Of a stretch of DNA of 64,000 nucleotides, positions 1-64,000 are shown one piece after another. This stretch comes from Ptychodera flava (lineage: Eukaryota > Hemichordata > Enteropneusta > Ptychoderidae). The DNA lies in assembly GCF_041260155.1 (NCBI RefSeq), contig NC_091941.1:39380747-39444746 (forward strand), in the 5' to 3' direction. The notes under the pieces are model-generated. The model was not told where the DNA came from and ran no database searches. It saw nothing but the letters and a program-made list of their open reading frames with translations. Both the position numbers and the translations under genes were made by a program. Within the stretch, counting starts at the first letter, position 1; the number at the start of each line of letters is the position of its first letter.

Positions 1-18
1 CTTTAACACTTGTTATTA

Positions 19-1923
19 GGGACGGACCGTTAGATCTTGGGAGGGGGTGGTCAAAAACAGAAAAAAAAAATTTCAGAGCAGAAAGTTAGGGAAAAAAAAT
101 CTTCAAACTAGTTTGCAAAATAAAAAATAAATAAATAAGAAGACAAATGCGTAAAAAAAATCTGCAAAAGTCTTTAAAATCTTGATTTTTTTTTAGATTT
201 TACCGACAGGAAGCAACTTTCTGTATTTTTTAGTACATCCTCCAGGCACATTTTTAATTTTAATTTATACATTTAGAGTGACTATATCCCTTATACTGGA
301 AGTTGTGATTATCTTATCTTTTCAGGACTTTTGTATTCTGATCACTTGAAAATTATAAAATTATAGAGCCTGTTTTCTACTTGTTTCCTGCGTACAAAAC
401 AAGCAGGTACACTAAGTAAAACGTTGAAACTATGGTATCGTTGTCAGACAGTAAGTTGTATTTGCCTTTTAAGATCAAGGTAAACAGATGCAGGCCACAT
501 CAGGTTCATTTTTTTCACAGCATTTTATTGCAATGATGAATACAAGAATGGGTGAACAAGTAGAAACACGTCAATAATGATAAAACAACATATCAAGTCA
601 TTATGTATTATTTTGCTTTTAAAAAGGCATTTTCAATTCTTTTTTTCTCAAAAAACAGCCTCAAAAAACAACAGCAACACATTTTTTAACATTCAACAAT
701 ACACTACGTAGAATGCCATCTATCCAACAAATCCCAACACAAAAACACACAAAAGGGTTGAACTTTGAAAGTTTCTCGATAGCAAATACTGAATAAATCT
801 GCATGAATAATCGTTTGTGTGTAGCAAATGCTGAATGACAATTATCTGAAGAATTTTTCCACCACAAAAAAAAGAGCATGATTAAAACAAATCTTAAGGC
901 ACTTACGTATCAAATTTCAAAGAAATTGGACAAGCCCTTTCAGAGAATACAGATTTTTTAACCATGGATGGCATTAATTACCCTAAAAGACAAATATTGA
1001 AATTTCACCACATCTATACACATCCAATCAATTTCAATGCTGCTACAGAGAAATAGATGTTTTGATCAAAAAGGGCAACAATTGCTCTAAAAACACATAT
1101 ATGCAAATTTCACTGTATTTTGCAAACAGCTTCTCAGCTTGTCAAAATCAATTGTAAATCGTGAGATATGCATGATGTTTGGTGGGGTGAATGTAGGCAT
1201 TTCACCTCGCAGTAGCAAGGGAAGCCAGGAAACCAAAATAGTCAACAAACTATAGGAAGCTACTGAGGAGCAAGATGACCATGTTTCAGAGGAAGATGTG
1301 TAATCTGAAAAAAATGCTCTCCAAATGCCACCAAATAACACCATTTTAATCTCTATTTTTAAAGGCTCCAACGGCCTCCCCCCGCAAAAATACTCCCAAA
1401 GTGCCACCAAATAACACCATTTTAATCTCTATTTTCAAAAGCTCCAACGGCAGGAGGGGGGGGACACCCCTCCTGACCTCCCCCCGTAAAAATACTCCCC
1501 AAGTGCCACCAAATAACACCATTTTAATCTCTATTTTTTCAAAAGCTCCGACAGCAGGAGGGGGGACACCCCCCTCCTGACTTCCCCCCACAAAATACTC
1601 CCCAAGTGCCACCAAATAACACCATTTTAATCTCTTTTTTTCAAAAGCTCTGACAGTAGGAGGGGGGACCACCCCCTCCTGACCTCCCCCCCCCTGACCG
1701 CTTGTGCGGCCGCTTGTGGTGCTTTGCACCACATCTTTGCCCTCTTTATCTTCAGACAGCGACGAACTAAAAAAAATTATTAATCTGAAAATTTGCTCTG
1801 AAAAAAAAAATTTGCACAGCTGATCTCAATTGGAAAAAAAAAATTAGAAATTTACAATAGTAAAAAAAAATTTTCACAATTGCATTGTGACCACCCCCCT
1901 CCCAAGGTCTAATGGTCCATCCC
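19..1923 (-). mobile_element. PIF/Harbinger-like non-autonomous TIR element, copy A
   Basis: Seen: the ends are inverted repeats of about 35 bp (GGGACGGACC at the left; GGTCCATCCC at the right) and are flanked by TTA at 16-18 and 1924-1926. The same element occurs in the opposite orientation at 29417-31377 with TAA on both sides, the same target read from the other strand. A 3-bp TTA/TAA duplication with GG-starting ends is typical of the PIF/Harbinger superfamily. No transposase is readable, so it would have to be moved by proteins made elsewhere. The interior holds a GC-rich minisatellite (1320-1700) and a hairpin module shared with 13185-13330. The short open stretch at 661-879 recurs in copy B with many amino-acid changes, so I do not call it a gene. 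Confidence 0.75.
1320..1700. repeat. GC-rich minisatellite of about 100 bp inside TIR element copy A
   Basis: About four units start near 1327, 1403, 1504 and 1608. Each reads GCCACCAAATAACACC, then an AATCTC stretch, then an A-rich/G-rich block with AGGAGGGGGG and CCTCCTGACC. The first unit is shortened to about 76 bp and the others are 101-104 bp. Copy B (30000-30090) and the element at 13185-13330 have only one unit, so the tandem expansion is specific to this copy. Confidence 0.8.
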
Positions 1924-1926
1924 TTA

Positions 1927-3338
1927 GCATTATACAGTCCATCTCGTAAACTTTTGGAGATATAAATGTTCTTCCATTGCACAAATACCTACTCGTCGAC
2001 AACATATTTAACGATATTCGCAAGCACAGTTGCAGAAAAGCTGAACAGGGAGCACGAACTATGATTTGACTGATCAGGCTGACTTCAGTATAATCAATAT
2101 TAGGCCTAAGTATTTTTCTGTAAATGTAACTTCTTCAGAAACTTTAAGTACGCCAGATGAATCATTCAGTAATCTAAATATGTTTTACCAATGTTAAAGA
2201 ACAATGAGATAAAAGTATTAACAAAGTATTCGATGCAGTTCTGCTGTTAAACCTTAGCATAAATGATGAGCACACAATGTAGAGGTGATAATCGGAAATC
2301 TAATCTTAATTTTTAAACAATCGGGCAGACTTTTTCTTATTAAAATATCTTTATAAGAAATCGTCGAGAAATCCAACTTTGTTCATTTATTGAAGACATG
2401 TGATTTGGATCATCCATAGAAATCTACATATCACATTTGCAAACCTCGAAGCAAGTTACCGTGTAGTCAGTGAAATCGAAAACAAACTATGTCTACTACA
2501 AGGATTAAACACTAGGCGATCGTTGACCAAACATTATGTAAACCTTGATACTGTAATGTACCGGTAATACTTTATCTACCGTAAATATTTCACCTATTAG
2601 CGGATTTGTAAACACGATGCCATAAAATGTCAGTTACATTGATGAGACAGGTGAAGATTGTCTCAACACGTATGATATCGACATTTGCAGGAAGCATTAA
2701 CATGATGACTTTGCCTATAGTCATATAACCATTGCATGCATAATATGGTTGAATGAAAATTTATCTTCAATTCATATCTTAGTGTACGGTATGACAGAAG
2801 CCACCCCGTCTTCGGGTATTGTTTAAAACAATGTGCTTCGATAATAAGACAGACGAACGACGATCACCGCTCCTAGACACGGAAAAAGCTGTATCGTGGG
2901 CGATGGCCAGTGTAAACTTGGTCCGCCTAAAATACATGTACATGTAAAACGCTACCCCGACTGTACTTTACTCTTACTTTTCCGTACCAAGTGAAATTGG
3001 AGTAAGTTTATTCACGGTTTGTAGGAAAGAAACATGGCTTAGTGCAAGTGAATGTTTATTTCGAAAATTTTGCAGTCAAGACGGGCGATGTCTGTAATTA
3101 ATTGCTAACATTTTCAAAGTGGCATTTTCTCAATTCCCGCGTCTGAACAAAGTCTGAACTCGACACTTACGATACACGCTATAGTATCGTTGGTATTCAT
3201 TCACTGCAATATTGAAATCGGCACACAATGTGTGATGTTCTGTAACACTGACTGCATTTGAAACACATGAGTTTTACCTGAAAGTAAATACTGATAGGGC
3301 AAATGCTGTGGTCAACATCATTGTATACAGTGTATTTT
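1927..3338. other. Intergenic stretch, nothing recognised
   Basis: AT-rich sequence without convincing coding frames, RNA genes or clear repeats. All frames are short and look random. No promoter-like GC or CpG clustering is visible. Confidence 0.5.
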
Positions 3339-3749
3339 ACAACCCTTTTCAGAATTAGAGCGCGAAGCCACTGCAGTGAACTGCAATAAAACTGCTCACA
3401 CTAATTAGTTTCAGCTGCAGCCAGCTGGCAAAGTCGACAACATTGTATGTCCCATGCAGACAGTTTGTCTGGGGAAGTTGAAATAAAAAAGATTTGTACA
3501 TGGACCAGTGCATGGTAATGTTACATTGTATCTTAATCTTGAACACAGGGTGCCAATCGTAAACTCTCATTCACAACTCGAGCCTCAGAAAGAGCTAATT
3601 TTGCCTTTGTACAAGCAGACTTTTGGTCTTTATCAAGTAGCCTTGTTCAACACCAAAGTGGCCACGGCTACAGCTGAAACTAATTAGTGTAAGCAGTTTT
3701 ATTACAGTTCACTGCAGTGGCTTCGCGCTCTAATTCTGAAAAGGGTTGT
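3339..3749. mobile_element. Foldback MITE with arms of about 75 bp
   Basis: The left arm (3339-3415, ACAACCCTTTTCAGAATTAG then GCGCGAAGCC) is matched in inverted orientation by 3676-3749, which ends GCTCTAATTCTGAAAAGGG. The loop of about 260 bp contains a motif (about 3638-3670, TTCAACACCAAAGTGGCCAC) that recurs slightly changed at 3892-3912, just outside the right arm. No target duplication is clear. It cannot be assigned to a superfamily by eye. Confidence 0.65.
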
Positions 3750-3982
3750 ATAATCACTCCGTAATTTCAGGCTAATCTGCGTGTCCATGGGGTACCGATA
3801 ATAGGATCATTATCACCACTGATACAGGGTAAAGTAACCGTTTTATCACCCTTCTGCAGACAGAATTTCTGCTTGCACCAGACAGGCTTGATCAACACTA
3901 AAGTGGCCACGGGTGTATGTCCCACGTATACAGCCGTATAGCACCAACGAACTCTGAATGTCTCTTGCAGTCAATGCTTTAA

Positions 3983-4133
3983 AGGGGCGGTCGTCAGAAC
4001 TCTGCTCAAAGGTTGCCAGGGACCTGTACGACCGATGTAAATACTGTATCTAGGGTATACGTTGGCGATTGATGAAAGTTGAAAAATGCTTCTTCACAAT
4101 GAATATCGTAAACTTTATAATTTGCAGATCCCC
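3983..4133 (+). mobile_element. Short TTAA-flanked MITE
   Basis: TTAA stands at 3979-3982 and at 4134-4137. The ends read AGGGGCGGTCGTCAGAAC at the left and GATCCCC at the right. The left half matches the inverted element at 22998-23235, which shares GTCGTCAGAAC, the GGTTGCCAGG stretch and the CTAGGGTA block. TTAA targets suggest mobilisation by a piggyBac or Kolobok transposase. Confidence 0.5.
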
Positions 4134-4137
4134 TTAA

Positions 4138-4689
4138 AGATTCCGAGTACCTCTGAGCAAGCCAAACGGGAAATGCCCAGGTTGAGGATAAATCGTCCTC
4201 TCAGGTCTATCAACTTAGTTGTAATAAAGGACAAATGCAATTTTTGTGGGTGTTGCTTCTGGAAAAGACCCATATAGAATTAGGCTCATGACAGTTGACG
4301 ATAAAGCTTAAGTCTTCGCAAATAGTGAAAGTTGCTATCAAAACATATTTTTGTTTCAAAACCAGAAAATAAACCCCTGTCATAATTGGCACTTTTCTAT
4401 AGACGCGGACCTTATTAATGTCATTTTGAGTATTCCAACTAGAAGCTACTCCGAAGCCAAGAACAACAAGAACAGCAACAATTACAGTAAAAACAATATT
4501 TCGACTGTCATTCCTTGATTTCAGTGTGAAATAATGGTTGGACGAAAAATGTCACGGATTTCAAAAAATTCAAAATTCATGTACACACATGCACTTCTTG
4601 CCTCCCACTTCCAGTAAAGTACATATATCAGTTATATCAATCTTAAGATATTGCTAGATTTGTGATTTTCGATTCTTTTCATTGTAATT
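4138..4689. other. Intergenic stretch, nothing recognised
   Basis: No gene or repeat is supported here. A short open frame at 4086-4277 begins inside the MITE and has no protein-like features. Confidence 0.4.
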
Positions 4690-4881
4690 ACCTCACCATA
4701 GACTCGTTACTTTTGCTGATGACATGAAACTTTGTCGTATTATTGATACCAATAATGACGCCTCAACGCTGCAATCTGATATCGATGGAATAGTCAGCTA
4801 GCTGGTCCTACTCTTAGTAATTTAGTCTTAATCCTACCAAATGCAAGGCCTTCACTGTTTCATTGAAAAGGATCGTTCTTA

Positions 4882-5059
4882 GGGACTGGTCAGTTTCTTC
4901 GGCCTGGGGGGGGGGTGGATTATTTTTTGCCAATGTCAAAAAGTGGCTGACCCCGGGCCCCCTATTCCAAATTTTGAAAACAGGGTGACCCCCCTATCCC
5001 AAATTTCGAAAACAGGGTGACCCCCGCACGCGCGACAACTGTAAAACAAAAGGTGGACA

Positions 5060-5120
<61 letters not shown>

Positions 5121-6244
5121 TTTACATACATTTATATTTTAACAGTCATTCTGTGTTTTAATGAAATTGTTGACATGTCAGTTGTAAGATAGGAATTTCA
5201 AAGTGTCAATCTTAAAGTTTGAATACAGTACATTTTGAATGAGTTGTGAATGTATTTCACATTTTCTATGCTTAACCAGATGTCCTGAACAGAAATGGAT
5301 GTCAATCATTAATATCAAAGAGGAAAAAGCAGTGAATCAAAAATTTTGATGGGTGTTAAGACTTGCCAGCCATCCAATTAAATCTCCTGAGGAGCCATAG
5401 AGAGGCATTTTAGCTAAATCTGATGTGTGCAGTGTCTGGGATGACCTTTTCTTGTAACATTGAAACCATAAAAGCACAGCTAATAATGACAAAAACTGCC
5501 TTTTTAACTGTTATTTTAGTCATAAAAAAGCATCATTCAACAGAAAACCTGAGACACAATGAAAGATATCTTGTCATTTTTCTATCTCTAAAATAAGTCA
5601 CTTTATCAAATATATATTGTGAAATATTTGTGCATGTTGCTTTCTCATACTGAATTCTTATACAGAGAACAGAAAATTATCAGGAATTTGTCATGCTTTT
5701 CATATGAAATGCAGATTTCATAACGGTACACTTTCACTTAGCAAACATCAAGATATATCTGGCATATATCTCTGATTTATTAAAGTATGGCGCCCGAAGG
5801 GCGCGGAGAAAAATATGAAACATCCTGATACCTGTGATATATATTTCTTGTATATTAAAGTCATGCACAGGAAGGGCACAGGAAGGGCGTGCTGAAAAAT
5901 GTCTGATATATTAAAGTAATGTGCTCGAAGAGCACGCTGAAAAATATTGAACATACAGATATCTCTGATATATGTATGCCTGATATGTTAAAGTTGGGCA
6001 TGCTGAAATATGTCGATTATGTTGAAGGGCGCGCCGAAAAATGCAACTGAATGATGAAATATGTGGCTGACACGATGCATTTTAGGCAATGATGAGCCTG
6101 TGTCGAAATTCAAAAACACACTGAACCCCCCCCCCCTATTGGGCATTTCAAAAACATGGTGACCCCCCCATCACCAAAGTCAAAAACAGGGTGACCCCCC
6201 CCCATGAATCCACCGCCCCCAGGTCGAAGAAACTGACCAGTCCC
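4882..6244 (+). mobile_element. 1.36-kb TIR element inserted in a LINE
   Basis: The ends are a 23-bp inverted repeat (GGGACTGGTCAGTTTCTTCG at the left, its complement ending CCAGTCCC at the right). They are followed inward by C/G-rich runs repeating ACAGGGTGACCCCC. TTA precedes the left end and TAA follows the right one, so the target duplication is either a mutated 3-bp TWA or cannot be read. No transposase frame is seen. The interior has a (TA)n tract and several hairpins of the form GCGCCCGAAGGGCGC alternating with ATTAAAGT. A partial copy in the opposite orientation occupies 62857-64000. Confidence 0.75.
5062..5115. repeat. (TA)n microsatellite
   Basis: About 27 uninterrupted TA units inside the TIR element at 4882-6244. 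The inverted copy at the right edge of the window stops before this position, so it cannot be compared. Confidence 0.95.
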
Positions 6245-6600
6245 TAAGCTCCACGCCCTTTAGTGCAAGGGTTTTAACTCGGCTTACTGTTTTTTCATGT
6301 GCATTCGGTAGAGTCAATCATGTTCTTGTCTCTTTTTTTTAGTAGGATTCCGAGACAATTCAATTCGCTTGTAAACAACTACAATAACATTAATATTGTT
6401 TTTCAGTTAATCTAGGTTGTTTTAAAAGTATTTTAAAACTTTGTTTTCTCAGTATTGTTAAATGTGTATGTCTCGTCTCTGTCTCGCTTTTTCTCTGTAT
6501 CTGTATTTTTTTAACAGTCTTCCATAAATGGCCCCGGCTGTGGAAGTTATATTAAAATATTAGAATAAAATAGAATGAAATAAAATATAAAATAAAATTG

Positions 6601-7856
6601 TGTTTGTAGCATAATAACTAGCTTGTTATTGCTCAAGCTATGAGCACTGTCGACAGTTTTTGAATAAGTACCAACATGTCGTAGAGGGCGTGATTTCCAG
6701 GAATTGCGTGAACATCTTTTGCATGGAGATCTGTAGCTATAGCTGTTGGACTGTGTGTGGTTTCAATATGTCAGGGTAGTGTACGTTTCGATAACGGTTA
6801 ACTACTCTTATGAATATTCATTACTAATAATGAATATTTATGTCATTTTTACAGCTAGTTTCTCAGAAAATGGCAGTGACGCGTGTTGAAAGTCAGGTAT
6901 CGTAATATAAATGCGTATATTGGTGGAGCTGGATTGACCTACGGACCGAAAGCATACAGTCCTCCTTTGTGCATACGTCATTGCCGTCTGTAGAGAAATG
7001 GACGCGGACGTAACATGGTAGAGAGGACTCTGGTGTCGAAATAGTGAACCTAAAAGTCAATGTTGTCCAAAAGGTAAGTAAATAATGAAGTTTATAATAA
7101 ACGGCTAGAACGTTGACAGCCCTTATATTTGTAAATTTTAGTACATTGTACATGCTCATTTGGTATAAATGTGTGCACAAAATGACTGCGTCAAGGAGGC
7201 GGTAGCGCGCGACGGCTGTCATATCTGGTAGAAAAGCAAGCTTTGAAATTGACGATGTTTTATTTTTTTACAGGTAAAAGATAAAATATGCCCGGCAATG
7301 CTATATTCAAAGATGACAATCAACATGTTTCCTTTTGAGACGTGTGGACTTTAAAAAAAAATGTGGAAACCTTTCATGAATAACTCATTTCTATTTCCCT
7401 GTATATAATATGATCTGTACAAAGAGTGTATGAGGGCGTGTTGGAGCCTGCGTGTTGGTACTTGCACAAAGTTGGCCGACTCCAGCCACTGGAGCTTGTA
7501 GTACGTGGCTAGGTAGACGATGAAGGGCTAGAACTATGTATAATGTAGCATAGAAAAAAGGGGAGCTGGGTAACAAAATAATATAAATACCACGGTACAC
7601 TACAGTCTTATCGAAGATTCAGAATTGCCTGGCTAGATTCTGATCAGTCTCACCTCCAAAATATCCAATGGTGTTGAATACTACAATATCATCTTTATTT
7701 TACTCGACACATACTAACAGAGAGTATGGTATGGTACATCAAGATGTATTATAAATGTAAGTGAACAATACGGAGAAAGAAAAACAACCATTCAACTCTG
7801 TAATACGAAAACATGCAATATCAGAAAAAGAGTATCGACCATAATAAACATCTATT
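6601..7856. other. Intergenic stretch, nothing recognised
   Basis: No gene, RNA or clear repeat. The frames at 6893-7222 and 7391-7600 (minus) have no recognisable domain or splice context. Confidence 0.4.
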
Positions 7857-8074
7857 ACCTGGTCATGAGGGCTATAGCGTCCATTATTACCTGACAGGGG
7901 CTATACGTCACCAAAAAGACATAGTTATTCCCGAGGCCGTACAGGCAGCCTGGGGTGTACTGCACTTTCCGAAGTGTTGTTATACAATACAGTGAAAGTG
8001 AAAGTGAAAGGTATACTGATGTGTTTCCATAAGGGGTAAATATAAAGGTGCTATAGCCAGAATAAAGACCAGGT
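7857..8074 (+). mobile_element. MITE with CCTGGTC...GACCAGG ends (copy 1)
   Basis: The left end reads CCTGGTCATGAGGGCTATAG and the right end CTATAGCCAGAATAAAGACC then AGG. The interior has GAGGCCGTACAGG. A second member with the same ends and interior lies at 25237-25408. No target duplication is convincing. Confidence 0.65.
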
Positions 8075-8097
8075 CGTAGGTGTTTTATAGCATGCCA

Positions 8098-8330
8098 CAT
8101 GTTATTGTTTTAGCTCATATTTGGTATATGATACCAAAGAGAGGTATTCTGGTAAGTCAGTCTCATTTGCATCTTATTTGCATACGTCTGTCTGTATGTG
8201 TATGTGTACTATTATACTCAACAGACGGCTGGGGCTCAGCCAGGTGTAATGTCTATCAGACATATTACATAATCGCCAAATATCATGCAAGTCCCATGTC
8301 TGCATCATCTGCACCATACTCATGAGTATA
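8098..8330 (+). repeat. Short member of the TTTTAGCTCA hairpin-headed repeat family
   Basis: It begins TTTTAGCTCATATTTGGTAT, followed by a TGTCTGTATGTG tract, the same head as the longer members at 17508 and 34649. It is truncated or diverged after about 8230. Confidence 0.5.
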
Positions 8331-8989
8331 ACTGCTCTCCGATGATCTATAGTCTTGATATTACCAGTTCTAAAGATTCATTTTTTACTTACTAAAATCA
8401 CCTCAAACAATAGCAAATATGTTAAATTTTTGCAAAAAACTAATAAGATTTAACTGAATATTATCCAAAAAGGAGCACAGTCATCATTCTAAGCATAAGG
8501 CACAGAAGAATATACTGATACGTATCAATTGTGATATCAACCATAACCCATCTACCCTTTGGACCAACTTTACCATAGTCCTATGCAAAGTGTACGCAAA
8601 AATATTTTTACAAAACTCCTCTTTGATTATTGATACAATGACCAAAAAATAATCTCACCTCCCCACTCAGCTTTTCAAACCTGTTCATTACTTGACATAC
8701 CGGTGGAATGGAGTTCTAACAAAATAGTATAGACATTTCTTTTAACCGAGTTTGCAAACTCATTACAATTACATGTATTTGAAGCAATTTCTCTTAAGTA
8801 GATGTCATTTATCATAAATAATGAGAAAAATAAATAAAAAAATAAAAAAATAAAGCAATGAACGGAAATTTAAAATCCAGTTTGTGAAACCATTATCACA
8901 CACAAAAATGCAAATTATTTGTTCTGCTGAAAGAAAACAGAAAAAGATGATTGTTTCCCAGAAACAAAGAAAATTGCTCTAAAAATACA
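8331..8989. other. AT-rich stretch, nothing recognised
   Basis: Low-complexity A-rich runs (8820-8860) and no supported gene. Confidence 0.4.
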
Positions 8990-9290
8990 AATATTGGAGA
9001 AGTGGTCTCAGAGACGATTTTTCCCCAGAAAAAAACAAAATGTCCCCCAAAATACAAATATACAAATTTCATCACAATTTGAACAAACCTGACTGAAGTC
9101 ATCCCTAGGAACCTGCATATCAGATTTCAGAGCAGTTTGACGAGCAGATTCTCAGATTTTTTTGCCAAACATGTGTAAAATTGTTTTCAAAAATACAAAT
9201 ATGCAAATTTCACTACGATTTGAACAAACCTAAGTAGGTTACCCCATAGAATGTGCATGCAAAATTTCAAACATTCAGACTGGCATTTTC
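8990..9290. repeat. Two to three diverged tandem units of about 145 bp
   Basis: AATACAAATATACAAATTTC at 9051 and AATACAAATATGCAAATTTC at 9200 each lead into GATTTGAACAAACCT (one base changed in the first unit) and then a CAGATTT/CAAAATTTC block. A weaker unit precedes them. Similar wording (TATGCAAATTTCACT) occurs near 1100 in TIR element copy A, so this may be a fragment of a larger repeat family. Confidence 0.5.
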
Positions 9291-9448
9291 AGATAAGAAA
9301 CCAAATGTTGACTGATAAGGGAGGGATAGATGGATGAACGATGGACTGTTCAGCTTATCTGATAAGCTCAGCATTGCTGACAGCAGCTCTAAAAAAGGCT
9401 GTGTTAGTTCCATAATCAAATTTAAAGTGCCAGTACCTGTTACTCTCG

Positions 9449-9594
9449 CAATCTGATTAAAATAGATGCAGAGTACAGCCACGTTTATACTTACGCGGCA
9501 TTCTCTTGCTGTCATTGTAGTGAGAGGTGACAGCAAGAGAATACCGCGTAAGTATAGACGCCACAGTACTCTACATCTGATTTTAATCAGATTG
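9449..9594. mobile_element. 146-bp hairpin MITE
   Basis: Almost the whole element is one inverted repeat: CAATCTGATTAAAAT on the left, ATTTTAATCAGATTG on the right, with AGAGTAC, ACTTACGCGG and TTCTCTTGCTGTCA and their complements between, around a loop of about 10 bp. TTACTC occurs on both sides (9440-9445 and 9595-9600) and may be the target duplication, with three extra bases on the left. It carries no coding. Confidence 0.8.
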
Positions 9595-9687
9595 TTACTC
9601 GTGGTGATTTTTTTCGCTGTTTTTGTTTATAATGTCAAACACAGTTTCTTTATCTACTCCCTAAAGCATGTTGTTATTCACAGTATT

Positions 9688-9769
9688 CAGCTTGTAACTC
9701 AGCCTGTAGTACATCAGCTTGCCAACTCAGCCTGTACTGTAGTACCAGCTTGTCAACTCAGCCTGTACA
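9688..9769. repeat. Short direct repeat, 3 x about 27 bp
   Basis: Three units of the form CAGCTTGTCAACTCAGCCTG followed by TA(G)TACAT. Confidence 0.7.
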
Positions 9770-9779
9770 TGTGTTGAAA

Positions 9780-10757
9780 CTGCATTGTTATTGCTGACAA
9801 GTGAATTCTTGTCCATTTCAATGTGTATGTGAACATTAACAGTGCATTTAAACATGCATAAAGATGCTGCGCTTACAAGCTAAACAGTTTGTGTTTAAAC
9901 ATGTTTTTAGGAGTAGAACAAGATGTGGTGAAAAAATCATGAAAAGTTTCAGCTTCTGGCCCTTTCAATTGTGATTACCATGTTACATTTTATTAAAATT
10001 AAAAGAAAACAACATAGTATAATTGTTGGTAACCGCGGAGTGCTACTCATATATTCAAGTGAAAATTGCCTATTCTGATGATTGCAGTAAGAGGAATTGT
10101 GTATTACAGTAATGTAATGTCAACTTATCAATCTTTTTGGTAGTATTCACAAGGATAGACACAGGTTGAGGGTTACGGTATCTATCACCAGCCATGGAGC
10201 TTGTCACACCTACACCTGGAACTAGTAACTTGGTAACAGAAAAAGTAAACATTACTGCAAAAGTTAGAAAAGATGTAAAGGTGTGTTTGGCAAGGTAAGG
10301 ACCTTAAATAAATCCACATGGTGACATTGTACCATGCTTTACTGTTTATTATGAATACATGATGCTCAAAGGGTGAATATTACCATAGACAATACCAGAT
10401 ATGAAATGAAATTGCCGATATGGCCTGTTTACCACATACAGGTAGACCTGTGTATGCAGCAGTTTTGTTCCTTAAGTTGACAAGACAGAAAATGTGTTAA
10501 AACTCTTTCAATTATTTGAAAGTTTGTTGTTCCTATAAAAAAGAAGCATGCAAATATTCAGTTTGTGTCAATGAGGCTGACATGTTTGACCTTTGTATAT
10601 TTCACATGGACCACTCAAAGAATTAAGGTGTGCGGCTTCTGATACAGAACAATTGAATTGAAAATCCCCAAAGTTGCCAAAACAATTTAGGACTATGTTG
10701 CAAAGTCATAGAGTTGCTTCTATCATGGATTTGGCCTCTATAGGCAATTTACGGTAA
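9780..10757. other. Intergenic stretch, nothing recognised
   Basis: No supported gene or repeat. Frames are short and lack protein-like composition. Confidence 0.4.
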
Positions 10758-12425
10758 TTTTTAGTCCCCACGGACACCGTCCGGGGGGACTTATAGGTTT
10801 GGTCATGTCCGTGCGTGCGTGCGTGCGTGCGTGCGTGCGTCCGTTCACACAGATATCTCAGAGATGCAAGAAGCGATTTCATTCAAACTTGGTACAAGGA
10901 TTACTTCATATGTCATACAGATGCAAGTCGATTTGTTTTGGGATACGATCCAATATGGCCGCCAGGTGGCCATTTTATTACAATTTTTTCATGTACAGAG
11001 CCATAACTCAGACATGTTTCAACCAATTTTATTCAAAGTTGGTACAAGGACATTGACCAATGTCATAGATATGCACGTCAATTTTTTTTGTGATACGATC
11101 CAATATGGCCGCCAGGCGGCCATTTTATTACGATTTTTTCATGTTCAGAGCCATAACTCAGACATGTTTCAACCAATTTTATTCAAAGTTGGTACAAGGA
11201 CATTGACCAATGTCATAGATATGCACGTCAATTTGTTTTGTGATACGATCCAATATGGCCGCCAGGCGGCCATTTTATTACGATTTTTTCATGTACAGAG
11301 CCACAACTCAGACATGTTTCAACCGATTTTATTCAACGTTGGTACAAGGACATTGACCAATTTCATAGATATGCACGTCGATTTGTTTTGTGATACAATC
11401 CAATATGGCCGCTAGGCGGCCATTTTATTACAATTTTTTCATATGCAGAGGCATAACTCAGGCATATCTCAACCGATTTTATTCAAAGTTGGTACAAGGA
11501 CATTGACCAATGTCATAGATATGCACGTCAATTTGTTTTGTGATACAATCCAATATGGCTGCTGTGTGGCCATTTTGTTATGATTTTTTCATATACAGAG
11601 GCATAACTCAGGCATATCTCAACCGATTTTATTCAAAGTTGGTACAAGGACATTGACCTATGTCATACATACATGTACGTCGATTTTTTATGTGATACGA
11701 TCCAATATGGTCTCTAGGCAGCCATTTTATTACGATGTTTTCATGTACAGAGCCATAACTCAGACATATTTCCACCAGTATCATTCAAAGTTGACATTGA
11801 CCTATTTCATACATATGCTCGTCAATTTGTTTCACGTCATGTAGCAGTAACATGTCAATTATTGAAGTTTCGTAAGTAGGCTGATATGTCAAGAAATATG
11901 TACTGCATCAAATTCATGAAACTTTATACAGATGTTAACCGATGTTAAGCTCACATTGCTTTAACATTGAAAAAGACATTTATCAGTGTCATTTTAATTA
12001 ATTTGTAATTGCATAAGTAATGAACTTTCATAATTAGAGTGATATAGCCACAAAGTAATACAATGTCAAATTTGATGAAACTTGATACAGATGTTGATCT
12101 CAAAGTATTGTAAATACTGCATCAAACTTTATGAAATATGGTACCAGTGATAATCTGTTAAGTGTTAGGATTTTATGCAAAAATGTTTTGCAACATCCTG
12201 TTGATTAATTCCTAGTTGACTCATTTATGAACTTTAGGATGGTAGCCTACATTGGTTTTATGTTTTCATCACCATGGAACTCATTCTTGGCCATTGAGCG
12301 CCATCTTTATCAAAGTATTTTTATCACAGACCTAACTATGAAGAGGACTCTATCCTCTCTGACGACATGTAATCAAAGTACCCATTATTAACAAGTGGGG
12401 ACTGTGTCATCAACGATGACTTGTT
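10758..12425 (+). repeat. Hairpin-headed element with 150-bp modules (locus 1)
   Basis: The head is TTTTAGTCCCC followed by a 29-bp hairpin (10763-10791: AGTCCCC, GGACACCGTCC, GGGGACT). Then comes a (GTGC)n tract (10809-10842) and about six modules with a 150-bp period starting near 10999. Each module has GTTGGTACAAGGACATTGAC, then CCAATATGGCCGCC and GGCGGCCATTTT, which form a palindrome. A more diverged tail ends ATGACTTGTT. The same architecture, from head to tail, is in BCKDHA intron 7 (41127-42582). Because 150 is a multiple of three, long frames stay open through the modules. I regard those frames as artefacts. Confidence 0.8.
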
Positions 12426-12794
12426 TGAATATGATTTCGCCAAACCTCAATATGTTAATAGAATAGATTAACACTCATAAAATCTTAAATATATAACAAT
12501 TTGTCATAGTGATTACAACATTTATCAGTGTTCTCCCTGAATAAGGTAACAGGGGCGTGGCACCCTCTTGCAAATTGCCAGAAATGAAAAAAAATTTTTT
12601 TGAAAAATAAAAGAATAAAATGTATGAGATAAAAAGTTGACGGTGATTTACAAGCAAAATGCAAGCGTGAGCGTCGATCCTGCAGGCTGCAAACGTAATT
12701 CTCATCGATCTTGCAAATCTCGCGAGTTTGTGATGTCATCCGAGATCATAGGCCCATGTGCAACTCATCGATGCGCGATGGCAGCATATTTGCA

Positions 12795-12867
12795 TAGTCT
12801 CGGTTACCCAACTCCTCTGCGCTACTGGCGAAACGAGAGCGCAGAGGAGTCTGGGTAACCGAGACTA
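12795..12867. mobile_element. 73-bp MITE with 10-bp target duplication
   Basis: The left arm is TAGTCTCGGTTACCCA followed by CTCCTCTGCGCT. The right arm is AGCGCAGAGGAG then TGGGTAACCGAGACTA. CATATTTGCA flanks it exactly on both sides (12785-12794 and 12868-12877). A 9-10-bp duplication is usual for Mutator-like elements. A related longer element is at 56663-56863. Confidence 0.8.
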
Positions 12868-12899
12868 CATATTTGCATGGCTCAGGCCGTAACATTATC

Positions 12900-12923
12900 C
12901 ACGGTCCCTCCATAGGGACCGTG
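12900..12923. repeat. Perfect short hairpin
   Basis: CACGGTCCCT and AGGGACCGTG are separated by four bases, inside the CAGTGTTCTCC element. Function unknown. Confidence 0.7.
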
Positions 12924-13355
12924 CATTAGGTAACCGACTTAGCTGAGTAAACATGCCAAGGAGCTTGAGGGTAACCAAGGACAGCAGAGTACACTGAAGT
13001 TTTTTAGGAGGTTAGAATTTCGCTTGTGAGGAAAAAGTTGTGTATTCTTCCCAAAGCAAAACGGCCTATTTTTAGGCTCGGCCGGACGTGTATCAGGATG
13101 AGAATACGTGAGTGTTATGGTGATAATTTTGATATCGATGAATAAATGTATGAGTTTTTTATACAAAAAAAATCGGAAAGAATACTCCCCCAGTGCCACC
13201 AAATAACACCATTTTAATCTCTGTTTTTCAAACGCTCCAACGGCAGGAGGGGGACACCCCCTCCTGACCTCCCCCCGCGACCACTTACTCGGTCGCTTGT
13301 GGTGCTTCGCACCACGTCTTCGCCCTCTAGTCAAAATATCCTGGGGAGAACACTG

Positions 13356-14309
13356 TATAGTCTAGTTTTCCAATCATCTAAAAGTTAATCAGATCCTTCC
13401 AGTAACAACTGTTTAATGCAGCATTTTGGTATTGAATTTATACACTAAAGTTTTAGGTGCAATCATGGTTACGTCGGATATGTTATGTGGATTCCATCAA
13501 CCTTGTGGTTTCTATGCTATTTGTGAATGTTCACCACTGACAATTAGTCGCCTTCTTTTCATTTCTGTCCTTGAACCATATTCATCGCTCCATATATTTT
13601 GCATGAATGATACATGTATGTCAGCATAACAGCATAAGAACAAGGTATATATCAACATCACTGATAACAAATCCATCTGATGAAAAATGTATTCACATTT
13701 TATCTTGGCAAAATGTCCGTGAGATTCAACAGTTTGCCATTTTTCTGAGAAAAGCTTTTCAAAAATGAGATGAATGTGTACCAGATTTGATTTAATGTAA
13801 TTTGTATAATTTGTTTAGTAACCAGTTTGTCACTGACTATCTTCCTTTGTATTTATATGTCATTGAATTTTAAGATGGTTTGAGGCCTTGCACTAATATA
13901 AACGAACTTGAACTTGCATGAATGATAGTATTACACTTCACTCAAAGTATTTAATGTGGTTCTGTGAGTACAAAGTTTTGAAATCAGGATATGTAGTTGT
14001 GATGATCATTTGATCACTTTTTAGTACATTATGGAATGCGGCATTGTATTTACGCTATTTGGAATCCATGAAGAGACAGTTGTTAGGACTATACAAAATA
14101 CATTGTGGTGAATAAATTGTCCATTGGTTACATGAGTGGGTTAGCAAGAAATGTTTTTTGAACCATTATACTATTGATGATGTAAACAGGATGCAGTTTA
14201 ATTGCTAAACTAAATAATGAGATCTAAGCTGGTATTGTGAGTCACAGACAATACCCTGGTATGTATGTGTCAAATTGGAGTTAGTGGTCCCTGACATATA
14301 TCTTGTTCA
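13356..14309. other. Intergenic stretch with a possible LINE tail
   Basis: No gene is supported. Near 13860-13910 the sequence GCACTAATATAAACGAACTT followed by GAACTTG resembles the 3' tail of CR1/RTE-like LINEs, but no coding part is visible upstream. Confidence 0.35.
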
Positions 14310-15055
14310 CATTGGCAACCCAACTGAAATTTGGGCCAACGCAAATAATTGTCCTTTTGGGATTAAATTTGGTCCGTGTCCACACCTACCGGTACCAGAA
14401 TTAGGGCCGACGTAACTTTACCTTCCTTTGTGACCTCTGACCTGTCAAAGTTCAAAATGGCGCATTTGAATATGGCACGCTGTTTCTACTGTTCATGATT
14501 TTCCTGTGTTTTTACGCACAAGAAGGGCAAATATGACTACCACTCACCCTTTTAATCATCGGAGAGATCTTCACTATCTATTGGATGAGCATGTGGTATA
14601 TATAAGACCGCGGTGGAGAAATAACCAGTGCGCGGCATTTTTGACATGCCTCTCTAGTCTATTACGTGCACTGTGGAATCGAATGACATGGTCTCGTTTG
14701 CGAAACAAAGGTTGGTGGGAAGTTCAGGGTACATGGGATGATATTAAAATATAAAGACTGGATTGAAAACTTTCGATAGGTGTAAACTTTAGTTTCAAAC
14801 GTCGTTTGTTTTGTGCGAATAGGGTGACTAGTTCAACTTCGATCCATAGCGGAGGCCTGGTCAACTGGGACCAGGGCCGACGTAACGTGTCCACACTGGC
14901 GATTTGCGTCGGACCAAATTTTGCGTCGGCCCTGAGTCGGCCCTGAACCCCCCCTTCTAACCGGGACCAAACTGAGTCGGCCCAGGGCCGACTCAGCGTG
15001 TCCACATTGGTTTTTTACGTCGGCCCCGGCCCTGGTCGGGACCTGGGCCGACGCA
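14310..15055 (+). mobile_element. PIF/Harbinger-derived element with subterminal GTGTCCACA repeats
   Basis: Both ends carry repeated blocks of the form GTGTCCACATTGG ... GGGCCGACGCAAA (left about 14318-14415, right about 14880-15055), with many direct and inverted GTCGGCCC motifs. Exact termini and target duplication could not be fixed. The centre holds a decayed transposase exon (next entry). Confidence 0.5.
14506..14793 (+). pseudogene. Harbinger transposase N-terminal fragment (broken)
   Basis: An 82-residue frame reads RRDLHYLLDEHVVYIRPRWR, later MTWSRLRNKGWWEV. A stop follows, and one frame over KDWIENFR precedes another stop. The order basic/aromatic region, WWE, a short spacer and then DWIENFR matches the start of Harbinger DDE transposases as I know them (WWE...F...DWxxNFRMSR). 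At least one frameshift and one stop break it, and no DDE core is present. DWxxNFR is the most telling part. This is a family recognition by eye, not an alignment. Confidence 0.5.
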
Positions 15056-15990
15056 AAGTCGTCAATCTGAACGTACCAATAATGATGACACACACAGACA
15101 CAGGTAGACATCAATTTCACATCAATTCCCATATAGGAGCTAAAAATATGTTTGTATTAAATACATATACAGTAAAAAATTCCTAACTGAAGCCATGGCT
15201 ATGCTTTTGAAATCTCTCTGACCATCCCACTGGGTAAAAGTCTAAAAACCAAATGCTGCTTCTTTATTACGTACATCTCCCTCATCTCAATAATCATACC
15301 ATGCTGCCTCACTCTCTATTGTTATGCAAATGATCACTAGTCCTGGTCTGTCTACATCAATGCACTACCAAAATTACCTTTTCTCCGACTCACCTTTCTT
15401 TCCTATGTCTTTCTTATCTCATGATAATCATGGAAAATAAAGGTCTATAAAACAAATAAACTTTACTTAAACATATGAAATATTTATATTACCATTGCAT
15501 AGTTTCTCTACACTATTGCATGGTTGTACAGTAGAAACAGGATCATGAATGCCATTACATCATACATGACAGAGTAAGGCCGAGGGAAACAGTCTGTTTT
15601 TGGGGGTGACTCACAGGCCCGAGGGGTTAAAGACGTATGCTGTTGCCCTCATGCCAGTCAATATGTGTTTTGTAACACATCTCATCCGTAGCCATGCATA
15701 AGAACGTACTATACACAACACTTGTCGCATGTAGGTCTATGATGTAATATGTTTGAGTGGTTCAGTGAGAAAAAGTTTTTCCTATATAAAAGATCGCAAT
15801 ACTTTTGCAAAACGTTCAATTCACCTTTGATTATAGTTTTTGTCCGTATCGAGTCCTTGTTGGAAACCAAAGCATTCAATTCTTCTTCAGAAAGTAGGAT
15901 AACCAAAAATATTCTGGATTATAGTTTCGATCGGCTGCAGACGGCATCTTTGTTTACATTCCGGTCCGCGTTCGCGTCAAATATCGTTTT
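15056..15990. other. Intergenic stretch upstream of the zinc-finger gene
   Basis: Nothing is recognised from 15056 to about 15900. The last 100 bp become GC/CpG-richer (GGTCCGCGTTCGCGTC), consistent with a promoter or 5' UTR of the gene starting at 16022. Confidence 0.4.
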
Positions 15991-15998
15991 TGACGTCA
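15991..15998. promoter_or_regulatory. Full CRE palindrome upstream of the zinc-finger gene
   Basis: TGACGTCA lies 23 bp before the chosen ATG at 16022, in a CpG-rich segment. It is the consensus for CREB/ATF factors. Whether it lies in the promoter or the 5' UTR depends on the transcription start, which I cannot see. Confidence 0.4.
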
Positions 15999-16021
15999 GC
16001 GGGCATCATTTTTCGGAACTG

Positions 16022-19000
16022 ATGCCTGGCAGGCAACAGTTCAAACAAATAATGCCTGATGACGTCGTTTACGTGGATCAGCACAAAAAGAACGCATCCC
16101 ACGTGACTATCAATTGGCGAATTAGAATACAGACTGCGGATGAGGTGTGTTACAATTATAATTGACTCATCCTAAAGAGTTACTACTGCCCATATTTTGG
16201 TCAAAACTTGTCATGGCATTTGACAAATTGCATTTTCTTTTCAGCATTGTGATTAAGTTGTTGTTTGAAAAAGATGATGATGGCATAATTTCAACGGAGC
16301 ATGCCTACTCTGCCTTCAAAGTCACCATTGAGCATGTATTCCCATCTATTACGGCACAGGCCTCAAGTCACTTCGGACACCTACTTAAGACAGTTTTTCC
16401 CAGCGTCATACGATGTGTTAGGACAAAGGACAGAATGTATCCTTTCAACAATATTGCTAGGCACTTTTTAAGATTCTCTCCCAGAAAACACTATTTGAAC
16501 TCTCCATATATACTCTGATATTTGATGTAAAGATACTGTAAAACATTCACTGGTATTCATATAGTGACAAAATTCTATGGTGCATTGGGCCAGTGTCTTT
16601 ACTAGGCCAGTATGTGTATGTTTCAAGTGTCTCTTTTTCTGTCTGGTTGTCATTTGATCAAACTGATCTCAAAGTGTGAACAGTGTAGGTACATTGAATG
16701 TTCTTACGATGAGCAGGGGTGCACTTTGATTGTATTCAAAGCAGGTGTGATTTGATTGTATTCGAAGCATGAATTGCACATTGTTAGCACAAATCAATGT
16801 TGTGAAAACCGAATCACCAGCTCTTTACCGGTGTCAATAAATATAATCTTTATAATATCAAAATTTGCATCATGATCATTACATCTGTACAACATAGGAT
16901 CAATAATGTTAATATTGTTTCCTTGACAACATCCTGCCTCAGACCTCACTATTCTAAAATCAGTATGAAGCCAAAGGATCTGCTTGAACAAGAAATCTTT
17001 CCTGTACTTGGAAAAATTAAACAGTTATTTGAAGATTGTCTTTGTGATGGCGCTGTCTTCTTCGTAAGACATGCAGTATTTTTAAGGGTAAGTAGAAAAT
17101 ATCCAGGAAACACTGCAACTTTAAGATGGCACTCTGTAAGTGGTAGCAGTCATGTGATATATGATGGCAGTGTGTGTTGGGGATTACTGGTGTTGTGTTA
17201 GTGCTAGCATTCACAAACATGATATAGTGTGTCAGTGTGTGATAAATCACTGCTTGTGTGTCGTTGGTAGTACACTCATACAAGATGAGATGTGAAGTGT
17301 CTTAAAAATGTGAAAATATTTCAAATTACTTGGTCCAATACTTGGTTTTAGACCGACTTGCACACATGGGGAAGGACTATTTATTTTGTGTTTTGTTTAG
17401 AATATCCTTTCTTAAATTAAAACAGGATTGTAAACTTAAGGTTGAAATTCTGCTCACTGCTTTCAAGATTAAGCAATAACTTCTTATTGAAGTTTGGAAA
17501 GCAAAACATTTTAGCTCACATTTGGTATACCAATGTGAGGTTATAGTATAAGCTGAAGTCTGTGGCGTATGTCATATGTATGTATGTATGTACCCTACGG
17601 TATGTATGTATGTATGTATGTATGTACGTACGTACGTGCATACGTACGTACGTATAGTATGTCGGTCACCATCAAAAACTTGCGAACTGCTACACTTTTC
17701 ATGGGATTTTGTTCAAATGAAGTTTGCATTACCAAAATTATGCAAATGAGCTTAAAAAATGTGAAAATGGTCAAAAATTAATAACTCAAGAACCACTGTT
17801 TTGATTGCTTTGAAATTTAGTGGGCAAGTACCTTAGGTGGATCTTGTACAGTTATAGGTATATTGTGAAGATATCTTGAATTCTATATTTTTGCTGAATT
17901 TTTTGGTTATTTTTCAAATTTTTTGTGAAAATTCTTCTTCTCTGAAACCGCCAGCCCAGTTGCTTTCAAATTTGGGTTGGATGTTAGCAAGGGTGTTACC
18001 TTTCTGATTTGTCAAAATTACGACAAATTGGCAAAATTACCATTTTGGAGCAATTTTTGTCATTTTTGGTCAAAAAAGCGTAAAAAATTTTTTTCTTTAA
18101 AACTTTTGGACAGACAGCTTTTATATTTAGTGTACAGTTGCCCAGGGATGACAATAGTTGGATATGTGGAAATTGTTCAGAAATATGCAAATTTGTGTTT
18201 ATAAGACAGTTTTGTCATTTTCAGTCAAGAAAACATATTTTCAAAACAATTTTATCATTTTGGTCAAGAAAACTTGTTCTCAAAAACTACTCGTCTGATA
18301 GCTTTGTAATTTGGTATAACAGTCCCGAGGGATGTTATTCGATAACTTTTCTGCTCAAAGTGTTGGGAAACCCCAAATTGTATAATTTTGGTAATTTTCT
18401 CAGTCTTTGATCTTAAATGACCTATACCAACCCAGGATATGTTGTGAGACAGTGGTTAAGGCTGTGAACATAATTTTGTCATATTTGGTATCAATTTGTA
18501 GTGAAATTTGATCCAGAAAACTAAGCTGAGGTTAATTTTTCCATTTCGGACCAATGTTTACAACTTTTCCATGTAAGACACACAAGAACTGATAAGAAAT
18601 TTGAATCCAGGATAATTCCACATGTCATAATCACCCCCCCCCCTTCCCCCAGCAGTGAAAGGCATTTCACCATCTGTAACTAACTTAGTGCTTTTTACAT
18701 TTGAATGACAGCACTGATGGCATTTTAAAAATCCCCAAGGTTGTAAATATATCACCTACGTTTCCCCACTCTCCCACCTTTTCTTTTTGTCAAGCCTTCT
18801 CTTGCTGATTGTTTTTATTGACATTTGCTAATGTACGTAGGATCTGCTTATTGTCCCATTTCTATAGAAGTTGATATGCATGTTTCTAAAGTTTACCTCC
18901 AGTGCCTATGTTGCACAACTTATTTGCTTTTGTCATTCTTGTTTTTCTGGTTGTACTGTGTAGAAATCATTGTCATAACATAAACGCAGAACTTTGCTGC

Positions 19001-21422
19001 ACTGAACAGATAGAAACAACATTCATCATTGATCTTTGGTACCAATACTAGTATGTACCAATTCTGATCAAATGTGAGCAACACCATATCATTTGCGGGT
19101 TTTTTTTATTTTAATTTCAGGATTTGATATCTCCTGGCAAGGACTCTTCAAGTATGACGAAAGTGTCTGATGGTGTCAAGAAAGTCATGAGAGTGATCGA
19201 TGAGTGTCTTGATTCTCCAACTAATACGGATACAGTTACCAACACTCCCATCTCAAAGCCAAATTTGGAGACTGATGTCATTGATGTCAGTGACAGTGAG
19301 TCAGAAATTGAAGACAGCATAGCCATTGAAAGTCCTGCCACAGATAATGTGCCAATTGAAAGTCTTGCCATAGATAATGTGCCAATTGAAAGTCCTGCCA
19401 TGGTATGGTGCGTGGAAAACGGAGTTCTTGTTCTCAGAACAACTGATGAAGTCATCCCTGATACCACAGCCAGTGAGCAACATAATGAAAGCTTTAATCA
19501 ACATCGTGAGACTGGACCCAGTCAGTTTCCACTTCATACCAGTGAGAACATCTACGCTGTTGGAGATCTAGTTTTGCCTCCTTTGCCATGTCCAGACCCT
19601 CAACCATCAAATAGTTTGCCTTTGGTAACAACTCCCAGTCAGCTTGATGGCAGTACACATTCTTCTTACGATACAAACTGTATTCACAATAGCACTGAGG
19701 TACAAAATCACACCTCTCATCTTCCTCAACAAAGTATGATTTCACTTCCATCTACATCTTCATCTGGAGTGGAAAATGGTGACGTGAGATTTGGTGAAAC
19801 CAGTTATAAAGGCAACAATCAGAACCATGAGAATACAAATGAATCAGAAGTGAATGACAACAACAGTATAGACAGTGGTATCTGTAGTGATAATGGTAAG
19901 TTTGATTCATGTAGTCATCCTTACTATTGCAATTTGAGTCAGAATGTATAAGCTGTCAAGTCTAGTTGAACAACAATACATACACATGTAAAAATCTTTT
20001 GTAATTACCATTTTACCTGCTACTTAACAACTAGTTTAGGTGTTGACACAACTTTATGTGAACACGTCAAACATTTTAAACTCCACAAGATCATGCACTG
20101 ACATGTCTGGGATCAAAAACAGCATCTTTCACATCAACAACCGACTCATAGTTGTTGTCAAATGATTCATCAAGAATATCTCTTTGTATTGTTTTATTTT
20201 AGTGTGTAGAAGTCCTGAAACAAATAGCAAGGTCAAGAAACGAAGAGAAACTCAAAGAGGGAAAATACTGCCTAAAATGAAAGCTGCTAAGATAATATTG
20301 TATAGAGGCAGTGTCCAAGAAAGTATTGATGTCACAAAATCTACCAAATATAAACATATTAAGGTTACATATTGTTTTGCGAAATTTCCGTCTAAGATGA
20401 CCTTGAAAAAGCACCTACAAGTGGTTCACCCAAAACAGATCATGAAAGCGTCACGACCATTTCCCGTCTCAAGAACATTGATTGCAAGTAAAAAGAGTGT
20501 AGCAATATACACTTGTGTTATGTGTCAACGCTACTTTAGTGGTGTTCATGGATACAAATCACACATGCTTTCGGTCCATTCCAATAGAAATCTGTTCTCT
20601 TGTAAGATATGCAACAAACTAGGGTTTGTCCGCAAGTATGATCTTTTGATGCACAGGAAAACTCAACATGCCAAGCGACCACACAGAAAATCACAGAAGG
20701 TACCGGTAGTATTGGAGACAGAATTCAGCACTAGCAGTGAAAATGAATATGGCAATGAATGTAGTTCTGATGACACCAGCAACGAAGACCAGCAAAGCAT
20801 TGGTACTTCAGATCGCCCAGTCAAGAGAAAGTTATTCAGGTCAACAGGCAAAACAAAGAAGACAGCATTGATGCGGCGTAAAGAGAAAAAGGAGAAAAGA
20901 GAAAGCGATGATTGTACAGAGATGAAGATTGCAGATACCAAGCCATCCACTTGCAAAGCTACAGCAGATAAAGTAAGGCAAAAGACGCTGTTTAAACCTC
21001 CTGAATCATGTTACAGTTTGTCCATCAATAATTTATTGCCCTCTGTGACACTGAAAAAAATAAAGATGAAAACAAACGAGGTGTACATAGTAAATAAGAA
21101 ACACAACAAAGCCATGGAACAAACAACAAAGACAGCAGAATGTAGCAATACATCTAAAAATTGCAGCAGTACTTGCAACGATGCAGATAATTCCAATACA
21201 ACAAGAGGTGAAGAGCCATGGTACATGACTAGAATGAAACAAAACACTGGTCTTGATGTGTACCAGGAAATGTTTTCATGCCCATACTGTAGCATTATCT
21301 TTCCAGATACTGCTATGTACGTGACCCACTGTAGCTTGCATTGTCAAGATAACCCATTCCAATGTCGTCTATGTCTTGTCCAGTGCAATGACAAATATGA
21401 ATTTCAAAAACACAGATGCTAA
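16022..21422 (+). CDS. Putative transcription factor: RFX-like domain, C2H2 fingers, Ikaros/Hunchback-like C-terminal finger pair
   Basis: Exons read: 16022-16146, 16245-16460, 16943-17087, 19121-19895, 20203-21422, which keep frame and give 826 residues. Residues about 42-115 (KLLFEKDDDGIISTEHAYSA ... SHFGHLLKTVFP ... YPFNNIA) resemble an RFX-type winged helix. The region 163-420 is acidic and Ser/Thr-rich, probably disordered. Exon 5 encodes a degenerate finger (VTYC for CxxC, about 475-496), two regular C2H2 fingers (about 525-546 and 554-576), a basic KRK-rich stretch (about 627-654), and two terminal fingers. FSCPYCSIIFPDTAMYVTHC and FQCRLC...DKYEFQKHRC closely follow the MYxxH and DRYEF pattern of Ikaros dimerisation fingers. 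Intron 2 appears to use a GC donor. Exon 1 could also end at 16144, but only 16146 keeps frame. A likely nuclear regulator; orthology is not claimed. An AATAAA at 22263 could end the transcript. Confidence 0.8.
17508..18420 (+). repeat. TTTTAGCTCA hairpin-headed repeat in intron 3 of the zinc-finger gene
   Basis: The head is CTCACATTTGGTATACCAATGTGAG, a near-perfect palindrome, followed by a TATG/ACGT simple tract (17569-17655). Behind it are about four diverged units in which a phrase like 'AAAACTACTCGTCTGATAGC' leads to an AATTTGG/GTACAGT block. Related heads lie at 8098 and 34649. Confidence 0.6.
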
Positions 21423-22993
21423 AACACTGAAGCACACATCAAAAATTCAGTCATCCAGACCACAGGCCTCTTCACCATGATAAAATTCTACTGAATACTT
21501 TTCAATTAGGTTCAGTAAGAAGAACTTAATCCATGCTGTATGGAGAGATACATTGATTTTATTTGTGTCACAAGTTGTAAATTGTTTGTACTAAATTTAT
21601 TCTTTCTCTCTTACATTGTAAAATTATCATATAGAAAGAACATGCTTTAACGTGTGTTGCAGCACTTCTTTGAAAGTAGGGATCAGTGCTGGAGTATTGC
21701 AATATGTATTTAAACAGTGTACGCCATTAATCACAACTGGTCAGGAAAGTTGATAATTTTTAAAGGAGATTTTTGTTTTTTCAATTCAGGACAATTTTTT
21801 GTAGTAATGAACAATTGTAAATTGTTATCAAACTACTGTGTGATAAGCATGTACTGTTTGTGTTTTAGTTCATATTTTAATCCATGTTATTTATCTACAG
21901 TCATCTTGTATTCCATCATTGCAAGACAGTGTCTTGTCATATTTTGTAAGATGAAGATGATGTTAGTAATATCTTATTAGTGTGAAATTTGTCTAAGGAG
22001 ACCTACCACTAATCGGAGCTCCTCTCCATTAAGTACAGCCTCATCTTGTCATCTTGTTCCATAGCTGTCCTTAAAAAAAACGACTTCCATGGTGACTGGT
22101 AATTTTATTCTATACAGAATGTAAATAATGTGATAATTAACTTTACAAGTACTTATAAGATGAAATACTGAAATATTTATAAACTGTAATTCTCACATGA
22201 TTTGAATATTTATAGATTTGTTAAAGTTGTTTTTTAAAAATTAATTGACCAGAAGATCAAATAATAAAATATTCATAAACTGTAACTTTTACACATTTTG
22301 AATATGTATAAATGGGTTAAGATGTATTTATTCTTTTTAAAAATCAATTGACGAAGTTTTGTACATAGAATTGTTTTTAAGATCTTTGCATGCAAACAAT
22401 ATACTGTATTCAGGATTTTTCATCAGCAAATGAAATTATCAAGGTAATACCGCTAAAGCTTGGACAATTCAGGTAATGATTTTCAAGAATTCCAATGGCG
22501 ATAACCTAATAATACTCTTTTAGATGTTTCATAATTTTCACAGGGACACGTTTCAGTTTATAATAATTTACTTATCAAAGTGTTTACATAGTGAAGGCTG
22601 CAAAAAACTTTGTTTTAGCTTTATTTTGTTTGTTGTTAAATGCAGAAATACTCAAGAGTTTTCTAAGGGCGCAACATGCCAATTATACCTCCTATCAATG
22701 ATTTTGTATTTATAAATACCAATTTACTCTCATCAAACATCCATCAATTACAGTTTTGCCATGCTTTTAACATTTGCACCAAACTTTGCTATAACTTTGA
22801 TGTTTTAACTTGATTGATCAGGTCTCATGCTGTGCAATGGGGTGAAATGGATTTGGGATTGCTATCTTTCAGTGTTATGTTGTGAATTATGAATGAACAG
22901 TAAACAAAAATTATCAATATTTACACAGTTTGTCCAACAGCTGAAGAACATATAAGTTTTCTTCCATTCAGGTTTTTTCTTTCATATGTGAAT
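21423..22993. other. 3' UTR and intergenic sequence
   Basis: It follows the stop codon of the zinc-finger gene. It is AT-rich with no protein-like frames. AATAAA at 22263-22268 is the first reasonable poly(A) signal I see. Two similar segments (22155-22210 and 22262-22320, AATATTTATAAACTGTAA-like) form a diverged direct repeat. Confidence 0.4.
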
Positions 22994-22997
22994 TTAA

Positions 22998-23235
22998 AGA
23001 GAGGGGGTTCGTCAGAACTGCGCATGTGTGACTTTCCTGTTCACAAACAAGGTATTTCATGCATATCTAGATGCATCACGTCAACATAGCTGCAACATTT
23101 AAATTTTACGATATTCATTGTTAACAAACATATGATTTAAATGTCATCGATTGCCAATGTACCCTAGATACAGTGTTACATGGGTCGTAGGGGTTCCTGG
23201 CAACCTTTCAGCAGCGTTCAGACAACCTCCTCCCT
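22998..23235 (-). mobile_element. TTAA-type MITE, relative of 3983-4133
   Basis: The left end AGAGAGGGGGTTCGTCAGAA is preceded by TTAA (22994-22997). The right end, read inversely, is AGGGAGGAGGTTGTCTGAAC and is followed by ATAA, one change from TTAA. The right half matches the left half of the element at 3983-4133 in opposite orientation. Confidence 0.55.
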
Positions 23236-23506
23236 ATAAGACTTGCTTGAAGCTTTCATGTCTGTCAACCTTGAACCAGATGTTTTCCATTTAGTCTTTT
23301 ACAGGTGTATAATAATTAAGCCTAATACAAGATTACATATAAGTTACTTCAGATACAGAAGGAAACACAGATTTGCAGTGTTTCTCAAAAGACAATTATG
23401 CATATCATCGATTTCTATAATTCTGTGAATGAAGAAGTTGAGATCAAATAGTATATGTAAAATATAAATAAAAAAGACAATACTGAATGTAGGTAAACCA
23501 GCTTAA

Positions 23507-23590
23507 CCCTTCACCATCATGGTTTGGCCCAAACCCATTGTTATCATTGATGACTGTGGACCTTTTTACATGGAATTAGGGGCGAACAGG
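23507..23590. mobile_element. 84-bp TTAA-flanked MITE-like sequence
   Basis: TTAA occurs at 23503-23506 and 23591-23594, with imperfect inverted ends CCCTTCACC and GGCGAACAGG. It is short and the ends are weak, so this could be coincidence. Confidence 0.35.
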
Positions 23591-24007
23591 TTAAATCCAA
23601 ACAATCTCAGGTTTACTCAGAACAGTGCTTGTCACAATGTATTTAACCTACCTCTAATAAATGTAAAAAGTATAAGAATCTTGCAACCTCAGTAAACCAT
23701 CCATCCTTTAAATGTTTTAGGCTACTAAATAGATTCTTTCAAAAAATGAACAATGAATGGTTGGTTATGAAAAAATATTTAATATTTAATATTACTGACC
23801 AGCTCAGAACTCAGACAGAGCACTGTTTAAAGGAATAAGAATATAAATACTGTAAAATTTGGAAACCCAGGAAAAGTTTATTTTAGTTGTAGTCCAGACT
23901 ACGTACATTGAAAATAATTAACTAGATTTATTAAAATATGGAAGAACTAAACTCTTTATGATTTTTGCAGATTTGTCAAACATCGGATGAACCAAATGTT
24001 AAATACG

Positions 24008-24105
24008 GCTAGTTTTCCATCGGATTCGAACCCACAACATGCGGCATCAGTCGCCTAGCTGAGAGGCCACAGACAGAACCGCTCGGCTAAATCTCCACTC
24101 CCAAA
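24008..24105 (-). repeat. tRNA-like sequence (class II, Ser/Leu type), probably a SINE head
   Basis: Read on the minus strand it has an A-box TAGCCGAGCGGT and a B-box GGTTCGAATCC about 60 nt apart, spacing that suits a tRNA with a long variable arm. The acceptor ends do not pair (GGGAGTG against GGAAAAC) and the T-stem has a mismatch, so it is not a good functional tRNA. A tRNA-derived SINE or tRNA pseudogene is more likely. The SINE body, if any, would extend toward 23900. Confidence 0.5.
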
Positions 24106-25236
24106 AAGAGTGGTTCAATAGCCGGCTAAGTTGTTACATTTTTCTGACTGAGACCGCTCAACACGTTGTAGGGTTCTTGAAGCACTCATGCACGCATGGT
24201 TAAACTTCAAATCATGATAACAATATTATGGAAAATTAATGAAGGAACTGCCGGGTAAAGTAATATCATGGTTAGAAATTTTACAGGTAATCAATTTGGA
24301 TTGGACATCTTATACAGTATTGCAGTTCATAATTATGCAAATTCCAGATTAATATTTGACCCCACAAGGTCATCAGTACTAAGTGTTAATCAAATGACTA
24401 GTCATGTTGACTGAAATATTACAGTACAGCTGTATAGACCACTAGATTGCTTAATTGCTGTATGTATGTGTTAATAACAGTACTTGTAGATTCATTAGAA
24501 ATTTGCCATGCTGTCTATAGTTTACATTTGAACCATGTAGATTTTGATGATATGTATGTATCTGTACACTATATTCAATAAAAGTAGATGCCATACTTTA
24601 TCTAAATAGACAATACATTTCTGTACTCTGTATCCAAATAGATGCAACTTTATACACTTCTGCAAGGCAATTTATACTCAAGAAGTGATATTATTATCTT
24701 TAAGAATATAGTCGATGTAGATTATTTTACAGCATTTTGTCCTTTATTACTCTCCAAAGGTCAAACCTATTTTATTGCTTGTTGTATCAGTTTGTGTTTG
24801 TTGACATTACACTTGTTTACACGACACACATATTATCATGTATGCACATTTGAATGTTCACATGGAAAAAGTGCAAATATGTATTTCTGCTTAATTTATT
24901 GATTTTCTTATATACTTGTAAATAATGTTATGTTTTTAAGCTGATAATGTGATTTGGTTCATATCAAGAACTCTACCAATTAACTGTCAGTTTGCTTGAT
25001 TTTTACAGTCATATATTTTTTCCTTTGATAAAGCTGTCATGAATTACATATTTGATAAATTACATATTTGATATGTGAGTAAATCTGTAATTCAGCTGCT
25101 GTTTCTCAGAATATCTTCTAAAGATGTACACAATTCTCATTACCATCTGGCAATGTTACCCTCATGGCTTCTGAATGAATATTGTATTATACTTCCTTGT
25201 TTGATACACAATGTGTGGCAATAGCAAACACCTATA
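24106..25236. other. Intergenic stretch, nothing recognised
   Basis: AT-rich, with an AATAAA at about 24578 but no linked coding exon. No clear repeat. Confidence 0.4.
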
Positions 25237-25408
25237 GCCTAGTCATGAGGGTTATAGCGCCCGTCTATTACCCCAAGGGGCTGTGTGTTACCAGAGACAC
25301 ATCGCTATTGCCTGAGGCCGTAGGCCAAGGGGTATAGCGATGTGTTTCTGGTAACACGCCCACGAGGGGAAATAGACAAGCGCTATAACCCGAATAAAGA
25401 CCAGGCTT
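25237..25408 (+). mobile_element. MITE with CCTAGTC...GACCAGG ends (copy 2)
   Basis: Same family as 7857-8074: AGTCATGAGGGTTATAGCGC at the left and GCGCTATAACCCGAATAAAG then ACCAGG at the right. Its centre forms a second inverted repeat around GAGGCCGTAGG (AGACACATCGCTATTG against TATAGCGATGTG). Confidence 0.65.
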
Positions 25409-25576
25409 AGTTGCACTTTAATCTTTTCTGTCGATGGGCTGTTCAAGTTCTTACGCTGTTGGAATATTGGAAAATGTTGGACAATCTGTTTCAGAAAATG
25501 TGTTGTCACCTATCCCGGCCTCACATCACGTTCTAGTCATCACCCACCATTGTGGCAGAGCTGCAGATGACACTAT

Positions 25577-25712
25577 GGTCACGTGACCGGGCACTTTTCC
25601 AAATTTGGTAAGAACTATTTCCGTAGGGGAATGGCTTTTCAAAAAATACCCACTGACGTCACTTTTGTCGATCCGATGGGGACTAGAAGTATCTATTTTC
25701 TCCTCACGTGAC
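25577..25712. promoter_or_regulatory. Orphan cluster of E-box/CRE palindromes
   Basis: GGTCACGTGACC (25577-25588), TGACGTCA (25654-25661) and TCACGTGACG (25704-25713) lie within 140 bp. No exon is supported nearby on either strand. It may be a promoter or enhancer, or merely part of an unrecognised repeat. Confidence 0.3.
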
Positions 25713-25848
25713 GTATTCTAGCAAATCGCGACACGGAATGAGCATGTGGCATGTTATAATTCTATTTAATGAATCAGCCTTTGAACAGAATACATGCAGG
25801 TTATATGCTTACAGTGGTACATTGTTTTCAGTTTGTCTACCATGGCAG

Positions 25849-25904
25849 GCAGGTGGGTGGGTGGGTGGGTAGGTAGGGAGGGAGGGGGTGCGTGTGCGCG
25901 TGCG

Positions 25905-25959
<55 letters not shown>
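25849..25959. repeat. Compound microsatellite (GGTG)n-(GGGA)n-(GA)n
   Basis: GGTGGGTGGGTGG, then GGGAGGG, then GCGTGCG, then about 25 GA units (25908-25959). Confidence 0.95.
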
Positions 25960-25962
<3 letters not shown>

Positions 25963-26403
25963 TGTATGTGTCTGTGTGTGCCACCGGGATGTAATCCTAC
26001 TTGAAAAATATAGCAATGCATGTCAATGTGTACATTGAAATTTGTATGGACATAATCTGAGAACTGAAGGCAACTTCACACATTGGATCTTAGTGAAATA
26101 ACATGATGGATGGATCATTGCATGTTAAGACCAATCAAATATTTAACCGTACAGGTAACCAAATTCAAATGGCAATTATAAAGGTCAAATAATAATAATG
26201 ATACAATTCAGTTATGTCTCCCCATATTTAAATTCCACACAATCACTCAACAACAATGATCCACTCACTGGTATGTCATTTCACTAACAAAGGTAGATTA
26301 ATGTGTTAAGTGGCCTTCAGTTCTGAATATTTATGTGTTTAAAACAATCTTCTTGTTTCATTCTTAGAGAACTGACATATTGTTTTAACCAGCTTGCACA
26401 ACA

Positions 26404-27112
26404 GATGTAATCTTCTTACGGTCAATGTCAGGTTTTGTGACTATTTTCAGGTTAAACTTGAAACTTTTAAATTAAAAATGTTGCAAATATCAGTTTTCAA
26501 AACTGTCACTTTGATGTAATCTTCTTACAGTCAATGTCAGGTTTTGTGACTATTTTCAGGTTAAACTTGAAACTTTTAAATTAAAAATGTTGCAAATATC
26601 AGCTTTCAAAACTGTCACTTTGATGTAATCTTCTTACGGTCAATGTCAGGTTTTGTGACTATTTTCAGGTTAAACTTGAAACTTTTAAATTAAAAATGTT
26701 GCAAATATCAGCTTTCAAAACTGTCACTTTGATGTAATCTTCTTACAGTCAATGTCAGGTTTTGTGACTATTTTCAGGTTAAAACTTGAAACTTTTAATT
26801 TAAAAATGTTGCAAATATCAGCTTTCAAAACTGTCACTTTGATGTAATCTTCTCACAGTCAATGTCAGGTTTTGTGACTATTTTCAGGTTAAACTTGAAA
26901 CTTTTAAATTAAAAATGTTGCAAATATCAGCTTTCAAAACTGTCACTTTGATGTAATCTTCTTACAGTCAATGTCAGGTTTTGTGACTATTTTCAGGTTA
27001 AACTTGAAACTTTTAAATTAAAAATGTTGCAAATATCAGCTTTCAAAACTGTCACTTTGATGTAATCTTCTTACAGTCAATGTCAGGTTTTGTGACTATT
27101 TTCAGGTTAAAA
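26404..27112. repeat. 109-bp minisatellite, about 6.5 units
   Basis: Units begin GATGTAATCTTCTTAC at 26404, 26513, 26622, 26731, 26841, 26950 and 27059. Periods are 109 or 110 bp and units differ by only a few bases. No coding potential. Confidence 0.95.
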
Positions 27113-27129
27113 CTTGAAATGAAACTTAA

Positions 27130-27344
27130 CCTTTTGAGTGCTGTAATTTTTCCCACCAAAATTTGGTGGAACATTTTACCAATTTTTATGAATTTCTCCG
27201 TAAGTTTTTTGATAATTTTTGACCAAATGGACATCTCATTTCATTGCTGCATTGTCTTACGAAAATTTTAGCAAAATTCTGAAAAAAAATTGACTGGGGT
27301 ACATTTTATATAGGCTGCAAAAATTGACTTTGGCGCTCAATGGG
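27130..27344. mobile_element. 215-bp TTAA-flanked MITE (piggyBac-like)
   Basis: TTAA at 27126-27129 and 27345-27348. The ends are CCTTTTGAGTGC and GCGCTCAATGGG, an imperfect inverted repeat. C-starting ends with TTAA targets are usual for piggyBac relatives. It abuts the minisatellite on its left. Confidence 0.65.
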
Positions 27345-27348
27345 TTAA

Positions 27349-29413
27349 GAAACATAGCCTTTATAGTTTTGTTGCTTTTTGCTATTTCAATCAAATGCTT
27401 AACTCTTGCCAAAATAAATGCTTTGATATTTAACATAGCCATCTCTGCTTCCAATTAGTATCATCTCTATATGTATCCTTGTGCTTTCAATTACCAGGGG
27501 ATGCTGTCATTCAGACACATACTATACCTATGCTACTTTACACTCCATTTTAAGAAGTATAGAAAGGTCAGATTTCACTGGTCATGCAAAATGAAAACAT
27601 TTATGTAATCAGAAAAATAAAAATTTACCAACAAGATTGCCTCTCACTAAGGCGTTCTCAAAATGCTGAAGTACAATACAACAAATGGTACTTATGCAGA
27701 TCATGAAAATGAAGTTTGATCTGAAAAATTCGGTCATTTTGTAAGTGTAAATGTTAATAAGTTATTCAAGATGTAATTTACTGTCTCATTGCTACTTTTT
27801 ATTCATAAAGGCAATAAATATATCATGTATACTCCCTGCACATTGCTCGTGTCATATTTTACTGGCAAGTTCCTTACAGTAGAGGACTGCCTATGGTAAG
27901 TGCAATTTTAGCATAGACAGTAGAAACGAGACTGTCTGTGGTTTTAGCAAATGTCATTGATTTGCAAAACTTGTTTGCAAAACTTTGCAAAACTTTTACA
28001 AAAGATTTGTTAAAATAAGCTGTTTCAAATAAGCATTCAAAAAAAATTGTGTTACCATACTACTAGATTTCCAATAAAATGGCAAGACTCCACCTTTCTG
28101 TATAAAAGGACCTCAAAAAAAAGCTGACCTAGCAATTTTCCAAAATACCTGATTACTTGTGATAATATTGTTATGCATCACTATTGCTGAGTCAGCAACC
28201 CAATTTTTTCTGCATATATACATCTGAAAGTCATTTGTAAAAGAGCAAAATCAAAATTCAAGGAAATTATAATGCTCTAGTCTGTGGTCCCATCTGCATT
28301 GAGAGCTGAAACCAATGACTGTGGACTGCATAAAATCAGGTTCAGACTATTAAATTTCTATGCAATGTACCTCACAAAGTAAGATGCTGACACCCATTCA
28401 TCAAATTCTGGTCTACTCACTACAACCTACAATAATTCCATTGTGAAAAAATTATAATAATGTTTTCATTTAGGTTCAATTGTTCCCCCTAGTATCTTGT
28501 GTGTATTCTTCCCTTTTACAACATGTTGTCTGTGGACAATGTGATCTTTAAATCCAATATACATAAGCAAATTTGTACCATGCAAGCAGCAAGTCTTCAT
28601 TTATAAGACATTTTAGACTTGCAGCTCTCTCCAAAACTCAGTAGTTGAACTTGTCCAGCACAGTCTCCGTAAGTTGTTATAAAAACAACATGGAATGCAA
28701 ACAGTTGCAGTGATGATATTGAGTTCATTTGCATTTACAGATCCCGGTATGAGGAACATTATGTAAAAACTTGCAATCTAAAGTCTGAGAATTAAAAAAT
28801 GTAACCACATACTAAGGAGCAGAGAGCTGTATGTAGCCGGACTTATATATGCATCTTAACTATGAAAAGTTTGGTGGGCCTTGTATCTAATCATGCATTT
28901 CCATGGTTTGTGATTAAGATCAAGGAAACATTCAAGATTTTTTATGCATTCTTCAAACAGCTGCAAATGCATAGTGTACTGTAGCCATTCCATCGTTCAC
29001 TGGCATTTGGCTTTGATGACCTGGAAAATCTGCTGAACAAGCTTTGTGATTAAGTGTTTGGATGTTAAGAAACCCAAAATCAGTAATATAGAGAGCCAAT
29101 GTGTTCATGTATGAATAACAACATCATACTATGCTCATAAGATGAGAGAACTTTGTGCAATATGTTAACATTTAATCATCTTTGGTGAAGATCTGGTTTT
29201 TCTTTATCATATTGATGACACGTTGATGATGATGTTGCATGCTGCATTATCATTCAACTGAAAATGAACCAGAACTTATTCAACTTGACAACTTTTGAAC
29301 ATCAAAAATAAGCAAATTATATGTTTTACTGTAGGAAATCCTGTTTTCAGAAATTTATGCATAAAACATTGAATTAACTGCATAACAGTGATTGTATATA
29401 TCAGTGCTTTATT
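27349..29413. other. Intergenic stretch, nothing recognised
   Basis: About 2 kb of AT-rich DNA with no supported exon, RNA gene or clear repeat. Confidence 0.4.
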
Positions 29414-29416
29414 TAA

Positions 29417-31377
29417 GGGAAGGACCCTTAGATCTTGGGAGGGGGTGGTCACAATGAAATTTTCGAAATTTTTTAATCATTGTAAATTTCTAGAAATTTT
29501 TTTTTCCAAATGAGAATAGCTGTGCTAATTTTTTTTTCTGAGTAAATTTTCAGATTTATAGTTTTTTTTAAGTTCCACGCTGTCTGAGGATACAATGTAC
29601 ATCCATATCACTAGCGCAAATAAGATTGTGTGCTGTAACTACAACATACATATGGCCTAGTGATTTATATTGCTGATAGATTTTGTGAAATGGTTGCACA
29701 TCATCTTGCGCACTGAATGTCCAACAGCACTGCCTAATACTGGAACAGAAGGAAATGAAGAAGTGGTGGAATCAAAGACTGATTTTTGCACAACCAATGA
29801 CAGGCAATCCGTCACTCCTGGTTCTGTAAACAATTCTGAACAGATTATTCATATAAATGAGACAAATCAGAAAAAAAGACAGTGTCGGCAATGAGTTTCC
29901 CTCCATGTATGATGACAGTGTTCTCCGTGGAATTATTTTACAAGAGGGCGAAGATGTGGTGCAAAGCACCACAAGCGACCGCGCAAGCGGTCACAGGGGG
30001 AGGTCAGTCCTGCCATTAGAGCTTTAGAAAAATAGAGATTCAAATGGTGTTATTTGGTGGCACTTGGGGAGTATTTTTTTAGATTACACATCTTCCTCTG
30101 AAACATGTTCTTCTTGCTCCTCAATAGTTTCCTATATTTTTGAAAATTGACTATTTGGGTTTCCTTGCTTCCTTTTCTACTGCGTGGTGAAATGCCTACA
30201 TTCACCCCACCAAACATCATGCATATCTCATGATTTACAATTGATTTTGACAAGCTGAGAAGCTGTTTGCAAAATGTAGTGAAATTTGCATATTTGTGTT
30301 TTTAGGGCAATTTTTGCCCTTTTTTGATCAAAACACCTATTTCTCTGTAGCAGCATGTCCAAATTGATTGGATGTGTATAGATGTGTTGAAATTTCAATA
30401 TTTGTCTTTTTAGGGCAATTTATGCCATTCATGGTCAAAAAATCTGTATTCTCTGAAAGGGCTTGTCCAATTTCTTTGAAATTTGCTACATAAGTCCCTT
30501 AAGATTCGCTTAAATCATGCTCTTTTTTTGTGGTGGAAAAATTCTGAAGATAATTGTTATTCAGCATTTGCTACAGACAAACGATTAGTCATGCAGATTT
30601 ATTCAGTATTTGCTATGGAGAAACCTTCAAAGTTCAACCCTTTTGTGTGTTTTTGTGTTGGGATTTGTTGGATAGATGGCATTCTACGTAGTGTATTGTT
30701 GAATGTTAAAAAAATGTGTTGCAGTTGTTTTTAAGGCTGTTTTTTGAGAAAAAATAACAAAAAATGCCCTTTTAAAAGCAAAATAATACATAATGACTTG
30801 ATATGTTGTTTTTTCATTATTGACATGTTTCTACTTGTTCACTCATTCCTGCATTCATCATTGCAATAAAATGCTGTGAAAAAAATGAACCTGATGTGGC
30901 CTGTATCTGTTCACCTTGAGTTAAAAGGCAAATATAACTTTCTGTCCTGACAACCATACCATGGTTTCAATGTTTTACCTAGTGTACCTGCTTGGTTTGT
31001 ACGCAGGAAACAAGTAGAAAACAGGCTCTATAATTTTATAATTTTCAAGTGATCAGAATACAAAAGTCCTGAAAAGATAAGATGATCACAACTTCCAGTA
31101 TAAGGGATACAGTCACTTTAAATGTATACAATAAAATTTAAAATGTGCCTGTAGGATGTACTAAAAATACAGAAAGCTGCTTTCTGTCGGTAAAATCTAA
31201 AAAAAAATCGAGATTTTAAAAACTTTTGCAGATTTTTTTACGCATTTGTATTCTTATTTATTTATTTTTTTTATTTTGCAAACTAGTTTGAAGATTTTTT
31301 TTCCTAACTTTCTGCTCTGAAATTTTTTTTTTTTTCTTTTTTTGACCACCCCCTCCCAAGATCTAATGGTCCGTCCC
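29417..31377 (+). mobile_element. PIF/Harbinger-like non-autonomous TIR element, copy B
   Basis: The ends are GGGAAGGACC and GGTCCGTCCC inside TAA duplications (29414-29416 and 31378-31380). The body is the reverse of copy A, with matching blocks at 30470-30735 and 30800-31330. Compared with A it has about 350 extra bases (29592-29941) ending in a CAGTGTTCTCC motif at 29916, and only one GCCACC module. The extra part contains a protein-like frame (29670-29894; separate entry). Confidence 0.75.
29670..29894 (+). CDS. Unrecognised protein-like frame inside copy B
   Basis: A 74-residue frame (MLIDFVKWLHIILRTECPTA ... SEQIIHINETNQKKRQCRQ) with a hydrophobic start, an acidic and Ser/Thr-rich middle and a basic end. 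Its composition looks more protein-like than the surrounding frames, but I recognise no domain. It is absent from copy A. It may be a fragment of a transposon protein or a captured host exon. Real expression is doubtful. Confidence 0.2.
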   Translation: MLIDFVKWLHIILRTECPTALPNTGTEGNEEVVESKTDFCTTNDRQSVTPGSVNNSEQIIHINETNQKKRQCRQ

Positions 31378-31380
31378 TAA

Positions 31381-31852
31381 TGGTAAAAATCTTTTCACTT
31401 TGTCTACAATGGAAATCAAGAAAATGTCATTTGCCAATAAATCTACATTTTGATTGGGAGGAGAGGCATGTAATAAAAACAAAACCCATACAAGGGACTG
31501 TGACCCCTCAAGGCAGGAGACATTATTTTACATTCTAATGTTAGGCAAATGGTCACCTACTCTTAGGATACTCTCCCTGCTATGCATGTTTGGACTATAG
31601 TATAAAATCCCAGTTTCTGTAACACTCTCTCCTTAGACTAAAACAACCACAACACAACAGTTAATTATCTTCGTTGAATTTTATTGGTCAACAACAACAA
31701 CATCACTACTGGTAAACATAAACAACAATGCACAACAACAACAACAACCAGATTTATGTGTCCCCTAATGTTTCACAAGCTACTGTGGGTCTCGTAAAGG
31801 GGAAAGAATGTGCACACAAAGCCGTTGGCGGCGCTGTTTGTGGCAGAGCAGC
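31381..31852. other. Upstream region of BCKDHA
   Basis: Contains CAA-rich simple sequence (31680-31750). From about 31800 it becomes GC-richer (GCCGTTGGCGGCGC), fitting a TATA-less promoter or 5' UTR just before the BCKDHA start. Confidence 0.4.
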
Positions 31853-31863
31853 AAGATGGCGGC
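31853..31863 (+). promoter_or_regulatory. YY1-like motif over the BCKDHA start codon
   Basis: AAGATGGCGGC matches the YY1 consensus AAnATGGCGG and includes the initiator ATG. This arrangement is common in TATA-less housekeeping and nuclear-encoded mitochondrial genes of animals. Confidence 0.5.
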
Positions 31864-34800
31864 ACTCAGAGGGCTCGGTCGTTTAAGCAGAGGCATTACG
31901 TCGTCTTCCAGAACGCTTTGCACAAGACTTAAACCAGTTCGAACAATTTCATGCACGGTAAGCACCAGTTATTTATTTCAGCAGTATTTTAAGCCAGACT
32001 CGATCAAATCATGTTCCTTATCAGAAAGGTAATGTTACGCATATATTGTACGTCATGTAAATGCGTTTCTGTGTCGTCGTACATACCGGTATATGATGCA
32101 TGTGGGTGTGAGACGGGGTGTGAGACTAGTATCGCCGGTGGGTTCACTTTCACTCGTACACCATTGCCGGCGCTAATTTGCGGGTATGAACTTTACAACG
32201 AATGGTCAACATGAGAGTTTGATCATGAAGTACAAGAACACCATATTTACAAGCACAAACTCCAGAATAAAACATGGCTGATTGCCAAGATAGGGAACCA
32301 GAAGAAGGCTGTCCTTAAAATGTCATGAAATTGATGGATTGCTATGGTATGAAAACGAGTTGCCTTTAGCACCATTGAATGCTTGGGCTTGGACCAACAA
32401 ATCCAAATTGACGCTGCTCATACGTGCCATAACGCTATTGTTAGTATCACAATATTTTGAAGTGTATTATCTTTTATCTGAGTGTAAGGTGCACAGAAAT
32501 CTGACACCGTCGGAGGTACTTCTACTCATCGAGTGAGATGATTGCCCCCATGTTTTATTTCTGCATGTGGCTCCGGTGACAAGTTGACATGTAGTACAGG
32601 CGTGTCTGACTGCCATGCAGAGACTTTAAAGCGCAGTGGTCGTCGCGCTGCGCGTGCGCGATTTTTTTGTTGATAAACAGAAATGTTTGTAAACATAAGT
32701 CTTCTCAACTTCAATCGGAGTGAGATGGGAGCAGTCCCTCACTTTCGCCAGAGCAGGACACGGGAGATGCTGTTGCTTAAGGGAGAAGGTCACAGCGTTG
32801 ACGTACATGAATATAAGAGAATCCGATCCCACAACCAGCTGCACAACGTACCGGCCCCGCGATGACTTGGCCCACGACCCACTGTTGATTACCATTTCTT
32901 ACTTCTTCTAGTAATACGTGGCAAGAAATAGTCAGACGACAGGACACAATCGACAAAACGAGCGGGTTTTTGCGGCATTTGGCAGGAAAATTGCACAGCT
33001 ACACATAGGGACGTATTGAGAGATCCTGTGCACGGTCATGGCAGAGATCCAACGGCTAGTTCGTGTAGGCCTACCGGTGCTACGCAAACTTCGTTGTTGT
33101 ACCTCCTGATTGCCGGGTAGGTCTGAATCCTCTTTCAAATGAGATAACCCCCACATAACAAGAAGACCTATGAAATGTCCTTCGCTTGACTTGATTCCTG
33201 TACTCGGAATTCTCGTTTGCACCCCCAACGCACAGTAAGTGAGACTACCCACAATTCCCCTTGATTTGTGTGCTCAGACATTATTTGCTAAAGGCTTCTT
33301 CAATTTTATCAGTTTCTGAACAATTTGAAACTTAAAATTTAATTTTAGAATTATTGGTTAAAACTATGGTCCAAAATTATTGATTATGTTTAAAATTCAG
33401 GAGTAAATTGAATAAGAATTCCATGTTTGAAGGTACTAAAAATTGTCCACGGTCAAGGTAAAGTTATCAGCAACTAAGATGGTCTCATCCTAACATCTGT
33501 CAGACATGCAAATTTCCTTTGTTACAAACATTCAAAAAAATCAATACCCTCTCTTTTTCCAACACATATGCAACTTATTCCCTTAGTTTCCTTGAAAATA
33601 TTGCATATGGCTGTCAAAAAACTATGTTGACAAAATCACAAAATTGCTATCTCCTCCGCGGAAAAAGGGTTGATCTTCTCATTATTCACAGTGAAAAACT
33701 AGAGAATTATGATTATCAAAACTATGGTCCCAGAATTTCGAAATATGGACCAAGCTGTTCTGTGTACAGAAGAAATTTGCTTCACTTCAGTGAGTGATCT
33801 CCCTGTGTACGGATCATGGAGAATTGTGGGTAGCCTCACTTACTGTGCAACGGGGCAAACTTCATAGTGGAGTTGGATTCTCAACGGCCGAGTGTAGCGC
33901 GCCATATACCCGGTTCTCTTGACACCAACGTTCATGCAGACCACGGAACAGACGCTTCTTGCTGCAGCGGGCATTGCTCTGCGAGCTGTAGATTTCTGTC
34001 GCTTGCGTTTTTGTCAATTGTACTCCTGTTGGGCCTCTTGAAATGAAAGGTCCTCCTTGCTAGCGATGTCGTAGACCAGAGCCCGGTCATTGATAGTCTG
34101 TTGGCATATACATGCGTACGGGTAAGTGTTTAGCTCCATGGCTCGAGCGAGCCCCATTCAACTGATTCAAGAAAATCATGATCAAATGTGATCTCAATCC
34201 AGCGTGTAATCACTATTCAATATTCAGCAGATATTTAACTTAGATTAACTGACCTTTTGTTTCGTGTTAGATTTGGTAAGTTGGTATCCTTGTGACAAAT
34301 CAGCCGCCATATCAGCGGCAATATCGCAAACATAATAATCAACCCGTAACCTCATGCGGCATTCTCGGATATGTTGTCAACAAGGGGGGGGACCCCCTCA
34401 GGAGCATGCGCAGCGCGACGACCACTGCGCTTTAAGTCAATACTTTATGATACAGCATGACTCTAAGTCCACAGACTTGCAAGGCTGACTTGAGTGCAGC
34501 ATAAACAGTATTTTATGAAGAAAATGTGTAGGTTCTTTTGTTCACAGATTAATAATATACGATCTGGCAAATTTCATATCCTAAGTTATGTAGGTTTTTA
34601 CACTTGTCATATACCCAAGAAAGTCGGACAATTAATTTTGATGACATTTTTAGCTCACATTTGGTATACGTAAATTTACCAAAGAGAGCTTGTAGGTAAA
34701 TCAGTGGTGTATGTACATGTACATGTATGTATATATATATGTATGAATGTATGCATCAAAAACTCGAAAACCACAGCACCTACCATTTTAGTATTTAGTG

Positions 34801-37800
34801 TACAGGTGCATCCAGGGGTTGAGATGTGAATTTGTTCATGTGAGTGTCAAAAATATGCAAATGAGGTGAAAAAAGGCATATCCTTAAAATTATTAAAATT
34901 CTGTGACCAAAAGCCAATAATTACACATTGTGTGCTGAATTATAGATATATGTCACCAGAGAGTAACAAAGAATAAATAGTCTTCTCAATTTATTCACTT
35001 TAAAAAAAGGAACACTGTTGCTTCATGAAGTTTTTGATTCAAAGCGATAAGTAGCTGTGACTTGTGATGTTTTTCCAGTGTTACAGGAGACTGTCATTCA
35101 CCTTATGATCATAGGGGGTCGCCTACGTGTCCGTCCCCAGGGGTGGGTAGGTGTTTTGTTGTATCGCTAATAAAGGTTTATTCTACCAAACTTTGGTGTT
35201 TTGGTCTTGCACTGCCCTTTACAATCGTACGTAGTATGTAACAGCTTGTCATAATAAAACAATAGTCTGAAATTCATGGTTGTTGGGGAAAATGCATTAA
35301 CAGATTTCTCATCACTAAATAATAAAAACAATGCAGAAATCCTTTAAACTATTTTTAATACTGGACATTTTTGTTGTTGTAGACCAGTCACCTGCAGCAG
35401 TATGCAGAGGAAGATAGAGCTCAATTTCCTGGAGCCAAAACAGACTACACAACCAAGTTGGACATTCTAAGACCAGATACCTATGAGGGCATTCAAACAT
35501 ACAGAGTTATGAACAGAAAGGGAGAGATTATTGATCCAGATCATGATCCAAAACTTGACAAAGATTTTGTCATCAGAATGTACAAAGCTATGACTACAAT
35601 GAACACTATGGATAGGATTTTGTATGAATCACAACGTCAGGTGAGTTATCCAACAGGCAGCAACTTGTATATATCTTTCCGAGGCCAATTTATTGCTGGC
35701 TTTTTTTAGCCATCAATACATTATTTCCCAACAAAGACTTATACTAATGTGAGCTGGCATTTGAACCAGAAATGACCAACCCCTCCAACAGAAAAAATAA
35801 CAACAAACAAACAAAGAAATGAATAAGCTGCAACAGCTTAGCAGGCAATGGAACATCTTCATACTGTCTATACTGGTATATAGTAATTAATGGGTAGAAT
35901 TGAGGATTCTCGCAGCATCAAGTGATGAAACTCAATCCTATGGATTCAAATCAATATGCTATAGACATTGTGCAACAAGCGCTACACAGTTTCAGAGCAT
36001 GATATCAGTTTCTATGATATTAAATTTGAAACGTTTGGTATAAATTATCAGTTCCAACCGACAGTTCCCTAGACAGGGGGAAAGAGTCTCTATGAATGCT
36101 TTTCATGAATTGTATTTTTAACCCTTTTCCTGCCAGACAGTATCACTTCCCCATCAGCTAAGTCAGTAAAAAGCGGTATTGAGCCAAACATGACATATCT
36201 TCACCCACTTGGCTTGGTCTGTTATAGCATCTTTTGTCAAAAAAAATCAAGTTACAGTATTTGTTTTCAAAAGCTTTCAAATGTACAGTATTATGTTAAA
36301 ATACACCATATGGAATATGTTGTGTTTCATTAGTTTAATCGTCTTGACTGGTGGTGAAATATGGACTTGGCAGGAAAAGGGTTAATGAAAGATCATATTA
36401 ATTCACATAGTTTCACAATGAAGTAAATGAATATCATGATAGATATTGTTAATGTTGGTCAGTTGACAGTAAAGGGCATCCAAAAGCACTGCTCAATGGA
36501 ATTTGCCGATGATACTGTGTTAATAGAAAAATTTTAGCATTGACTGTTTTGTAGTTTCCTTTTCTAATTGCTTGGGCTTTAATTATTTGACCAAGCTTAT
36601 AGTATCTACACTTAAGATAATTAGGTCTCTCTCAGTGTTGTAGCTACGGTGAAAGTACCAGGTGAGAGTAATGATTTTGGAATCCTGATATTATTGCTGT
36701 AGTTTGTGTACTGTATGTGATTGTTTTGACATACCATACCAAGGGACAGCCTAGTAACATGACTTGACAAGGTCAGTAATGTTTACTGGTTTACAACCTT
36801 TAACCTACTGTCTATGCTATAACAATCACTGAAGACTGGTAATATTTACGGCAAATAATGGCCCTTTTCTTTCTTTGACAGGGCCGTATTTCATTTTACA
36901 TGACAAACTTTGGTGAAGAAGGAACTCATGTTGGTAGTGCTGCAGCATTAGATCCAAAGGATCTTGTATGGGGACAGTATAGAGAAGCTGGTAGGTATCT
37001 CATGGATTTAACTCAGTCATAAACCTGATTCTCAAACTCTGAACTGACTCATGTCATATTCATTTGTTTCACATAAATCCAAAGCTTATTCTGTGTGAAA
37101 CTTTATTTTCATTTCTTTTAAGTGTTTTCAGATCTTATAATCTAATATGGTGCCTATTTAATTAAACAGTTCTTAATCCATTAAAACATATTTTGTATTG
37201 ATTATGATTACTGTTTATTTCATGTTGTTATTAAAACTATCCCCCAAAATGCCAAAATAGTTTTGTTTTAGAGCCCTTTGGTCTAAAATGAACTTTATAA
37301 TGATACAGTTACCATATAATTTATTGTATTCATATCAACGTAAGTCAATTGGTAGCAGTAACTTTGATGTGTTGATTAAAATTCTGTAATTGAATTTGAT
37401 CGGACATATCAAAACTGACAAAGGGACAAAGACCAGGAGTACAGATAGACTACTTTGACTTTAAACTTTTTTGATAGTGATTTTAATACAAGTTTACATA
37501 TGTACTGATTGCATAGGCATTTTTTTTCAGCTGCAGTGCACTCGATAACAATGCAGGGCTACCTATTCGCCAAGAAAGTTAAAAATGGCTACAAAAACTC
37601 CTCTTTGGCTAATGTAGTGGCTATTGAATTCTTAGACCTCCTCAACAGAAAACTACACCTAAAATAAAATGTTGTAAGATGTTGAAACGTTTACCCTCCT
37701 TCCTACAAAGTGCAATGTATTGAAACAGTTTAATCTACTTTCTACAAAGTTCCAAATTCCCTGGTACGTAAAACAAACACTGTTGCTGTTCGATACTACA

Positions 37801-40800
37801 ATACATCATGAACGTAACGTCCATGAATACACTGAGGCCTGCTTTGCCTCCGTGAGTCCTGGGTCGTCCTTGAGTCTATCAAAAGTTTTACCTACTTTGC
37901 TGTATCAAAATTTGGCCTGCAACTACTCAGTTTGATAGTAAAAACCATAATTTCAAAGGAAACTTTCACAAACGGAGCCATAATACAAAAGAAAGGAGAA
38001 AAACTGAGGTTTTCTGTAAGGTCAAGTCTAGGTCATCTCATCATGTGATGTCATGCATGAAGACCCCCTAATTACACAATTATGGTTCACAAGAAACCAC
38101 CTAGGGTGGTGCTATAGGTAATTTTGCTGCCTTTGGCATTCAGCTTGACTGACTCCCATTCGGCCTACTTTCAAACTGCTATAACTTATACAAGAAATTA
38201 CGTGATTCTGAATGATTTTAATATTTTTGTAGATTCCACCAGTTTAATGATCTAGAAGTGAACATCACCAGACATTTCTTGATGATATAAAAATATCAAA
38301 TGAAAATATATCTGGGCTAAAATGTTATCATAATCATTAAAATAATGAATGCCCTCAAACAGTGAGTAATTTAAATGAACATATATCATTGTGTCGTGTT
38401 TTACAAGAGTTTTGTTTGGCCCAGCCCTTTTTGTCTCAAGAAAAGTACTTATACTCAAGATGCTATTTCAGCCTGCTTGATTACAACTATGACATACAAG
38501 TAAAACCGGGCCCTTAAATACCACAATAATCGTATCTACACTGCCATTGTGCTATACCATAAATGCTGTCTTCTGCATGGAAATTGTTTTACTTGTGTGG
38601 CTCAAACATTTAGGTTATGGAAGACTGCATAAATTTGCCATATGAGAAGCCTGTAACTTATGACAAGCTATCATACTGTGAATACTAACTGAATGTGGCA
38701 GAAATATTCAATCTGTACCTCTTGTAATATACACTTAACATTGCTACCAGATTTTTAGAATTCAATTGCTACCTAATTTTATTTCTGGTGTTTAAAGTTA
38801 CCACCAAAAATGAGAAAGGATTTCTATCCCTGAAATGTCATAAAAATACAGATTATAAATGCAAAAACTAAACACATATTTCGTTAATGTAAAAACCATC
38901 ATGAACATCATACAAAACATCTTGATTTGTAAAATTAGGGTCTCCTGAATGTCGAGAAAGCTGTTGCCACACTTGAGATCATAAACTGGCTAAAAGTTAC
39001 TCAAAATGGCTAAAAGATTTTGATTTGGCTAATGAGTTGGCTAATCATTTTGGTGACTTAGCGAGAGCCCTGACAATGGCATAATGAATACCATTTTAAG
39101 TGGTTTGTTATATTACATACTGCAACCAGTAAGAGAGAAGGTGTATCAATTAATGTACTAGAATGGTCAGAATGAATTTGGTGACTGAAATGAGAAATAA
39201 ACCATTGCCATGGATTCAACAAATGACCATTCAGTATCTAGTAATAGTACATGTATCTCCCATAATACACCTATTGTAAGGGTTCACAATATGGCTGACA
39301 ACTTATTGTCTTCATTGTAGGTGTATTGATGTGGAGAGGTTTCTCACTTGAAAATTTTATGAATCAGTGCTATGGGAATGATTTAGATTTGGGCAGAGGC
39401 CGGCAGATGCCAGTTCACTATGGAAGTAGAGATCTGAACTTTGTCACAATATCGTCCACTCTTGCAACACAGATGCCACAAGGTATGAAACATACACAGA
39501 TATTGAACATCAGACTGTATTTTTCTAACGTTTTGGAACATGGCAACATGGTTTGTGAACTCCAGTACAATTTCAAATCCCAGCTATTGGTACACCATAA
39601 CTGATCAATTTACTTTTAGATAAAGCTGATAGATAATGTGCCTCTTTAACAAAATCATTGTCAGAGAGTTTGAAACAATCAAAAGCTTTTGCACCTCATT
39701 GATTTCAAAACTAAATTAAAAATGTTTTCTTTATCACATGACTGAATTATGTAAAAAGGATACTAAAGTATTTATTACCAATTTTATTTCATGACCAAAA
39801 TGTTAGATGCCACACATTTTACATGGACTGAAGATGTTATGACTTTATACAGCTCTATAACTTGTTCATGCAGCAGTGGTCATGTGACAGACAGTAACTT
39901 GTTGTTTCATAATTTCAGCTGTTGGCAGTGCGTATGCAATCAAAAGGACAGGACAAGACAGATGTGTGGTGTGTTACTTCGGTGATGGAGCTGCCAGTGA
40001 GGGTGATGCTCATGCTGCTCTGAATTTCTCAGCAACTCTTGATGCACCAATCATTTTCTTCTGGTATGTCGCAAATCTCTTGTTTTCATAACCTTAAGAA
40101 CTGGGTAGGAAGAAATGAAATGTTGTTTTGAAGAAATTTTATGGTGATCAGTAGAATGTAGATGCAGAGCACAACTTTTTTATGAAACCAGCAGTTTGGC
40201 TAAATTAATACACAAAATATCTGCAAAAACCTGCCATGTTTATAAAAGCCTTTTTTGTGAGTGATCATAAAGAAGCGTTAGAGCTAATAGTATATTTTGC
40301 TGTTGTTCAACAGTCGAAACAATGGCTACGCAATCTCTACACCAACCTATGAACAATACAGAGGTGATGGAATTGGTAAGTACTCACAGCCTACAAAACC
40401 ATTTCTTTTGTGCAAAAGATGCAAAAAATTATTCACCAGTACAATTTTCCATGACTTTGTTCACCATCAACTACAGATATGGCTGCTACCGATTGTTCAG
40501 TCAGGATTTTAGAAATTCTGATCTCTCTGATGTAACATTTGTAGATTCAATTATTGGCATTTTAAAATGTTTTTAGTCGTTGAACACTTTATATGTAACA
40601 AAATAGCAAAAACAATACAACAGTATTCTTGCAGTAGTGAAAACTTCCTAAAAAACGTTTTCTAAAAACGTCCATTCTTTCACATTAATGAGTGCATAGT
40701 CACCAGACCTGATCCAGAATGTCACCTGAGTGACATTTGACAGCTCAGAAGACAAGTGCATGTATACCTTTACTTCTAAAATGAATTTCTTTGTAAAAAA

Positions 40801-43800
40801 TATGAGAATATAATGAAGTCATTTAAGTGCCTTGCATGCTTTTACACACCTGAAAATTCAGTTATTCTTAATAATGTTAGGTTTGGAAGGAATTATGTTT
40901 CCTTTGGCAGCTTATGGAAATGCAAAATCTCTAATATCTGTGGGTATTATTTACAATTGTCCATGAACTTTGTAGCGTCCAGAGGTTCTGGTTATGGTAT
41001 GTGTGCAGTCAGAGTTGATGGCAATGACATCTTTGCTGTATACAACGCTGTGAAAGCAGCAAGAAATGTTGCTGTGAAGGAAAGCAGACCTGTTCTTGTT
41101 GAAGCCATGACTTACAGGTAAAAATGACATTTTTAGTCCCCACGGACACCGTCCGGGGGGACTTATAGGTTTGGTCATGTCCGTGCGTGTGTGCGTCCGT
41201 GCGTGCGTGCATGCGTGCGTCCGTCCGTTCCGTTCACGCAGATATCTCAGAGATGCCTGGAGCGATTTCATTCAAACTTGGTACAAGGATTACTTCATAT
41301 GTCATACAGATGCACGTCGATTGGTTTTGTGATACGATCCAATATGGCTGCCAGGCGGCCATTTTATTACGATTTTTTCATGCACAGAGCCATAACTTAG
41401 GCATGCTTCAACAGATTTTATTCAAAGCTGGTACAAGGACATTGACCAATGTCATAGATATGCACGTCAATTTTTTTTGTGATACGATCCAATATGGCCG
41501 CCATGCGGCTATTTTGTTACGATTTTTTCATGTACAGAGCCATAACTCAGGCATGCTTCAACAGATTTTATTCAAAGTTGGTACAAGGACATTGACCAAT
41601 GTCATAGATATGCATGTCAATTTTTTTGTGATACGATCCAATATGGCTGCCGTGCGGCCATTTTGTTACGATTTTTTCATGTACAGAGCCATTACTCAGG
41701 CATGCTTCAACAGATTTTATTCAAAGTTGGTACAAGGACATTGACCAATGTCATAGCTATACACGTCATTTTTTTTGTGATGCAATCCAATATGGCCGCC
41801 GTGCGGCCATTTTGTTACGATTTTTTCATGTACAGAGCCATTACTCAGGCATGTTTCAACAGATTTTATTCAAAGTTGGTACAAGGACATTGACCAATGT
41901 CATAGCTATACACATCAATTTGTTTTGTGATACAATCCAATATGGCCGCCGTGCGGCCATTTTGTTACGATTTTTTCATGTACAGAGCCATAACTCAGGC
42001 ATAACTCAACTGATTTTATTCAAACTTGGTAAAAGGACATTGACCTGTGTCATGCACATGCACATTGATTTGTTTTGTGATACGATCCAATATGGCCGCC
42101 GTGCGGCCATTTTATTACATTTTTTCATGTCCAGAACCATAACTCAGACATGTATCAAGCGAATTTATTTAAAGTTGGTACAAGGAGATTGACCAATGTC
42201 ATACATATGTACATTAATTTGTTTTGTGATACGATCCAATATGGCTGCTGTGCGGCCATTTTGTTATGATTTTTTCATGTACAAGCCATAACTCAGGCAT
42301 ATCTCAACCAATTTTAATCAAATTTGCTACAAGGACATTGACCTATGTCATACATATGCACATTTATTTGTTTTGTGATACGATCCAATACGGCCACCGT
42401 GTGGCCATTTTATTACGATTTTTTTCATGTCCTGAACTACAACTCAGACATGTATCAAGCGAATTTATTCAAAAGTATTTTTATCACAGACCTAATGAAG
42501 AGGACTTTATCCTCTCTGAGGACCTGTAATCAAAGTACCCATTAACAAGTGGGACTGTGTCATCAACGATGACTTGTTGAATATTTGTTGAGGCCTTGTT
42601 ATAGTCTTTATTCATTCCAAAAGTCATTGGTATAAAGACATACCATGTGATGATTCTTGGGTTGTTATTCAGTTGACAATCCTGGCAGCAATGTTGCCTA
42701 GGTTGTCATTTAGTGGACATTTCTGTGACAGCAATGATAGATTTCTCATACCAGTATATTGATGGTGCAAATGCTATGGTCTGATTGGTCAAAAATGTGA
42801 AATTAACAGAGCTATAGTGGCAATACATACAATACGTATCTGATATTCTGAAAAACTTAACTTCATTTAGCACTATGTCCACTCAGAATTATGTGTATAG
42901 TCAATATTGTGTTGTTACAGTGTTGTCAGATTTTAGTGGCTGGTTGATAGTTGTGTAATTTCACTACTTTGGTATCCAAATTTTTCATCAGGAAAAAACC
43001 ATCCTATTGGTCTGCCATGATGCACTTTCTTCAAGCAGACAACAAGCAGATACCTATGTACCATACTTTGTTAGGTGACTGGTGTCAGTCATAATACTCA
43101 CAAATTTTTGAATGTTTTTATATGTTTATGGTAAAACTGCTTGCACTTAAATGCAATGACCAAAACCTGAAAATAAACAACAAAACTATAACCGTAAATC
43201 TGTGATTTGGATCTTTACTAGTTCTTCTTGCATGTCCATTTTGATGTTAACATTCCAATGCTATATAATATTAAGTACTTCAGGTTAAATTGATTGAAAA
43301 ATTCACATTTTAACATATTGAAACACAGGTTCACAACAACACTCTCTAAGCAATAGAATAATGGCAATACAGACATAACATCTACGATAAAAATCAATAA
43401 CTGTCTTCAAGGATTGTTTTTGAGCAGTTCACACCACGACTGTGACAATGAATACAATTCATGTCACTGGTTGGAGTTGGTGGTTTGCTGTGTCTCAGAA
43501 TGGTTTATTGCTTAGCTTACAAAGGGAGGGCTTCAGGATAGCACAGTAGTTACAATGAAACAACACTCAGTAGTTGAATCATATAGCTACAGTGTGTTGT
43601 GACTTGTGTCAATCCATGTTATCAGACAGCTACAGTATGTTGTGTCAAGCCATGTTATCATATAGCTACAATGTGTTGTGACTTGTGTCAATCCATGTTA
43701 TCATACAGCTACAGTATGTTGTGTCAGTCCATGTTATCATACAGCTAGAGCTACAGTATAATGTGTCAAACCATGTTATCATACAGCTACAGTATGTTGT

Positions 43801-45365
43801 GTCAGTCCATGTTATCATACAGCTAGAGCTACAGTATAATGTGTCAAACCATGTTATCATACAGCTACAGTATGTTGTGTCAGTCCATGTTATCATACAG
43901 CTAGAGCTACAGTATAATGTGTCAAACCATGTTATCATACAGCTACAGTATGTTGTGTCAGTCCATGTTATCATACAGCTACAGTATGTTGTGTCAGTCC
44001 ATGTTATCATACAGCTACAGTATGTTGTGTCAGTCCATGTTATCATACAGCTACAGTATGTTGTGTCAAACCATGTTATCATACATACAGCTACAGTATG
44101 TTGTGTCAGTCCATGTTATCATACAGCCACAGTATGTTGTGTCAAACCATGTTATCATACAGCCACAGTATGTTGTGTCAAACCATGTTATCATACAACT
44201 ACAGTATGTTGTGTCAAACCATGTTGTCATACAGCCACAGTATGTTGTGTCAAACCATGTTATCATACAACTACAGTATGTGTCAAGCCATGTTATCATA
44301 TAGCTACAATGTGTTGTGTCAAGCCATGTTATCAGTATATATGGATTTGAATGATTTCAGTGATATATCAAAATTACCCCGGAACTTGAATTTCCCATGT
44401 CTTTGAGATGCCCTAGGTTTAAATGAAGTTTACAGCCAAAATTCATCATTGAGGAAAGACGATCAGTTCTGCTGATCAGCATTTAAAAAAGAGTGATTGT
44501 TGTTGTTTTTTCCTGACATGTAGGATTGGTCACCACAGCACAAGTGATGATTCTTCAGCCTATAGGTCAGTTGATGAAGTCAACTACTGGGACAAACAAG
44601 ACCATCCAATCAGCAGACTAAGACACTATATGATTGGTCAGGATTGGTGGAATGTAGATGCCGAGAAAGCTTGGATGAAAGAAACAAGAATGAATGTAAG
44701 ATCTCATACCCTGTCTTCAGTTGACAATAATTTACTTTGAAAAGCTTTATCTGTTCATCCCTGTAAACAAGTTCAAACCCACCACTGATAAAAAGGAATT
44801 TGATCCAAACAGTGGTAGTGAAAGGCCTAGAGTTAACTGTCTGATGCCAACATGGTGTCATTGTCTAATTCCTCTCTTGATACGTACATTTTAATGAACA
44901 AAATTTCACTCAGATTGAAACATTGATAATACACAACATAATCCAAGGTCAGATCAGAGAAACTGTATCAAAAAATGTACAAAGGTACCCAACAGGGATT
45001 TTATACTTTGTAAACATTAAAGATCATTTACTAGATATTTCATAATTTCTTAGTATATAATCTCAGTTTATATAGGAAGTGATCACATGAAATACTGAAC
45101 ATTTTTGAAAATTATTCAAGAAAGCAAAATCTTGAAATATTTTCAAAAGAGCTCTTTCCATGTAGTGTACATAACAAGTCAACTAGGTTTAAACTGTGTA
45201 TTGTAATCTCTCTCAGCAATTATAGCAATTGTATGCAATGTTTAGCCAACACAATTTCTCTTGTAGTTTGAAAAATTGGTCTCAAGTTTAATACCTAAAT
45301 AAAATCATCAGTGATAACACAAACACCAACACAGACACACCAACACAGACACAGACACAGACACA

Positions 45366-45398
<33 letters not shown>

Positions 45399-45765
45399 AC
45401 ATCAACACAAACACTAACACAACACAAACACAACAGTTAAAAAAACTAGCGCACACTAAAAAAGAAAAACACAACCTGATTCAGATCATGTTTGCCCTTC
45501 ACCCTTTTGCTGAGAATTCTATCAACAAAATCTGTTTTCCTCAACCCTGACAATTTATGACACAACTTGTGTTTGCTTTACTCCTCAGGTTATGCAGGCT
45601 TTCCAAAAAGCTGAGAAGACCTTGAAACCCAGTCCAGAGGAACTTTTCAAAGATGTTTACGATGAAATGCCGGAAAATCTGAAAAAACAGATGGAAGAGA
45701 TGAAGCAACACGTGGATCAGTACACTGAACATTATCCTGTAGACAGCTACAAATACATCAATTGA
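31856..45765 (+). CDS. BCKDHA: Branched-chain 2-oxoacid dehydrogenase E1 component, alpha subunit (mitochondrial)
   Basis: Nine exons: 31856-31957, 35383-35640, 36882-36990, 39321-39482, 39919-40063, 40314-40375, 40976-41117, 44524-44695, 45589-45765. All have GT-AG borders and consistent phases and give 442 residues (human 445). Residues 1-34 are Arg/Ser-rich without acids, as expected of a mitochondrial presequence. [20 protein letters not shown] is near-identical to vertebrate BCKDHA. The thiamine-diphosphate motif runs from GDG (232-234) to NN (261-262). The loop [14 protein letters not shown] (329-342) keeps the active-site His331 and both kinase target serines (Ser332, Ser342). With E1-beta it decarboxylates the ketoacids of Leu, Ile and Val in the matrix, and it should be switched off by BCKDK phosphorylation. 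Introns 1, 2, 3, 7 and 8 carry repeats listed separately. No break seen. Confidence 0.97.
32630..34431. mobile_element. 1.8-kb TTAA-flanked TIR element in BCKDHA intron 1
   Basis: TTAA at 32626-32629 and 34432-34435. The ends AGCGCAGTGGTCGTCGCGCT and its inverse run about 30 bp. A second inverted pair lies inside: CACAGTAAGTGAGACTACCC near 33230 against GGGTAGCCTCACTTACTGTG near 33830, enclosing about 550 bp of AT-rich sequence, which may be a nested MITE. No transposase is seen. Confidence 0.65.
34649..34960 (+). repeat. TTTTAGCTCA hairpin-headed repeat in BCKDHA intron 1
   Basis: Head TTTTTAGCTCACATTTGGTA, a TGTACATG/TATG simple tract (34712-34750), then one unit with AAAACTCGAAAACCACAGC and GTGTACAGGTGCATCCAGGG, as in the member at 17508. 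Confidence 0.55.
36122..36381. mobile_element. 260-bp piggyBac-like MITE in BCKDHA intron 2
   Basis: Perfect 14-bp inverted ends CCCTTTTCCTGCCA / TGGCAGGAAAAGGG, with TTAA directly outside on both sides (36118-36121 and 36382-36385). C-starting ends with TTAA targets fit piggyBac-type MITEs. Confidence 0.8.
37554..39072. mobile_element. 1.5-kb TIR element with 6-bp duplication in BCKDHA intron 3
   Basis: Starts CAGGGCTACC and ends GAGAGCCCTG. Subterminal GGCTAA/TTAGCC motifs occur at both ends (37590-37625 and 38975-39050). ACAATG flanks it directly on both sides (37548-37553 and 39073-39078). The CAGGG end is hAT-like, although hAT normally makes 8-bp duplications. No transposase frame. Confidence 0.6.
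41127..42582 (+). repeat. Hairpin-headed element with 150-bp modules (locus 2), BCKDHA intron 7
   Basis: Same design as 10758-12425: TTTTTAGTCCCC head hairpin, GTGC/GTCC tract (41182-41230), about seven modules of 149-150 bp each with an ATGGCCGCC/GGCGGCCAT-type palindrome, and a tail with GAAGAGGACTTTATCCTCTC and ATGACTTGTT. It begins 10 bp after the exon 7 donor. Confidence 0.8.
43560..44335. repeat. 36-bp minisatellite in BCKDHA intron 7
   Basis: About 20 units of GTCAGTCCATGTTATCATAC then AGCTACAGTATGTTGT. Three units near 43740-43920 have a 6-bp AGCTAG insertion (42-bp variant) and recur as a higher-order pair. Period 36 keeps frames open on both strands; I do not take them as coding. 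Confidence 0.95.
45320..45395. repeat. (CAACACAGACA)n/(CA)n microsatellite in BCKDHA intron 8
   Basis: ACACAGACAC-type units run into about 14 CA dinucleotides. Confidence 0.9.
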
Positions 45766-48700
45766 TCTCATCTGAAGAGCTAGCTTCACCATACACCAAT
45801 ACTGATATTTATTTTAAGCTATTATATTTGGAAAGAGGTAGAAGGTCAATGCAAGTGTGTAGAACTATTTCAATCTACATTGTGACAGTACTATAGATTA
45901 CCCTTAAAGTTATCTTGATTTATACCAATGGACCAAGTCTAATCACTTCTTTCAGGTACCAGAATGTAGATCATATCTAGCCCAGGAAATGTGTAACAAA
46001 AGTATGTTTGAGGAAATGTATAATGTTCAGAAATGGGTGAATGAATTATATGGATCTACTGATGCCAAAAAGTTCATACATTTTGCAAGATAGTAACGAT
46101 CAACTTAGGGACAATCCCTCCATACATTGTTACACCAATTCCTGAATCTTTCACACTGTTATAATTTACTTTCTTTCAAACAACGGTGTCTCTGTCTACA
46201 AAACCACTTGAAACTTGACACAATTTCCATCTCATTTCATCTCATCTCATTTTCCAATGTATTCAAAACATTTCATGATAGGAAGCGACATCCTAAATCT
46301 GTATTCTCAACTCTAATGTACACGCAGAAAAGCTGGTGGACTTCATGAAGTAATATCTGTTGGTATAAATCATGTTAAATTGAGGGAAATTTCAAGTACT
46401 GTGTGTTGCAGGTGTTCGGGATGAAAAGCATACCAGTAAATGAAAGTCTAAGTTCTCGGTAACGCTCCCTTGTGATCATTTTGTGGATTTTCTCATAATA
46501 ATTTTGAACAGATATATTTTGTGAAAAGCATTCATTTCTGTCGTCCCATTCAAAAATCCTTTGTAGAGAGTTTTCAATGAGAATCAGGCTTGCAATTGAC
46601 AAGTACATCTGCTGCAGGTTTTACCATTGATACTTACTGTCATCAGATAATAATATGTGCTAATTGTTACTCTGCCACAGTAAAGCTATGAAAAGCTGTT
46701 AGTGTGTACTTGGAATAGCAGTTAATACTTTGACACACTTGCCTGTATCAACTCAGAAAATTAAAACTATCATCTGCAGAAGGTGCTTGTACATTCAATA
46801 AGAGTGGCAAAGTTAATGTGATCATGTATGTACAACAATCCAATTTTATTTTATTTTATTTGACTGTGAGATGCAAGACACGATAGAGAGGAACAGATGA
46901 AAGATATGACTGTACACTTCATCTTCTTTGTCATTAATCCTCAAATATGTCACAAAAACTGCCTCAACTTTTAAAGACGCATGTACTCATTTTTTTCAAA
47001 CCAAAATCCCTCCTTCATCATCCAAGCTCAAGCCACACGATAGAATGTCAGCTCTGCAAGTGAATTTAACTATGTATAGAAGATTTGTTTGATCATTTTC
47101 AGAGGATGTGAAAAGCCTTATTGTTCAGTGAACACACTATGTAAAATAATATGCAAATATTCAATGTAGAATAATTTGTAAACAATGGCTATACCAGATG
47201 TTCACAAATGCAAATGACTTGTAAATTGTTTATATTTGACAATGTAGACTTTTGGTATTCTGTAAGGCATTATCTAGGCTTTTATAAGAGATATTTGAAC
47301 CAACTATCATGTTTGTTGTAAAATTTAACGGCAGTTACTTTCATGAGCCAAGAATGCGTGTGTTCAGTGAATTTTTGTGGTGTCTCATTTACTTATTTAC
47401 TCCAACTCTTTAGAAGTACCTCTGGATTCTACATCAATGCATGTCAACAAAAACTTTCTTTCACTTTGCAATGCATAAAACAATGCCATGACCTATATCT
47501 ATGTGCTTGTCAATCAAATGTATGTGCTTGTCAATCAATATTATGAGAATGCCTAACAGTATCACCACATGGTTGCACATCACCAATCCTTATCATTTGG
47601 AAAATTGTCATAACAAGTTAAAAAGTTGCTACCGGTATGTGCACAGTGTGATTATGATCCAGTCACATTTGTGTGAAATATCAATCTACAAATTCTACCA
47701 GCCAAAAATTAAGCAATGAGTTTAATGTTGTATTTGAATGGACCAGGGTACAAACAAAATACTCACAAACACGCACAGAAATACATATATGTCCGTACGT
47801 GAGTTGTTTGTACCACACCATGTGATCTCTTGGACATACTGAGTTCATAGAACAGTGTGCATCCTTTTTATTCCAGAATAAAAACATCACTCATCCTTTC
47901 ATCTGATCAGTTTTACAAAAGAAATTTCAGCAATTCACAGACATGATTGTCATGGTAATACTGAACAGCATTCACTTGAAATGTTGATCTGTGTACCATA
48001 TGATGTTGATTATAAAGCCAAGCAGTAATACAAAGAGTTTTTGAGTAAGGGCCACTGAGCTGAATTGGTATAGCATTACAACTTCTAATACATGAGTGTT
48101 TATTTCTGTTGTCTTTACCATGAGTGTTTTTATTTTGTGTGCTGTACAGTATTTATATGTTTGTCATTATTGTTATTATTATCGTGCGCGACAACAGTGG
48201 ATAACCACTGAACACCGTGACTGTTACTGTTTTACAGAGTTTAGCTTTTTCATTTTCCACACACTATTCTTCTGTCGTGGAAGATATAATGCCCAAGTTT
48301 GTACCATCAATCACTGATCCAAATTATGTTTGTTATGCTGTTTTTTAGTTATTGTTTGATAGCTGGGTACAGCAGAATTTATCTTACCACCTAATCATTG
48401 AACATGGACATCACATCATCACAGGTTTCATCTCTAGAAATCAAAAATACTCATGACTGCTTGTAATGATATTCATCGTATTGTATACAGGATCTATCTT
48501 CAGGATGTGTAAGGGATGCATTAAGATGTATCTTTACAGTGCTTCATTGATGCTTTGTTACATTTTGCAAGCAGAACTGTAAGTATTGTAAATTATTCCT
48601 TGACATTAAAACCAAACACTGTCATGCTTTGCTAGTGTGATGTGATAAATACATAGCCAAAATATTATTATTTTTGAGCAAATAAAAAATCCTATATAAG

Positions 48701-49384
48701 ACAGTCTGTGTTTATGTATGTTGTGTAACTGTGATGGTTTCATTTAAAGACAGCTTTTATAACAACCTATTTTATCACAAAGCTAATCTAGAAGTGGATG
48801 CAATGAAAAAAGTATTTGCAATGTTATAGTATCTGTTCTGTAATCATATCTGTAGCTGACCATCTCTTCCAACCATGTTGTGGACAAGTTGTGTATAACA
48901 CTATGTCTTGGATCTCTCACAGCGTGATCACATTTGTTATATTTAGTATTTTAATTTCTTTTCAAGGTAGTCTAGGTAATTTGCAAAAGATATCCAAATT
49001 ATAATCTTTGAAAAATGGTAATCCTAATACAAACATTTACAACCTCTACGGGAACTGAATGTCTTAATTGTCATACAGTGCACCAAGACAGACACTACCG
49101 GTAACCACATGCAAACCAAGAAATTCTGTCCTGCTTGTATCTACTTTTTGCACAATTGCAATCTCACAATGAAATTCAAATCTTCAAAATTTCCAACTAC
49201 AAGAAGGCATCACTTGACCTGCAGCAAATTCTGACTTCCGACAGCATATGATCAGAAAAAGGACATGCACAAAATGGGGCATGGAAAGGAGACTAGACTT
49301 TAGATACCCCACACACCCACTTCAAGTCTTGTCAATGAAATTGACAGTGCTTTTAAATATTAATGGAAACTACTGTTCATTACT
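45766..49384. other. BCKDHA 3' region and intergenic sequence
   Basis: No coding exon is supported. No AATAAA lies close to the stop. The first clear one is at 47877-47882, so either the 3' UTR is about 2 kb long or a variant signal is used. A 23-bp direct repeat (TATGTGCTTGTCAATCAA) lies at 47500-47540. Confidence 0.4.
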
Positions 49385-50625
49385 TTACTGGCTGACTGTC
49401 AATTGAAAGGGCAGAGCCATTGGATTTCTGAGGTGGTATGGACTGACTGACCAATGTAAGGGGAGAACCATTTTATTACTGACTGTCCAATGCAGAACCA
49501 TTGGATTTCTGAGGTGGTATGGACTGACTGACCAATGTAAGGGGAGAACCGTTTTATTACTGACTGTCCAATGCAGAACCATTGGATTTCTGAGGTGGTA
49601 TGGACTGACTGACCAATGTAAGGGGAGAACCGTTTTATTACTGACTGTCCAATGCAGAACCGTTGGATTTCTGAGGTAGTATGGACTGACTGACCAGTGT
49701 AAGGGGAGAACCGTTTTATTACTGACTGTCCGATGCAGAACCATTGGATTTCTGAGGTGGTATTGACTGACTGGCCAGTGTAAGGGGAGAACCGTTTTAT
49801 TACTGACTGTCCAATGCAGAACCATTGGATTTCTATGGTAGTATGGACTGACTGACCAGTGTAAGGCGAGAACCGTTTTATTACTGACTGTCCAATGAAG
49901 AACCGTTGGATTTCTGAGGTGGTATGGACTGACTGACCAATGTAAGGGAGAACCGTTTATTACTGACTGTCCAATGCAGAACCATTGGATTTCTGAGGTG
50001 GTATGGACTGACTGACCAATGTAAGGGGAGAACCGTTTTATTACTGACTGTCCAATGCAGAACCATTGGATTTCTGAGGTGGTATGGACTGACTGACCAA
50101 TGTAAGGGGAGAACCGTTTTATTACTGACTGTCCAATGCAGAACCATTGGATTTCTGAGGTGGTACGGACTTACTGACCAATGTAAGGGGAGAACCGTTT
50201 TATTACTGACTGTCCAATGCAGAGCCATTGGATTTCTGAGGTGGTATGGACTGACTGACCAATGTAAGGGGAGAATCGTTTTATTACTGACTGTCCAATG
50301 CAGAACCATTGGATTTCTGAGGTGGTATGGACTGACTGACCAATGTAAGGGGAGAACCGTTTTATTACTGACTGTCCAATGCAGAACCATTGGATTTCTG
50401 AGGTGGTGTGCACTGACTGACCAATGTAAGGGGAGAACCGTTTTATTACTGACTGTCCAATGCAGAACCGTTGGATTTCTGAGATGGTATGGACTGACTG
50501 ACCAATGTAAGGGGAGAACCGTTTTATTACTGACTGTCCAATGCAGAACCATTGGATTTCTGAGGTGGTATGGACTGACTGACCAATGTAGAACCATTGT
50601 ATTTCTGAGAAGGTATGGAGAAGAT
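49385..50625. repeat. 81-bp minisatellite, about 15 units
   Basis: Unit: GAACCATTGGATTTCTGAGG, TGGTATGGACTGACTGACCA, ATGTAAGGGG, AGAACCGTTTTATTACTGAC, TGTCCAATGCA. The 81-bp period is a multiple of three, so the minus strand stays open for 146 and 264 codons with a 27-residue repeat (MVLHWTVSNKT...). One unit loses a base near 49945, which shifts the frame between the two blocks. I judge it non-coding. Confidence 0.95.
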
Positions 50626-50965
50626 TGGGAATAAAATACATAGGCAGTGAAGGAAAACAAATAATTTGATTCCATAACAGCTTGAGAAAACTTGAATAGT
50701 TCAAACAGAAGTTAAAAATTGTCGCAATATGCCTGAAATTAGCAAAATTTTGTAAGTCTGATTTTCTCACTATCTGGAGAATGCATGCTGTAACATACAA
50801 TGCTTTTGTTGCCATGTCAATCCCTGGAAACAGATCTCGGGGTTTATGTTGGCATATAATAACATTTACACAATCTATATTTAAATATATTGGTTTATTC
50901 TGTGAATAGCCCTATAATAGTGAAAATTTAAAAACACATGACAGGATTCGGTAAACTATTGTTAA

Positions 50966-51291
50966 AGGGACAAAGTCGGCCATTTTTCATCATTTTTGTT
51001 TGATGCGAGATTCTATTCGCATTGTTTGATATGTTGAAATATACAGAATGAATGGGTGACCATGCATATATTCGATCCCGGTTTTAGACATGATCAATGA
51101 AACCATGGCGAAAATGAATTAATGGTCATGACCATTAATTCATTTTCGCCATGGTTTCATGTATCGTGTCTAAAACCGGGGTCGAATACACGCATGGTCA
51201 CCCATTCATTTAGTATCTTTCAACATATCAAACAATATAAATTGTATCTCGCATTAAACAAAATTCATGAAAAATGGCCGACTTTGTCCCT
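50966..51291. mobile_element. 326-bp near-perfect hairpin MITE, TTAA-flanked
   Basis: Two arms of about 160 bp (AGGGACAAAGTCGGCCATTT at the left end) meet at a palindromic centre AATGGTCATGACCATT near 51130. TTAA lies at 50962-50965 and 51292-51295. The arms differ at few positions, suggesting a fairly recent origin. Confidence 0.85.
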
Positions 51292-51295
51292 TTAA

Positions 51296-52278
51296 AGGCA
51301 ATGTATCATTCTCTTAATGCTGTATCAAATATTGCAACCAGTCACATTACACATGCAAGATATTTTCTTCTAGCTCCTGGTTCTATTGTGACCATGGTGA
51401 CAGTTCGAAGGAAAGCAACTCCCAAATCAGTCTGCTCTTTATCAATATTTTACACAAGTTATCTCATGTACATAAAACTGAAGGAACAGAAATACGGATC
51501 ATGAACATCTATTGAATGTAGAACACTACATAGTTTCGGCAATGATGTGTAGGCATAGTTATGAATAAGTAACCTAGAAAAAATGATGAATGTATATATT
51601 CATTTGCCAGATTTAAGAAGTATTATGGAAAAGGAATCTGAGGACATTTTCTTTGTGGAAAAGGTTGAACATCCAAACGAAAATATAGCCTTACCAAAAT
51701 TTGTAGAGTTATGATTCCATTGCAGAAAACCAAGAAATTCTAGCGTCAAAGTCATTATGAGAATTAAAACACGGCTGTAAAATTTGTGTGAGTCATCAGC
51801 TTGGAATTTGAGTCCGTTGAAGATGAGGAACAGCCATACCCATTTGATACACATCATCTAAATCCAGTAAATTTTTTGATCAGGTTTGAAAATGCAAAAT
51901 GACTTCCATTACTGTTATATCATAGTATCTTTAATATATGATATAAGCTTTGTCAACTTTGGTCAAGTCAATCTTGATATACATATATCCATATAGGAAA
52001 GTCGGTTAAATATGCAAATTAGTAATTAGCTGATTTAAAAATGCAAAATGAAATTTTGGAGTGTAACTGTTTATCGTGAAGCATCTTGGAAGGGTGACTA
52101 TTTTTTTATGCAGTTTTCATTTTTAAAAACACCAACACCCCCTGATTTATATCCGGCCCTAACGTTCACAACTGGTTGTGACCAGCGGGGGGTTGTGATG
52201 TTGACAAATTGAAATAAAATCTAACACCATCAGGCAACCAATCATCACACAGACCCGACTTGCCAACTCCAAAACAAC
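51296..52278. other. Intergenic stretch downstream of the first TRIM-like gene
   Basis: No supported exon. It includes a GGTTGTGACCAGCGGGGGGT stretch near 52170. No clear AATAAA for the minus-strand gene is seen close to its stop. Confidence 0.4.
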
Positions 52279-55200
52279 TCAAATAAATGTTTCCTGTCGT
52301 CTGTCATCGACATTTCGATGAACTGGAGATGTTCTTGGTCTAACGCGATGTCGAGCGTTATTGACAGATGTCGGAGGGCCACTAAAAGCTCCCACCAACA
52401 ACGGCATTGCACATGCCGAGTCTGTGTTGCAAGCTTTACTATCATAGATTAGATTCGTCATCTCTTTTGCACGTCTACCACGGTTCTGTGTCCCCTTTAC
52501 TGATTGGATAGCTCCTCTCGATGGTAAATCTTCATTTCGTGATGGAATTTCGCTTCGGCAGCTATTCTCTTGAGCCGTCGGCATGGTAACGCTCAGAGGA
52601 GCAGCATTGTGTGTCAAATCACCCAGTGAAAAGATTGGACGAGTTCGGGGGTTTTTAACTGGTGATAACAAGTTATCTGTCCAAGGTTTGCCGGTCATTT
52701 GAAGATGAGGTGTCCGACATATGAGTTGGGTGGTAGACTTTGATGTGGATTCCGTGGAAGTTAATTGATTAGCGTCGACCTGCGGTATCGATATCGTCGA
52801 TGAGTCTGCAGATGTCGGAGTCATTGCTGCTACCAGTGAACTGAACTCCGGCAGCGAGTTACTCTTGACGCCACCGGGTGGGCAAAATGATGCAGTTGCC
52901 ATGGGAATGGTTGTGTTTCGAACGGTTATTAATGGAACGAACGGGATCTGTGGAACCTGAATGTAGGCAGGGGCGAACACTGATGACGTCAACTCACCAA
53001 TTTGAAGCTTAATATTTGGCTTACTGGAGATGATATCCAACATTTCCAAAACTTTTTTCTGCAGTTTAAAATCCACCACAAATCCTAACTCTGGCTCTAC
53101 CATGTGTTCCTGCAGACATGAATTCACGTCTCGTTTAACTTGAACTATTCTGCAGACAGATCATAAAATGTGTTTATAGGTGAGTTATTTTGCCAATGGT
53201 GAAGTCAACAGCCAAGTTGAACCCGGTGATAATCGAAAATGTCCTCACAGCTGAGCAGGATCGAATGCCACAACTAATCAGACACGGGGTTGTCACTGAC
53301 TTCATGGTCATTTCTCAGAAATGAGCGACTTAGATGACATCGCTATTTTTTAGTACAGCTAGCTGTGCACGAGATTTTAAGGACCAGATCAACAGGGTAA
53401 AATAGGCTGCGAAATTATATGCTGAAATATTAAAGGATTCAATGACTTTCATTGGGTGTGATTTATTAAGGATACCATGACTTTCATTGGGTGTGATTTA
53501 TTAAGGATACCATGACTTTCATTGGGTGTGATTTATTAAGGATACCATGACTTTCATTGGGTGTGATTTATTCTACTTACCGATTCTTCAATGTCTGCAA
53601 ATTCTAGAATGCAGGGAAAATTATAAATTGAAATCAGTGTGTTTAATGCATAAAAAACATCGTTACATATGTCGTTGTCGTGTTTTTTAATCCATATAAT
53701 AATATATCGTTGTTAAAAATTACAAACATTGATTATTGCGAAGCCGGGCTGAAATATATCACGGGGCGCCTAAATTACCATGGTGATATTTCCTTTGGAA
53801 AGTTGACGTTGATCACTGTTGCATGGTCACAAATGACATTAGACATTCTAATTACTGAAGGAACGATTAAAATCTAGATATCAGTTTGTGAAATATGACG
53901 ATGTGATTCTAGCAAGATCCCTACCTGTATTAGTGAATCATTGTCGTAGTTTTCAACTATATCTTCAATATGCAAAGCAGTATTCAAACCCTCGTCCAGC
54001 AGCCTCTTTCCCATTTTAATTTGGTTATTAACCAGTACCAACTTTTCACGTTCTTGCTTGGTTATCTTCTCTATCAAAACGTTTTGGCGCTGTTTAATCG
54101 TTGATATCAAAGATTCTATTTCACTGTTCACGAGTTGTGTGCATTTTCTTGCATTGTCCTAGTAAAGTGAGTGTAGGCACGAGGAAAGTTTCAGAGACCG
54201 AGAAACACTTATCTTACAACTAGACATTTGTGATAATTCGTTTGCCTGACCCTGTCACTTTCACTGAATCTTTGATACTGGATTTTAACACGTAAGATAA
54301 TTTCAGTCGGCATTTCATCATGATAACATGCAAGGCGTTTGATTAGGTAGAATAAGATGTTTAGATTGTGATTGACTGAGCTTGTTGGGTAAGATAGATC
54401 TAGAAAAAACGGGTGTTTCGATGTGAACTTGTTTCCAACCTACCCTAATCAGAGATCGAAGGTTGTCCATTTCCTCTATAAAGTCTTCCATTTCATTATT
54501 CGCGATGCACAGTTCATCAATTTCTGTTATCAGTGTTTCCTGTTGGAATATAAAGTCAATGTTGTGACAAAGTGACATGTAGTAATGGCTGTACATGGAA
54601 AACTGTAGACAGTAGAAGGGGAAGAACTGTCTATGTGTAAACGAACTCCTGACGTGTTCCGAATATATATTGTTTATTTACTGACATAGAATTGTTAAGC
54701 TTATACCGGTTGTTGTACACCAGGCGATATATCGCAAGGTATGTTACGCTTAACTGAGAAGATCTGCATCAACTTCAATAAAACCGCCAGATGTGTAAAC
54801 CACAGCAAATTCGTATAATTTATGCAATTATGCAGTCTTTGTCACGGGCATTTTCAGTTCAAATCTGACCATAGCTGGCTAAACTGCAGAAGTTTAGATC
54901 ACACTCGTACATGACGACCAGTTCTAATTCAGTATTCAGATCCATTTACGTATAGTATATTTTGATTAATCATTACATTTAGAAGCAATCTTTGTTAAAC
55001 CATTTCTGTTCAAAAAACTGCTTTGATTTTTCAACAATGCCCATAGGATCAAATGACAAAGCACTCTTCACTTTAAGCCATACCGTGAAGAAACATAAAT
55101 TGGAGAAATCTATAAACTTCGTTCACACAGGTAATACCTGAAAATGGACTTTCTGTTGTTTGTGTGGCCATTGGTGTAGACCATAATGACATTACATGTG

Positions 55201-55804
55201 TAATTCAGATCAATCAATTCAACATTACATCATCACGTAACTAAAATAGCTATGAATATGCAAATACGCCAAAAATTCTTGGGCGCTTGGCCTGAAAATA
55301 AATTAGATAATTTTATGATCTATATTTGACACACTAAACGTTGAATACCTTTTCCTGCTGCAATGATTTCATTTGTTGTCCATCTCTATTGCTGGTTTCA
55401 GTCGATGAATCGAGTAGGAGTTCGCTATTTACGCATCCGTCACCGCCAACGGCCACATCAACAGTTTTCCCCATTCTATACCCATGTGTGTTATCCTTTC
55501 TTGCAGCGACAAATCGATCTATGATATTTTGCAAGCGCACGTTCCTTCTCAAAGAGTCTATTCCTCTTCCGTCAACTTCAACCTTTTCACGACACTCAGG
55601 GCAGCGAAACGCTCGTGGTCTTCTCCCCCGAATCACTGCCTGGGAGTGTAGCAGATTTTCGGCACATCTCCGACACAGATCGTGTTCACAGGGCAGTTTA
55701 AGAGGCTGGTTGAATATTTCCATACATATTGGACACGTCAGCTCGCACTCTAATCCCTCAGTTGTAGTCCTACCTTTTAAGTTCAAATTTGCTGCCGCCA
55801 TCAT
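52279..55804 (-). CDS. TRIM-like RING/coiled-coil protein A, without B-box or SPRY
   Basis: Exons on the minus strand: 55804-55349, 54539-54444 (96 nt), 54158-53925 (234 nt), 53603-53581 (23 nt), 53149-52279. All have GT-AG borders and give 559 residues in frame. A C3HC4 RING uses C24, C27, C39, H41, C44, C47, C68 and C71. It is followed by LRRNVRLQNIIDRF, as in MID/TRIM18-type proteins. No B-box cysteine/histidine pattern follows. Exons 2-4 encode a coiled coil. After VEPELGFVVDFKLQKKVLEM the last exon turns into about 250 Ser/Thr/Pro-rich residues with a basic end and no PRY-SPRY. The 96-234-23 series is the classic TRIM gene layout. Probably an E3 ubiquitin ligase; substrate unknown. A paralogue lies 2.1 kb upstream on the same strand. 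The start is the first of two adjacent ATGs. Confidence 0.85.
53432..53572. repeat. 35-bp minisatellite beside the 23-nt micro-exon of TRIM-like A
   Basis: Four units of CATGACTTTCATTGGGTGTG then ATTTATTAAGGATAC. It ends 8 bp before the micro-exon. On the transcribed strand each unit contains AATAAA. Confidence 0.9.
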
Positions 55805-56662
55805 TTATATCTCTACGAATTGTAATACGCAACCGACGGTATTACGACATATCAAGATATTTTTACATCAAAAGTTCAAATACGACCTGCATGTAGCATC
55901 ATGAGCTCACTGTCCATTATAACAGTGGCAACAGTGTAGGCCTAATCATGGTCGGGCTGATATTAGTATACTGCAACAGCAGTGGCTCGTGTGACAGATG
56001 TTCTCTAGCGTTAATGTTTGCGTTCTTAACGCCAATAGTATATTATCGAAACTGTAAACCATATTTACCAGTACGAATAAGTGATAAAAGAAAAGACGCT
56101 TGGGTAATTTACGAGCAGCGTAGAATTGCGCAACACCAGAAAACTCGTTAAGAAATAGCGATGTTTTCTTTTTTTCAGCTACTTTGTACCTTTTTTATAC
56201 CTTTTTTGTATTTTCTCCAAAAGAGCGCGATAGTTAAGATTGCAATCAAGTCATATTTCGGGAATAAATTTCGACTAAAACGATTGTAAATTTTAAATTC
56301 GCAGATGTACACGTCAAGTCCTCAACGGTGGGCATTCAGAAGTAGCTTTGAGACAAAGAAAAAATTTGGAATTCAAGGTTTACATTCATTATTGTCTTGG
56401 TATCGAATCGAAATTTTCAAGAATAGTCGTTTTTGCATGAAGTCCGTACTTTTGTCTACTTTGACGAATATGATAATAACGATGGAGGCTCAGTCGCTGT
56501 GATGGCAAAGCCCGCTGTATGGAACGTCTCTAGTATCCATACAGGGGCTCGATGTATCGAACCACAAGCGACTGCGGATAGAGGTCGCGTGGAAAAATTG
56601 TGCTTTGCCTTGTTGAAATGATTACAAGACACTCTACAATAACGGCTTGGTTGTATCTGTCT

Positions 56663-56863
56663 TAGTCTCGGTTTAATACCCAGACCGCTCTGCGAGACCC
56701 TCATCCTATTTTGTGAGCAGCGCAGCCAGCGATAGAAATGGGACAGGCACAGGACCAGCCCGGACTCGACTTGCCGTCCTTTAATACACACGTACAGTGA
56801 CTGGTGGGGCTATCGAATGAGAGTCCCGTACTACGGGTAGTGCAGTCTGGGTGAGCGAGACTA
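56663..56863. mobile_element. 201-bp MITE with TAGTCTCG ends
   Basis: Ends TAGTCTCGGTTTAATACCCA and GCAGTCTGGGTGAGCGAGACTA. Same family as the 73-bp MITE at 12795-12867, but no target duplication is visible here. Confidence 0.5.
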
Positions 56864-57748
56864 CTAGTATATCGTCCATAATCAAAATTACTGTCAAGCT
56901 TTTCGAGTAAAGTTTATAATAGACGGGTTACTCAAATAAAATGTCATCGGAAAAGACAGGTTTTTTTATTTAGCTGGTATTAATCATAAACAGCGGCATT
57001 ATAACGTTAAAAAAACTCGTGTACTACATTATTGATGTGGATTGATTTGGATATACGGATAAGTATTATATACTATAAAGTGGATTTTTTGTAAAGATAA
57101 TGAAATAAATTTAAACATTTATCAAATTATATTAGACAAAATGTTACAAAGAGAGACATTAAATACATCAAATAAATAAACCGGAAATATGTTCGAAAAT
57201 TAATATTTAAAATTGTAAAACGTACTTAATATTTCACTCTCGCTCACCTTTTCCCACAAATTTACTCTTGGCAAGTTTCGACATGTAAATGTAGCTCTTA
57301 ATGGCTTGACAAAGCGTTGAGTAATGATATTGGGTATCTATTGAAATCTATAGCCTTCGCATGAAACGATGGATTCTATTTTGTTAAAGGCCTGTGTCAT
57401 GCATGCATCAGATTGTCTTGCCAGGAAATTTACTTGCTAGATTACAATTTCAATGGAGAAGTAAAGGCCATAACAACTCCATAATCCTCTTACAGACTTG
57501 AACAAACTTGATCACTGGGATCGAGTCCCCTACATTCAATAGGTAAATAAAGTTAATTTTCTAACAGCCAATCTGACAGTGTATGTATATCATGATGATA
57601 TCAAATTTATTGTTTCCTAGTCGGCCAACATTGCTAATCGGAGTTGATTTTCACAATTCGTTCCCACAATGAGTAGATGGCGAGTTGATATTACCGGTAT
57701 CAACAATCTAATACGAGTAGACTGCTATTTACCTATATTAGTGTCAGT

Positions 57749-57754
57749 TTTATT
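57749..57754 (-). terminator. Candidate poly(A) signal of TRIM-like B
   Basis: AATAAA on the minus strand about 140 nt downstream of the stop at 57894. Confidence 0.4.
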
Positions 57755-57893
57755 TTTCCTTGTAAGCAGTTCAGCTCTCGTTCCTCCCAAAATCATTCAT
57801 CCCCGAAAGAAAACTTCGTTTTCATCATTTACTTATTAGTTAAGAAGATCTTAAGATATACTGTTGAAAAATGGATTAGATATCGTTAAAAAT

Positions 57894-60800
57894 TCATTCG
57901 TCCCTGCAGAAGAAAGGTACACTCAGGTCTGTCTTTATGGTCAGGGTTCCATCTTTGCAGATATAGAATGCTGGAGTGATAGGCCCAGGTCCAAAGGGTA
58001 CATCGGACCATTTGTGTAGGAGAAACTTTCTCGGTGGATCATAGAAAGCCAGCACTTTGTTGTTCAGGTCAAGATACACCCCAATACTCATTGGATCATC
58101 AAAGACACGTATGCTCTCCTCTAACCCATCATGTAAGGCTTTAAATGATCCGTAATTGTTTCTTAGACACCAAGAAAATTTGTTTGAACCGAGTTGTTCT
58201 TTTCTGTTTATATTTGAATTGCTGATAACACCAACACGATATTGAACACAGTCCTTCACTGTTGCTTCCCAGTAACATATACCTCCGTATATTTCTCTAT
58301 CAGCAAGGACGCAGGGATTTATCGCTCCAACAAAGCGTCGATCACAGTTACTGACTCTTCGATTTCTGGCGCCAAGGGCATCCCACTTGACTGTCAAGTT
58401 CTTATTAGTTAGCTTCAGATCCCGATGAGCTGTGTCTGGGTCAAGGGAGAACGATATCTTGGAGTAACCTGAAACATATGATGAAAATACGTCACGTAGT
58501 GAGAACCGACGAGGGAGGCAAAGTCAACTGTTTACATTCAATAACTCCTATTTATTTATTTTATTTAACTCGTATTTATTTATTTATTTATTGATTTATT
58601 TATTTATTTTATTTGTTTGTTTGTTTGTTTGTTTAGTTATTTGTTTGTTTGTTTGTTTATTCACATTAAAGGATAAGCATTTACAGATACCAATAAGGTG
58701 AAAGTTTTCCTATTGGGCCTTAATCTTCCATGGGTCCTACAAAATTCATAAAAGAGCTGTACAGATCAGAAAAACTAATAAAATCACTAAAAAGTATGGT
58801 CTGAAATTTGGATTTCAGGATCCATTCAATAGAACACTGATTCCATACGAAGCTCACCTCCGGATCTTGTTTGCTGGCCGGTTTGTGAACCATTTTTTGC
58901 GACTGAATCTGTACTGTGCTGGTTGTCATGGATACCGCGACGACAGAAGTTTAGGTTTTTCAACGATGTTTTCACGAGATTAAAGTTGAACTCGTACTGC
59001 AGATCTCGAGGAATACATCTCGTCTCCCACTCTCCTAAACTTACGTTGATATCATTTGTTGCCGCTGAAATACTATCAAAAAATCAAAATATATACAACG
59101 AGACATGTTTATCTAGTCAGCTGGAGCAGGGTAGAAGATGAAAGTCGGATTATCACCAACAGGCTGTATGTGAGCATGTGCATAAGAAAATCACACCTTA
59201 AAATTGGACGTATTTATTGCCGCCATCATTAGAGTATGGAAAATATTGTCATTACCACCACTAGTTGCACTATCATTGTCATTACCACCACTAGTTGCAC
59301 TATCATTGTCATTACCACCACTAGTTGCACTATCATTGTCATTACCACCACTAGTTGCACTATCATTGTCATTACCACCACTAGTTGCACTATCATTGTC
59401 AAAGAAATAAATGCAGTTACCTTACCTTTCCTTCACATCCTTGTATTGCTGTCAATTTGAATCGAGAGCAAACACATTAATATTATTATAGTCGGTTTAA
59501 TTCAAAAGTCTCTTACATAAAGAATACTTCTTCATAAGAACAGTCACAGTAGCTGAAATAAACCATGTGATTCACTAGGACACCCGTAGAACACTTGGAT
59601 ACACCTCATAGATTGGAAATCGATGTTTGACTGAAAGTAGTTAATCATTAAATTCGACTACACCCCCTCAGAAAATAGCGGATTGTACGACCGCTTTATA
59701 TGGAATTAGCAGTCTCCAGTCTTTCCTATGACTTACCCGTAGAAAAGAAGCAGGATCTGTCGTTGTTATGGTTTCCTGTGAGTATATCGTCACCGCAATG
59801 CCATGGTCAGCTTTGCTCTGAAGTTCTGCGAGTTTCTTTTCCAAAATATCTATCCTCTGTTCTTTCTCTGAGTGAACAGTGCATGTCATGATGCGTTGTC
59901 GTTCTCTAATGATTGATATAAGGGATTCGCATTCAGCATCAAGTAGGTCCTTAGCTTTCTTGCAAGTGTCCTGGAAAAAGAATCTGAATGATTTTAAAGC
60001 TGAACCGAAAAACAAATGCATATGAAACAACAGAGAACAATTGAACCCACTATTACACTGACCTCGGCTGAGTTTACCACATACCACCTTCGTCACCCCT
60101 CCGAATGACCTTTGACCGCGTGCTACATCTGAGGGTTCATGATTTTATTCTGCTCGAGCTAAATTTGAATATTGTCTTCTAACACTAAGTAAATCATCGA
60201 CAGCATAATTATTGACAGACAGAACTGTAACAGATTGAAAATCAACTTGTTTCGGTGAAATAGTACCTCGATATGAACGATTTCTTCCTTCAATATTTCA
60301 ATCTTTTTTTCCAGGTCTCCGTTCTTTTCAGAGAGAAGGGCAACGTCTCTTGATAAAGTCACCTGAAAGAAATTCCTATATGTAGTATACGTCGATGCAG
60401 TGCGAAACAAATACATGTATGGCCTGTTAAAGTACGTGGCAGCCTGATAAACCCTATCACATGGGCACAGAGTCTGATTATCGCCATTTTGTTGACATAC
60501 AAAACGAAAGAGAAAATAGTGACGCTAAAGAAAAGGCACTTTAATAAAACCGGGGGCGACGTCAAAAGTTCAATGTAGGATAAAAAACTTAATTCCCTTA
60601 GTTTCTCCCCAAACCCCCCCCCACACCCCTAGAAACTTAATTGACTTATATTGAACCTGTTGCCAGGCTCTTTCTATGTAAAGCAAAGCTAAGGATCAGT
60701 CAATTTAGGGGTGAAACAAAGTAATGCATCGTTAAAGCCCCACTAGCTGTAACTCTTGAAATTTGTTGACCTCAAATTATCTACCTATTCTCTCCTTTCT

Positions 60801-62526
60801 GAAATCTACCCTCTGAAGAGATATGAACTTTTACTGTATTAGGAAACCATTCCTTTCAGAAACATTTCACATGTAAATTAAAATTTTAACGGCCATTTAG
60901 ATTTTCCGCCATTTTCAAAAATTGGTAATATTAAAAAGGAATCAGAACATACAATGTCATAGTTGAAAACATTCACCCTTATGTATTACAATTTGGACTA
61001 CTCTGTGCAGTTTATATGAAGATTTCAGTGCAGATATGCATAGTATCAAGGTTTTAGCTTTTCTGCATGGGGCTGTAATTTAATGTTTGGGCGAACATTT
61101 AATCGCAGTGTAATCTTTATCTTGTTCAAAATTGCATATATAGCCCCGGCAGGGAGTTATAAGTGTGTACACAGACCTAAATGACTACATTGTCACCAAC
61201 TTATTTTAGTTTGAAAGTAAAGTCATAAAAATAATGCTAAAAGATAAAGCTAGTGGGGCTTAAGATTGGGAACACACTTTGTGTTTCATCAAATGTAAAT
61301 ACAACATACTAACAACAAACTTTAAGTTTATCAATGAATGAACAAGAACAACAACAATAAAGTCCAGGTTTCTCCTTCCAGAGGTATAAAAACTATCTCA
61401 ACTGTCCTGGTGGTTGTAATAACTCAGTTCACACTACTCCATTCAGGCGGACTACACGTGCACCAGAAATGTAGCAAAATACAATTATAAATTCCGAGTA
61501 TAACCATATAGACAGTAGAGAAACTACCGTCTATGGTGCAACAGAGGCCAACAGCCTGCATTGTTTACACTAACTAGGCCAGGTGCAGCTCTGCACCGTG
61601 TTAAAACAACTCCCTCCGCTGGCTTCAAAACGAAAGTGTGCATTTCTGCTCTATTTTTTCAAAATATTCATTCCCCTGGCAATTTTTACCTTAAATCGAT
61701 TTGTAGGATAGAAACTTTTTCAGGTCAAAACCCCCCCACCCCCAAACTAAAAGAATTAAGTTTTTTATCCTTCATTGAACTTTTGACGTCGCCCTTTAAT
61801 AAAACCGAGTGAAACCTCTGAAAGCGTTGTCCTGTTTGATATCAGTCCAAATTCGAAGATTTAAATCAGCCACAGAGTGGATCTCTTCGAAATAACTTTG
61901 CCCAGGTGTGTGACGTACCTTCACCTAAAATGTAACCCTGCTTCGGTTACTTGCCAGGTTGCTAGGGAAATGCATGTATGGCATCATACACCAATGACAT
62001 TCTTAAGTATGCTTATTGCATAGTATTTAAAGTGAAGCAAATCGAAACAGTCGGCTGAAAAATTTATGCAGATGTGCTTAAAATGTTTAAAAGATACTGT
62101 GCACATAGCTTGTTTAATTTTGCTTTATGAATATTTGGTATATAGGTCTACCTTTTGCTCGTCACATATATCGGACAATAGTTCGGCATTTTCATCTTTC
62201 TGTCGAACAGACCGTATGGCAACACGTTGTGCCCTTGGACGTATTCCTTTGTCGGAGTTCTTTCTTTTCAGACTGTCAATGATATTTTTCAACCTGACAT
62301 TGCGTCTGAGAGCATCGATTCCTTGGTCCCCGACGTTTACAGTTTCTCTACACTCGGGACAATTAAATCCATTACCGTCTCCTGTCCGAAGAAGGTTCTC
62401 AGCGCATTGGCGACATAAGTCGTGTTCACAGGGCAGTTTACGAGGATCTTGAAATATTTCGAGGCATACGGGGCATGTGAGTTCCCCGGATAGGTGGTGA
62501 TCCAGACTCCGTTCACCGGACGCCAT
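57894..62526 (-). CDS. TRIM-like RING/coiled-coil/PRY-SPRY protein B
   Basis: Exons on the minus strand: 62526-62152, 60362-60267 (96 nt), 59970-59737 (234 nt), 59448-59426 (23 nt), 59072-58858, 58468-57894. They keep frame and give 505 residues. The C3HC4 RING uses C18, C21, C33, H35, C38, C41, C56 and C59, then LRRNVRLKNIIDSL. No B-box is present. The coiled coil spans about 126-245. The PRY motif FSLDPDTAHRDLKLTNKNLT opens the last exon, followed by a SPRY with YGGICYWEATVKDCVQYRVG and GVYLDLNNKVLAFYDPP to the end. SPRY domains bind partner proteins and choose the target, so this is probably a substrate-selecting E3 ligase. Exon sizes and phases equal those of the neighbour at 52279-55804, a clear tandem duplicate. 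Intron 1 carries nested transposons. Confidence 0.88.
58549..58668. repeat. (TTTA)n/(TTTG)n microsatellite in TRIM-like B intron 5
   Basis: TTTA units followed by TTTG units. On the transcribed strand the first part gives repeated AATAAA hexamers upstream of the SPRY exon. Confidence 0.9.
59245..59400. repeat. 30-bp minisatellite in TRIM-like B intron 4
   Basis: About 5.2 identical units of ATTGTCATTACCACCACTAG then TTGCACTATC, right next to the 23-nt micro-exon at 59426. Units are identical, so the array is young or recently homogenised. Confidence 0.95.
60553..61793. mobile_element. 1.24-kb TIR element with 14-bp target duplication, TRIM-like B intron 1
   Basis: Ends GGCGACGTCAAAAGTTCAAT and its inverse extend about 45 bp (AGGATAAAAAACTTAATTC shared). 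CTTTAATAAAACCG occurs directly on both sides (60539-60552 and 61794-61807). The left end has two extra G. A second element sits inside (60736-61259). No transposase frame. A 14-bp duplication is longer than in most common TIR superfamilies. Confidence 0.75.
60736..61259. mobile_element. Nested TTAA-flanked MITE
   Basis: TTAA at 60732-60735 and 61260-61263. Ends AGCCCCACTAGCTGTAAC and AAAGCTAGTGGGGC, inverted repeats. It is inserted in the 60553-61793 element, so it is the younger of the two. Confidence 0.65.
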
Positions 62527-62686
62527 GTTTTCGTTAGAGTCCGTTCACACAGTGTGGTGACATATAATTGCAACAAACGTTTACCTTATGTGACCTGCTC
62601 AGGTGAGTATACCGTGGTCCATTGCGTGTGTAAACATGTCATGCGGCTTCATCACACTCTATAGAAAACGGTTGAATTACAAGTAC
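62527..62686. promoter_or_regulatory. Probable promoter/5' region of TRIM-like B
   Basis: The start codon of gene B lies in AACATGGCG, a YY1-like context. No TATA box is seen. The region is squeezed between gene B and the possible exon at 62687-62757. Confidence 0.3.
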
Positions 62687-62757
62687 CTAGGATCTGGCAT
62701 CTCTTTCATGTCGTTTTCGGTCGCCGTTACGTTTTTCCTCTTTGTCAGACTTTGAGC
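62687..62757 (-). CDS. Possible terminal coding exon of an upstream gene (partial)
   Basis: On the minus strand a pyrimidine-rich tract and acceptor (CCTTTTGTCATTAACTAG) precede a frame SKSDKEEKRNGDRKRHERDA ending ...RS and stop. The highly charged KR/DE composition resembles C-termini of nuclear RNA-binding proteins. The rest of such a gene would lie beyond position 64000, across the transposon copy. No poly(A) signal is seen. Chance is a real alternative for so short a frame. Confidence 0.25.
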
Positions 62758-62856
62758 CTAGTTAATGACAAAAGGATGCAAACAACAGAAATACAAGTCT
62801 TGTAATTTGACTTACCGTACAAAGTGTACTGTGAGTAGGCGTATAGCGTTACTTTG

Positions 62857-64000
62857 TCAGTGTGTTTTTGAATTACAACAACACCGTGTCACACTCGTAC
62901 CAGCCACGGTTTTCATCATTCAGTGGGGCGCGTAACTTTAGGCCTATATCAACATATATTTTGGCGCGCCCTGGGCGCCTAGCTTTATACATATCAGAGA
63001 TATCTGGATGTTTGCAAATCGAAAGTCTATTATGCAAAGCATCATACCAGCCATAAACTGCTTCATTCAGTCGCAGTTTTCGACTCACCCTTCGGGTACA
63101 TATATAGCTTTAATATATCAGAGAATATATCAGAGATATCTGGATGATTAGCAAATGAAAGTCTATTTTAAAAAGTGTACCAATCTGCAGTTCATATGAA
63201 AAGCCTGACAAATTCCTGATACTTTTCTGTTTTCTCTATGAAAATTCAGTATTAGAAAGCAACATGCACTTATATTTCACAATACATTTGATACAGTGAC
63301 ATATTTTAGAAAGAGAAAAATGACAAAATATTTTTCGTTCTCATTGATGCAACTATTTTCCTTTGTGCCACATGTTTTCAATAAAAAGTTTTTTTCATGA
63401 CTAAAATGATATTTAACAAAACGCATTTTTTGTCATTATACGATTGGAAGTAATTTGGGATAATTGGATCTTCATATTTTTCAAATTTCTCAAAAGTGTT
63501 AGCTGCTCTAATAGCTGAATGTTGCAATATTACAAATTACTCATAAAAAGAAAAGCAGATAAGCTTACATTTGAAGATCAAACAAACATTACTTCACCAT
63601 CCAGTTATCCCAAATGAGTTCTAATCGTGTTGGTCTCAACGTTAAAAGAAAAGGTCCTCCCAGACACTGCGCACATCAGATTTGGCTACAACTTATAAAA
63701 ATAGCTCTCCATGGCTTCTCAGGAGATGTAATTGGATGGCTGGCAAGTCTAAACACCCATCAAACTTTACTGTTGTTCTCTAGATCTTCTTGATATTAAT
63801 GATTGACATCCATTTTTATGTACAGCAGTTCTGAACATCTGGCTATGCACAGAAAGTGGACAGTGTGATATATATTTACAGTTCATTCATGATACTGTAC
63901 TCAAACTTTAAAATTGAAAATGTGATAATCCTATCTTACAGTGTTTTTGTTATTGTTGTTGTTGTTTTCTTTGTTTGTTCCTTTGACCTGGTGATTTACT
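62857..64000 (-). mobile_element. Partial inverted copy of the 4882-6244 element, cut by the window edge
   Basis: Blocks match the first copy in reverse order: TCAGTGTGTTTTTGAATT (62857), GGCGCGCCCTGGGCGCC hairpin motif, TATCAGAGATATCTGGATG, CATATGAAAAGCCTGACAAA, GCAACATGCAC, GGAGATGTAATTGGATGGCT, and GATATTAATGATTGACATCC. The inverted-repeat end (GGGACTGGTCAG) is missing at the left, so this copy is truncated there or rearranged. It continues past the window. Confidence 0.75.

Follow-up and report, generated by a model that had tools for sequence, protein, structure and literature searches.

A zinc-finger gene of Ptychodera flava with an Ikaros/Hunchback-type terminal finger pair and a weakly RFX-like N-terminus: a possible but unproven domain combination

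Does a single gene of Ptychodera flava join an RFX-type winged helix to a terminal zinc-finger pair of the kind through which Ikaros and Hunchback pair up? An earlier note on this DNA had proposed so on the strength of the translated motifs FEKDDDGIIS, SSHFGHLLKTVFP, MYVTHCSLH, PFQCRLC and DKYEF, all of which are indeed encoded on the + strand of the window (the whole stretch of 64,000 nucleotides analysed here). As the N-terminus resembles an RFX DNA-binding domain only weakly, the proposed combination appears possible but unproven. No RFX proteins are known to bear C2H2 fingers, and in the titles and abstract openings of the papers listed by searches for RFX together with Ikaros or IKZF no such protein is described.

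The + strand of the window is predicted to carry a multi-exon C2H2 zinc-finger gene (Table 1), which in our corrected model has five exons and encodes 778 residues. The gene itself had been recognised in the earlier note but two of its 5' junctions, the exon-1 donor and the second intron, were wrong, and the same five exons give 833 residues on rebuilding rather than the 826 reported. Exon phases agree throughout the corrected model. The donors at 16144, 17087 and 19895 and the acceptors at 16244 and 19120 rank between the 99.4 and 99.8th percentiles among the sites of the window itself, with a weaker acceptor at exon 5 (91.7 percentile), and the coding asymmetry of exon 4 exceeds all of 2,000 background draws (2,000/2,000). 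Exon 1 is best spliced at 16144, where the donor scores 5.09 (99.6th percentile of the window's GTs), whereas the MPGR... frame, previously taken as the start of the protein, requires a donor two bases farther downstream that scores -7.3 (31st percentile). MPGR... is thus out of phase and the coding frame opens at the ATG at 16140. As a protein start MPGR... was rejected, since use of the 16144 donor leaves it with a stop codon following HCD. Position -3 of the ATG at 16140 is a C, and three further ATGs precede it, of which one shares its frame but is cut off by a stop.

Table 1. Predicted features of the gene, in coordinates of the window
Feature	Coordinates	Strand	Details
MPGR... upstream frame	16022..16144	+	Out of phase; ends after 44 codons with the 16144/16245 splice
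Exon 1 coding end	16140..16144	+	ATG AG, then donor GTGTGT; exon upstream probably untranslated
Exon 2	16245..16436	+	First RFX-like part, corrected residues 2-66; acceptor 99.6th percentile
Putative U12-type intron	16437..16942	+	Donor GTATCCTTT 16437-16445; branch site TTCCTTGAC 16919-16927; AG 16941-16942
Exon 3	16943..17087	+	Residues 66-114: candidate RFX wing PHYSKISMK, then more residues; donor 99.8th percentile
Exon 4	19121..19895	+	Residues 115-373, long, Ser/Thr/Asn/Asp-rich; acceptor 99.4th, donor 99.7th percentile
Exon 5	20203..21422	+	Middle fingers, basic stretch, terminal finger pair; stop 21420-21422
Two middle C2H2 fingers	20508..20669	+	Residues 475-528; zf-C2H2_4 match
Ikaros/Hunchback-type terminal finger pair	21273..21419	+	Residues 730-778; last finger ends H-x-C

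At the N-terminus, the RFX resemblance is borderline when set against chance. The best match to Pfam RFX_DNA_binding (PF02257) covers residues 6-56 and reaches 15.1 bits (E 0.037), below the curated cut-off of 27 bits; it spans profile positions 9-57 of 79, so that the wing is not included, the candidate wing PHYSKISMK of exon 3 being seen in a MAFFT alignment. No PF02257 match at E<=10 was returned for the whole 833-residue model and RFX was not found at E<=0.1 in a three-frame scan of positions 16020-26011. Across seven N-terminal sub-sequences E ranges from 0.037 to 0.18, with RFX the top Pfam family listed in these. A six-sequence RFX HMM scores 13.3 bits, which none of 20,000 shuffles equals (top shuffle 12.7), and hhalign gives 63% across 48 columns. 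Read by eye, three of the nine residues invariant in an RFX/ARID2 panel of six sequences, half of them provisional, are kept (Tyr23, Phe43 and Phe51 of 1dp7). PDB sequence searches with the N-terminus found no match, and structure prediction of the segment, suggested earlier, produced two AlphaFold models without relatives, both of low confidence (pLDDT 54.8 and 62.7) and with no match at E<=0.001. The RFX winged helix claimed for this region remains a candidate, every Pfam match lying far below the curated cut-off.

A strong contender, if somewhat short of probable, accepts both the gene and its terminal pair but takes the N-terminus for a helical segment of another kind, possibly carrying a degenerate EF-hand-like loop, that matches RFX by chance. 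The Pfam E value for RFX never falls under 0.037, and the score of the loop LFEKDDDGIISTE against a provisional calmodulin sequence is reached by one of 4,000 shuffles, compared with eight of 4,000 for the best pairwise RFX score. With hhalign giving 49% over 14 columns to the EF-hand loop, a loop of the calmodulin type seems to fit part of the RFX-like stretch about as well as RFX does. Another weak Pfam family, Fry_C, covers the same stretch and outscores RFX once the acidic loop is altered. However, the RFX match extends over ~50 residues and the EF-hand match over 14, RFX leads the Pfam families in the sub-sequences, none of the EF-hand families is given by Pfam for the segment, and position 12 of the putative EF-hand is a non-acidic His.

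The fingers give a clearer picture. The last exon encodes two well-formed C2H2 fingers along with a finger-like stretch that is broken, having a single Cys, and the C2H2 search proposed in the earlier note returned zf-C2H2_4 on the whole protein at 29.2 bits, above the cut-off of 27. Members of the Ikaros/Hunchback family have four DNA-binding fingers (PMC12506653); the four of Ikaros were not found in this protein, which has two regular middle fingers instead. The scores support the view, already taken in the earlier note, that the terminal pair is nearer to the terminal fingers of Ikaros and Hunchback, represented by provisional IKZF1 and Hunchback sequences, than to other finger pairs. The pair is identical to IKZF1 at 17 of 47 positions, and its BLOSUM62 scores of 114 to IKZF1 and 97 to Hunchback compare with 60 to 83 for six other pairs. 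When the eight zinc ligands and five framework residues are held fixed, the IKZF1 score is equalled by none of 20,000 shuffles (top shuffle 108) and the Hunchback score by eight of 20,000. Against a two-sequence Ikaros/Hunchback profile, hhalign gives 63.2 for the pair and 34.4, 51.3 and 53.5 for three controls.

That this is an ordinary DNA-binding C2H2 pair, Ikaros-like by chance, we consider improbable, even though the two higher control values belong to the CTCF and Aart pairs and ordinary finger proteins of this kind (Aart, CTCF) are also the best matches in a PDB search with the terminal pair. The last finger is atypical, ending H-x-C-stop without the regular ligand spacing of the Ikaros/Hunchback family, and the finger phylogeny proposed previously has no starred branch. 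On the other side stand the margin of both scores over the six other pairs, their rarity among constrained shuffles and the position of the pair at the very C-terminus, like Ikaros.

The early and last exons are linked across a second intron predicted to be of the U12 type, as judged by a consensus (donor RTATCCTT, branch site TCCTTRAY) taken in part from PMC2831892. Its donor and branch site each match at nine of nine positions and the branch A lies a short distance, 16 bases, from the intron end. A strand of 64 kb with equal dinucleotide composition should hold either full signal 0.8 times, but the short donor word RTATCCTT occurs nine times and TTCCTTRAY four times in the window, counting both strands. 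Splice-site scoring found no strong ordinary donor in exon 2, so that the U12 reading is needed, and it is also sufficient. Among four frame-compatible exon-3 acceptors, that at 16943 is alone in having a 9/9 branch site; it gives the best wing score against RFX1, RFX5 and RFX7 and the lowest (tied) against ARID2. YPFNNIA, previously assigned to the RFX domain, lies directly 3' of the exon-2 donor GTATCCTTT at 16437, inside the intron, and is in no spliced exon of the rebuilt models; translation covers it only if a GC donor is used or if the intron is retained, in which case the frame runs to a stop at 16518.

Consistent intron phases and the U12-type signals thus support one gene joining exons 1-3 to exon 5, as had been supposed. 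If one gene instead made a short RFX-like protein that terminates at 16518 and a second, with its start in exon 3 or upstream of it, made the zinc-finger protein, this would account for the closure of the unspliced exon-2 frame, for an AATAAA at 16836 and for an in-frame ATG at 16964 in exon 3, but the U12 donor and branch site stand in matching order and phase and exon 2 offers no strong ordinary alternative, making the two-gene reading quite improbable. That this is a truncated or partial gene of the ARID2 type, a protein that already unites an RFX domain with C-terminal fingers, is highly improbable: the local BLOSUM62 score to ARID2 is 40, within the 31 to 45 of five RFX proteins, but no ARID or ARM family reaches E<=0.1 when positions 6030-16021 are scanned in three + strand frames, a scan that short or more distant exons could escape.

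The preferred reading is a single gene encoding a nuclear C2H2 protein of ~778 residues, a diverged regulator that probably dimerises and has an uncertain RFX-like N-terminus; as a whole this explanation stands close to an even call, just short of it. Its middle fingers would bind DNA and its terminal pair would form homo- or heterodimers with proteins carrying a pair of this kind. The first 77 residues, which the U12 intron interrupts, would most likely be a strongly diverged RFX-like winged helix, the weakest step in the explanation, which might act in chromatin or protein binding; because most of the RFX signature is lost, X-box binding is not expected. The fully specified version, a diverged RFX-type winged helix with a U12-type intron at its wing joined to an Ikaros/Hunchback-type dimerisation pair, is rather unlikely.

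Were the RFX-like segment real, it would represent a second route, beside ARID2, by which an RFX-type fold was joined to C2H2 fingers, and would place an Ikaros/Hunchback pairing module in a protein that lacks the DNA-binding finger array of Ikaros; splicing by the minor spliceosome would then decide between a whole winged helix and an early end. If RFX is the wrong identification, the gene is an ordinary animal zinc-finger gene, though a rather diverged one.

Set beside known systems, the second intron, as predicted from sequence, shows no difference from U12-type (minor spliceosome) introns in its donor and branch words or its short branch-to-acceptor gap. RFX1-8 are echoed by ~50 residues weakly like helices 1-3 of their DNA-binding domain, but the segment is under the Pfam cut-off, its wing is unmatched by the HMM and a third of the panel-invariant residues are present; RFX proteins also have domains B, C and DIM, according to PMC5838959. 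ARID2 (SMARCF2) differs in its ARID and ARM domains, which the upstream frames scanned here do not show, but has an RFX-type domain diverged to a similar degree and, as PMC9170682 has it, combines that domain with a C2H2 finger in one protein. From IKZF, Hb and HBL-1 the protein differs in its middle fingers, two good and one broken rather than four, in the H-x-C end of the last finger and in the additional N-terminal segment; what it has in common with them is a C-terminal pair with the pattern FxD..MY..H....H....PF.C..C.....DxYEF.

Rebuilt from the sequence, the five-exon model that the earlier note gave for the plus-strand C2H2 zinc-finger gene fails at two junctions, the end of exon 1 and the donor of exon 2 with its intron. 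Approximate metazoan matrices served to score the splice sites, which were ranked against every GT and AG in the window. On this scale the donors of exon 3 (17087) and exon 4 (19895) and the acceptors ahead of exon 2 (16244) and exon 4 (19120) stand at the 99.4th percentile at least, and the exon-5 acceptor (20202) at percentile 91.7. The frame beginning MPGR, which had been read from 16022, was rejected as coding: the exon-1 donor it requires scores -7.3 (31st percentile). Two bases upstream, GAG/GTGTGT scores 5.09 (99.6th percentile). With this better donor the MPGR frame stops after HCD, 44 codons in total, whilst the frame of exon 2 opens at ATG 16140 (MS/IVIKLL), and the corrected protein has 778 residues. 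This ATG is not a strong start, having C at -3 and other ATGs upstream (16022, 16052 and 16059, of which 16059 shares the coding frame and is closed by a stop). TATA-like words are found at 15783 and 15785, and the model may possibly overlook an upstream exon.

Two corrections to the gene model are needed, the firmer being that the intron between exons 2 and 3 is, judged by its sequence signals, of the U12 type. Scored as an ordinary donor, the exon-2 site ranks low (62nd percentile of window GTs); it reads GTATCCTTT. In GT-AG members of the minor-spliceosome class the donor reads GTATCCTT, and the branch word is TTCCTTRAY. TTCCTTGAC stands at 16919, with a distance of 16 bases between its branch A and the intron's final base, 16942. 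The minor-spliceosome consensus is published as donor ATATCCTT and branch site TCCTTAAC (PMC2831892). Random sequence with this dinucleotide composition would be expected to contain each full signal 0.8 times per 64 kb strand; across both strands of the window the shorter donor word RTATCCTT occurs nine times and the branch word four times. A hand estimate from densities gives a chance of roughly 1 in 100,000 that both signals would fall here with correct order and phase. Among four frame-compatible acceptors, 16943 is the sole one with a full branch site; its wing score is the best of the four to RFX1, RFX5 and RFX7 and the lowest, tied, to ARID2.

The gene and its Ikaros/Hunchback-like ending are credible on sequence comparison. 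The last 49 residues (FSCPYC...QKHRC) are identical, without gaps, to 17 of 47 residues of a reference IKZF1 terminal pair, and score 114 to IKZF1 and 97 to Hunchback, against 60 to 83 for six other finger pairs. With the eight zinc ligands and five framework residues held fixed, none of 20,000 shuffles was as high as the IKZF1 score and eight of 20,000 were as high as the Hunchback score. Profile comparison gave the same ranking (63.2 against 34.4, 51.3 and 53.5), and the margin over the other pairs is real but not huge. The final finger ends in H-x-C directly at the stop. A 13-row tree, which lacks any starred branch and carries a long-branch warning, groups the terminal pair with those of IKZF1 and Hunchback and also with the middle fingers of the window itself (90/81). 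A PDB search with the pair is led by ordinary fingers (Aart, CTCF), and entries for Ikaros, Helios and Aiolos rank below them; none of the structures listed was recognised as an Ikaros terminal pair. Against the Pfam zf-C2H2_4 cut-off of 27 the whole protein passes (29.2) and the terminal pair alone falls short (18.3).

The RFX-like winged helix suggested for the N-terminus has a weak resemblance in its favour: Pfam RFX_DNA_binding is the best or sole listed family in all seven N-terminal sub-sequences (132, 101, 171, 179, 145, 77 and 75 residues, several splice variants; E 0.037 to 0.18), each of which contains exon 2's whole RFX match. Several results weigh against it: the top Pfam score of 15.1 bits falls well short of the cut-off of 27, the match ends ahead of the wing, which would lie at the exon 2/exon 3 junction, and in an alignment read by eye only three of nine RFX-panel invariant residues are kept (Tyr23, Phe43 and Phe51 of 1dp7), with Arg58, Gly63 and Gly71 lost. 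The family is absent from the Pfam listing at E<=10 for the 833-residue model as a whole, and it did not come up at E<=0.1 when 16020-26011 was scanned in three frames; two shorter N-terminal pieces, of 36 and 58 residues, had no Pfam match, and in a control with an altered acidic loop Fry_C ranks above it. On an HMM built from six RFX-type domains, half of them taken from PDB chains, the score of the corrected sequence is 13.3 bits, higher than any of 20,000 shuffles (best 12.7); the best pairwise RFX score was equalled or beaten by eight of 4,000. An accepted RFX-type member may itself score low, since the ARID2 domain is weak too (E 0.24, phmmer from RFX1). Structure prediction without relatives placed helices roughly at the positions of RFX helices 2 and 3 in a fold of low confidence, and fold searches with such models returned zero significant matches. 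We regard the RFX half of the gene as a lead, with a chance of being right that is even or a little worse. Reading the stretch as an EF-hand, to which only one of 4,000 shuffles scored as high (best score, calmodulin EF-hands), would bring faults of its own, as loop position 12 is His and the Pfam listing has no EF-hand family. Nor does the gene look like a shortened ARID2, since no ARID or ARM family was found in the 10 kb upstream at E<=0.1.

Elsewhere in the window, minus-strand ORFs resemble animal TRIM genes in having RING and SPRY, which suggests at least two adjoining TRIM-type genes within 52279-62544. The two separate tandem arrays with units of ~150 bases are similar in that unit, as if one satellite-like family were present twice. 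The long open frames on both strands of the 81-base array arise because 81 is a multiple of three, and are probably not genes.

Features of the corrected gene and of the rest of the window
Feature	Position	Strand	Unit (bases)	Copies	Remarks
Exon 1, end	16144	+
Exon 2	16245-16436	+
Exon 3	16943-17087	+
Simple repeat	17560-17660				GTAT-rich, intron 3
Exon 4	19121-19895	+
Exon 5	20203-21422	+
Tandem array	10876-11793		~150	6.1	one frame open, 216 residues
Tandem array	26404-27119		109	6.6	98% matches, very uniform
Tandem array	41264-42473		~150	8.1	one frame open, 191 residues
Tandem array	49411-50590		81	14.6	95% matches
Tandem array	59245-59401		30	5.2	100% matches, very uniform
RING ORF	55334-55804	-
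SPRY ORF	57894-58523	-
RING ORF	62125-62544	-

The Ikaros/Hunchback family, as described in the literature, combines four DNA-binding fingers with a C-terminal finger pair through which homo- and heterodimers form (PMC12506653). The present gene differs in having only two regular middle fingers, starting at residues 475 and 504, and a stretch around residue 428 with one single cysteine. Because HBL-1, according to the same paper, does not form homodimers through its pair (PMC12506653), a terminal pair alone is no proof of dimers. RFX with C2H2 is a known pairing, since animal ARID2 orthologues are described as carrying an RFX domain and a C-terminal zinc finger in one protein (PMC9170682); if the RFX half is true, the new element would be the Ikaros-type pair.
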